A DNA stretch of 64,000 nucleotides from Plumapathes pennacea (lineage: Eukaryota > Cnidaria > Anthozoa > Antipatharia > Myriopathidae): positions 9,130,067-9,194,066 of the forward strand of contig OZ038469.1 of assembly GCA_964036295.1 (NCBI GenBank), given 5' to 3'. Shown here piece by piece: positions 1-64,000 of this stretch. The notes beneath the pieces were generated by a model. It was not told the origin of the DNA. It made no database searches and saw only the letters and a program-made list of their open reading frames with translations. Made by a program: the position numbers and the translations under genes. Within the stretch, counting starts at the first letter, position 1. Every line of letters starts with the position of its first letter.

Positions 1-164
1 TAAATTCAATTTTGGATTGTTGAAAATATACATCGATGCAAAGTCCAAGAGGAATGTCTAATTTTCATTGCCGCATAAACGATAAAATATGAAAATTGGA
101 AACTTTAATATTCAATTTTTGATTTTGTAATTTATACGAAAATTGAATGGACGGGAGACCCACG

Positions 165-1038
165 GACCGGCATGCATATTTAATGAGCTCGAATTGTTTT
201 GTATGTGAACAAAACAGCATGATTTCTCCCAGAATCAAAGCAAAACATGAACGGTTTACTTCAAATTATACACGGGTTTCAGACCTAGTCATACTTCAAA
301 GGGCTTGTGAACGATTCTCGCTGCAATCACCGCGTGTCAGATTACAGCATTTTAGTTCCGATCCCTCTGAGCGAATACGGTAGCCGAAACTGGCGACAGA
401 AGAGTATTAAAACAATACTTCGAGGGAAAATGATCAGCATGCAGATTTTAATACATTCTTGAAGAGGGATAGAATATATTTGTCACGGTGATTGTTCGAT
501 TTCCACTGACTGACCTTTGTTGCTTGTCCTTTCTGAATAACTATCTGAATTTAACACAAAACGGCGTCTGAAGCTCCCGATTTGCTTTCAAGCGCTGTTC
601 TCTTCTTCGGCACGCTTCGTGCTGTCAAACATAACATGATTGTCGTCTTTTCTCTAGACGTGTTTGGCGCTGTTCGATCGTTTTACGATTTCGCTTTGCC
701 CGTGCCTGTTCCCTTCTCTTTTGAAGAAGAGCTTCGCGAGACTGTTGCGTTTTAAGTTTTCAAGTTTTCCATTTTCGTAAACACAGCTACGACATACTGC
801 AGTTACTTCGTTCAATCTAATTTCTCTTATTGCGAGTAAAATTACAGGGCCACACGTGATCAATCCGGCCTTTGTTATTGGTTAGCAGGGTAACCGCGCC
901 TAAAGTCGTACGCCAGACTGACTGACAGACGAACATTAAATTTCGAGATGGCGACTCGCTTGGAGTCCCCAAGTAAGGCGGTATAAGGCGGTATTACTGC
1001 ATTAGTGTCGTGATTATTTCCCTCACTTTGTTCGGGGA
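165..1038 (-). mobile_element. Helitron-like element, truncated copy
   Basis: This segment matches, by eye and in the same order, the copies at 18090-19672 and 21623-22939. It keeps the conserved 5' terminus (minus strand, starting TCCCCGAACAAAGTGAGGG at 1038) and a block whose translation resembles the Arg/Glu-rich repeat protein of the other copies. The CTAG 3' end is missing: similarity stops near 165, so the copy is truncated or interrupted there. Confidence 0.65.
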
Positions 1039-2860
1039 TAAAGCGCAGACACAGACCTGACAGATCAAGCGGGGACGGCGGTCAGATCGCATATCGTGCC
1101 GTGGGAAGCGCTTACAAGTTCGAGTTAATGCTCGTAGGCAAGCGCTCATGTCACATAAATTTCAACCCAAATACAACTACAGTCCTCCACAAAAAAACTA
1201 AGCACAGGTAATAACACTAAATGTGGCATAAATTGGATGAATGTATTAACATTTCAGAGCAGTCTATCAATATGTGCATGACGATAAACATTTCGACTAC
1301 TTGCTAGTTTTCTCGCATGACTTACGCCGTAGACGCCGTTCTCCATCCTACAGGGACTTGACAACTATCTCAAAGTGATCCACGAAGTTTTTCAGCGCTC
1401 AAAGTAAGGAAAGGAGCACGGAAAAGCACATCTCAGCGCTCGCATTTGTGAAGTAAACAAGAGCGTATTGCCCATAGCAACGGTTACCACCGAAAAGCCT
1501 CGCCTCCATGAAATCGCCGCCATATTTGCGGTCTATTATCGACGCGGTTTTCACGGGTCACGCAATCGCAGCACCCTCCAAAATAACAGATTGTACCCTA
1601 GAACTAAAAAGAGCATGCCTGAATTAGTCCAGATGCCAATTTTGGATTGTCTAGGCTTCATTTTGGCGAAGCAGCGGCAATTTGTTTTTTTGAGATTTGA
1701 TAAGAGTTTGTATGCGGCCGCCATGTTAGTCGAACTCGGAACACGAAATGAAGCTGATCTGTGACTCAGCTTGATGTTTAGTTACTTCACATCTTTCGCA
1801 GTGCTAATTATAGAATTTGATTCTCTCGATCAAATAGGTTAATTATTAAGTCGCGTTGCGAAATACATCGGTTATCAGATTTCCTCCTCGTGATTTAAAA
1901 TGTTGCGCGAAGGACCGATTTTAGTCGGCCACGCGCGTGTACACGGCTTTGTTGTCACGGTATTCAAACGTCCATAGCTCCCGATAGATATTTTGTATCG
2001 ACTCAAATTTTTGTTTTAAGTCTTAAGGCATGATTGTCTTGAACATATCAGTGTATTGGACTTATAGGATACGTTACTTTTGAGATGGCTTTTTATGACG
2101 GCACATGCAAACCAAGAATTGAAATACCTGACTAATTTGCATACTGTATGAACTTGTAAACATTCACCGGAAATTATATTTTTGGCTTTTTTATAACCGA
2201 GATTCAATATATTTTCGGCCTAGTATCTTCTAAGCCGTATTTACTGTCACTACAGAAATTTTGGGGGATACTAAACCAACGGCTTCAGATTTGTTTGCGA
2301 TATATTAACGCCATCGCTGCCACTGATTGTTTGACCCTCATGGCACCGCGCCAAAATGTCGCAATAACAACGCAAAACACAGTAGAGTGAAACACAACCA
2401 AGCTCAGAATCAATGGCCAAACAAACTTCGAACGCATGACAAACCTTCAAAATGAGAACACGTTCCGAACAAAACTATGGTCGCAACAACTACAACATCT
2501 TGCTTTTAAACTGCGTTGTTCGACACACCGGTTACGCGACCTTCGTCATGCCCAAATTTGGAAAACCGCAACTGCTTTATTTGGAAATCCATTGATGGGA
2601 ACAGAAGAAAGTAGGGAAGGAAAGTGATTACTATTCCTCGCAAATCCCACAAAGTGGAATTCGCGAGCTAAAAACGGAATTCCCGCTAGTATTGTATTAT
2701 TTGTATATAGATTATATTTATATTGCGTATCCATCCCTTGATTGTATAACCTATGAGCAGGCCCTCCCCCCCCCCGTCTCCCTCCCAGTCTCTCACGGCC
2801 AATTATATTTTTTGTGTTTTTCGCCACTGGGGAGGGAAAAAATCGAAGGTTGAGTACAAC
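1039..2860. other. No gene recognised
   Basis: This lies in the 3' flank of XPO5. Short open frames exist on both strands, but none resembles a known family, has repeated exon-like borders or keeps coding character. A C-rich run is at 2761-2775. Confidence 0.5.
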
Positions 2861-2869
2861 TCATGGTTG

Positions 2870-3128
2870 TACACCTTGTACATATCTAGCGAATCTGCCA
2901 GGCATGGCCTGCACGCATGCTTCCCTTGTACATCTCTAGCGCATGTGCCGCACGGGGTCATCCCTTGTAGTACATCTCCAGCATGTGTGCATCCCTTGTA
3001 GTACAACCCTTGCTTGTACACCTTGTACATCTCCAGCATGTGTGCATCCCTTGTAGTACAACCCTTGCTTGTACATCTTGTACATCTCTAGCGCAAGTAC
3101 CATGCACTGTGTATCCCTTGCATGTAGA
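2870..3128. repeat. Minisatellite, about 56-bp unit
   Basis: The phrases CTTGTACATCTCCAGCATG and TGCATCCCTTGTAGTACAAC recur several times head to tail with small changes. The array lies between the XPO5 poly(A) signal candidate and the left end of the window. The short open frames over it are by-products of the repeat. Confidence 0.85.
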
Positions 3129-3225
3129 TCCCTAATTGCACATTAGCGAGAAGAAGACAACCTGTGGGCGCATGGGATGCCAATAAAACGTTTTGAAGTG
3201 ATACCTTCAAGGGTAAAAATTTCTC

Positions 3226-3231
3226 TTTATT
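3226..3231 (-). terminator. Candidate XPO5 poly(A) signal
   Basis: A minus-strand AATAAA lies about 275 bp past the XPO5 stop codon at 3506. It is the nearest canonical hexamer I noticed in the 3' flank. A transcript 3' end would be needed to confirm it. Confidence 0.45.
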
Positions 3232-3505
3232 TCTCTTCTAATCAAGCCGTACCATTTGTAAAAAAATATGCCCTTCTCTCGGCGTTTTTTATCAGACGAC
3301 TTTTCCTGGGCCTAGTCATGTTAGTAACTTCATGATTTACTTCTTAACTTCTTTATGTTTCTGGGTCCGGTTGTTTAGAGAGTGGATAGCGCTATTCACC
3401 GGATAAATCATTATCTAGTGTTAATCTTTGAACTTATTTTAACAATTGGATAAAAATTATCTGTTGGATAGCGCTATTGACTCTTTGAACAACTTGGCCT
3501 GACGG

Positions 3506-6500
3506 TTAAGACGCTTTGGTCGGGGCAAACAATTCAATAAGCCCAATGTTTTCCTGTTCATCCAAAGATGACGCTTCCTTGGGAGGAAGCTTGATGGGTG
3601 GTAGGTCTTTTATCTTCACTTCGTTCTTGAACATCTGGCCGATGTGTTTCTGGTGGAAGGGAAAATTATGGCACTTGTCGGACATCACTGTCAAAATAAA
3701 CGCACTATGACACTCCTTCAACCGTACAAGACTGCGGTCGCACTTCTTGCGAGACAAGTTGCGGAAGAAATTGCGCGTGTGACACCTCTTTGCAACTTGA
3801 AACGCAACGAAAACCGCGAGACAATTAAGTTGCAGGAAAAGTTGACCGGTCTTCTATCTTTTCAACGTTGCGTGATCTTTTGCAGCGTGTTGCAACTTGT
3901 CTCACAATGCTGTCGTTATAGCGTTGCGAAACAAGTTGCAGGGAAAATTGCCTCGTACAGTAATCAACAACTGCCTCAAAAGCAATGTGGATTGAATGTC
4001 CGTGCTGAAATTAATGCATTGTAAACATATTGGTATACCATCCACACATACGGTACACTGTACGTTTTTAAGATAGATAGATAGATAGACAACTTTTATT
4101 TATACACGATAGACATTAAAGCGTACAGCTTGTGGGGTCGTGTGTACTAAGATTAATTAACTGAAAATATTTCGGGCTCAAAAACTATTAAATTACACTA
4201 CTACTAAATACTATGAAACAGATAGGGTCGGGAGGCTGCATCTGAATTACGATGAATCATGATTGTTCGGATTTCAAATCGTCTACATCACAGCCACCGG
4301 ACCTTATAATCAAATAAATAAATGTTCACCAAGCTGATAAAAAGATAACATTCTCTTCGTCATGATTATTAGTTTTGCTGTTTCTACCGCACGTCGGTAA
4401 AATACCTCAATGCATCTCACAAGAAGTTTTAGACCACACACTAATTAAAGCACTTACCCCAATAATTCCTTCTACAAGCTTCTTAAAACTGTCGCGTTTT
4501 CTTTTCTCCGTGGCCGGCTTTTCTCCAAACAGCATTCCTTCAAATGTCTAAAGTCAAGAAAGTGTATGGGTTTAAAAATAATTCCATAAATTCAACATCA
4601 AATTATTGTTCTGTTGTTGTTGCTGTTGTTGTTGTTGCTGCTGCTGTTGTTGTTGTTGGTGTTGTGTAAAGAGTAGAAATTTTCGTCCTTACTGGAAGTC
4701 GGAACGTGGAATGATACTGAAATTACGTACACCGTCGAACGTTTTGAAATAAATTGCAGCTATTTATAACTTGTCAGTGTTGTATGGGATTCAATTACCT
4801 GTAGGTCTTCGAAAGTGCATCCTGAACAATCCATCAGGAGGTGCTGCAGATTCGGATACTGGGGTTTCTAGAGCGGAAACAAAGGCGTCTCAAGTCTCCA
4901 GTTTATGTGGAGAAAGCTGCACCGGAAACCCAAGACTGGACCCTCCACCAGTCACCCTGGGCGCGCCAACTACTCACACATGTTTCAGTTTTAAACAAGC
5001 CGTTTACACAAGAAACCACAACTCGTCTCGGGGGCAGGATCACTTCATGTAAACGGCTCATTTCGATTTATAAAGAAATGTATGTGAGGATCCCCTGGTC
5101 CCCTGGACATCATTTCTCCGTATATACGGGGACTGAGGTGGCTGAACAGAGGAGAGTACACAGGTTGTGAACAGCTACCGCGTGACATGAAACTCTTATG
5201 TTCAAGTGTACAACTGCACTCTATGAATAATACTCATCATTCTTATCAGAATGATCACTGTCGATGTTACTAAAACGGGAAATGAGGAATGAGATCAAAG
5301 AAGCCGACAAGACCTAAATTACATAGGGTTAGGTTTAGGGTTAGTTTTAGGCTTAGGTTTATGGTTAGACATCAAAACAACTAGTCCTAACCATAACCTA
5401 ATCCTAAATCTAGCCCTACGCGACTTAGCTCCGTCGGCTTCTTTGATATAATTCCCATTCCCCCGTTTCAGTAACATCCGATCACAGCCTTAGGCTACAG
5501 CGCCATCTGAATTATAACATCCGAAAGCAACGAGGCTAGTTTCATTCGAGTTAGGAAAACCTCTGATTTGCTAAAGCTGCAGAGGATTTTTGTTTTTTGA
5601 AATTGCAGTTTCTTGAAAAATACAACAAACCAATGCATGTATAGCGATTGGTTCCACACGCAATTGTTTTCAGTTCTAGATGTTACAGTGGTCTCTGGGG
5701 TCAGGAAGCCCCTCTCATAGTACGATGGAAAACGAATACTGTACGAAAACGATACGAACAAGAAACAAATGTTGGCTGTACTAAGTATGAATGTACATTG
5801 TAACGTACCAACATCTCGTACATCAGTTGCCCGACACGGCAAAGCAGTGTCTGGACAAAGGGTTGATCATGGACTTGAAGACCCTAAACAAACATCAGTT
5901 CGGTTATTCAAATTTTATGAAGCCAAACAAAAAAACTACACAAATTGAAATAAACACACACAAAAGCAAGACAAACCTCCTTGAGAAGTTTAACCAAAAT
6001 ACAGTGAAACATCCACCCCCCTCAAGCGACCACCTAACCAAGTACCAATTGGTTTCTCAGCTAAACTATTGTTAGTGAAACCTCTCGTAAGCAACAGTGA
6101 CCACCTTGCGTTTTTCTACTGTTTTGTTTTCTGGTTTTGTTTTGTTTTGTTTTGTTTTTCTTCTTTTTTTTCTTTTCTTTTTAACCTCCAGTAAGCGACC
6201 ATCTTGTGCAGCTAAAGAGCAATTATTAAGCAAGGAGTAACTCTCTTGCAGAAACCGACCAGGACCGGACAAATGCTGACATATGTAATGTGACGTGACT
6301 TCTTAGAACTCAAACTGTTATTCTGTCAAGAAGGTGCAGTACTAATTGCACTAATGGTTGTGGTTCAAAGCTAGATCTCACTTAGGCCTCTTATGCCGAG
6401 AAATCCCTTACCTCCCATAAGCGACACCTTAAACCTAAACCAAGGGTGGTCGCTTACGGGAGGTTCTACTGCAGTTGTATGAAATATTGAGGACAAATAG

Positions 6501-9500
6501 TGCTGGCGTAAAGTAGTTGGGAGCCCGCTTGAAAATATGAGCTCGTTCTAGAAACAGGAACAGTCTGCTAGAAACAGTCTTGCTTGACTTCTCTGATGCT
6601 TTGAAGGCGCGGGCATGATAGCATACTAAAACGATTGCACACGATACCTTGAGCACTTGCACATAAAGCTGTTCAAACACCGGTGCCGGGACCGTCGAGC
6701 CTGCAGCTTCACACATACTAAGAACCTATAACGATAATAACAGCAACAACAACAATAATCAAACCGTAATACATAACATACAATAAACAGTACAACAACC
6801 ATTTCCACCAAATAAAATTTAGTGCACCTGCAACTATCAGGTCCAAATAAGCTCGCTGAGCGAGTGACACAATCAGAAGCCAAAATCGTCCGCGTTTGGT
6901 TTTAATTTGAAAAAGAAACCCATCAGCAGTGCAAGAACACGCCATCACCACCTGCTTTTTCGCGCGAGATTACCGCAATCAAGTTTTGCTTTAGCTCATA
7001 ATTGGCCAAAAATGCTGCTAAACTTGTTTTGGAACAATCCGAAAGCGTAGCAAACGCAAAACCAAAGCATCACACGATTACTTACGACAGTAATCCGAAA
7101 ACGGCTCTAAGGTTGACAATACTCATTGGCTGTGTGCACACCCTAAAACCCTCTAACCAACCCATCGATGGCCACGAGATATGCGAAAGAAGAATAGCTA
7201 AATTTATATTATTTCAACATTACTGTATTCCCTAATTGCATTAAAACCAAACATTACATACTTTAAGAGGACGTGTTTGAAGAGAGGCGTACAGTATAAT
7301 CTGTCCAGTATTTTTAACTGGTTTGATACAAGGAGCCAGTAAAGAGTGATCGATATTACCTGAACACTTCACGTGGGTGACTCCACAGAAAAATACTTTT
7401 TTTCTCAAGAAAGGTATTAGGAAGAAAAAGTCAGTCCAACATTTTATCATGCACGAGTTGGATACCTCACCTCTCTAATGAACGTCATGCTCAGACGCGT
7501 GGCTTTTTGACAAGCAGAAGAATCTAGCCACGTCATGCAAGAGAATACAGTGAACAGCAACTGTTGATTGATCTCCTGTGAAAGAACGATAGCAGTCACA
7601 AACATGCAGCAAGAATCACAAGCAGTTGCACTTTCGTTTCTAAAGAAGTTCGAAAAAGCCCTGTCGATAATTTCTGATTTCATCACACAATCTGTGTAGA
7701 TGGATTTTCTCAGCTTGAATCAAACTTGAATCTGAAGATTGAAATATTCTGTTTTCAATATACTCTCATTGTTCCTTTCCCCCATTTCTGTCAATGTTTA
7801 GAGATCGTCGTATCCTATTCCGATGTAGTTAAATTTGTAATGTTTCAGCATACTATGAGGAGCGTGGGGGGATTGCCGGCTTAGAAGAAACGCTTTAAAT
7901 GTGTCCTCAAATGTTATTGTCAATATCGCAGGTTCAACGTAAATCTTGCTTGATCAAATACTCAAAAAATTCAAATGTGCTACTGCCTCGAATCATCCGC
8001 ACTGTGCAGCTGTATTTCACTCTTCACTTTATACCAAGACCTATTAATTTCACCTTTCTCTCCCAAAATCAAAATGCAGATTCTTCCAACCCTTTAAAAA
8101 GAAACTGTTCAAGTTATGTAGTGAGAATTGATATTTCAGCCAGCTTTCATTGGAACAAGTTATCAAAAGCCAAGTTCTCCTTACTGTATAATATATTTCT
8201 GGTGAGAAACTGAGGGAGAAAATTGAAGTTGGTCACTCTTGGGAGTGAAAGGTTAAAGGGCCCAAGTCATCCAGTGTGCTTTGCGCGCCCAAATCCGTGA
8301 TCGGCCATTTTCTCAGCCACAAAAATGGCGGATTTTTAACTCTGTGAGGCCAATCTGAGTCCATCCTTGTGCTTTGTTGTGCTGCACACCTTCATCTGAT
8401 CCAGTTGTATTCCGGATGGACCACTTAATGTTTTCGCCGGATTATTTCTGGTCTATCGTTTACGTATTTTGGAAATTGTGAAGATATATGTTAACCGTTC
8501 CGGCGGTCGGCGAAAAGTTCCAGAGTCTTGCCGGAGAATCAAACTCTGGGAAATAGCTATCGATCTCTGGAAGCAGCGGAAAACCCAGTTAAGAGATCCA
8601 AGGGCTCATTAACAGCGAATTGGCTGAAATATTTGTGCACCAAAGGATTGAAGAACTCGATCAACAAAATTTAGTTGTGAAAGCCACGGACAACAAGATC
8701 AACCCAGGCTGCCTTGAATGTGTGCGTATATTGCAATGACGTCTGTGATTTATGAGATTTCATGCTACAGCTAAACAATGGTTTTAACGAATATAATAAA
8801 GCTTGTTTTCAGTCTTTTTGATTTGAGCTAGATTTTCAGACTCAACTCTTTCAGTCAACCACACTCCCACGTCTTGTTGTTCAACATGAACTTTCCTCGG
8901 GAAGACTAATATGATGTAAGTAGTCCATTTTGATTGGTCGCATTTATTTTTAATTTTTGTTCTGTATGTCCTAGTTGCTGCACTACTGACCTACTGTGGG
9001 TTTTCGTATCCAGAAAAAAACATCCAGAAATAGACCTGCACTCAATCAGTCATATATCAGGGGTTAGGGGAACCAATGTTTTATACCAGTGTGGCTGGAA
9101 ACTATAAGTAAATGATGAATCGAGATAAATTTGAAGGGGGAACTTGCATGCATGGTCTGTCTGTTTCTCATGTTGTACATCTGGACTGCTTTATCCATGG
9201 AAAATAATGAGGAAAATAGTTATTTGTTTGCAAATTTGAAGCAATGTTATTGGCATGTCCATGTGCATACCACAACATCAGAGTATTTACAAGCAAATGT
9301 ATTTTCAGCTGCTTGTGTTCAGCATGGGAAAAATAATTATTGACAAGTGTGTTGTCAAGGTTTCCCACATTGAACATAAGAGGCGGAGTTCCGCAAAGAG
9401 AAGTTTGCTTATGATCACATCATCCCTGGCTTGGCAATAGTGTATTATTATTGATATATTGCTATCTAACACAACTCACATTGCTAAATAAAATAGGGCC

Positions 9501-12500
9501 CAGAAAATAGGACTGAAACAGTTAAATACATAAGTAGACAAAATATGTTTTTTTGTGTGTGAAATAGCACTTTATGTTTGTGAGATCTCACTATAGCCAA
9601 ACATGTAATTTTTATGAAACAGGTCTACCTTGGATAGTGCTGCACTGACAGCTTTGGAATTTGACTTTGACTTGACATATAAAGAGGGGAGTGAGAAATT
9701 GCAATTCTTGACCATCATTTTCAGCATTTTAGTCTGAAATAGGGTATGGATTTTTAGCCTTTGGTCTGGAATAGGGTAGGAGATTTTGATATTTCGTCTG
9801 AAATAGGGTTGAAAATTGCAAATTTTAATCTGAAGCAGGGTTGAAAATTGCAAATTTTGGTCTGAAAACAGTTGTAAATCACACATTTTGGTCTGAAATA
9901 CTGTAGGGTCGATAATTGCAAATCTTGGGTCTGAAATAGGTGGCACACTCCCACCCAGTCACACCATGCAAACTTCCTGAATTCTCAATGCATTATTCAA
10001 GTTTATAGTTAGGTAGCGGTACTGTCGACTGTTGAGAAGGAACTAGGTAAGCTGAGGAATATTATGATAGGGATTTTGAAAGTTTTATCCTTGTAGTCCT
10101 TACACAGAAAGATCGCAAGACATTTGAATTACCTTTCCTACCATATCTCCAAAGACAGCACTGTCTCTGAGGCATTAATACTAGATTACAGTAATCTGGT
10201 TTCTACACAGAGTGAAAGAGTGCACAGAAAGTCACTAAAGTCCATTTCTTGCAGCACACATCAATTTGTACTCACAGCATGTCCAGAGAATGAAAGAAAA
10301 AGTTCAGAAATATGTTGACTTATGATTTACATTAATAGAAGGATTGATAAATGACAATGTTACTGTAGTTCAAGTCTAAAACATCTATAAATGTACTGCA
10401 ACTTCTGGAATGCACTTTCCATAACAATACAGTATTCCTGTCGAATATGTTAGAATTGAGAGTGGCAGAGTACCCTGCAGTTGCTCTAAGTTTCTGTTTA
10501 ATCCACAAATTTCAACTCCAAATCCTCATTGGGACAGCTAAATTTTTATTGGAGTGCATGATAACAGCAAAGAACAAGATAGCAACAGAGTCAATCTGAA
10601 GAAAACATACAATGTCACACTAGCGAAAAAAATTGCACATGCACATGCAGGACTGAAAAAATATTTTCTGCCAACTAAACGTTTCTGGCTATCGATATTT
10701 CGAGGCGTGAAGCGATGGAACGCTTTTGTAAACTGGTGGGAAATTAAATAGTTTTAAAAATCGGCTTTGCTGTTCAATACAATGCTTCCAAATAAGTTAT
10801 ACATCACACGGTTGGCGCGATGGTTGAAGAATTCATGACTACAAATGATCATTTGCGCAAATAAATTCCCAAATGTATGTCTGCTTAGCTTAACCTCATA
10901 ATTTGACAATTTAGGCATACGATTACAAAACAAATATGGCAGTGAAAGATACGACAAAGACATCTTATGTGAAATCTGAGCGAAATCAATAAATTCCGAC
11001 ACTATTTCAGACTATGATTACCCCGATAGTCTCAAGACGTGAAGAAATGAGACCGCAATCTTCTCTTCAGAAAGAAAGTCACCAAAATCTATGCCGGTAA
11101 GCTTCCACATCAGACATCGATCGACGCCATATCATTCAATTCAGTGTGCCCTTGTGGTTACCGGAGACCACCCCAATTATTCAGATAACAACAAAAACAC
11201 AAGCGCGCAAAGCACACTGGATGACTTGGGCCCTTTAGCATTATGGTTTAAAATAACAAAATGATAATTGCGCATGGCCATAAAGTTAAATATTAGCCTG
11301 CTTCTTCTGTGCATGGCCAAGATAAAAAATAGGCACCTGTGAGGTGCATGTGTCTACTGCAAATTTTCTTCTATTTTTTGAATAAAGAAATGACATTTGC
11401 CACAGGCCAGTGCCCTCTTGCACCACAAGATAATTTTTGACGTATTTTCGTTAGCTTGAATCAGCTGGTCCGCTGCCAAAATGTCGCGTCGCATCTGTGT
11501 TTACGCTAAACTGTAGTATAAGAAACGATTTTTGTGTCTACTGCGCTTGCGCTAGTAGACACTATGCCATCGACTCATTTAAACAAATGTAATGTAGTTA
11601 ACAATGGATGCACCATCGGCCCATCGGAAATATGAAAGCAAAGAGCTTTCGCATCGGAGCACGACGACCGAACGATGATCGACTCGACAAAAGCGATGCG
11701 TTGTGATCGTTGAAAAGGCAAACGTGTGTTGAGGTTAGTGAAAGTTCACGATGAATTTCTTCACCAGTACGGTGCATAGTTAGCTGGTTATCATTTTGTG
11801 TTAATATTTCAGTCGGCAGATCGTAAAATGTGAAACACCCATTGGCCATTTGGTCGTTTACTTCAGTGAGCATTTGTTTACGACATGTCTTCAAAGTTGC
11901 CAGGATAAGTACCACAACTTTTGAAGTTGCCCTTGGAGGGTTAAAGCGAGTTTGTCAAAACTTCGCTCGATTTTCCCTGACGGAACTCTCAAGAAAACAA
12001 CACATGCTTGTACGTATGTATTCAGTCACCCAGTCAATGTTTATTTATTTCATCGGTTTGACTGATACTGTAAATGGTGAAACCAGTCTATGAACCTCGA
12101 AGGGTCGCGTCTGCATTTGTTCGTGCGAGTTAAAAATAAACGTTACTCTTGAAAAAACATGTTGTATTGGTCGTCATCTTAATCGGGTTTAATGAATATG
12201 AATACCGCTCGGAAACAAGATACGCCGCTCAAAATGGGTTTTAGCGCTTCGGAGGGTAAAACAGGCAGGGTTTTGTGCAATGTAGAATATATCATGCCAA
12301 TTTTGCTTTGATTTAGAAGGAATTTCGGCCGCTTTGAGTTTGCAGAGCAATTAGTTTGACTCACTCTGTTCAGCCGAATTAAATATGCATGTTACTCCAT
12401 GATTGAGTGCAGGGTTGTGATTCCTGTGGTGAGCAATTATCACCCTGTCTCCTTGCGTGACGAGCCAAATAACGGCTGCGAGGGACCTATATTCACCCCT

Positions 12501-14345
12501 GGCGGACACATGTGCGTTTTTAGGTACCTATTTTAAATCTGGTCTCGAGATCTTCCATTAGATTATTATTATAAATATTTAATAAACATAGGATTTGGCC
12601 GTGACGGGTGTGGGGTGAAATGTTTACAAAAACTGTCAATGGCAACTGAATATTCATATTTCCTAGCAGTGGTTACTGCCCCTCAAGCACCTTCATCTCC
12701 AGGAACCTATATTCCTTCGCCTCGCGACACTCCCAGAGCTGAGGTAACCCAAGTGCTTCTTTGTGCTGATCCGAGTTTTGATCTGTGAAATGCCTTCAAT
12801 ATCTGGGTATCCTTCTCTCTGTTCCTCCATTTATAAGTGTGTGCATTTTTGCTGTGCTTAAATTTTCTCAGTTTCCCCAGAAATATAAAGTGTTTCTTAT
12901 AGAACAGTGCAGCGTAAACACAAATGCGATGCACCATTTTGGCAGCGGGCCAGCCGATTCGAGCTAATTGGAATACGTCACAAAACATCTTGTGGTGCAT
13001 GAGGGGTGTGGGAGCTGTTTCATTCAGTACCTGTGGCAAATGCCATGAGTCACGCTAAAAATAAAAGATGAAATGCAGTAGACACATGCACCTCTCAGGT
13101 GTCTATTTTTTTTCTGGGGAAACTTAAGAATAGGGAAAACGCACACGCTTAATGCAGGAACCGAGGGAATGATGCCCAGACATTGAAGGCATTTCACAGA
13201 TCAAAACTCGGATCAGCACAAAAAGCACTTGCGTTACCTCGATTCCGAGAGCGCCGCGAGGCGAGGCTGAACTATTGGAGAAATATAGGTTCCCGGAGAT
13301 GAAGGTGCTTGAAGATGCAGTAGCCATTGATAGGAAATATGACTATTCAGTGCCATTGGCGGTTTTTGCAAACATTTCACCCCACAGCCGTCCAAATAAA
13401 ATTAGTAACGACAAGCAGAACTAGGCTCAAGTAAAGTATATACTTATTTTAACTTGTACGTGAATGACCAAATGGAAGATTCATAGGTGCTTCACATTTT
13501 ACTGTCTCTGTCGACTGAAACATCGACACAAAATAATAACTGGTCGACTTACGTACCGTTGCAACGTGTTGTCATACTGTACACAGTTCATCAGGAAAAT
13601 CGGGCAACGCATAGTACTGGCCAGAACCTTTCATTCGAACGTTTTCGGCACACATACTTCCAAAAACTGTGATTTCTGACAAAATTAATGTCAAGGGGCT
13701 TTAGTTTCCCCAAAAGGGGCTCGATGTTGTTCTGCGTATCCGCGTCAAGCGTCCGCAGCTTTCCCTCGGCAAGGCAACTCGTCGCTCTAACTCCGTATTG
13801 GTTCAGTTGACGCCAAGTTCGTCGATTCACAACACTGAAGAAACCTTTCGTTTGACCGGTTTGACACATATTTCGAAAGCTGTGGTAAGTTATCCTGGTA
13901 AGCTTAAAGCAATTCATATGAAATATTCACTAACCCGATCGCCTCGCTGAAAACGCTGTGACCTCATGGGTTTCTCGTGATCACGAGCTTTTCACGAACC
14001 AGCCTGGTGAAGTTCGTGTACAATCGGTATTCCAGTGCTTCCTTTCATTGGTCCCGAATATCAACGCGTGATCATTTATCGATTCTTACATCACATTACT
14101 TACATTACACGACCGATGGCATAGTGTCTACGCTTCTTCGAAGCAGTAGACACAAAAAGGAAAAAACATCCCTGACTTTTCACTAACCTGCTACAACCAT
14201 GTTAAAGACACTCTGAGCTATTCAATTCACTCCTGAACTATTCAACTCACCTCCGATTGCAGTAGTAACGTGCCAAGTGGACCTAGTTTATCGTCATAAG
14301 GGTCTGCACCAAAGATAAACACACGGAATAAATACATTTGGCGTT

Positions 14346-14388
<43 letters not shown>

Positions 14389-17300
14389 AACATTTTAGTT
14401 TCGGTTTGGCGATCAGCTGTCTTTCTCTGTCACTATAATGATCACATGGATACCGTGGAAATACTTTTTTCGACAGTGCAGTCACCTTGGATTCAAGTGC
14501 AGAGTTTGTAGTTAAATGTAACGCTCGTAAAACCCCAAGACTTAGCCAAGAAACTCAATATTAGGACTTGATATTCAACTATCAGTTAGTTCAATGCATT
14601 TTCTATAATATAAACTGTGCACAAGAAAAACGAGGCTTGCACTCGATGTGAAATTTTAACTCGAATTAGACAAGTTAGATAGCCATGGCGACGAACGCTG
14701 ACCAACGGAAGTGACGTCAAGATAGTATTTCCGCGGTGCGTGTCAGTCACACGTCGAGTTTTCCTTGACTGCTGTATTTGATTCCTATCTTGATCTTGTC
14801 CTCACCTTCTTTCTTTTTGCTTCCTGTTTCCCCTTCGTCTCCTTGTGACACTCCTGCCTCAGCATCCACCTCAACCTCCATGCCGGCTGACCGGCTGCCC
14901 TTTTTTAGTGTACAGGCCAAACCTGTTTATTACAGGTCTTCAGATTAGTGCGGTACGACGACACAGAATAAAGAAACAAAACTTAGGATATAGTTAAAAC
15001 CCGTGCAAATGAACGCAACATGTTGGCACAACATCGCCCAGCAGTGCTACCCAAAAATCGTTGCGAAACCGTACAGTGTTGTTGGAATCCACAATTATGA
15101 GCCCAATGAAAATAAACGATGTCAAACGCGAAAATGCATCGCAATTGCTGCTCTTTCCCTCGCATGAAGCATTCAGTGCACAATGTTGGGCGATGTTGTG
15201 CCAACATGTTGCATTCGTTTGCTCGGGCTTTTATTGCTACTGCTTGTACTACTACTAACCAGAACAATAATATTCCGCACAAAACCAAATAATAGAATAG
15301 AAAGTTATGTTGCCATAGTGGAGCCTCCGCTAACGGACAATTCAGCAGAACGGACATCTGCTGTTTTTGTTACTGACTAACCCTTTACACACAGCAACAC
15401 CTCCTAACAATGTAGACTATATTTTACGCCCCCTTTTCCGCCTCTGATTGAAGGTCTCACTGTGCTATAAAAATACAGTGATTTCCAGCATGAGAGGGAT
15501 GCAGAAGGGATACACCTGTCAATTTAACAGTAAGCTTCTCACAAGAGAACATTAGGTATATATTCAAGCAGCAGTGTAAAGTTTTCATGCTGACTACAAG
15601 AGCAGGAAATGGACTCTTCATAAATCAGTAAGGTTTTTCAAGAAAACCAGTATTTGCGACTTATCCACATAACATAGGGATAGAAAGCGCAATTAAACTG
15701 CGTGTGATTACGGATGTAGGTCTTTTAATTTGACAAACTATCAACACAAGGAGCATAACTTACTGAACAAATCGACATAGTCCTTCGTAACAAGGTGCAC
15801 CATCTGATCTTCAATTATTTCCTGGGATTCGACGTTTTCTTCAGAGTGATCCTCTTCCTTAGATGTATGGCTGACGTAGAAAGAAATCAGCTTTACAACA
15901 CAAAACATCGACCATCATCTAAAAGCAACAAGTGGGAGCACTGACTACAAACGAGGAAATTGATCATCTCGTGCACTTCAAATACCACATAAAGAAGTTA
16001 AATGCCAAACAGGCGGACATCTTTAACTAGTCTAGGATGACTTGAAAAACCGTGGATTGTGTAAATAGTTCACCTTTCTGCTTGTCTCATCCTGACTTTC
16101 TGCCATTCTCGCTCTAGATGCTGGAAACAAACACAATAAAGATATTTTAGTGTAAGTAAGACAGCTATGCATGCAATATTATCTCATCGAACAACGCAGG
16201 CAAAAGCACAAAGGGGTGAAAATGCTTATTAGTAGCCACTGTAGTCTCTGACAAATCCAATCTTTGAATATCTTTGTTTAACAAAAAAGAGATGTAGCAA
16301 ATCGCGTGCTGTTATAGAATCTTATACAGTGTATTCACCGCAGGTTTTGACAATATCGAGATAAGTAAGATGCAGCTATAGATAATAATGATATTTATTT
16401 ATACTGCGCAAATTCAACAATCACAGTTTTCAAGTGCGCCTTACAGAGGGTATAATAAAAATATAATAATAATTATAATTATTTAAAACAAATGATAAAA
16501 ACATGCAGTGCAATTATACAAATTAATACTAATCTAAGCCAATTTAGAAGATAGATACAGACCAAGCTATAACATGGAATGATAAAAAGTGGGACTCGAC
16601 CTCCAAAAGAATCACATTTGTAACTTTGCTCCACCTTGTAGATAACTATCACTTACCTGCAGCATAAAAGCAAAGAACCTCGAGACCACGGGTGTAAGTG
16701 CGTTGCTGTAGTCACACAGTGGGCAGTTCATTATAAAGTTTTTCATAAAGGCGCTTAAAATTCGTCAAGGGAAATGTTGAGTGAAACAAAGTAGCAACAA
16801 AGAAATGCGAAAAACAACAACAACAACAACAACAACAAACAAACCAAACCAAATAGAGTAAAAAAGCACAAGAGACTGTAAGCTGCTTTCAAAATAAACC
16901 CAAACATAATTACTTGTATTTATATTCTTTTTATCACTTTTAGTTTGGAGAACTGCCGATAGTTGCATCAGTGATTCTAATGCTTATAGTCCACTAACGA
17001 CGCTTCAAGCAACTGGCCATTTCCGAGATGCCTGTTGCCTGTGCGAAACCTTTCTTAATATGAATATGAGTTGTATTTGCATGAAAATGAAAACCCATTT
17101 TCACTAAAAAGGATTCGCACGGAGGCAACAAGTATCTCGGAAATGGCTTATTTCGCACAAAGTTTACACCGTCGCCATATGTTCGATGGCAACATACACA
17201 TTATGAAAGCCACGCAAGAAATTTAAAATGCAGTTCTTTAAGAAACTTGACCTTTCTAAATAAGTTCTACGAAAATAATGCAGAACAACCAAGTGCCTGG

Positions 17301-20300
17301 TGAAAACTGTCAAACATTCAAGGGAGGATATGAATTACAAATCTCATCCTGTAGTTGGGAACGTGTTCAAGAGTGCCAAGCACATTCTCCACGATGTAAT
17401 ATGCCAGCATCGGCAAGTTGTAAAAGTCATGTCCCATGGCAAGTCCAGCAGCACCAAGTGTGTAATAACTGAAGAAAAGCACACATTACTACTAGAAATA
17501 CGATAATCGCAGATATCCCCTCGCTCAGTAGTGGGTTTTCGGAAAGCGGGATTCTTGTTTATTTTCGGTTCGGAGATTATTTAAAATTTTTTTTGCAAAC
17601 CACGGCTGTGTAGCGACGTCACCAGTCGGCCGCTAAAAAAAATCTTTGTCGCACGGCAGTCTGGTTTAGTTCAGACAACGTGCACAGTCTGCAATTTTCG
17701 TAGACACTAAGATGAACTTCAAAAGTCGCTGAGACAACAAAGCCGATCTTGGACACTGAAATTTTTTTTTTCTTTTTTTTTTTTACTTTATAAGTTTAAT
17801 ACGCTTCTTCGAGTGTGACAAAATTTAGAGCCGTCAAAGCGAGTCGCTTGTTTACACGCTTTCGAAGTCTCGGGACCGTGTGAATTTTGGCAGGGATTCA
17901 ATTTTGAACACAACAACTTTTCAAACTGCGTTTTACGATTTTAAAATCTTTGACAGAAAAAAGAAATCAAGTCACTAAATAATACAAGGTCCGATTGTAT
18001 TGAGCGAGCAAACCCGGTCACTAAATAATACAAGGTCCGATTGTGTTGAGCGAGTATCTTACGGGGTCCCGCTAGTAGACAATAATATACTAGAAATACG
18101 ATAATCGCAGATACCCCCTCACTCTGCCATTGATGGGACTTTTACTTTGGTAACTCCCAACAAGAGTAGCCTTTGTTTTACCGAAATGTTGACTCAATCT
18201 TTTCTTCGAACTCAAGTGCTACACGCAAAGGAAGGAGAAAAAGAATGGTGTGTGTTATACTTTTGCGTTGAAAAAAGAATCGATTGCGTGACGAATTACG
18301 TATTTCCCACGGTCACGGCACGTCAAATTAATTCATACAGTCTGCCATGCACGTTCTCAAAATTTAATACTCAAAGTTTGAAGTTGGTCGGCCGTCGTAG
18401 TACGGGAAAAAAGGAACACTGATTTTCCAATTTTGAATTCATAGGCAGTACAATTAAATAGGCTTCCTGTGCGATTTGTTTTTACTCTGGATTGCATGCA
18501 CAGACTCGGGCATGGATATTGGCTCGAATTGTTTTGTATGTGAACCCACTCAAAACAGCAAGATTTCTCCCAGAATCAAAGCAAAACTTGAACAGTTTAC
18601 TTCAAATTATACACGGGCTTCAGACCCAGTAATACTTCTAAGGGCTTGTGAACGATTCTCGCTGCAATCACCGCGTGTCAGATTACAGAAAAATAAGACA
18701 TCTGACTAAATCATTCAAGACTCCAAGTTCCGGTTGCTCTGAGCGAATACGGTAGCCGAAACTGGTGACAGAAGCGTAGTAAAACAATACTTCGAGGGAA
18801 AATGATCAGCATACAGATTTTAATACATTCTTGAAGTGATCGAGTTACAAGCTATACGGGATAGAATATATTTGTCACGGTGATTGCTCGATTTCCACTG
18901 ACTAACCTTTGTTGCTTGTCCTTTCTAAATAAGTATCTGAGTTTAATACAAAACGGCGTCTGAAGCTCCCGATTTGTTTTCAAGCGCTGTTCCCTTTGCG
19001 GAGTTGTCTGTGTTACCCGCTTCTGTTCTTGTCGCTTTTGGTCGGCATTGCGCTGTTGTCTTTGCGGAGTCTTCTCTTCGGCCCGCTTTTGCTCCTGAAG
19101 TTTCCAATTTGCTTTCAAGCGCTGTTCTCTTTGCGGAGTTGTCTGCGTTACCCGCTTCTGTTCATGTCGCTTTCGATCGGCATTCATGCGCTGTTTTCTT
19201 TGCGGAGTCGTTTCTTCGGCACGCGCTTCTGTTTATGATGCTGTCGATCATAACAGGATTGTCGCCTTTTCTAGAGACGAATTTGGCGTTGTTCGCTCGT
19301 TTCACGATTTCGCCTTGCTCGTGCCTGTTCCCTTCTTATTTGAAGACGAGCTTCGCGAGACTGTTGTGTTTCAAGTTCTTCAGTTTTTAAGTTTTCCATT
19401 TTCGTGAACGCAGTTACGATATATTGTTGCTTCGTTCAAATCTAAATGCTTCGTTCAAATCTAATTTCTCAATTGTTCCGAGTAAAACAATAGGGCACAC
19501 GTGATCGATCCGGCCTTTGTTATTGGTTAGCGGGGTAACCGCGCCTAAAGTCGTACGCCAGACTGACAGACAACGTTAAATTTCGAGATGGCGACAGGCT
19601 TGGAGTCTCCAAGTAGGCGGTATAATAGTACTGCATTAGTGTCGTAAGTATTTCCCTCACTTCGTTCGGGGACAATAGACTGTAATTGTTTAATTTGGAA
19701 AGCAGTGGCCGGATATTTTCTACTTTAATAGCCTTCAAAAAGCAAAAGCATCTTAACCCGGTTACATTTTATCCTTGAATACAGTGTGCCAACAAACGCG
19801 GCGACAAAACTTCACAGCATGTGTCAGACTGTCAGTGAAATTATGCAAATATGTCAGGAATCAGATGACACAATCTTGCATGAAGGCACTCTGAAATAGC
19901 TTTGAAAACTAGCGAAGAGATCACAGTATAATCCTACTTGGCCTTCATCACAGTTCCCGGGGCATCAAACGACAAAATATACGGCAATTGTTAAAATACC
20001 ATAATGATAACACGACCCTCATTTAACAAAAGCGTTGTACGTTAATTGCTGTAAATTTTCAAAACTCACCGGTTCCTGAAAGCCATAGCTTTAGCTCTTT
20101 TCCAGCAAAGGAAACAAAACCCAAAACACTATTGTTTACGTCTTCATTGATTTCAAAGTACAGTGTATAGAGCAGTCCTCATACAGTACGAAAATTCCAC
20201 TTTCCATTGTATTGTGTGTCGTCATCTTGTCAAACTTGGATTCTGAAAACTACATTCCTGTTATTGTAAAAGGTGAAATTTGTCACGATGATTGTTCAAT

Positions 20301-20641
20301 TTCCACCAACTGTATTTCGCTATTTCTTTCTGAAGAAGTGTCTGCGTTTTAACACAATACTGGCGTCTGGGATTGTGTTCAGGTCGACCAGTTGTGCCTT
20401 TAAGAATCCGTTTCACGGCTAGTAAGCTTGCCTCCCATACACCGACAAAATATCCGGGCAAATTATAGCCGTCCGTCGAACTGCTTGGCCTTGTATCTGC
20501 ATCTTATTGTACAAAATCACTTCCGTTCGTACTCTTACAGCTACCGCATGTCACTAAGAAAATGGCGGTTTACAGTTAAGCTGCCGATGTAACCTCGCAG
20601 TGGTCGCTCGACGCGGATGGCCCTGGGGACGAGTCGTACCC

Positions 20642-20672
<31 letters not shown>

Positions 20673-23600
20673 ACACACACGAACATTAAATTTCGAGATG
20701 GCGACACGCTTGGAGTCTTCAAATGATGCGATTTTGCTGCATTAGCGCCGTGATTATTTCCCTCACTTCGTTCGGGGATTAAAACTGCCTTCTGAGGCAG
20801 ATAAACATCTTCAGAACTTTTGGAATCAAGGTAAACTCTCCCAGGTTGTGAGAAAGTTCGAGACTATAGAAAGTCAAAAACAGCCAAAAAAAGCAGTGCT
20901 CTCATGGTCAATGTATTTTAAATATGTTTTTTTTTTGTACATGCCACAAACAAACACAAATCGCACTCTTTTGAATGTCACTATCCAAATTCAATGAAAT
21001 AGTTCAGCATCATTTCACTTACCAGGATTCGGTGAGGTAGTAGAGATAATTTCTAGTCCTTAGGACAGGATCAGAGAAACTCTCTTCAGGTCTGTCAGTT
21101 GCTTCTGCGAGGGCTAAAGAACAAAAAACAAAAACAAAATCATACGCATATTTTATCATTCCCACACTCCTCCATTCCCACATAAGCTCTTGACGGTAAA
21201 TTGAAAAAAATAAACAAAAAAATAGAAAAACATGGAGAAGGGGCTATTTTCATCCACAAAAGTGGAGACCTAAGATTAAGAACTCATCTAACAAAATATC
21301 CACACATACACCGTTTTACTGGTTATACTGTATCAGGTATCTTTATTTATACACGGTAAGTAGTTCAGCAAAGCTGGTGGGGCCGTGTTTTTAAACTTAA
21401 CGTAAATTGATTAAGAATCCCAACTGGTCGGAGGCTAACCAGTTGCTATTTACATAACGTGGTCGAGGATTTGAACCCGGGGCTACCGTGTTGCAAATTC
21501 AGTTAGTGGTCAGAGCGGGACTTGAACCTGGGACCTCCGGATTTGAAGTCCGGTGCTCTAACCACTCGGCCTCTACCGTAAAACTAGCGTACGGACGTTC
21601 TTTGAGTACGTAAACAAGGTAATCCCCGAGCGAAGTGAGGGTAATAATCACGGCGCTAATGCAGCAAATTCGCTTTGTGTGGAGACTCCAAGCGAGTCAC
21701 CATCTCGAAATCTAATGTTCGTCAGTCAGTCTGTCATAGGGCGACCTCTAAGGCAATGACATAATAATAATCGATTAGCGTCAAAGCGAGGTCAAACAAA
21801 GGTTTGAACGAAGCAACAACTGTACGTAACTGCGTTCACAAAAATGAATTTGAAAACTGGAAAACTTGACACAGCACGGTCTTGCGAAGCTCGTCTGCAA
21901 AAGAGAAGGGAACTAGCACGGGCAAGGCGAAATCGTGAAACGATCGAACAGCGCCAAATACGTCTAGAGAAAAGACGACAAACATTTGATAACCGACAGC
22001 ATCATGAACGGAAGCGTGCCGAAGAAACGGCTCCGCAAAGGGAACAGCGCTTGGAAGCAAATCGGGAGCTTCAGACGCCGTCTTGTGTTAAACTCAGATC
22101 CTTATTCAGAAAGGACAAGCAACAAAGGTTAGTCAGTAGAAAGCGAACAATCACCGTGAAAAATATATTCTACCCGTATCTTGTAACTCGATCACTTCAA
22201 GAATGTATTAAAATCTGTATGCTGATCATTTTCCCTCGAAGTATTGTTTTAATACGCTTCTGTCGCCAGTTTCGGCTACCGTATTGGCTCAGAGCAATCG
22301 GAATTGGAGTCTTGAATGATTTAGTCAGATGTCTTATTGTTTCTTTCAAGACTAAAACTGTAACAAATACTGTAATTCGCCCTTAGAAGTATGACTAGGT
22401 CTGAAGCCCGTGTATAATTTGAAGTAAACCGTTCAAGTTTTGCTTTGATTCTGGGAGAAATCATGTTGTTTTGAGCGCGTTCACGTACAAAACAATTCGA
22501 GCTCATTAAACATGCATGCCTGAGTCTTGTGCATGCAGTCCAGAGTAAAAACAAATTGCACAGGAAGCCTATTTAATTGTACTGCCTATGAATTCAAAAT
22601 TGGAAAATCAGTGTTTCCTTTTTCCCGTACTACGACGGCCGACCAACTTCAAAATTTGAGTATTTGATTTTGAGAACGTGCTTGGCAGACTGTATAAATT
22701 AATTTGTCGTGCCGACTGACCGTGGGAAATACGTACTTGATCGTCACGCAATCGATTCTTTTTTTCAACGCAAAAGTATAACACACACCATTCTTTTTCT
22801 CCTTCCTTTGCGTGTAGCATTTGACTTCGAAGAAAAGATTGAGTCAACATTTCGGTAAAACAAAGGCTACTCTTCTTGGGAGTACCAAAGTAAAAGTCCC
22901 TTCAATGTCAGAGCGTATCTGCGATTATCGTATTTCTAGTATATTTGTCTACTGCACCTCTTCCATGTCCCCACAAAGAGAAAGGTTTTCAAGCCCAAAA
23001 ATCCTGTGCAGACCACGTACTAAATAATAATACTTGGTAATATAAGTAATAATATATAAATATTGACACGAAATAACAGCTGTACAGTTTTTTTTTTACC
23101 AAAGATCGCACTCTTGTCAAAATCATGTATGTCCAGAGCGCCAACGTAAGAGGGAAACATGAGGGCTTTTGCTTGTGGATGATAGAGGGAGTTCACAGAC
23201 CTACAAAACAAAAGGCGACGTTCGATAGTCACGTGTGTAAACATTACACTGCCAGCTGCTGACAAAGAAACACCAAAAAACAAACAAACAAACAAAAACG
23301 AAAAAACAGGCGACTATTACCAAACAGCTAAAATGTCAATATTTTAGAAAAATAACACGAGGTTAATTACTTTCGCCCTCGATGACATAAGTATACCCAC
23401 AAATACGTTAAAACGATTGAATGATATTGCCAAGGAATAAAGGGTTACGTAAAAGATGCCATTATTTTTGAAAGCAGAATTGATACCGACAGCAGAATTA
23501 AAAGCGATTATTCCCAAATCAGAATAGTAAAATAATAAAAGTAATAAGAAGACAATTACAGTCTATTTAGTTCGGGGGTAATACAAAAAAACGCGCCCTA

Positions 23601-23691
23601 TTTGCGGTCGTTTTCGAGCTTCCACACAGCAAGATTTTGCAATTCTCAGGGAAAATACGACTAATTTGAGTGGCCTACAATTATGAAAAGC

Positions 23692-23771
<80 letters not shown>

Positions 23772-25329
23772 GTAAAAAAATCTTAAAACACTTTTGTTGA
23801 AATTATGCCATAAATAAATATTACCCAAAGCACACTTCCATGGTTCCGTGCCCAAGGTATACTTACTTCATCAAGACCAAGATATTCGTTAGCAAAGGCA
23901 GCACCTGCTCTGTACAAGGATTCCGAACATAAGGTGTCCCATCAGGCATAAACCCGATGGAAGGACCTTGACTGGCATCACTCTGCATAAAGGTAACGAC
24001 AGATGGAGATGACTAACTGGGCTGGCTAGACTACAACTCAACAAACACACTGTCACATGCCATAAACCCCAGTGGGCTCTTTGCACGAGAACTGGCACGA
24101 GCTTCAAAATGAGGCTGACCTGGCAAAACTGAGATAATACCTTGGAAATTTGTGCATATAACTCCCCAAATGAAACATGTGCATCTCCCCTGTAGACGGC
24201 TTGGTGTTTTAGAGCGACATGTCTGGCACATTTCGTGCCAGGTTAGCCTCGCTTTGAATCCAAGATGGCGGCACCGTGCAATGAGCGAACAACAGACTTT
24301 TTAAGTTTTTTCCCTCCATCAATTTTTCCATGCTCGATCTACTCTGATACTCATTGTTTTGCCGATGAATGAGAGGCGGCCATTTGTTTACATTCTCAAA
24401 ACTAGCGAATTGTGTGCTACAAAGTTTTGTTTTGGGGGGCTAACACCAAGTATTTCCAGTGTTGCAGTCTGATTCAATTTTCAAACTCCGAAATCAAGGA
24501 CACAATGAAAGTGACTGAGGAGGCCTCTTTACTATAATCCGGATGAATTCTAGAGGCTTCCTCGCCACTATTTAGCGTACAACAATTCTATTGTGCCTGT
24601 ACATATTGTATTAGTAATCTATGTGGCAAAGGTCAATAAATAAAACTTATCTAGAGTCAAAAGTCACAGGAATAGACTGAAGAGGGAATGCCTGGAGTCA
24701 AGGGCCATCACAGGTCAACTAGAGACAGGTTCACAGCACCCTAACTCACAATCGCTAGTCAAAGGTAGCATTCAGCAGTTGATATATAATATCAACCACT
24801 ACAGGCAATATGACAAAGGAACGTATATTAAAATTCAGTAGAAGAATACGATAGATATATAGTCTAACAACAAAGTTAAATATTATGTGGGCCAACAAAT
24901 TCGTGTGAAAACAAGACTGCAGTGAATAGATGTATGCTCACCACAGGGTCCTTGGGTGCAGAGCATCTTTTCACAACACTCTCAACGGTGCAGACAATAG
25001 AGAGGAGCTGAAATATCAAACAGGCAAAAGACGTCGTTGAACGAACAAATATCCATTTAACAAACGTGCTAGTACAAGTCTGAAAACATATTTAATCTGT
25101 AATCAGATTATTTTGTATCCGACCGGTTTAGTTAGAATTTAGGTAGAATATATATCATATTGCTGTATGCACTACTATCTAATAATTAAGTCCCAAATTA
25201 CTTTAGCCAACAAATTATTTTACAATGTCCTTAATTAGTTTGTAAAAGGCTAAATACATTGACACTTAAATAAAGTTATTATTACTATTATTATTATTAT
25301 TATTATTATTACTATTATTATTATTATTG

Positions 25330-25402
<73 letters not shown>

Positions 25403-28400
25403 TAATATTTAATCATCAAAAAAAGACGACAGTACAGTTGAGGAACAAGTCAGGGTAACCACGAAATGAGAGAAATAATCTGCGATAAAATAGGACAATG
25501 GGGCAGCTTTACTGTGCTGTACTTATACTATTTTGTGTCATTAACCAAATTGCAAGAATCATACAACTGATTTAGGGATAATTTAGTTGAATACTACTGA
25601 TTCTGACCGATTCTGTTTTGTTATTATATACGTCACCCCCTGTACCAGTACGATAAGGTCACCAAATGAAGAAACAATTCACCATTCTTCATGAAAACAC
25701 CTATCAGTCTTTACCACTTGAATATAGCTATTAAGAATATTTTGTTTAGAAACCTTGCACCTCGTGGGAAGTCGACCATGTTAGAGGCCAGAACATTAAG
25801 ACATGTTTTGCATGAGAACATATCCAAATTCCAGGGTGGAGGTAGAAGCAAAACAGATTCATATCATAACGTAAAACCTCATACCTGAAGCCTTCTTTCA
25901 CTTGTGTCCCCTGAAAATAAAGCAAAGCGATCTAAACAACAACCAACCAAAAACTCCCTAAACGTACATCTAACTTTCAATGCAAATATTCAATGCTTGG
26001 ATAAATTCAATACTAAGACCGGAGGACTGTGTCTGGTATGCTTTCCATGCTTTCCATGCTTTTCATGCTTTCCATGCTTTTCATGCTTTTCATGCTTTTC
26101 ATGCTTTCCAGCTCCTTCTGACAGCATTGATTTTATCTAAAGCAACTGTTGGCCACATCATCATTGAAAACTATTCACTTAACTACAGAAGCAGTAGCTT
26201 GGGACCTTTTGGACAGCGAGGTGTAAACAAGGACACACTTGAATAACTTGACTACGATCCACAACTTTGTAAATTAACCCTTTCAATCCCACGAGTGACC
26301 AACTTCAATTTTCTCCTTCAGTATCCCACTAGAAATACATTACAAAGTAAGGACAGCTTGGCTTTTGATATTTTGCTCATACTAAGTCTGATTGAACTAT
26401 CAATTGTCACTACATCACTCATAAAATTTCTTCCTAAAAGGTTGTATTTTGAACTTGGGAGTGAAAAGGGTTAAGTAAACAGCTGGTACGACAACATTAA
26501 CAGATGCATACACTGTAGTACGCAAGAAGAGTTTTTAATAATAAAGGGGGGGGGGGGGGGGGGGGGTTGGGTGGTTCATTTGGGACTATTCCGGAATAAG
26601 AATAGCCGGAATAGTATGCATACGCGCTCGTTTGGGAGCTATTCCTATTTCGGGATATTTGGAATACTATTCCGCCTATTCTGCTCCGGGAGGCAGAATT
26701 TCCAGAATATTCTGGAAAAAAAACGTCATTGCTTCATAGAAACAAAGATGGCGGCGCTTTCAGACCCGAACGTAAAAACATTTGAGCCGAATCAGAGAAA
26801 AGGGGTTTTCTTTCTCCCTTTTGCATCGAAGATTGCAAACTCGTTAGAGTAACTGTTTAGGAAACGAGAACCTGTCTATTTGCACCCTAAGTTGCACTCA
26901 AAAAGTTTGCTGTGACACACCTCAAATACCTTACCATATGTGGGATAAAAAATGAATAAAACAAATAACAAGTGAATAGTATACCACGTACACCTGAGTG
27001 ATAAATGGCATAGTTTTGCGTGGCATAACGTACCGTCTTCCTTGAGGGTCTTGGAATCTTTGTCCAATCCAAGGTAAGCAATGAGAGCTTGCGGTGATGA
27101 TATCGACCTAATATGGGACGAATTATCACGACGACATAAAAAAGAAACGGTCCGTAGCACCTGGATAAATGTCAAACTCAAACCCACAATATATCACATT
27201 CATTTGCAAGGAGGTCCACAACGCGAGTAGGGAGCCAATCAGAATGCAGGATTGGCTTAGAACACTAGTTGATTTTTAAAGTGAGATAGATTGTTAGTCA
27301 CAATTAAGAATAAAAGCATCAGCAGCCACAATTCCTTACTCCACACAAAGTTCTCAAAAACTTACTGTTTCATCTTCTCTGTTAGCCAGACTTTTTGTAT
27401 GGGATCCAACAACTCACTGAGGAAAGCCTTTCGACTAGCAGGATCTTCCAGAAAATTGCTGGAGGAAAGATGCAAACGGGAATACAAGTTTTGATTTGGA
27501 AAAAAAATTGTGTACGTCAGATATTCCAATTCAATACACATCTATATGTTCAACGTCATCTTGACGAAAAAAAGATACTTCCAAAAGAGAAACATTCCAA
27601 TTACACGTTGCTACATTGTCGTCTGGAAGACAGTTAAACTGACATAAGCTTTGCATGCAATGGAAAAACTGAATCATACACCCGGGTTTGCTCTGGAAAT
27701 CTACATCAGAAATTTAGAACAAAAAGTTAAAAGAAATAGAATAAATCAACTTTAGATGTCTGAACCTACCTGGCGTAGACTAGAGCGTCCGTGAGAGTGT
27801 TTTTATCTTTCACTGTAACCACCTTACTGTCAAACATGGATTGTATGTGCTGCTTTAGTTGGTCAAACGCTGGCTGTTAAATGCAAGCAAAACATAAATT
27901 AAGTATCCTCTGGGACACAATAAATCAGTTCGGCAGAGGAGAATCATCTGGGGCCGGATTCAAAAAACTTGCGTACGAACTAAAATGCTCGTAAGTATAT
28001 TTTACGCATCGGAACAATTACTTACGCATACTATCTTGCGCAAGATAGTATGGGTAAGTCGTACTTACGATGCGTAAGTCATACTTACGAACATTTTCGT
28101 TCGTACGAAAGTTTTGTGAATCCAGCCCCTAGTTTCCAGCTGTATGAAACATCCATAATTACAGAAGAAAATTTTATTGTCCCAAAGGCGTCATTGTGCA
28201 CTGTGCAATTTTCTTGGCAAATTTTCTCGGCACATTTTTTCGCAACGCCGTTTCAAGACAAGTTGCAGAAGAAATGCACAGTGTAACATGGTACCTCAGC
28301 AACTAAACCGCAATTTTGTTGTTGCGCGCAACGTTGCACGAAGATCGAAGAATTCAACTCCTTTCGCAACGATTGCAGCAACTTTCAACCGCAGTTCCAG

Positions 28401-31400
28401 CAGTTAGTCTCGGAACATTTCCTAAACGCAATCAAGAGCGCGTCATCCTCGGAGACCCAGGGGCAGATCGTGGGGCGGCGGTGAAAAGAACGGCGGGCAA
28501 AAAGCGGCGGAGGGGAAGGGGGGAGAAAAAAAGAGGCCGGGAAGAAAGAGCTCTTTTCCTCCTCTTCTTTTCTCCCCCCTCTCCCTCCCCCTCCGCAGCT
28601 TTTTGCCCGCCGTTCTTTTCACCGCCGCCCCACGATCTGCCCCTGGGTCTCCAAGGATGAGAGCGCGTGTGTGCCAATACCTTGACGTGCTAGTCACAAA
28701 TCCCCCCCCCCCCCCCTCCCCACCCCAACCGTCCTTGGCACAAATCGCTGCGAGTGGCCGAGATCGAGATCCAACTGCAACGATACATTTCCAACCATTG
28801 CGAGACAAGTTGCTGAGAAAACTGCAGTGTAACGCGTCGGAAAAGTCGATAAATTTCGAAATGATTATGGAACTGTTCTTTGCACAAACAATCTTATAGT
28901 ATCGTTAAAGAAGGTCTGAGCTTCAAATATCAGAGCTACAATACGCACCACGAGAACTTTTCCATATTCTTTACACATGCTCAGGATTGCACCACAAGCA
29001 TGTCGGCGCGTGTGCAGGATATCGGCATTCAACGGACTCTGAATGTCAATCAAACGTTTGACACAAAGTAATTTTAATAAAGCTGAAACTGGGAAGGCAA
29101 AGTATAGATCCACTGATGCATTACATTTCATTCTCCAGTCACTGACATACTTTCCAATCATATTGGTTAATATTCCTTAACTCAAGCAGTAACATGTTTC
29201 CTGTACGACTGTTCTGCATTGCCAAATATTTGCAATGAAAACAACTACCTTATTTAACTTTATAGTTCATGAAGGCAGCTGAATGTAAACTAAAAACACA
29301 AGCAGTCACAGGTACAGAAACACAAACATGTTTGTCTATATATGACGCCAAAATCTAGTAAGACAGTTCTATTCCCAGCAAGAAGTTTATATACACTCGT
29401 GAACCTATTCTTGGCAAGTTTTAACTTATATAGCTACTGTAACTAATATAGCTACTGTTATGGGAGGTGTAACAAAAATTAAAAAAAAAAAAAAAAAAAA
29501 AAAAACAAACTAAAAGTGCATCATCAGTTGATTAAATCTTTACTTTTTTCTTCTAGTTTACTGTACCTTAGGATCTCCGTTCATGTGGAATACAGCCAAG
29601 GCAAACATCTGCAAAATATATTCATTGATACGTGCTCAATATTGTACAAACTAAACTCAGGGTGACGCCTTGGTCCCTAGCTATATGTGGGCTGTCAGAT
29701 TACCAGCTTGCCTATCACGTAGACGAAACATAATTATGCAACAATATACTATGAACAGCAGTGGCGGGAGGAAATTTCCTGGGCTCAGTTGCATATTGGG
29801 CTCGTGCAAGTTGACGTCACAAACCACGTGATTTTTGTTTATCCGCCATTTTGGGGGTCAAATTGTCGTCTTTCGGGAGGCGTATTTTTGTCGAGCATCA
29901 GCTACTCTGAAGCATTTTGAGGGCGTCAGGAGATAGATACATCGGAGATAATTGAGGGGCACAATACTGTAGCAGTACCTACTCGTAATTTGGTGGCCGA
30001 AATCTCATTTAGTGACTCCTGATCGTGAGCGATCGCCAGTTTCTTCTCCACGTCAGATTCCTGTTTCAGCGCCGTGAAATCAACATTCTAGGGCTTAATT
30101 TATTGTCTGACGATGCCAGAGCAATTCTATCTGGAGAGGAACATTGTAAAGGTAAAAGGGAAGCAACTGTAGCTCTGCATGGCTATTACGAGTTATTTCT
30201 CGGAATCTCTCTGTCAGGTTTGAAGGCCATGTTCCGAGTTTCAGGATACTGTCACGACAGTTTCGAAGTGCTGTCTCGCTTCAGGCGGGAGACTGTGCTG
30301 TTTTACATCAGACGTAGTATCAATGGTATCGACACTTCTGTGTCATTTAAGAGTCGTTGGCGTAAATTAAACTGTGTTGACCCATTCATTGAGTCTTGGT
30401 CAAATGCTTTGTTTGCACACGCTTGTCGTTCCGGCGATGATTCGCAGATGTGCAGCTGTTGCTGTGTCCTAAAATGTCGAGTGTATCATTTTATTGCTTT
30501 GTATTAGGCCCTGAGTGGAGTATCCAGTTGGTTGGAGCACCAAGGGGAAAATCAGGACAGATAATAAATAATGATTAGAATGCGAAACAATCTTTTATAA
30601 ATGAATTTGTGGAGGCTGCAGAACACCTGAAAGGTTGTTCAGTTTATACGACAAATCTTTACCAGGAGATGGTGCAGTTGCATCTGACTAATTCAGTACA
30701 CTTCTGAGTATCTGAAGCACATGTTGCTGTCAGTTGCTTGATCTTTAGTCCTTCTGTAGCATTAACACTATTAGGCGGTATTGGATCAAAAGACAGTTGC
30801 ATTCATTTACACTTCTATATTTTTACAATATTTACTCTTGAGAACTTTGTTTCATCTTATAAAGTATTGCACAATATATAGTATTCCGTCTGAAAAAAAT
30901 CAGTTTAGCTAAGGTAAAGTTTCACAGTGCTATATTTCATTTGTTTGAGAGCTCTGTCCATGAAAGAAGTTTCATGTTGATATTAACATTCATGTTCAAA
31001 AAAACAATAGGTGTTGTTAATAAGGTAATGCAGTTACCCAGGTTGTGTGCAGAGTAGAGCAAAATAATCAACCCATCTGTGGACAAGCATACTTTGTTGC
31101 TGGATGTTACCCTTCAACATTTTTATATTGTTGCTTTGGAATTTGGCAAACCAGCTCAGTAAAATCAGTTTCCTTCAGCCTTCAGAATATACCTAACCTA
31201 TTCCTGTGCAGTCTTCCCCATTGATACTTTGCATTTCAATTCCTTTCTGTGCCAAATTGACTAGGATAATACAAATGCCACATTGTGGAAAAGGAATTCA
31301 ATTAAACTGCAACAACACTGTTAAAATCTCAGTGAGACAAACAATAGTGGTATGAGGGAGAGGATGGGGCCACTGAGCTCTTCTAAGAAGGAACAATAAA

Positions 31401-34400
31401 CCTTGGAAAAATATAGCTGACTTCTTTATCAAAACAGTCCGATACTGTACAAAAGGATGCAAAAGACAGGTGCAACTTAAGTAAAAGCTTTCCCTGAAAC
31501 ATTACAGCACTGGATTCAAAAAATATTAGGGGCACAACACTATCAAAAATAAAATACCACAGGGGTTAATGATAGTACTTTATACATACTTTCAAAACTG
31601 TCCAGGAATATTAATGCACTGATTTGGCTCAGATTGAAACGCTGCTCTCTTTACAAGTTACCCCAAATGTTCATGGCCTTCCGTGATTTAGCTGTGCGCG
31701 GTGAGGGAACAAATGTCCAAGAAACAAGCCAAACCGACTCGAACTCCGGCAGAAAACTCCTACATCGACCCGATGGATAAATGTAGCACTTCACTAATGA
31801 CCTCCGCAGTTCTGGACAGTCAAACAACTGGTGCAGTGTTTATATAGTATCAAGAATTATTCATTCAGAGTGTTCGCCACGTTCTGACACGAGCACCACG
31901 GCCGGCGACAATTTCCGAAGGCAAGCACTCTACTTTGAACAACAACACTTTAATAAAATGGACTGACACAGTTTAATTTAGAGCCAGCAACTCCGAAATA
32001 AACACACAGTCTACATATATCATTGACAGTGTGTTACTGGTGATACAAAGCAGCAGACTTGACAGCATTTTGCAAGTTCGTCACAGTGCATATATGAGTG
32101 CCAAACTGACAGAGAAATCCTGCGAATTAACTCGTATTAGCCATGCAGAGCTACAGTTGCTTCCCTTTACCTTTACAATGTTCCTCCCCAGATAGAATTG
32201 TTCTGGCATCGTCAGACAATAAATTAAGCCCTAAAATGTTGATTTCACGGCGCTGAAACAGGAATCTGACGTGGAGAAGAAACTGGCGATCGCTCACGAT
32301 CAGAGTCACTAAATGAGATTTCGGCCACCAAATTACGAGTAGGTACTGCTACGGTATTGTGTCGCTTAATTATCTCCAATGTATCTCTATCCTGGATCGC
32401 TCAAATCGCTTCAGAGTAGCTGACGCTCGACAAAAACGCGCCTCCCGAAAAACGACAATTTGACCCCCAAAATGGCGCATAAACAAATTCACGTGATTTA
32501 TGACGTCATTTGCACGAGCCCAATACCACAGATATGAGAACGAAAGTTATATTTCAAAAACGAGTGTGAGTGTTTGATGGTATTTGGAATCCCACATCAA
32601 AGACGAAGCATGAGTTCCCAAAAGAATGTATGCAAATTAAGAAATTCTATCCCTAGTGCTGGAAATTGGATCAAACACTCAAACCAGTGTATGACACTGT
32701 ATCAAAACCCATCGACCTGACCAAATGCCATGTTGGTTGGCAAATACATTTATGTTCATTAGTTTGTGAAACGCTGTTTAAATGTGTTGGGACGATAAGG
32801 AACTTCCTCGGCCCTAATCTTGCGTGATTTAGTCCTGAATTATCCTGGGATGTTAAATGGAGGAGGCTCAGCATAAGCCGTCGCAGCGCAGCGTATGAAT
32901 ACAAAGTTTCTCTGAAAAGTCACAGAGTTGCAATAGGAACAGCCACAATTTCGCTTGAACTTCGATAATAATGAAGAGGAAAATGTTTGAAATTTTACCG
33001 GCTTACGTAAAGTTATTAATGTTGTTTAAGAATTGTTTTCGTTTTATGCGAGGGGTAGTATGCGTAAATCATACTTGCATCTTTGCACTGCAAAAATGCC
33101 CAAAGATTGTCGATATGACTTATACATGAATACATGGATGGACGGAAACCAGCAAGGAGAACAGGTGACCCAATCAATCAAGATGAACAGTGGTCACAAG
33201 TACTGAGCACGACCTGGGGCCAATTCAATGAAACATTTATACCAATTTACCCACACATGTTAAAACAGTCACTTCAATCCAATACTATGACCAAGTACTG
33301 TTCCAGTAAGACATTTGAGACCTGTATCTGTAACATTTTGCAGATTTCTTTCAGATTAGAGTCGGTTTAGTGATGTTTGAATAATGGTTCAACTTGTAAA
33401 TTACATTGTAAAATTATATTGAATTGGCCCCTGCTTAGTGTTGCAAATGGCGACCGGACAAACACACAAATACCTTTTTGAGTACTTCCAGCAGTAGGTT
33501 AGGCACATGGGCCAGAAACGGATACAAGGCCTTCAAACAGTCCACACCGTTGGCTGAAATATGAGGGTCCTGAGGGGAAAAAAATTACAATAAATGGATG
33601 AAGTCATCAACTGCTGTGGACGGGCTTGTGGTGGATATCGTCCAATTGTTACAACGCACCTCTGATCTCAGTTCCAGAAGCGTGCAAAGAACCTCCCTGG
33701 CAAGGTCAAGCAGCTTCACTTGTCGGTTTCTGAAGTTGGCCTGACTTTCCAACAAACTCTGTAAATATAACGATCATATACTCAGGAAAATCAATGGCTG
33801 CTGGTATCGACTTGAGGCATGTATTTATTTTCCTCTTTGCTCATTGTTTAATTAGTGTTGTAAATTTGTCTCACCCGGGACTTGCAAGCCACTCTGAAAA
33901 GGTCGTGAAATCTGAAAAAAACTTTCTAAATAGTACTTCGTCGCTCACGCGTTCATTGGCCATATATGTCCACAGATAGGTTATATGAGCTGATAACCCA
34001 TGTCCAAGGAACCAATCAAAAACCTAGAAATCCAATAACCGTGGTCCAGTTTTTAATAATCGCAGACATCCCCTCGACCTGATGCAGTGTGATCGAGTGT
34101 ATTTTTCTGGTAAAATAAATACAGAGCAGGTATTCGAAATTGGCTTTGCCTCAGATAGCCATTGCAGGATTTGTTTAGCTACGTGCCGGCTGCTGTTCAG
34201 TAACATTTGCATCGGAATTAAATGCAGTCTGGAAATTAGTACAACTCGGCACAGTTTTCCAATCGGTGTTAATACTTTTTTAATCCACCCTTGAACTAGA
34301 AAACAAACAAACAAACAAACAAACAAAAAAAAAAAAAAAGAAAAAAAAGTTCAACCCAAACGAGAGATAATGCTTATAATTTAATTGGCCAGTCTGGTTA

Positions 34401-34603
34401 GCACCCTAAATTGACAAACCTCTATTTGCTTCACTTTAAACAGCCTGGACATCACAGCTTCTATGTAACACGTGGCACCTTCAAATTTGAGTTTTACGTC
34501 CTGTAGTGCAGGTAGTGCAGGTGCACCTGAGAAAGCAAAACAACAAAAGACAGAGTACTGTCGAAGTTAAATCAAAGTTGTGGGTTACATACTACAAAAG
34601 AAA

Positions 34604-34635
<32 letters not shown>

Positions 34636-37600
34636 AAACCAAGACAAAAGACCACTTTTTCGAGGTTGCGCGCGCATTCAAGCTTGACGGGCCTACAACC
34701 TTCGATTTGAGAATTGTTTAGCGAGCACTCATGCGTGAACATTGTAGAAAACGGTTTTAAACTCAAGATAGCCGTCCTAACTCAAATAAGAGCGCAGCAT
34801 ATCGAAGCCGAACACAGTCCGCTGTGCCGAAAGCTAAAAGTTGAATTTAAAAGTCTTGGCCCGTCAAGATTAGACGCACGTGCAACCTTGAGAAGATGGC
34901 CTATTCAGTATTCAAAACATGCGTACTTGATTATGATGGTGTAGGTAATGGTGGTAATATCTGCATGATTATGAGTACACACGTCACGAAAATCTTCCCG
35001 ACCAAGGTCTCTCCAAATTAAACTGGCTTCCACTTGCAGGACTTTTCTATTAGAGCCGTGGTAAAACGTAGCTGGCCAGCAATCTTTGGAAGAACGGCGA
35101 CTAAACTGTGAACGAAAGATCACTTACCAGTTGCGCCAGCTCGATGGATCAGTTCGACAACAAGCAGCAACCAATCTGCTGCCATGACAAATGTTTCCAC
35201 AGGAAACAATAGTGTTACGTGGCGGATGATTTCCATAATCTCTCCCCTGACCTCTATAAAAAGGAGAACACAAAGCCATTCAGTGTTTTTCTTTGCTCAT
35301 TATCCCACCGCACTTTTCTATAATTTACAGCCGTATTATTAATTTTGATGACAAGACCGTCGGAGGAAAATCCTGTTAAATTATTGACAAAATAGCTTTC
35401 TGACGATGGAGACGTCAAGAGATCAAAGGTGGTGGCACCAGCAAAATTCAAATACCAAGATGGCCTCTGTTAGCAAGTAAAATGTTTTTAAGCGATTTTC
35501 GATTAGGCTTATGGTCGAAGCACGGGACAAGTGATTTGTTCCGACAGTTGGGCTTTCCTTTACCAGCACTCTTTTGGTGTGTGGTGGTACACAAGACCAA
35601 TCACATTCCCGTTTAGACCTACCACGTTAACTTTGCATGACACAGGTAAGCAGAATGTTAAGAATCTTAACAGTGAAGGCAAACTGTCTTACGTGCAAAC
35701 ATCGACGAGAATTCTCTTGTACTGTCAAAGTCTTCTCTGTTGAAAACACTCCAAGAGGAATCACCTTTAGACGGATCCCCAACCTGCAAGTTTAGTCATG
35801 GTTAAAAAGGACATAAACGGGGTGTGTGGCATGAAATAATATAAAAACAACAGTAAAATGCAGTTTTCACTGGTACTTGCAAGAACAAAGTCAATAGCAG
35901 AAAGAGATCTACAACTAAATGAGGAAACAAGCCATACGAGACCAGATTAGGCCAAATCAACACTTACACCCGAGCACAACAGACAAATTGAAGGTGACAA
36001 AGTAGATATGACTTCCAGGGAGACGCAGACCACATCAGATAACAATAAACCCAACTAGACAAACCATTATACATTAGACAAACCAGTTAAACCGGAAAAG
36101 ACTGCTAGGTCAGAAAGCACAACATACATGTAGTATACCATACAAAGAGCAGAGCTGACAAGAAACAAAATATCAGGCCAGAAGTAGACCACGGACCAAA
36201 AGAGAGTCGAAGAAGAAAACCGCACACCAAAACAACTGAATACCAGAAATCCGATAATCGCAGATGTCATCACGCCCAAATCATTAGAATTGTGATCTGT
36301 GGTTGCTTGATGTTTTGATGCGATGATGTTTTAAGATCAATTGACTTAATTGATGCACATTTGGATCATATCCCGTTTCTTTTTTCAGTTTGAATCATTA
36401 CCTATACCATGACAGTGAAATCTCTATCAAACATAGTTAGGACGTGAGCCTGCGGTGGAGAAAGAGGTTTGTTGTGGTATTGCAACGGATTTGCAATGGT
36501 CCCAGAGGCTCACAACAGACAGTACAAACACAGTATGTCGCAATTCTATTACCCTCGTAAGGCTCTGGGATTCAATCAGAAGACCAGCCAGAAGGCAAAA
36601 CCACAGACCACGCTCTACATGAAGTGTACCAAAAGTCACTCAGCTCAACAAATCAATAAAAAAATTCTCAGCCTGGCTTACGAACTTTTACCTTCAAGAG
36701 TTTCCCTTTGGCGATTTCCAGCAAATGTACCAAAACTGCCTGGAATTCCTCATCTTGGGTTATGGCTTCATTTCTCAAAAACGTTAGCCACAAGGTGCTG
36801 GTCAAGTGAGATAATGCCTGGAATAAAATAAGCAAAAGCTAAAGTCAGGGGCAACTTTTCTTAAAAAAAACTCTCAGTTAACTCATATGCTATATCTCCA
36901 ATCACTGTATGTATACCACACCACGTGCATGCCTTTGGATACCCAATAAAAATCTGCATGAAGTCACATTGATTTGGATCATATATAGCGAGGTGGGAGT
37001 CATTAACTAGGAAAGAGTTCAAGTGCATTCTTGACTCAGAAACACATCTGCAATAATTAAATCGCATAAAAATAAACTCTGCGACAAAAACAAAAGAGAA
37101 AAAAAAGCTAACAGTTACTCACTAACATAACTAACATACATTACTAACATTACTTACTAACATTTATTTAGATTGCTGAATTTAAATTGGATTGACCGCA
37201 AACAATATTACGACTTTCTTCTTTACATGTCCAACATAACAAACAGTCTCTGGGGTATCTGGGTAAATGTGATAAATATTCTAGACAAGACCATTTCCTG
37301 TTGAAGAATAAACAGTGGATGGCTGCGGTACATGGAACCTGTTCAGTCTGTTTTAAATCCCCTTGTTGTTATATACCAGTACTGTACGTTAAAAACCGGT
37401 ACTGTACGTTAAAAACCGGACAAGAAATTGCCTGAGATCATCAAAACTCGTTTAATTCCGCAAACACGATTATTATGATAACATTCTTTTTTCTATTAGT
37501 TTTACTACTTTATTCCAAGACCTTTCATAAAACACTTTTGGGTGAAATAGGCCTCCTGTACATACCAAACTTCCGTGCTTGCTGAATGTTAGGGTTGCCT

Positions 37601-39166
37601 CCAGATACTGTCGGAAGTTGGGTGGCTTTCCTAGTGGCCGCTCTTCATTCTTCGGAAAACATTTCTTGGCTTAGTGAAAGTATATATTCATGTTTAAATA
37701 GTACCTTGATTAAATTGTCAGCTTTCTGAACTTACCCACATGAAAAACAGTTGTGATACTCCAAAATTTGTCAAGACCTGACAAAGTCTCTTCAGAAATA
37801 AGTACTGTTTCTCATCAAAGTACATTACACTGGCTGCTTTCCTATGAAAACAAGTGGATTACTACATAAGAATCACACTTTTACCAGGGATAAATCAATT
37901 AATATAGACTAGTCTTGGATGAGTACAGTTCTGTGTGAGAAATCAAAGAGAAAGATCACAGAAATAAATGGGGACAGTAGAACTAAGACAAGCAAGTAAC
38001 ACAGTGTACTGTGTGAATTAACAAATTCACTTCAGTTTTTTATGTGTCTGTCCTATTATGGATGATGAAACGTGTCAACGTTGTCAAAAAGCTGTGGATC
38101 CACGAGGTGCTTCGCTGAGGAATGTCGCTTTTACAGAATGTTGCTTTTGCAAGAATTGAGGTAAAATTGAAGTTGAATTCACATTCTTCATTCATGAAAG
38201 TGAGAAACTGATGTGGGTATTGTAAAATGACAGTTTGCTGATACTGCATGGACACGTGTGCATGATCTGTAAGATGATGTGCATTATAATATAGATGTAT
38301 AGTGATAGAAATTGTCTATTTAGGTACATTGTAGAAGTCTGATATTGTTTGCTGTCTACTGCTGAAGTGTCAATTCATATATGAAATCTCTCAAGTGAAA
38401 TAACAATGCAACTTACTGGGCAGCTGATAACATTACACGCATGGCATCTTCACTGAGCAACTTTAATAATGGTAGCCGCTGGTCAATTTTTCCCTGTGTT
38501 AACAGAAATCCAATGTCATTATAAAACATTGAGTATTCTGCTCATTGTTAGACGCAAATTACCTGTCGGCAACTTCTACATAAAAATTATCTTCACTAAC
38601 TTTCATTACCCCTTAATATCAAGCTAAATTTTAGCCCCACGGAATGCTTAGAAAACTTTCCCTTATAAATTCAGAATATAAATATTATCTACTATTCAAA
38701 AGAAAATGCTTGAGTGATATTGTATGATTGCTAGGTCAATCATGTAGCTTCCATCTAAGTGAACTATCACATGGCAAATTCTCCATACATATGATATCTC
38801 TCTGGTGAGAGACTGAAGGAGAAAACAGAGGAAAATAATATAGCTGTACATCACCAGACAACACAAACATAAAAGGGGAATTATGAGCTGTGTCTCCAGA
38901 GGTTTCAGCCACCTTGCTTCCACAAAGTAATACAGGGCCATTGAGACTCTCAATATTCTTTAACCCTTTCCCTGTGAGCTCATAGTATCTATTAAAGATT
39001 TCAGAAGAAAATGTAGCTTGTGTATAAAGTGTGCTAGACTGTTTGCTGGCTTGTTGACAAAATAGTTAAAAAGCAAAGCAGCTCAATTTTCATCAAAAAC
39101 TTTTTGTGATGATGACTCTGTGCTAACCCCTAGTATGTGCTTGGCTAAAACTCCCTCTTAAGCCAC

Positions 39167-39197
<31 letters not shown>

Positions 39198-42100
39198 AAA
39201 ATATATATATATATATATATGAATAAATATAAAAAGAAAAAGAAAGAAAGAAAGAAAGAAAGAAAGAAGAAAAAAAAAAGAGTTTCCATGTCTGATATTT
39301 TTACCATTGCTGCTGTGTAAAATATGAGGTATATTTAACTGGCACACCTTTCTATTCAGAATGAGAAGTAGACATTCACAAGCAGGGGTCTTGAGGTCAT
39401 CATTTTCCAACAGTAAACAAAGCATTTGTAGAAGTATGCAATCCTCGGCAAAGAGAACTTCAATCTTGACCCATTCCAAGTACCCAGTCAGAGTCAACAG
39501 AGTTTGTTCAGTCAACCTCTGGTGAATATGAGCCTGTAACATACAGTAATAAAGTGACTTTTATTGATTGAGAGAAATGGCAGCATGCAACACTTCACCT
39601 AAAACATATTATTGTATGTCACCAGAGAAATGTTATAGGGGCACACAAAGGGTGCACACATGCAGCCATTGTCAATGGCAGACATTATTAGGCACAACTA
39701 CAGTAGACAGTTTAACAAACAGGTTGATATATACTGTAACATGCCTATCTTTTGTCCTTTGTTGCCACTTTGAATATAAATAAGCTGGAAAGTGGTCAAT
39801 TGGGGGGAGAGGGGGCACTTGAATCACTTGGTGAAATAAAAGTTCCAGCTTTTCCTTGTTTAAGGCACTGTTATTATGAACAGTTCACGCACAGTATTTT
39901 CAATGTCAGTGCTGCCTAGAAAATAATATAAACCGCCCTGGACAATTACCTCCTCTGTAGCTTGACGGTGACTCTGCAAAAAAAGGAAATATAACAGTAC
40001 TTTCAATACTAAACTATAGTTCGAAATATTCTTCTTTCCATGAAATAAAAGTGTCTCTTGACTATATAGCTACAACCATTTGCCTCAAAGGGTGGATGTG
40101 TGGATAACTACCTGTACAGCATGAAGTAACAGCCTATTTTGTATGATTTGAATTCAGTGCTTTTTCCTTGGTTTTAGACTTTTAAACTTGTACAGTGTAG
40201 TTACAGTATGAGTAGCATATAACTTACCAATTCTTTTAACATGGCAAAGTTCACTTTAAGTGTCCCAATAAAGAACATAAAAAGATGGTCTGCATTGGCA
40301 TGCAGAGCTTGAGTGATTTGTTTTCTCCTGGTGACTTGCAGGTTATTGTCCATTGTGATGACGTCTTCAGCCAGCCGGAGAAGCACCATGAGAACAAGTT
40401 CCGTTTGAACAGCCTGCAGTAAACACAAACATACTGTCAATAAACAGTCAAACAAAGTTAAGAAACATTCAATGGGCACTAAAAGCGATATGGCATGCAT
40501 TATTCTTGTGTGTATAGCTGCTTTAATAAATAAAAATATACAGCTCACAAAATCTTAGCCACAAGGGCTAAAGTGCCAACATACTTTTCCTCTGAGGTCA
40601 GTTTCTTTTATATTTAAAACCCCCTTTACTCATAATCCTCTCATTTGTTCTGATGAAGGGCTAACGCTCGAAACGTCAGCTACTGTTACTCAGATTATGG
40701 CAATCCAGTACCTCAATACACTTTCAGTTAAAACAGCATTAATATAGTTATAGTAGTTATAGTCTACCACGTGCAGGACAAACATTTTACTGGCAACCCA
40801 ATAATTCCTCTCTTACCCCAATTTTGCAGATGGTGTCAAGACTTGGAAACAGCTGCTCCCACTGTTGTGGCCATTCCCTTTTAATGATCTCAACAACGAT
40901 TCTTGCCAGTGCATCTTTGAGGTGAGGAGGTTCGTCTGATATTGATGCAGTTCCCTGCCCAGTAGGCAAATGACATCAACACTATGCATATGTATATTTA
41001 TAGTGTACAGTATATAATCATATTTTAGTACAGCACAGGAAAGATCAATATAAGACACATGAAAAGTCAAATTTCAATTATTGAGCCCTGGATTATCTGG
41101 ACATCTCCTTTAATGGCACTACACACAGTAGCACAATACCTCCTAGCAAATGAAGAAAAGGGAACACAATAAATTGCATTGTGAAGCCTTCCATCAGTGC
41201 TGTTTTATTTAAAAGTTGTGTCCTCCTGTTTTTAGGACTTTCTGGTATATATCTGGCCTTTTATCCCACAAATTCACATCATTACACCATCTACTGCAAC
41301 TCAGAGTACATGTATACCACAGCAATATTGTTGAACATTTAAGCCCATGATTCACCACTCAGGAAGTGTGAACCAGCTAATAAAAGGTACAGGCACTTTT
41401 GTTACTGCTGCATTAAGGTGGCTCATAATAGTTTCTGGCAGTTTATAGACCAAGAAATGACCCGCTGTTTAGTTTAATCGGCGTTTACTTTCTCAAAAGG
41501 GTTTTATGTCTATGGCATTGAGTTCTTATGAAGAGTGTGTTCTCATAAATTTTGAGCAGATATCGGTTGCCATGGCGACACAACGTCACCTGTTGTGAGT
41601 GATATAAAAGCGGGAAAAAGTTAGTTATATTCATATTCCTTCTGTGAATTTTTTTGAAATTTTGCACAATTTTTTTGTGTACGGAAAGCAACAAAATAAA
41701 TAAATTTGGTAAAATTCTGTCAACACGTTTTGCAGGAAATCCATTTTTCTCTCATTTGGTTTTCTGTTCACAGAAATTCCTTCAAAAAGACATTGGCTTT
41801 TCTCGGCTTCAGTTAAATGAATGAGGAAAAAATAGAGACAATTCACCAACTCGGAGCGGAGTTATCTGCAAAAACACGAAAGACAACCGCAAAAATTTCG
41901 GGTGTACAAGATCAGCATTTGCGCATGTGCACGATACCTGTGCGTGCTTTTCTCCTGAGCAGGCAGTTCTTTTTCTGGTGTCTGTATCTTATGCCAAAAA
42001 TGTGCCTGATTCAGTCTGAGGTTTTGTACGATTAGCTAGTTTTTCATAGCTAAACACTTTGGAAAACTATATCAAAGCGGAAACGGAAGTCAAAAAGCTG

Positions 42101-45100
42101 TCAGCAATCAGCTGTCAAAATTTGATGTAAGGCGAGTTTGTACAAAGCCGCCAATTTCATTCATGAATTGTCACAGCGAGCCGCTCCAGCGGCTTTGAGT
42201 TTTTCCTCTGTTTTTCAGTCGTTGAACAGTGAATAATATAACCAGAACCTGTATGCGATGGGAAATATTGCACTGAAAGAAATCTTGGACGTCCAACTGA
42301 GTTTAAGGACGACACTGAGGACAAACTTGAGAATTAGCTAGAATTAAAATCGCATCGTGATGAGGAAACCTAAAAGTTGTATGGAAAAGTATTGCTCCCG
42401 AATTTATTGTTTTACAATGGAAGTACTACATGTCTGGCCTGAGAAACACTACCAGCTGGATTTGTGAAAGAGTGTAATTTTTACGGTGAGTCATTTGTAA
42501 GACTTTGGACTGAAGTACGCCTGTGCACAATGAAAGCAATATAACAGCGGGAAAAATACAAAATATTTATCAGTGGACGTTCAGGTATGCCTGGTTTTTC
42601 TTATCCAGTGTTTACTATTTTTCATCGTTTCATCATTTGTGGTTTCCTACCGAATTACCGTCTCAAAGTGAAGTTTATGCAATCGAGTTCATGTTCAGCC
42701 GTGTTATTGTGCTCTTGACTTGTTTCTTGTCACTACTGTCAACACTATAAGTCAAGAAATTGAAGGAAAAAAATAAATGTCTTTTACCGGGCTTGGTTGG
42801 TCCGTATAGGGTAAAACTGTGCTATCTGCATTGATACGGACCGAGGCAACAACTATTTGGGCACAATTTTCCTCTATTACGGACCTCCTGCCCGGTAAAT
42901 AACCTATATTTTCTCGAATGTGGAAAAGGTTTCTCGTGTTTGCCAGGTATTTGCTGGTCACACATGCCCCTTGTGTGATCGATGTGTCTTTCGGAGTCAG
43001 ATTCTTGATGTGGAAGACAAGTGGGGCAAGATGAAATTTCGACTTACTCAGTGTTTTGCACGTCAAAAAAATATTTCGAGCCACCTTAACTTACACTGGC
43101 CAGTAGCTGGAGAGAGGTATCCTTTAAATGTAACCGTTCCTCTCCACTCATACAGTTCCATCTGAATCTGTGCATAAAAAGTGGATAAAATTGAACTGTT
43201 AACCCTGAATGTTCCACACATTTGTAAATCACACTAGTACTAACTTCATGTATTATTGAAAGAGGGCACTAGCAAAATACATCATGGACATCACGTCTGT
43301 TGATCAGTGTTTGTTGCCATTACTATTTATGTATAACATATTCAAGGTACAGTACATGTAGAATTTCACCATGATTCTAGAATATTCACGAGGGTTAGTG
43401 GTGAGCACATGCCAGATTGCTTCTTCTATTCACTACTCACTTGACTGAGTGCTCCAAGAGCAGCAGCCCATGATGACGCACCACTGGTGAATATTTCCTG
43501 TTAAACGACATCAGCCCCACATGAACACAGAGGGGGGATTGAGACTTAAGTTCTTCCACAAACTGCAACAAAAGTATCACATTGCAGAGACCAAATGACA
43601 GTTCAACACTTCTCACAGCCATAAAGACTGACATGTATATATACACTCAGGCTCTCTAGTTTCTGTACTGAAACTTCATCCAATGAACAACAGTTTACAG
43701 TATTTAATTGTGAACAAGTTTCTCACATGACCACATTAAAGTTTTATTGCCCACACATTGTCTGCTGTTGGTATGTACTGTATGTCATTTGTTTATGACC
43801 ACCTTTTAGCTCAGTGCAATCCCACAAGACAGTTACCTTATACCAGACAGATACTTCAGGGAAATTCTATAAATTAGTATGTAGGGAGTTCAATAGTAAT
43901 TCTTAGACAAATATAATGTCACTGTTTGTTCAATAACATGATGTACATATAGTAGTGAATTTTATTTTAATCTTGTACATTTTAGTAATAAACTTTAGAT
44001 TTTTAGGCTAAAATTTGATTTGATTTTGTCATCAATTCAAAGTGTGAACTGCAAACACCCTTAGATGAAATATATGGGTACATTGACCATTGCATATATA
44101 ATGAGCCCAGCTTTATACAGTCAAACCCCACTACTTCAAAGTCCCACGGGACATGAAAAAAAAAAGTTTGAAATAGTGGAGTTTCACAATAACCGATAGC
44201 AAATGACTTTAAAAATATATCCACAGGGATTTGGCTTGATTTTGAATTAATGGATATTTCAAATTATTATCTATAAACACAAACATGTGTAATTTGGAGT
44301 TAATTTATGGCAAATGTTTAGCTTGCCAATATGCCCTCATGCAGTCCAACCCTCGTTCCCACAGTGACTAAGGGCCTCTTCATATGAGCCCGGTTGACCG
44401 GGCTGGCTCGGTCAAGCGGGCCAGCCCAGTCGTGTGTTCATAATGGGAACTTTCGGCCTGAGTAACCGAGATAGAGTGTCTATAATGCAAAAGTTTTTTC
44501 CAATTCTTCCACTAATGCCAAATTAAGAAGCAAGTACATTTCAGACTCGCATAGTTGATGGTAGGTCTTTTCCACAGGTAGCGGGTAGCGGGTGACGGGT
44601 GACGGGTAGCGGGTGACGGGTAGCGGGTAGCGGGTGACGGGTAGCGGGTAATGGGTGATGGGTAGCGGGTAGCGGGTGACGGGTAGCAGGTAACGGGCAA
44701 CGGGTAACTCTCAATCGCTTTCTCAATCGATGAAGATCAGTATTGCAGTCAAAGCAACCGTAACTCTTTCGCGCATGCATTACACAAATCTTGACTTGTG
44801 TCGTGTTTGACAGCGATGTCACCACCTCGTGTTAAACACCCGTGAATGCGATTGATGTTCTATTTTAAATGGAACCACAAGCAGCTACCTTTGGTGACAA
44901 TTAGTGTTTATTGATTGACGTGTAATTTGAACTAACTGCAAATTGACCCCAAATGAATTTGCCTTCAACGAAGAAAAAAGTCAGGAAGGATATAAGAAAT
45001 ACAGTTCCAATACGTACAGCAATGTCACCCATCAAACCAAAGAGCTATTATAATAACATATAGTTAATAAAATCTCATTAAAATACTGTATAACGTTAAT

Positions 45101-46339
45101 TTTGTTTGGTAATCAATTGCAAATGTTTCCTTTTAAAGAGGTATGGTCCTTTGGTGGCCATGTATTGTTTAAGTGCTATTCTAATTGCTATTCACTCCAA
45201 CAAAACAAGTGTGTTACAAGAAAAGAACTTAACAAGTGTTCCTCTGGGAAGGCGTTGGTAAGAACAATGAATTGGCAATCAAATTGTTTCTTACACAGTA
45301 AAACGTATAAGGAATACGCTTCACTGTCTACAGCTGTTGTTCGACTAATCAAAAATGTATGCCGAACTCCCGCCAAAGAAGCTGTTTGTTTGACTCCGTT
45401 AATGTGCTCTGAGTTGTTTCATCGATGCATTTACTACGGTAAATTTTCTATTGTTCTGAAACACACTTACCATGGTTTTGTGAATTGTCTAGACGCGTCG
45501 TACTTTTACCGCAGTAAAGTAAATGCTTTCACCGAGGTAAATGTGTCTCGTGTAATAAAAATTATTTATTTTACAAACAAACACCAAATAAACAAGTCAG
45601 GGAAATGAACACCGCTACCCGTTACCCGTCGCCCGCTGCCCGTTACTCGCTTACCCGTTACCCGCTACCCGTTACCCGTCACCCGCTACCCGTCACCTGT
45701 TACCCGTTACCCGCTACCCGTTACCTGCTACCCGCGGAAAAGACCTGCCGCATAGTTGAAACATTTTCATCCCGGTTAACCGGGCTGGAGTGTTCATATG
45801 AGAAACGGGCCAGCCCGGTTAACCGAGATCCCGGTCACAAAGACCGAGATCTCGGTAACCGGGCTAGCCTGCCCTCTCATATGAACACATCGGAATTTTT
45901 ACAAAGGAAATAGTGGGAGGGCGAGATCTCGGTAACCGATCGAGCTGGCCCGGTCAACCGGGCTCATATGAAAAGGCCTTAAGAATAAGTGGGGCCCAGA
46001 CTCCCGTCCTGAACTCCTGACGCCTCTGAAATACCAAGAAACTGAAAACCAGCAGACGTTTTTGAATGACACCCACAAGAGAATACAAAACTTAGTTTCT
46101 AAAGCAAAATTTATGTTGAAACAAAGAAAATACAGGATGCAGGGAGTTTCGCGTCTGCACAAAATCGGACCTGCTCAACGAATTTTAAAGCCTTTGCCGG
46201 GATAATACTGAATCCTGCTCAGCCTCTATTATAATACCTGGTAAGCTTCCGCCCTCTGCTGTTGGCTAGAAGAGGGATTTAGAGTTGCTTCTGCGGCTTC
46301 AACAAGGCGCGCAACAACCAAGGTCACTTCTGCCGCCAT
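3506..46339 (-). CDS. XPO5: Exportin-5, complete gene, 38 coding exons
   Basis: Exportin-5 is an importin-beta-family karyopherin that carries pre-miRNA and other structured RNA out of the nucleus with RanGTP. Coding exons, 5' to 3' on the minus strand: 46339-46238, 43562-43441, 43167-43095, 40954-40817, 40413-40228, 39973-39950, 39533-39348, 38493-38417, 37841-37736, 37649-37566, 36817-36692, 35783-35693, 35253-35128, 34526-34420, 33758-33660, 33569-33474, 29608-29567, 29038-28949, 27873-27770, 27458-27366, 27107-27034, 25910-25885, 25007-24942, 23982-23867, 23200-23100, 21113-21023, 17468-17332, 16754-16657, 16120-16074, 15870-15764, 14922-14806, 14303-14251, 7575-7466, 6717-6648, 5883-5809, 4867-4799, 4547-4458, 3649-3506. 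They sum to 3663 nt (1220 residues plus stop) with every phase compatible. Conserved blocks recognised from human XPO5 include RIVVEIIKREWPQQW (exon 4), LVLMVLLRLAEDV (exon 5), YLFLKRLCQVL (exon 9), RRHACGAILSMC (exon 18) and RNPCTEQVLPLL (exon 24). All introns have GT-AG borders except the one between exons 27 and 28. Exon 10 could instead start at 37664, adding five residues. The start codon is the ATG matching the family's N-terminus. Confidence 0.93.
3740..3960. mobile_element. MITE-like element, GCAACTTG family, copy 1
   Basis: GCGAGACAAGTTGC and GCAACTTGTCTC occur in opposite directions inside XPO5 intron 37, directly upstream of the last exon. The same family is seen at 28188-28840 and at 52251-52492. 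Exact ends are unclear. Confidence 0.55.
4066..4145 (-). repeat. SINE 3' tail with GATA repeat
   Basis: A (GATA)n run is followed by a stretch close to the 3' end of the tRNA-derived SINEs at 21334-21592 and 49821-50055 (TTTATTTATACACG and a GTGGGGTCGTGT block). Only the tail is recognisable here. Confidence 0.5.
4612..4668. repeat. (TTG/CTG)n microsatellite
   Basis: An imperfect trinucleotide run of TTG and CTG units in XPO5 intron 36. Confidence 0.9.
5245..5490. mobile_element. Short MITE carrying telomere-like repeats
   Basis: Matching inverted ends (GATCAAAGAAGCCGAC at the left, GTCGGCTTCTTTGAT at the right, each followed outward by AAACGGG/CCCGTTT and a GTTAC block) bound about 245 bp in XPO5 intron 35. 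The inner arms are degenerate TTAGGG-like units at 5325-5367 and their complement CCTAA-like units at 5383-5418. Confidence 0.7.
6000..6475. mobile_element. Pogo/Tigger-type MITE candidate
   Basis: The right end reads, on the minus strand, CAGTAGAACCTCCCGTAAGC. The left end has CAGTGAAACATCC followed by an AAGCGACCACC block, and further internal copies of the AAGCGACC phrase occur. CAGTnGAAnCTC ends are typical of pogo-like non-autonomous elements. The left border is uncertain. Confidence 0.45.
8256..11235. mobile_element. DNA transposon remnant, 33-bp perfect TIRs, TA target site
   Basis: The left end starts AAGGGCCCAAGTCATCCAGT and the right end is its exact complement for 33 bases. Both ends are flanked by TA (8254-8255 and 11236-11237). 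The 2.98 kb interior has no intact transposase. Open frames near 10554-11002 are short and match nothing I know. It contains the minisatellite at 9715-9945. It lies in XPO5 intron 32. Confidence 0.8.
9715..9945. repeat. Minisatellite built on TTTTGGTCTGAAATAGGG
   Basis: Six or seven units of about 30-40 bp combine a GTCTGAAATAGGGT phrase with TTGAAAATTGCAAAT. The array is inside the transposon remnant at 8256-11235. The overlapping minus-strand frames are repeat artefacts. Confidence 0.8.
11530..14156. mobile_element. Near-palindromic element with long arms
   Basis: Three sequence blocks on the left recur inverted, in mirror order, on the right: 11537-11572 with 14112-14154 (GTAGACACTATGCCATCG and its complement), 11890-11915 with 13880-13910, and 12605-12800 with 13165-13395. 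The central loop is about 360 bp. A further GTGTCTACTGCA hairpin phrase occurs at 11330-11362 and 13070-13112. No coding frame is recognisable. Confidence 0.65.
14347..14384. repeat. A-homopolymer tract
   Basis: About 38 consecutive A in XPO5 intron 31. It may be the tail of a retroposed sequence, but no source is recognisable upstream. Confidence 0.85.
15000..15228. mobile_element. MITE with about 37-bp inverted ends
   Basis: The left arm contains AACATGTTGGCACAACATCG and the right arm CGATGTTGTGCCAACATGTT, with matching sequence on both sides. The unit is about 230 bp and lies in XPO5 intron 30. Confidence 0.7.
16805..16840. repeat. (AAC)n microsatellite
   Basis: A short AAC run inside XPO5 intron 27. 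Confidence 0.85.
17011..17160. mobile_element. Small foldback sequence
   Basis: GGCCATTTCCGAGATGC at the left is mirrored by GTATCTCGGAAATGGC at the right. It lies inside the candidate U12 intron of XPO5. Confidence 0.5.
18090..19672 (-). mobile_element. Helitron-like element, family A, nested in B
   Basis: The same terminal signatures as its host (TCCCCGAACGAAGTGAGGG at 19672, CTAG at 18090-18093) bound 1.58 kb. Flanking DNA on the two sides joins to give the uninterrupted sequence found in the 60-kb copy, with no clear duplication. It encodes on the minus strand (18852-19187) an Arg/Lys/Glu-rich chain of units such as QREQRLKANWKLQEQKR. Comparable basic repeats precede the Rep-helicase in many animal Helitron proteins, but none of the catalytic part is present. 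Confidence 0.7.
20641..20680. repeat. C tract followed by (CA)n
   Basis: About 20 C and then about ten CA units inside the family-B Helitron-like copy. Confidence 0.9.
21334..21592 (-). repeat. tRNA-derived SINE
   Basis: The minus strand shows a tRNA-like head (box A GGCCGAGTGGTTAGAGC, box B GGTTCAAGTCC) followed by a body and an A/T-rich 3' end with TATACACGG. The same sequence lies on the plus strand at 49821-50055. The head looks like a tRNA with anticodon-arm changes and continues into the SINE body, so I do not call a functional tRNA. Confidence 0.75.
21623..22939 (+). mobile_element. Helitron-like element, family A, inverted second copy
   Basis: It begins TCCCCGAGCGAAGTGAGGG and ends GCGATTATCGTATTTCTAG. 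It is the inverted counterpart of 18090-19672 over most of its length, with clear similarity by eye. The open frame 21844-22386 (180 residues, plus strand) has the same Arg/Glu-rich units (ETIEQRQIRLEKRR, APQREQRLEANRE). It lies in XPO5 intron 25, antisense to the gene. Confidence 0.7.
21844..22386 (+). pseudogene. Basic repeat protein fragment of a Helitron-like element
   Basis: The 180-residue frame is rich in Arg, Glu and Gln up to about residue 80 and then continues with SLFRKDKQQRLVSRKR, a block shared with the copies near 19000 and 20400. No enzymatic motif is visible. It is probably the remnant of an N-terminal region of a larger transposon protein rather than a host gene. Confidence 0.5.
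23693..23768. repeat. (AAT)n microsatellite
   Basis: About 25 AAT units in XPO5 intron 24. The poly-leucine frame on the minus strand is an artefact. Confidence 0.95.
25276..25402. repeat. (ATT)n microsatellite
   Basis: About 40 mostly perfect ATT units in XPO5 intron 22. Confidence 0.95.
26038..26110. repeat. CATGCTTTC-type 9-bp tandem repeat
   Basis: Eight units of CATGCTTTC/CATGCTTTT in XPO5 intron 21, which explains the FSCF-repeat frames. Confidence 0.9.
26273..26476. mobile_element. MITE with TTAACCCTTTCAATCCCA ends
   Basis: The left end TTAACCCTTTCAATCCCA is mirrored at the right by TGGGAGTGAAAAGGGTTAA. Related pieces are seen near 8205-8255, 38800-38970 and 47815-47880, so it is a repeated family. 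It lies in XPO5 intron 21. Confidence 0.65.
26547..26566. repeat. G homopolymer
   Basis: About 20 G in XPO5 intron 21. Confidence 0.9.
27951..28134. mobile_element. Palindromic MITE
   Basis: The ends GGCCGGATTCAAAAAACTTG and the complement of AAGTTTTGTGAATCCAGCC are followed inward by matching TTACGCAT arms that meet at CTTGCGCAAG. The whole 180 bp could fold into one hairpin. It lies in XPO5 intron 18. Confidence 0.75.
28188..28840. mobile_element. MITE, GCAACTTG family, copy 2, with nested insertion
   Basis: AAGACAAGTTGCAGAAG at the left and GCGAGACAAGTTGCTGAG at the right flank a sequence rich in GCAACGTTGC-type phrases. The element is interrupted by the palindrome at 28443-28660. It lies in XPO5 intron 18, ending near exon 18. 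Confidence 0.5.
28443..28660. mobile_element. 218-bp near-perfect foldback MITE with 7-bp target duplication
   Basis: The left end TCATCCTCGGAGACCCAGGG is mirrored at the right (CCCTGGGTCTCCAAGGATGA), and pairing continues almost to the middle. The identical 7-mer GAGCGCG flanks both sides (28436-28442 and 28661-28667). The GC- and purine-rich arms explain the long overlapping frames on both strands. Confidence 0.85.
29794..32525. mobile_element. 2.7 kb element with about 400-bp terminal inverted repeats
   Basis: The ends TATTGGGCTCGTGCAA and TTGCACGAGCCCAATA start arms that stay similar to about 30190 on the left and about 32130 on the right. Shared blocks include GCCATTTTGGGGGTCAAATT and AGCGATCGCCAGTTTCTTC. 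The frame 30025-30507 (160 residues) starts inside the left arm and matches no family I know. No transposase motif is visible. It lies in XPO5 intron 16. Confidence 0.8.
34300..34350. repeat. (AAAC)n and A-rich tract
   Basis: AAAC units run into an A/G-rich tract in XPO5 intron 14. Confidence 0.85.
34590..34638. repeat. (AAAAAG)n tract
   Basis: An AAAAAG run followed by poly(A) in XPO5 intron 13. Confidence 0.85.
34650..34905. mobile_element. MITE with about 35-bp inverted ends
   Basis: GAGGTTGCGCGCGCATTCAA..CTTGACGGGCC at the left is mirrored by GGCCCGTCAAG..GTGCAACCTTGAGAAG at the right. The unit is about 250 bp, in XPO5 intron 13. Confidence 0.65.
36243..36275 (-). mobile_element. Solo Helitron-like 3' end
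   Basis: The minus strand reads ..CATCTGCGATTATCGGATTT and then CTGG. This is the same terminal hairpin as in the copies at 17492 and 18090, with CTGG (also CTRR) in place of CTAG. A related fragment is at 34050-34078. The matching 5' end was not found nearby. Confidence 0.4.
39164..39292. repeat. Composite low-complexity block
   Basis: A C tract, an A tract, (AT)n and then (AAAG)n run together in XPO5 intron 7. Confidence 0.9.
40645..40682 (+). ncRNA. Hammerhead-ribozyme-like motif, Penelope type
   Basis: CTGATGA (40650-40656) is followed by a small stem-loop GGGC-TAAC-GCTC, then GAAA (40670-40673), C and GTC (40675-40677), the order and spacing of the hammerhead core. GTT before CTGATGA can pair with AGC after the GTC. 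Helix III is minimal, as described for ribozymes of Penelope-like retroelements. No reverse transcriptase is nearby. It is antisense to XPO5, in intron 4. Confidence 0.45.
41413..43089. mobile_element. TTAA-flanked DNA element next to XPO5 exon 3
   Basis: The left end is TTAAGGTGGCTC and the right end GAGCCACCTTAA. TTAA at both ends suggests a piggyBac-type target site, and the inverted repeat is short. The 1.68 kb interior has a hairpin at 42780-42905 (TTACCGGGC and GCCCGGTAA phrases) and no transposase that I recognise. Frames at 42752-43084 and 42920-43165 overlap in opposite directions and are not clearly genic. Confidence 0.65.
44371..45980. mobile_element. 1.6 kb element with inverted minisatellites
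   Basis: The left end has CATATGAGCCCGGTTGACCG and the right end CGGTCAACCGGGCTCATATG, in inverted orientation and each next to an AGGGCCT/AGGCCTT terminus. Inside, a (GGGTAGCGGGTGAC)n minisatellite at 44575-44705 is mirrored by its complement at 45608-45738. The frame 45102-45608 (168 residues) is not recognised. It lies in XPO5 intron 1. Confidence 0.75.
45102..45608 (+). CDS. Unrecognised frame inside transposable element
   Basis: A 168-residue frame between the two inverted minisatellites of the 44371-45980 element. It is Cys-, Lys- and Ser-rich, has no signal peptide or known motif and looks nothing like a transposase I know. It could be chance or a decayed element gene. Confidence 0.2.
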   Translation: MFGNQLQMFPFKEVWSFGGHVLFKCYSNCYSLQQNKCVTRKELNKCSSGKALVRTMNWQSNCFLHSKTYKEYASLSTAVVRLIKNVCRTPAKEAVCLTPLMCSELFHRCIYYGKFSIVLKHTYHGFVNCLDASYFYRSKVNAFTEVNVSRVIKIIYFTNKHQINKSGK

Positions 46340-46693
46340 TTTGAGGAACACACATGCTTTGTGATGTACGACCGCAAACTTGTTGTTCGCAGGCTCATGA
46401 TTAAATTTGCAGCTGATATTAAAATATATCGTATGTACCGGTATACTTTGACTTGTCATTGAAGCGAACGCGTTTTGATAAATCGGATCTAATGATTTGA
46501 TCCTCTGATAAGCTGAAATTCCTTCGAGTTGACGCCATGAAATGTGTCGTCGATAGCTGGCTAAATCACCCGTCGTGAAGTTGAAACATGACTATTTTAA
46601 TAGTATTGAATCACGGCAGCAGAGCTCGGTGTATTCCATAAAGTTCAAAAGGAACATCTGCATTTGTTGTGGAAGGACGGTTGTTTCTTCAAC
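46340..46693. promoter_or_regulatory. Putative bidirectional XPO5/NEK9 promoter
   Basis: The 354 bp between the two divergent ATGs must hold both 5' UTRs and the shared promoter. I see no convincing TATA box near either start. Both start codons sit in an AAnATGGCGG context (minus-strand AAAATGGCGGCAG at XPO5, plus-strand AACATGGCGGACG at NEK9). That matches the YY1-type motif that often overlaps the first codon of TATA-less genes. Transcription start sites are not visible from sequence alone. Confidence 0.6.
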
Positions 46694-49600
46694 ATGGCGG
46701 ACGACACAGCGATGGAAGGCAGGCCAGGTGAAGAAGCCTACACTCGCATTCGAACCCTCGGAAGAGGCGCGTTTGGCGAGGCAGTTTTATACCGAAAGAC
46801 TGAGGTAGGTGCATAAATTTCAAAGCATTTTTAAAATGTTTACTCTGTCGCGGAAAGGCGAGTCAACACGTCGCAGTCCAAGCCTGCTAAACAACATTGC
46901 CATTAGTGGCTTGTTTCGCTTTCGATTTGGGTAATATTCACAGGGATGTACTGGATCAGAAAATTTGACAGGTCCAATATATATAACTGCAGGTTGTATG
47001 ATGGTGCTTTCTGAATCAAAACACAAGGCTACCCGAAAAAATGCACAAAGCCACTGCTACCAGCCGCACTCTTCTATTCCCTTAGCTTATCAGGGGTGGC
47101 GAATGGTAAAATCCGAGACTCGCCGAGACGCCGAGACCCGTGTTTCAAAATCCGAGCCCGAGACTCCAACGATTCTGACCGCGAGGAAAAAAATCTCTCT
47201 CCGAGACCGAAATGAACGCACGAAAAACGAGATTTCGAGACTCATCAAAAAGGCTTCCGAGATTCCGAAACCCGATCAAAAGTTTGCGAGACCCACGATT
47301 TTTGACGTACCATTTGCCACCCCTCTTATCATTCCTTCAAATATTTATTCAAGCATTTTTGAAGTTCTGAATAAATTTCTCGTCTCCGGTATTAAATACA
47401 CTACGTTTCTTTGTCATTTTTAATTTGCCCAGACGAAAGGCGTACTACTAATATTTACTTGAATATTCATGCTAATTTCTTCAGAGGCAGCTGCAGATTC
47501 TGTCTGCAAAATTGATAGTAAAAATACCTTTTTAAATAGAAATGAATTTTATATGAATGCTCTAATTTAATTAATTTACCTTAGTTTACATGTTGTTGCT
47601 ATGCAAAGATGATTGTGCTTCACAAATACCAAAATGGAAGATTATTATTGTCTACTATACAGTAGTTTAATAGATTTTGTGTCTGTCAGAAAAAGTGTTC
47701 ATGGGGAACTGTATGTATGTTTGGAGTTTGTTTGGGGGAGCTCTATGGGGCTGGGGGTATTGCATTGAGTGATGACGTACTGATAATTTTAGTAGTTTAG
47801 TCGGGCAGTACATGTAATTTAGGGTGAGAAATGGAAGGAGAGAACAATTGAAGTTGATATTGCTTGGAAAAAGGGTTAACAAACATAGGAAACATAACAA
47901 ACATCAAAGACCGCAAGCTCATCATAATAATCGTTCATTTGGGAAATAAGAATCTGTGTACTGTATTCTGGAACATTCTGCTACGTATTCTTACAGAAGA
48001 ATGCCAAACAAACATCTACTGAGTGATTCAGGAGTAAAGATTATAAAGCAAACTCATTAAAATGAAACACATTTTTATTTGTTTTTATAAATTACTACAT
48101 AATAAATAAATGTAAGTGAACAGTGCATTTGAATTGTGAGAGCGAGACAGCCCTATGCACTGTACCCTATGAATAACTTTATTTTATTAGTACCATTTGA
48201 TGATTACATGATGCATTACAGGTAATTATGTTTGGATATTTTTTTGTATGGTGAACAGAGAAATATTTGAAGCCTGTTTGATACATTTTTTTAAATATGG
48301 CACTCCAGTATATAGTAACTTTCATGGTGGTTCCACTTACTTGTACAAAACCTATTCTTGGTTTGTTCATTTCTGTCTCAGTCTGACTTATTTTTGTGTT
48401 TGGTTAACTATTGAAAGGCACTATATCTTGTGATGAAGCTCAGCTATAACAGCTAGCAGATATGGTTTTGATTAACTCTAATTTTTATAAATGATATTAT
48501 CTATTCATTTTCCCTTCAACTCTTAGGACAACATGCTAGTTGTGTGCAAGGAAGTGAACTTGAGCCGTGCTAGTGAGAAGGAACGAAGTGATGCAGAGAA
48601 CGAAGTAGAGATCTTATCTTTACTGAATCACACAAACATTGTCACATACTTCAACCACTATATTGTTGGGAATTCTCTGTTCATCGAAATGGAATACTGT
48701 AATGGTAGGTCAGCTGTGTTTGAAAATGCAATCATGTGCCCCATTAGGTTAATAAAAGTTCTAATACGATTCCTGTTACAGGACAATGTAATCAAGACAG
48801 ATTACAACCTGTTTGTTGTATATGATCTCTACCTAAATGCCAGCATGGGTGCAACATACAATAACCACATATAAAGTAAAGCTGTAATTATATTTAAGCT
48901 ATACAATAATATTTACAGTGTTACTTCGGAATGTTTTAACTTGTGTATGGAACATGCTCAGACAAAGGGCTAGCTCGTGCTCAAAATGTCAGTTTCAAAT
49001 TCTTTCACGATGTCCACTTTCACACATTGACTCTCAATTGATCCATGTTGTACATATAGAACATGGAAAACTGTCTAAATGGAAAAATGAAATTATTACA
49101 TTATTGTTTATTGATTATGGGGTTTGCTTGAACTTCAGGTGGGACACTAAATGACAAGATCTGTTCACAGAAAGAGCTTTTTGCAGAAGAGGTATGTCAA
49201 AGATGGGTATAATTTATTACAATATAGATCCTCCTCCTGACTGGCTCCTCTAGCTATCAGGTTCAATTTGTAGGGGACAGGCAATTGTGTAATACACTGA
49301 ACCAGGCTTTTATCCAACACCTGGGGTCTTTTCAATGTGACTATGATTTTCCCACTAATTACTGACAAAGCTCAGACAAATTTACAATCATGTAATAATA
49401 TTAATCATTTTCAACACCTGTTTTTGTCCTCCTGGAAGAAATACAAAAAAAAAAAAAAAATTTATTAGGAATATTGCTCTCCAATCATATTTGGCATTTT
49501 CTTTTCTTTTCTTTTTCTTTTTTTTTTTTTTTTTTTCAGATTGTTGTTTGGTACTTCTTTCAAATCTGTGCTGGCATGGCCCATGTGCATGAGTTTGGTG

Positions 49601-52600
49601 TTGTTCACAGGTGAAATATTACTATTTTGTGTTTGCTTTGAGTTCAAAAGGTGGCAATAAAACTCACACACAAATATGTTGAGTCAACACATGTTTAATT
49701 CTTATTAAGTCTCAACATCTCCACTCTCCAAAATCAAAGAAAATAACACAACCAAAACAGAATAACAAAACAAAATCCATGTCTAAAGTTCTTTGTCAAG
49801 ACTCTGTCACACTTCAGGTGTGGGAGACAGCGTGGCTGAGTGGTTTGGTTGCCAGACTTGAAATCCGAGGTCCCCAGGTTCAAGTCCCACTCTGACCACT
49901 AACTGAGTTTGCACGGGTTCAAATCCAACTGGTTAGCCTCTGACCAGTTGGGATTATTAACAAAATTATGTTGGAGTTAAAAAAATAGAATAAAATAAAA
50001 TAAAACAGTCCCACCAGCTTTGCTGAATTACTTACCGTGTATAAATAAAGATACTTTACTTTTTGGTCAAGCTGTTTAAAAAGCTAATATGACAATAATA
50101 ATTATTATTATATAATCTGTTGGTCAGGAGGCGGTCTCACTCTGGACATTCAAAGGGAGGTATTGATCTCCTCTAGCACATTGTCTGGGTGTAGAGGTTA
50201 CTTGCTGTGTCTTGGTTACTTGCTGTAGGCTGCCTCACTGGAGATTTGTCCAGCGTCCTTGTTCTTCTTGACTGCAGCTTTTAGATTGGACTGCCATGAT
50301 TTTCTTTGTTGGGTCTTTTGCTAATTGAGGATGGTGCTTCTTAGCTTTTTTGATAAATCCTTTGTCAAGCTTGACAGCTTTTCCTTTAATTTAGCCACCG
50401 TATGATAAGAAGTGATAATTGCTGGATTTCCCATTCTGTTGACCATTACAGTAACTGTGATTGCAGTCTTTGGGATGCTATGGTGGGCAAAAAGGGCCTT
50501 GTGCATTCAACCATGGTTTCACTTAGTGGTATCTGAAACCAGGTTACAGCTCCAAGTAGTCACTGTTAGTAGTAGTCCACGGTGACTAGATAGTCCACAT
50601 GGCTTAGGATAAGCAGATCTTGAGCTACCGTACCATTTAAAAAGAGCCGCAGTAGCCTAGCGGTTAACACGGTCACCTACCACGACGAGGGCGCGGGTCG
50701 AATTCCCACTTAAAGCAGTGAGATTTGAAGTGCAAAAACCTGGCTCTCTACTCGTGGCTTGGATGACCTTGAAAATGGCGGTCCCATCTCTAGATAAAAC
50801 AACCGCGGGAACGTAAAAGAACCACTGAGGGCGCAACTAAATCTCTGGCAGTGACCACTCCCATTGTTAACAAGGGCCCACAGTAACTGGCTCACTGCTG
50901 TTGCGGATACCCTGCCATGTGGAAAATTGCGAAGCCAATAAAATAAAAAATTAGTAAATATCTTCCACGGCTTGGTTGGGATTTCATAGGCTATCAGGGG
51001 CTCTCGCTGTTGCTTATATTCAAGCTGTCATTGCAAGTACTGAACTGGCTTGATCTCACTTGTCATTCGTGGCCAGAATAGGACATCTTTTGCTCTTTGG
51101 ATACATGATTCTGCTCCTTGTGGCTGCATGCTTTTTGGGTGATCACTCCGTGTACCCTGCACAGTACTCCATTCTGTAATTCCAAAAACTTCTTATGGAG
51201 ACTGGTACAGCCGAAGCTCTCTGGACGGACAATCTCGTAAGCGGACAGCTCTACTCCGTGTAAACTCTAGCTCAGTCAACCTCTGTTTTTACACATTCTC
51301 GTAAGCGGACAGTTCCAGTTACGGACACTTTATTTTACTTCTCAAGGGGTGTCCGCTTACGGGAGCTTCAACTGTACTTCATCTCTGGACTCCGGCCAGC
51401 TCATGCATATAGTGGCTACTAACGCCTGGAGGGTTGGGTTGAGAATTTTTTTTTATCACCTGGTGGGTTGTATCACTGCTGAGCTGCTCTTTATGTTTCA
51501 GACAGAATAACTGACAGTCGGGGATTGGGGTTTTTCAGATATGTTCGGCTGAACAATGTCTGGCCATGGAATTGACTCATTCAGATGGTACTTTTGTAGT
51601 GTTAACGACATTTGTTGGAGTCTCTTTGGAGCATTGAACAATGGCTTGCATAAGATGGGGATCATTGGCTTGTGGTCGGTATGAACAGTGATGAGCTCTC
51701 GGATATGCAGGTATTGATCAAATCGCTCGCATACAAAAAGAACTGACAGGAATTCTTTCTCTATCTGCATAGATTTATTAGGGTTACCCCTAACCCTTCT
51801 TCGAAGCATCAGATTGGACAATGGCTTCGTCACTCACGTGATAGAACTTCAGGACTGGTGCAGATCAGTTTGACTCCCCCTGATAATATGCATTACTTTT
51901 CCTTGTGCTGACTGCCATTGAGAGGGAACTTGTTTTTCAGTAAAGAGCCTTAATGTTAAATTATCCACTTTCGCCAGTCTGGGTAGGAAGGGGGACAAGT
52001 AGTTTACAAAGCCAAGTAATCTGCGTACTCCATTTTTGTGTTCGGATTTGGGCATCTGTTGTATTGCCTCCATTTTCGTGGGGTCTCGGCGCACACTTTC
52101 ACTAGTTTGGAGATGGCTTATGTATGGACAAGTCGAAGTCTCAGCCTTTTCTTGTCCAAGTTTGTCTCCCCTGAGATTAGCATCGTAATCCTCCATATAC
52201 TCATCATTAGTCGCAGTGTAACTAGCCAACAGGATATCGTCTATAATTACTTAAGGCCATGCTACACACGGAACATTTTCTTTGCAACTTGCAAACGCCA
52301 TTGCGAGACAAGCTGCAGAAGAAATTGCACGGACGAGCCCACCCCCTTTGCTCCCCTTCTACTTTTTGCAGCGTTGCACAGTTTTGTTGCACCGTGTAAG
52401 ATGTACTTTGCAACTTGTCTCGCAACGTTGACGTAATGCTACGTCAGCATTGCGAGACAAATTGCAAGAAATTTGGTCTCGCGTGACATGGATTTTAGCG
52501 GCTCCCGGAAGGCCTTGAATAACTTTCGCATTCGACGTTGGTATTGCTTCAGTACTGATCAGAGACTAAATGGTATTCTGAGATATAGATACCTGTCCAA

Positions 52601-55600
52601 TTACGAGCTGGACTTGGTAAAACTTATCTATGGCATCAAGGACAGTGAAGACTTTCGCATTAGCAAGTCTTGAATAAACTTCATTTAAGACTGGCATCTG
52701 GTATTTTGGTTGCTTGGTTGCTTTTTTTAAATATCGAGGATCAAGGCACACTCGAAACATGCTACTTACACGTTTGATGACCTCTCTTCCTCTGGAAATT
52801 CTTTTATCTTTGCCTTTGCCGCTAGCTTTTGTTTTAAAGCTATACTGCTGTGTCAACATTTATGTTATACTCTCAGTCTCATTCAAGACATCAAAGCCCA
52901 TCGAGCACACTGTCGTATCCTGTGATTAGATAATTGCATTCTGATCAACAGCCATCGTGTTGTTACAGGTCTCACCATGACAACAGGGCTTTCTGGGTGC
53001 CCTTGATTATCTTGAAGTGAAGAGAATGAGACTTGTTTTGGTATTCACATATGAGGTTGACTAACTCTTGGCAGTAATGATATGATTGTCACATAATTTA
53101 GATTTGGCACTGCTGGAATCCTTCAGTTTTGGATTTAAACTCCCGAATGACATTATATTGGAGGTGGCTCCTAGTCCTGTGTACAGTTGACACTCATTGA
53201 CTGCTATACCACTATATACCACTCATTCCACTTCGTAAACTGAATCGCCAGAATCGGTCACTTCTTCAAACTACCCCATAAGGCACAACTTTTGACCATT
53301 CTGACATACTGTTTGGACACGGGTTTTTTTTTTTGTTGTTGTTGTTGTTTTTGTTTGTTTGTTTGTTTGTTTTTTTTTTTTTTGCCATAATTACTTAAAC
53401 TATGCCAAAGGCCGGACATCTCGCTCGTCCGTGATGACTGCCACAATATCTGCATTGCGTTTGCTTGGTATTTCTCTGCTTAGAATGGAACTTCGATTGC
53501 TTGGGCATTTGATCTCTCTGCCTTGGGTTTGTAGTCTGTCTGTTGCCTTCCACCGCATTAACTGTCTCTCCGTCTTCGTTGCCTATTTACTGTGGCTGTT
53601 CGTGGGTGGCCGCTTCATTTATTCTCGGTGACTCGGTCCAGCGTTCTTTAAATCGCAACTTTCTGACTAAAGAGCCCTGCTCTAAGCTGAAGCCGATAGA
53701 AGGGTCGGAAGATAGCCCCCCCCCCCCCCCCCTCTCCCCCCTTTACATTCCAAGCGCTATCCCTAGGGCTGTCTCGCCAAGAGTCTGAAAGGCATCGCGC
53801 GGTCGCGATGTAACCTGACACCACTAAACATAGCCCCCCCCCCCCCCCCCCCGAGGGTAACTCTACCTCGAACGTTTACATGGCCAAAAGTTCTCCCTGC
53901 TTGGAGGGTTACCCTAGCAAGTAGATAGGGTAACCCCTCCTCCTAGCGTGACCCTACCCATCACTTAATAGGCGGAACAAGGAATAGAGAAGGGTGACCC
54001 TTCGAGGAGGGTATCTGTCCTAGGAGGGTCACCCTCCTTCCATGTAAACAGGGCCTTAGAGATATATTGTGCAGAATGGACAGTTTAGCGATAATCTTGG
54101 ATGAGCGTCAGTAACGTCAGTCGACCTGTTATTGATGACTGGTAGACCCTACTTTTGCGCATCAGGTCATATGATTTTCCTTTTACTACTGCTCTAAGTT
54201 CTGATCATTTGTTTTCTTTTGTATTCAATAATAGAGATATCAAGACTCTAAACATCTTCCTGACAAAGTCTGGTTTGGTCAAACTTGGTGACTTTGGTAT
54301 AGCAACAGTTCTCAGAAACAGCAAACAAATGGCAGAAAGTGTGAGTGAAGGTGTAATATGTTAATGTAAATTTTTGGTACATTACTGTCGTGATACACGT
54401 GAATCAGGCACACAGTTCCAGAGCAACTCTGTTACGCATGTCCAATGAAAGACACTGACCAGAACTTTCGTTGGCTCCAACATGGCGTTGGAAACTTAGC
54501 TTACGTAGCAACCAACTTCAACGCTAGTTATCTCTAAACGCAGTGGACAGATAGTTTTCATTTCGTATCAATCCTTTATGGTAATAATCAAAATTATGAA
54601 GAAATGTGGAACTAAGTTTATTTTTTGCAGTTTTTTATTTGCTGATTGCACTAATCACTTATTTGTTATCTCAAAGATTATGCATACAACATGCCTAACT
54701 GGTTTACAGTTTACATTGCTTGCAATAGGAAATATAAGAAGAAATTGACACTTTTTTGATACCAAAACCAAACAGATAGACTAATATTGCAGCTAATAGT
54801 AACATAGTAATGTACACACTAACATATATTTTACAATTTAACTCTGACCATTTACAGGTTGTAGGAACCCCTTACTACATGTCTCCTGAGATAGTCCAAG
54901 GCAAAAAGTGAGCTTTCAATTTTCTCACTCAAACTATTTTACATACTCCTGAGGCCTGCGAGATGCTAATCATGACAACAGTCCAGGTTTTTTTTTTTTC
55001 GGAGTGAACATTAACACTTTGCTATTTTGTTGAACAAGAACGCCTCCGTCGAAACTAAGCTAAATACCTCGAAATCTACAAATGACCTCATCTTTCATGA
55101 ACAAGTGCATCTTAAGATATTTCATCTCGTCAAGAGAAAAGTTTCCCGTGAGGAAACGATCGGGAAAGTTAATAACATTGGAACTTTAAGTTCGGATTTG
55201 CGGAATTCCTTTCACAACCGGAAGTGAAACGAGAAAAAAAAATCTTGAATGTTTTCGATGCGAATTTTATGAAGACAAACAAAAACATATTTACAAACGA
55301 GATTGTGTCGTGATTAGTAACCCTCGCAGGAATCGGAATAATGTAGTAGAACTTTGCATGCCTTGGGGTACGTTTAATAATAATTTAACACATTATGCTG
55401 ACCTCGTTATGCAACAAAATATTAGTTTATTAATTATCGGCTGAGTTGAATGAAGTGTAATGAAAAGCACGATAAATAGTTTCTCGATATATATTATATG
55501 TATAACCCAACTAATACCATCAACCTCTCTCATGACAGGTATAACCAAAAGAGTGATATCTGGGCAGTAGGCTGTGTACTGTATGAAATGCTTACGCTGA

Positions 55601-58600
55601 GGAAAGTGTTTGATGCTAGTGTGAGTATGCTCTTGTGTAAATAGACAGTGCAGTTATGTAATTGCGCACATACCGTCATACAGTACTGTATATAACATGA
55701 CCAATGAAACATGTACCCCGAGGCTCATTTACAAGGTGTGATTTTAGCTTAGCTCATTTGGTCAATTGTCATTGTCAGGGTAAACTATTCTTGAACGTTT
55801 TGTTTTTTTCTACGATCAGAATCCTTTGAAACTTGTTTCAAACATCGTCAAAGGTGATTTCGAAGATATTGATCCCCAGTATACAGAACATATGAGAAGC
55901 CTTGTCACCATGCTCCTCTCACAGGTATGAAAACGTTATATAAAGTGCATGGCCTAATGCTTCCCATCTGTTACAGACATGAGTACTTGGATACGGTTTT
56001 CTTTTCACAGCAATCAATTATCCAATTATTACGGACACCTTCGTTTTCCCAAATTCGCAAAGTAGACCAAAAGATTGTCCAGCAATAACTATCGTAAAGT
56101 TTTAAATCCGCAAATATAAGAATTTAGATAAAGCCAGGTTTCCATATAATCGTCTCTGACGTAAGGATCGTCTCTACCGCAGAATGTTTTGTCAAGCAAT
56201 CGGGACGATTATATGGAAACACTCTTGCGATTGTTTCAAACGATCCTTACGTCAGAAGCGACTCGATCGTCCCGATAGAACCGTGTTCTACCCTTGCGTC
56301 GACAAAAAAAAAAGGCGACAGAGACGATCCTTACGTCAGAGACGATTATATGGAAATCAGGCTTAACCTTTCGAACTCGTTTTTGAATAGAAACTCAAGA
56401 ATATGGAATAGTTTGGCTGATGAACCTAGCTTTACAGCTTACAACAGAAGTAACCTCCGTTATATCATTTTTGTTTCATACTTTTCTGCTATGATCCAGA
56501 AGATCCCGGATCTGAAAATCAGTTTTCAATGGCCTCCATTGACAGGATAGTTTAATTTATTACAGTAATGTTTGATTAATTTATGTGTAATTTGGGACAT
56601 GTCCACATGCTCTAATGTAATAAATAAAATGAATAACTATGTAATGTATAACTATGTGCAAAACTTTGTGCCACTGCAGGAATTAAGAGCAAAAAGGTTG
56701 GGAATGTTTTCGTTCCAAAAACAAACACCCATACAAAATAGGATCCCGTGATGAATACCTATGATATGTTATATGAGGGCGGTTGGAGCATTTTACTTTT
56801 GATTTGAGTCGTGTCAGTCATTTATATGTGACTGTTGATTGACTGTTGAATCCAATATTTATGTCAGCGGCCTATACAATCGTACTTGTGGGAGACATCA
56901 CCTCAGTGCTTTTTATTATTGCTTTGGGAACATGCTTTATTTATTCTTTGTAGATAGGACCAACACTGTTTTGACTTATAACTTTCCTGAGCATGTATCT
57001 AATTGAAAGAAACTGCATTAACTGACTGTATAGTTGCCATCAGTTGTGTGTTTTGTTGAGCTATCCCCTTTTTCACTTGTGTACATTTGACCATGCAGAA
57101 CCCAGATGACAGACCAACTATTCAGCAGATACTGGAAATGCCGATTCTAGCTGTATTGGGAAGGTAAATTTCCTTATCCAAAGTTATAAAACACAGTGTC
57201 TACATATTTTCGTCAGTGTTTTATATTAAAAGCTGACATTTTCTTGAGTGTTCTAGGCCACTGGATTTAGAGGTTTGTGCAAGTGTAAAATAAATAGGCA
57301 GATTTGTTGCTAAAAAAGTAATGCACAGCAAATGACATTGCGGGCAGCACGTTGCTTCACAAGTTAAAACAGTAAACATTAAAGTATCGTACTGTCTGAA
57401 CTCCATGGCGAGGGAACATCTACGTATCGCATTTTAGTATTACGAACGGTGACAGGATCAGATCCCAGACGACATCTCGGGCCAGGAGCGCATTGTTGAG
57501 AAGTTGACCTCTCGGCCATCTAAACAACACCTAGTTGCTCGCGGATGCGCAGCTGCGGCGAGCTTAAAAATGGAGTTTCTTTCTTTTTTTTTTCTGGGTC
57601 GAGAATCAGCACACGGTGATTGGTTCATATTGTCACGTGATATGCAATAATGTAAATTGACTTCGCGAACAACTTGAGAGTTGGACTATTGAATTGCTCG
57701 TTACTTGTGTGTGAAAGTTAACTGCATCTGTTACGTTATCTGTGTTGCTCAAGCTTTACGTAGAGGCACACACAACAACTTGTATTGAACAAGAACTGTC
57801 TTTTTAATGTTCATCTGCCGATTACATACAGTTGACTGATGTATCGGTTATTGTTGTCTGTTCATGGCATGCTGATCATTCTAAATATCACGATAGGATT
57901 ATGTTGCGAATACGATACGATACGATACTAAACGGCTACTGTTGTAATTGCTCGCGGGCGTGGCCCGTCGAGCTTAAAATCACACGGCGTGTCTTTTTCG
58001 TCATGTTATTAGTTTTTTCTGGGTTACGAATCTGCACACGGTGATTGGTTCAGATTATCACGTGATATGCAATGACGTAATTGACTTCGTTAAACAACTC
58101 GAGTGTAGCCAGTGAATTGCTCGGTACTTGTGTGTAAAAGTTAACTGCATTTAATCCAAACTCAACACCGTTTGGGTTTGTGGAACACGCACTGATAAAC
58201 TGGATGTTAGGGAACGATTTTGGCTTGCGTTCTTTAGTTCACCGCGGAAGCTTTGAGAATAGCCGTAAACAGATGTTTGTGGATACGGATGGATACCGCT
58301 GGGGGATAGCAAATATCTCTGTCGCCGCTAAATATTTATTCCCAACGAGACTTTCTGTGGCGACACGAAATACTTCTGGGAAGAAAACAGGCCGAAAACG
58401 GAAACCAATGCTATGATGAGCTTTAGCCGCAAAACAATGGCGATTTATGCTTTACTCTGTACATGACATCTGTTGCCTCATAAAATTCTTCTGCTTATCG
58501 TACATTGCCTGTTGAAATGTTTCTTTCATTTGATCATGTAGCCTTTGTTTCGCAATGGTCACTGTATACCAGAAATGAAAAATACACCGAAATAGCCCTG

Positions 58601-61600
58601 AGTATTAAGTTTGGAGTCACAAATGGACTGAACACACTGTGAACAAAACCGCAATAATATTTTAAACATGTATCGTTACATTCCTCGCTTTCAATTTTAT
58701 ATTTGTTACAAAGGACGAATACTCGAAAGCCTGATAGAAGTGAAATGCATTCAATTAAAAAACAAGACAGGCTAGTATTGAAGCGAAGGCTGGATTAATC
58801 GTGGCCTCTGATTAGAGTAAGTGTTTGAAGTCAAACTGTCAAAATCGATTGTGCATAAAAAGACAAGTCACGCATTACTCAGGTTTACTCGGTGGCCAAT
58901 TCGCTTCTAAGCTCAAAATGCAGAGTTGCTCAACAGTGTATGAGTGTTGTAATGATAAATTTATAGTTTAAGCAGGTTTCTCTATACTGTGTGATATATT
59001 TCTGGTGAGAAACTGGAAGCCTCTCGGGAGTTCCGCTCTTGTCCCTGCTTTTTATTTTAGTTTATTCTGCTCTCGACCCAACTAACGCCGCGAGCTCACT
59101 GGCAACGCCAGTCTAACTCAAATTTAAACTTTAACTTTTTGGTTTCTTTCAGTGAAATGGGGAAGAAAGTTTGGGAATTAGACGCATCCACAAGGAGGGC
59201 CAGGTATGCTTTGCACATTGAAAGTGCCCATGTATAAACCAAACCTAATCAAAATATTTACTTTAAACTCCGATGGTTAACAGCTGTGTTGAGCATTAAA
59301 TAAGCATTAAACAAAAAGTTTACTAAATTTACGACTTGCTTTTTCTTTTACACCTCTGGAGCTGTTCTTCGTGCTGTGCAATATTGTTGTTAAATTTTCA
59401 GTAATATATTAAATGACTAATGGTTGTTGTAAAATTGAATTTCTATGGGTCCAAGTGAAACCTCGCACTATTACAGCTATAGGATGAATTAACTTTTATC
59501 ATTCACAATTAATTCCATTTTAAACTTGCACAAGGTTTTATTATAAAGCGCTTTGAAGTTTAATCATGTGGTACTTTTGTTCACAATCTTTTCCCAAATA
59601 ATAGTTTTAATCTATTTTATATATGGGTTTTTGGACAGTAAATTAAGCTGTAGGGTAGTTACTAAGAATTTTGCAACATTCAATATTATAAGGAAATTTA
59701 CTAAAATTAATGTAAAACTATACTCATTTGCTAATAGAATAAAATACAATATTATATTAATAAAAATACAATATTATGATCACTCTTCCTTTGTTAATTA
59801 TTTTCTTGTACAGACTTTCAAATAGTACCTCTACTGATACTGTTCCAGTCATTACTTCAAAATCTAGCGAGGTACAGTATGCATATCAATTTTCATGAGT
59901 GTGTAGATGCCCTTTTATCATAGTGGTTTTCATTATTTCCGTTGTTTTTTTGATATGTATGGATCTTGCTGTCTCTGTGTTTGTTGGTCAGTCTCTTTTT
60001 ATCTACGTTTGCAATTATCCCCGAGCGAAGCGAGGGTAATAATCACGACGCTAATGCAGCAAAATCGCCCTCTTTGGAGACTCTGTCACTCTGGCGTACG
60101 ACCTCGTCCCCAGGGCCATCCGCGTAGAGCGACCACTGCAGGCGAGGTTACATCGGCAGCTTAACTGTAAACCGCCATTTTCTTAGTGACATGCGGTAGT
60201 ACGAACCGAAGTGATTTTGTACGACAAGATGCAGATACAAGGCCAAGCGGGTTCGACGGACGGCTGTAAACTGCCCGGATATTTTGCCAGTGTATGGAAG
60301 GCAAGCTTACTAGCCGTGAAACGGATTCTTTAAGGCATTGACTGGCCGACCTGAACACAATCCCAGACGCCAGTATTGTGTTAAAACGCAGGCACTTCTT
60401 CAAAAAGAAATAGCAAAATACAGTTGGTGGAGATCGAACAATCATCGTGGCAAATTTCATCTTTTACAATAACAGGAATGTAGTTTTCAGAATCCAAGTT
60501 TGACAAGATGACGACACACAATACAATAGAAAGTGGAATTTTCGTACTGTATCAGGACTGCTCTATGCAGTGTATTTTGAAATCATTGAAGACGTAAACA
60601 ATAGTGTTTTGGGTTTTGTTTCCTTTGCTGGAAAAGAGCTAAAGCTATGGCTTTCAGGAACCGGTGAGCTTTGAGAAATTACATCAATTAACGTACAGTA
60701 CGCTTATGCTATTTTAAAGTCGTGTTATCATTATGGTATTTCAACAATCGCCGTATTTCTTGTCGTTTGATGCCCCGGGAACTGTGATGAAGGCCAAGTA
60801 GGGTTATATTGTGATATTTTCGCTAGTTTTCAAAGCTATTTCAGAATATGCCTTCGTGCAAGATTGTGTCATCCGAATCCTCGCATATTTGCATATAAAT
60901 TACGTTGACAGTCTGACACATGCTGTGAAGTTTTCTCGCCGTGTTTGTTGGCACACTGTATTCAAGGATGTAATGTAACCGGGTTGAAGTGCTTTTGCTT
61001 TCTGAAGGCTATTAAAGTAGAAAATACCCGACCAGGGGCCATTGCTTTCCAAATTTAACAATTACAGTCTATTTCGATTATTGTCTATGGGTGGCCGAAT
61101 TTGCTCGCTCAACACAATCGGACCTTGTATTATTTAGTGACCGGGTTTGCTCGCTCAATACAATCGAACCTTGTTTTATTTAATGACTTGATTTCTTTTT
61201 TCTGTCAAAGATTTTAAAAATCGTCAAACGCGGTTTGAAATGTTGTTGTGTTCAAAATTGAATCCTTGCCAAAATTCACACGGTTCCGAGATTTCGAAAG
61301 CGTGTAAACAAGCGACTCGCTTTGACGGTTCTAAATTTGTTACACTCGAAGAAGCGTATTAAATTGATAAAGTTAAAAAATAAAAAAATAAAAGCATACA
61401 CGTATGTGGTTAGGATAAAGCGTTTGCTGGAGAAATCGCGGCTTTTCTTGAAATTCATAAACATTTCGGTGTCCAAGATCGACTTTGCTTGGCTTTCAAG
61501 CCTCGGGAGTATTCTGTTTGGAGTTCAGCTAGTGTCTACGAAAATTACAGACTGTGAGACTGCCGTGCGACAAAGATTTTTTTTAGCGGTCGACTGGTAA

Positions 61601-61861
61601 CGTCGCTACACAGCCGTGGTTTGCAAAAAAAATAATTAAATAATCTCCGAACGGAAAATAAACAAGAATCCCGCTTTCCGAAAACCCACTACAGAGCGAG
61701 GGGATATCTGCGGTTATCGTATTTCTTTTTGTTATTTATACTTGTCTCTGTGTCCTTCTAACAGTGAAAGTATTGATCATTTGTAGGTATATTTCTGGGG
61801 AGGTGGCAAACAAACCCCACAGAAAGTGGACAGCTTTGTGGGCGGCACCTCCGCTCTTCAG
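46694..61861 (+). CDS. NEK9: Serine/threonine kinase NEK9, 5' part (exons 1-12); runs off the window
   Basis: NEK9 (Nercc1) is a mitotic NIMA-family kinase with an N-terminal kinase domain, a central RCC1 propeller and a C-terminal tail; it activates NEK6/NEK7 in spindle and centrosome work. Exons: 46694-46804, 48527-48704, 49139-49191, 49540-49610, 54235-54340, 54858-54907, 55539-55620, 55820-55924, 57099-57163, 59153-59203, 59814-59871, 61787-61861. Together they give 335 codons, all phases agree, and every intron is GT-AG. Visible motifs are the P-loop GRGAFGEA (residues 23-30), catalytic Lys45 (VVCKE), HRD at 137-139, DFG at 157-159 and the activation-loop end GTPYYMSPE (176-184). Residues 311-335 ([13 protein letters not shown]) match the first RCC1 strand of vertebrate NEK9, which separates it from NEK8, a paralogue of similar layout. 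The N-terminal extension before the kinase is shorter than in human. The rest of the RCC1 domain and the tail lie beyond 64000. Confidence 0.93.
47092..47324. mobile_element. MITE, AGGGGTGGC ends, 6-bp direct flanks
   Basis: AGGGGTGGCGAATGGTA is mirrored by TACCATTTGCCACCCCT. CTTATC flanks both sides (47086-47091 and 47325-47330). The ends resemble hAT-type elements, though hATs normally make 8-bp duplications. It lies in NEK9 intron 1. Confidence 0.75.
49821..50055 (+). repeat. tRNA-derived SINE
   Basis: The head has box A GTGGCTGAGTGGTTTGG and box B GGTTCAAGTCC (49877-49887). A second GGGTTCAAATCC phrase and a body ending GTGTATAAATAAAG follow. It is the same family as 21334-21592. It lies in NEK9 intron 4. 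Confidence 0.8.
50641..50952 (+). repeat. Second tRNA-derived SINE family
   Basis: Box A-like TAGCCTAGCGGTTAACACGG and box B GGGTCGAATTCCC are followed by a body of about 230 bp and an AAATAAAATAAAAAA-like tail. It sits between two integrase fragments of the gypsy remnant, so it is probably an insertion. Confidence 0.65.
51207..51375. mobile_element. Pogo-like MITE inside the gypsy remnant
   Basis: The left end is CAGCCGAAGCTCTCTGGACG. The right end reads, on the minus strand, CAGTTGAAGCTCCCGTAAGC. TA is on both sides. Internal AAGCGGACAG phrases recur. Confidence 0.65.
52251..52492. mobile_element. MITE, GCAACTTG family, copy 3
   Basis: GCGAGACAAGCTGCAGAAG, GCAACTTGTCTCGCAACG and GCGAGACAAATTGC place it in the same family as 28188-28840. 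It interrupts the gypsy reverse transcriptase directly before its IIDD catalytic phrase. Confidence 0.65.
53325..53383. repeat. T/G-rich low-complexity block
   Basis: TTG, TTTG and T runs in NEK9 intron 4. Confidence 0.9.
53709..54060. repeat. C tracts and GGGTNACC-rich block
   Basis: Two C tracts (53717-53733 and 53835-53852) are followed by many AGGGTNACC and complementary phrases, probably a decayed foldback element. It lies in NEK9 intron 4 just before exon 5. Confidence 0.5.
56131..56364. mobile_element. MITE with about 43-bp inverted ends
   Basis: CCATATAATCGTCTCTGACG at the left is mirrored by CGTCAGAGACGATTATATGG at the right, and the similarity covers about 43 bp. Further internal GATCCTTACGTCAGA repeats exist. 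It lies in NEK9 intron 8. Confidence 0.8.
57535..58155. repeat. Diverged direct duplication, about 200 bp
   Basis: 57535-57735 and 57950-58155 share the same order of phrases (GCACACGGTGATTGGTTCA, TCACGTGATATGCAAT, GTTAACTGCAT). No coding content is seen. It lies in NEK9 intron 9. Confidence 0.75.
60018..61726 (+). mobile_element. Helitron-like element, family B, uninterrupted copy
   Basis: It begins TCCCCGAGCGAAGCGAGGG and ends GCGGTTATCGTATTTCTTTT, so the CTAG end is mutated. It is the inverted counterpart of 17492-18089 plus 19673-20778 and serves as the empty-site reference for the nested copy there. No intact protein frame is present. It lies in NEK9 intron 11, in sense orientation. Confidence 0.7.
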
Positions 61862-62474
61862 GTAACTTTGTTCTTCGTGATAATTCAGCTTTACTAGTGT
61901 TTGAGTTATAGTTACAGTTGTCCTAACCTTAAATTCTTTTCTCCTTAAAATCGAGTGTACATCAAAAATATTGATTAATTCAAGGTTTAAATGTCGCGCC
62001 TTTGGGTTAACAAGGTTTATGATCCATGAAATATTTCCTCTCGCGCGTGATTGGTGGAATCGCGACACGTGACCCAATAACGTCCGCTCGCGAGCGGATG
62101 TAATCATTCAGTAACCCCCGGCTGACACTATCCGAACATAGTTTTATTTATTTAGTCACAAAAACAATACGAGATGATTACAGAGGAGGACATCAATTCA
62201 TTGGTCGAAAAATCAGTTCCAGAAAGCACCAAAAAGCTTCACAGTCTCCGCGCCGTTAGTTTCACTGTGGGAGGAAATATTTGAAGAATAATAAAGACAA
62301 TAAACTACTTTTGGCTTCGAAAATATGCGCGGATGATTGTCCTTGGACATTATCTGTTCCTTGAAACTCACAGTTGCCATCAAGCTTCGCTCTCGGACAA
62401 CTGTTCGCATCTCGAAACAGATAATGTCCTCGGACAATTATCCGTGCATATTTCGTCGCTAAAAATATTTTATT

Positions 62475-63858
62475 ACATAAACTCTGGTGTGATATAGAGA
62501 TTTCCGCCACTGAGAAATATCGTATCTGAACACACGTAAAAATACGATATATTTACGTGTGTTAATATCAGCCAAGCAGTGATCTTGTGTGGCAAGCCAA
62601 ACAGGACAAAAGTGTAACGAGTTTTGAATCACTATACGAGAATTAGAATCCACTATACGAGAATTAGAATCCACTATACGAGCATTAGAATCCACTATAC
62701 GAGCATTAGAATCCACTATACGAGAATTAGAAATTACTATACGAGAATTAGAAATCACCATACGAGAAATTAGAATCCACTATACGAGAATTAGAAACCA
62801 CCATACGAGAATTAGAAACCATACGAGAATTAGAAATCACCATACGAGATAGAAACCACTATATGAGAATTAGATTCCACTATACGAGAATCAGAAACCT
62901 CTATACGAGAATTAGAAAAGGAAATCACTATGCGAGAATCAGTAGTCATCATACGAGAATTAGAAAATCACCATACGAGAATAATTGAAATCACTATGCC
63001 AGAATATCGATCGATCTTGAGCCAGCGATGTACAAGGAGTCAGCGCAAACACAAAGAATGAAATGGCGGACGGACTAAGTCCACAGCTTGCGACTAAATA
63101 CAGGAATTGCACTGGATCACGATTGGACGATATAAATAGCATAATGGTTGCGCAAGTCAGATTACGTAATTCACGAATGTGATGTGAACATTTGATTCGG
63201 CTTGTGAAATATCAAACACATATATACTCTGGTATATTTTTGAAAGTAATGTTTTACGGTTTGGGTGACGACGGCCTGTTCTTTTCCGAACCGGATCCTT
63301 GTAGCACCGTGAAAACTCATTTCACTCGATTAATTTGTGTTTGACTGTTGTAGCACCGTGACAACTCATTACACTCGATCAATTTATGTGTTTGACTGCT
63401 CAAACAGTTTGCTGTAACTTTGTGAAGTTGCGAAGGTGGTTTATAGTGAGACTGTTGGCGAGACTATAGAAATGTTAGCGTCGTTGAAGTCGGTGCGATT
63501 CCCGTATTTATACGTTGACACTCTAAATATGATTTAAATTATTCTCGTATGGTGATTTCTAATTCTCGTATGACGACTTCTAATTCTCTTATAATGATTT
63601 CTGATTTTCGCATAGTGATGTTCTTTTCTAATTCTCATATAGTGGTTTCTAGTTCCCGCATGACGATTCTAATTCTCGTATGGTGGTTTCTGATTCTCGT
63701 ATGGTGATTTCTAATTCTCGTATAGTGGATTCTAATTCTCGTATAGTGATTCAAAACTCGTTACACTTTTGTCCTGTTTGGCTTGCCATAATCTTGCATG
63801 TTTTTGCATTTCTTAGTGGCGGAAATCTTTGTATCACACCAGAGTTTATGAAATAAAT
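62475..63858. mobile_element. Large foldback structure with inverted minisatellite arms
   Basis: The left arm (CTCTGGTGTGATA, TTTCCGCCACTGAGAAAT, then CTATACGAGAATTAGAATCC units at 62630-63000) is mirrored on the right by GATTCTAATTCTCGTATAG units (63540-63760) and ATTTCTTAGTGGCGGAAAT. The central 540 bp is unique. It lies in NEK9 intron 12. Confidence 0.8.
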
Positions 63859-64000
63859 AGAATAATACACGAACGCTGGGAGATATGAAATTTCATTGTT
63901 CGCTTCGCTCACTCGTGAGATATCGAGATGAACACTCGAAGATAAATTTCATCCATGTATTATTCTCTATTTATTGTATATTTATATTTCGAAATGCTAA

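What the first reader, a model, noticed from the sequence alone, without database searches (positions are those of the whole stretch)
16755..17331. Candidate U12-type intron with AT-AA borders in XPO5
Seen: donor ATATCCTCCC, branch-like TTCCCTTGAC ten bases before the acceptor, and a reading frame that is kept only if the intron ends in AA. The spliced protein then aligns without gaps to human exportin-5 across the junction, including the Arg codon split by the intron. Known: minor-spliceosome introns can tolerate unusual terminal dinucleotides. Inferred: this is a functional U12 intron with a rare acceptor. I do not know whether other animals have a U12 intron here.
Basis: partly seen in the sequence, partly recalled or inferred. 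Interest (0 to 1): 0.72.

Follow-up and report, generated by a model that had tools for sequence, protein, structure and literature searches.

The report
Minor-spliceosome intron with AT-AA ends
In the exportin-5 gene of an unnamed animal, one intron looks like a rare minor-spliceosome (U12-type) intron ending in AA instead of AC or AG; this is an uncommon but already known kind of intron, though the same genome's U6atac RNA gene looks oddly altered and deserves a check.

Summary
Window 17331-16755 (minus) is a 577-nt intron in an XPO5 gene spread over about 43 kb. Donor ATATCCTCCC and branch site TCCCTTGAC (A 10 nt before the end) are U12-type. Of 2345 stop-free in-frame donor/acceptor pairs scored, AT-AA 17331/16755 aligns best with human exportin-5; no in-frame GT-AG pair was found. 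Correction: an AT-AC acceptor at 16764 also keeps frame, but adds three residues, lowers the Pfam score from 27.4 to 20.8 bits and uses the branch motif's own AC. U11, U12, U4atac and U6atac genes are present. Three other U12-type introns examined (PHB2, KCMF1, NAA60) are AT-AC. AT-AA is in print as the commonest non-canonical minor-intron terminus in animals and plants (PMC10639083), so this is a new member of a known kind. Splicing is not shown; no RNA was available. Side finding, more surprising: the only U6atac gene found reads AGCCGA where the Rfam consensus reads AAAGGA, the segment that pairs with the 5' splice site, although the four donors examined keep ATATCCT.

The parts
16755..17331 (-). 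U12-type intron, 577 nt, AT-AA termini, phase 1, inside the Arg codon that aligns with human exportin-5 Arg893
17322..17331 (-). 5' splice site ATATCCTCCC (U12 A-type core ATATCCT)
16764..16772 (-). branch site TCCCTTGAC, one mismatch to TTCCTTGAC; branch A at 16765, 10 nt before the intron end
16755..16756 (-). 3' terminal AA; next base G (16754) makes an AG one nt downstream that would shift the frame and meet TGA after three codons
   Evidence: sequence
16764..16765 (-). rival AC acceptor, in frame, inserts Ile-Leu-Ser; coincides with the end of the branch motif
17332..17468 (-). upstream XPO5 exon (YYTLGAAGLAMGHDFYNLPMLAYYIVENVLGTLEHVPNYRMRFVI + C)
16657..16754 (-). downstream XPO5 exon (GC + AFMKNFIMNCPLCDYSNALTPVVSRFFAFMLQ)
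3521..46331 (-). XPO5 coding region by spliced alignment, 37 introns: 34 GT-AG, 2 GC-AG, 1 AT-AA; a sketch, two places hold a stop
   Evidence: the model allows only GT/GC-AG or a near-perfect U12 donor, so the counts are partly by construction

Best explanation
The stretch is an A-type minor intron in an XPO5 gene that looks intact. U11 and then U6atac recognise the 5' site ATATCCT, U12 pairs with TCCCTTGAC and bulges the A at 16765, and the second step joins at the AA|G site 10 nt downstream, giving exons that meet in a CGC Arg codon. Shown: the motifs, frame, homology and the snRNA genes. Inferred: that the minor spliceosome cuts here and that the AA is used. How U6atac pairs in this genome is unclear (see the side finding).
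For: First of 2345 in-frame pairs by homology; Pfam Exportin-5 27.4 bits against 20.8 for the AC rival; gap-free match to 3a6p_A. The spliced alignment chose 17331/16755 although AA was penalised against AC and AG. U12, U6atac, U11 and U4atac genes found once each above cut-off. Comparators PHB2 and NAA60 also end 10 nt after the branch A, KCMF1 12 nt (branch sites and acceptors read by eye). AT-AN introns are an established subtype (PMC8280824, passages).
Against: No transcript evidence. Three of three other U12-type introns examined end in AC, not AA. Unconstrained duplex energies with U12 do not separate the XPO5 branch site (-5.4 kcal/mol) from the rival's weak site (-5.8); a consensus site gives -10.5. 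The only U6atac gene found is altered in the segment that should pair with the 5' site.
Confidence: 0.87

Rival explanations
1. The intron is an ordinary AT-AC U12 intron ending at 16764, with a weak branch site TCACTCAAC (A at 16777, 13 nt upstream), and the protein carries three extra residues (Ile-Leu-Ser).
For: In frame with the same donor. AC is by far the usual end of A-type introns (84%, PMC8280824, footnote passage). Comparator branch sites in this genome can have three mismatches to TTCCTTRAC (PHB2, KCMF1, by eye).
Against: Costs 6.6 bits on the Pfam Exportin-5 profile and 10 points on the human alignment. The strong CCTTGAC motif would lie by chance exactly at the splice site, and the insertion would fall in a stretch that aligns gap-free with human.
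Confidence: 0.05
2. Assembly error or private allele: the true or common sequence has AC at the acceptor.
For: Cannot be excluded without reads; only one assembly is held.
Against: 24 contigs over 290 Mb suggests a chromosome-level assembly; AT-AA is common enough among non-canonical minor introns (PMC10639083, passage) that no error is needed.
Confidence: 0.05
3. A U2-type GT-AG or GC-AG intron with misread exon ends.
For: None found.
Against: No in-frame GT-AG pair in the scan; nine GC-AG pairs score 64 or less against 127.
Confidence: 0.02

Closest known systems
AT-AN (A-type) minor introns, AT-AA subtype
   Same: ATATCCT donor, TTCCTTRAC-like branch site about 10 nt from the end, A at both intron ends
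   Different: I found no report for XPO5 in the passages and listings seen; +8 to +10 of the donor are CCC, where the three comparator donors have TTT, TCA and TTC
AT-AC U12 introns of PHB2, KCMF1 and NAA60 in the same genome
   Same: Same donor core and similar branch spacing
   Different: They end in AC
Human XPO5 (exportin-5)
   Same: Orthologous protein, aligned through Arg893
   Different: Intron class at this site in human not tested here

Membership tests
U12-type (minor) introns | 5' site RTATCCTY at the intron start | tested here: met
   ATATCCTC at 17331
U12-type (minor) introns | branch site close to TTCCTTRAC, branch A roughly 10-15 nt before the end | tested here: met
   TCCCTTGAC, one mismatch, 10 nt
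U12-type (minor) introns | minor snRNAs present in the genome | tested here: met
   U12 112.1, U6atac 109.9, U11 101.9, U4atac 66.4 bits, all above the Rfam cut-off
U12-type (minor) introns | 5' site complementary to U11 | tested here: met
   own U11 starts UAAAAGGG against consensus AAAAAGGG; duplex -6.0 kcal/mol with the XPO5 donor
U12-type (minor) introns | 5' site complementary to U6atac | tested here: not met
   fixed register: 3 of 6 pairs with the own U6atac, 4 of 6 with the Rfam consensus. The lack also holds for the three comparator introns (4, 3, 4 of 6 against 6, 5, 6), so it concerns the U6atac gene rather than this intron; I therefore still file the intron as U12-type
AT-AA subtype | AA at the 3' end used in vivo | not testable with these tools
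   needs RNA reads
XPO5 orthologue | collinear match along the protein | tested here: met
   human residues 5-1204 (recalled sequence) in order over 46331-3521; 3a6p_A match of the two exons; Pfam PF19273 27.4 bits, cut-off 27
U12 intron conserved at this XPO5 site in animals | orthologous intron of U12 class in other species | not tested
   no eukaryote collection held; the listings of paper searches named none

The most novel reading that the evidence does not exclude
This animal's minor spliceosome works with a U6atac whose 5'-splice-site box AAAGGA has become AGCCGA while U11 and the introns (ATATCCT...) stayed canonical. The XPO5 AT-AA intron and its fellows would then be spliced without the usual U6atac:5'-site helix, selection resting on U11, U12 and proteins.
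Probability: 0.3. Interest if true: 0.8.

Novelty: new member of a known kind. Interest (0 to 1): 0.32.

Why it matters
As an intron it adds one likely AT-AA case in a gene for microRNA precursor export and warns annotators: gene callers that allow only GT-AG will break XPO5 here. The AAG at the end makes a tandem AA/AG acceptor whose AG form would shift the frame, so minor-intron errors could lower XPO5 output. The U6atac side finding, if real, would test how far the 5'-site helix of the minor spliceosome can be given up.

Tried and rejected
GT-AG and GC-AG alternatives: enumerated, none plausible. AT-AC at 16764: kept as the main rival. CENATAC (PF14968) was asked for and never answered, so its presence is untested. 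Literature on a U12 intron in XPO5: XPO5 with 'minor spliceosome' gave 0 papers; XPO5, U12 and intron retention gave 1 (PMC8698559), of which I saw only the listing; one search found 528 papers holding two of its terms and listed 15, one search found 305 and listed 5, and no title in those listings concerns an XPO5 minor intron. Term searches inside PMC7367187 and PMC6717393 found no 'XPO'. Supplementary tables, where such lists would stand, could not be read. On natural changes of the U6atac box: searches (32 papers, 10 listed; 3; 3; 4) gave listings only, apart from passages of PMC4980772 and PMC8283771, which describe no natural change. The 15-mer promoter-like element found upstream of U12 and U6atac has 4 genome hits (control 0); the other two show no snRNA, so half the hits do not support it as an snRNA mark. 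A 19-mer search for canonical U6atac gave 103 places at up to 3 mismatches against 93 for the control; of the 100 listed, 9 had 2 mismatches, 91 had 3, none fewer. (donor 10-mer over the genome: 237 places against 181 for the control) tells little and was not used.

Full report
What is there. On the minus strand, 17331-16755 is flanked by two exons that encode ...NYRMRFVI-R-AFMKNFIMNC.... The joined 78 residues match human exportin-5, PDB 3a6p_A residues 849-923, over 75 positions with no gap (E 1e-8), and Pfam Exportin-5 at 27.4 bits, just above its cut-off of 27. A spliced alignment of a recalled human XPO5 sequence places residues 5-1204 in order over 46331-3521, with 37 introns: 34 GT-AG, 2 GC-AG and this AT-AA. 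Those numbers are partly by construction, since the model allows only GT/GC-AG or a near-perfect U12 donor. Two places in that model contain a stop (near human residues 740 and 1105), where the exon ends are not well resolved, so the whole-gene model is a sketch. The two exons here are well supported.

Is AA forced? I scored every donor in 17400-17261 with every acceptor in 16830-16681 that keeps the frame open: 2345 pairs. AT-AA 17331/16755 scores highest against human (127), but five pairs with no splice-site character reach 125, so homology alone does not settle it. Adding splice logic does. The donor ATATCCTCCC has the U12 core. The branch site TCCCTTGAC, one mismatch to the consensus, has its A 10 nt before the intron end; every other site in the intron has two mismatches or more. 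A scan of GT or GC donors with AG acceptors over both exons and the intron gave nine in-frame pairs, all GC-AG, with long losses (best 64). In that reading the strong branch motif would be the splice site itself and a weak TCACTCAAC, three mismatches, would be the branch site. Against my reading: two of the comparator branch sites also have three mismatches, and unconstrained duplex energies with the own U12 do not separate the two candidates (-5.4 and -5.8 kcal/mol). I weigh AA over AC by the profile score, the gap-free alignment and the branch spacing.

Machinery. The genome (290 Mb in 24 contigs; an animal by my inference, name not given) has one match above cut-off each to U12 (112.1 bits), U6atac (109.9), U11 (101.9) and U4atac (66.4). 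Three genes listed in PMC2831892 (table passage) as holding U12 introns in fly and human were examined; NAA60 is my recalled name for its entry FLJ14154. All three have U12-type introns here: PHB2 ATATCCTTTT...CTAC, KCMF1 ATATCCTTCA...CTAC, NAA60 ATATCCTTTC...TCAC (acceptors and branch sites placed by eye). So 4 of 4 donors examined share ATATCCT, and 3 of 4 introns end in AC.

What is known. [quoted passage not shown] PMC8280824 (2021, passages) treats AT-AC, AT-AA, AT-AG and AT-AT as one A-type class whose splicing CENATAC promotes. [quoted passage not shown] The XPO5 intron is therefore a new member of a known kind. Whether the site is U12-type in other animals stays open: no eukaryote comparison set was held, and the paper searches named none (0 papers; listings only).

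Tandem acceptor. The base after AA is G, so AAG could also be cut after the G. That form would read ...VI-P-P-L-stop (sequence). Whether it occurs is unknown; if it does, it would make an unproductive transcript.

Side finding. The U6atac gene at C9:17260152-17260279 matches the Rfam consensus closely but reads GUAUGAGCCGAGAGAAGG where the consensus reads GUAUGAAAGGAGAGAAGG. The three changed bases (AAG to GCC, nt 12-14) lie in the segment that pairs with the 5' splice site. Laboratory work used the matching change U6atac GG14/15CC to rescue a 5' site changed from CC5/6 to GG (PMC4980772, passages), and a paper speaks of perfect conservation of the AAGGAGAGA box interaction (PMC8283771, figure-legend passage). 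In fixed register the own U6atac forms 3, 4, 3 and 4 of 6 pairs with the XPO5, PHB2, KCMF1 and NAA60 donors, the Rfam consensus 4, 6, 5 and 6. No second copy was found: the canonical 24-mer has one hit at up to 3 mismatches, this one, and of the 100 listed of 103 places of a 19-mer search none had fewer than 2 mismatches. The assembly may still lack a copy.

The altered gene looks alive. An upstream TAACATCCCATAA element is shared with the U12 gene, and a run of eight T ends the RNA. Against this, two of the four genome hits of that element are not at an snRNA. The U4atac gene carries CCUUAUCG, complementary to the own U6atac CGAUAAGG; the Rfam consensus strands read CCUUgUCU and uGACAAGG, so one pair (C-G to U-A) has changed on both sides. 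U11 keeps its AAAAGGG. So three of the four snRNAs look canonical where they meet the intron or each other, and one does not. A read or assembly error, a canonical copy missing from the assembly, or a real change are all possible; I cannot choose between them here.

Verdict. The intron is most likely a working AT-AA U12 intron (0.87), of modest interest. The U6atac gene is the thing in this genome that a specialist would want checked first.

Noticed in passing
L010:1501-1628 (G000:C9:17260152-17260279:+): The only U6atac gene found has AGCCGA in place of the consensus AAAGGA that pairs with the 5' splice site, while U11 and four of four donors examined stay canonical.
   Followed up: partly
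L039:1501-1622 (G000:C2:15295913-15296034:-) and L010: U4atac and U6atac both differ from the Rfam consensus in a stem where they still complement each other (CCUUAUCG with CGAUAAGG), which suggests that the altered U6atac is the working gene.
   Followed up: partly
16753-16757: TTTTAAG is a tandem AA/AG acceptor; use of the AG would shift the frame to a stop after three codons.
   Followed up: no
L009, L010, L034, L039, upstream flanks: A promoter-like element (TAACATCCCATAA(G/T)G and looser variants) lies about 60-70 nt upstream of the four minor snRNA genes (read by eye). The exact 15-mer has 4 hits in the genome, two of them not at an snRNA.
   Followed up: partly
48527-48871 (+): Protein kinase exon (Pfam Pkinase, E 5e-9), head to head with XPO5; it reads like a NEK-type kinase, by eye only.
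   Followed up: partly
51501-52859 (-): Broken retroelement frames: 51501-51833 matches RT_RNaseH (E 5.8e-10). Two neighbouring frames have no hit above cut-off; they look gypsy-like by eye only.
   Followed up: partly
L031:2380-2502: Long near-perfect inverted repeat about 1 kb from the U12 snRNA gene, matched below cut-off by microRNA models; probably a small inverted-repeat element.
   Followed up: no
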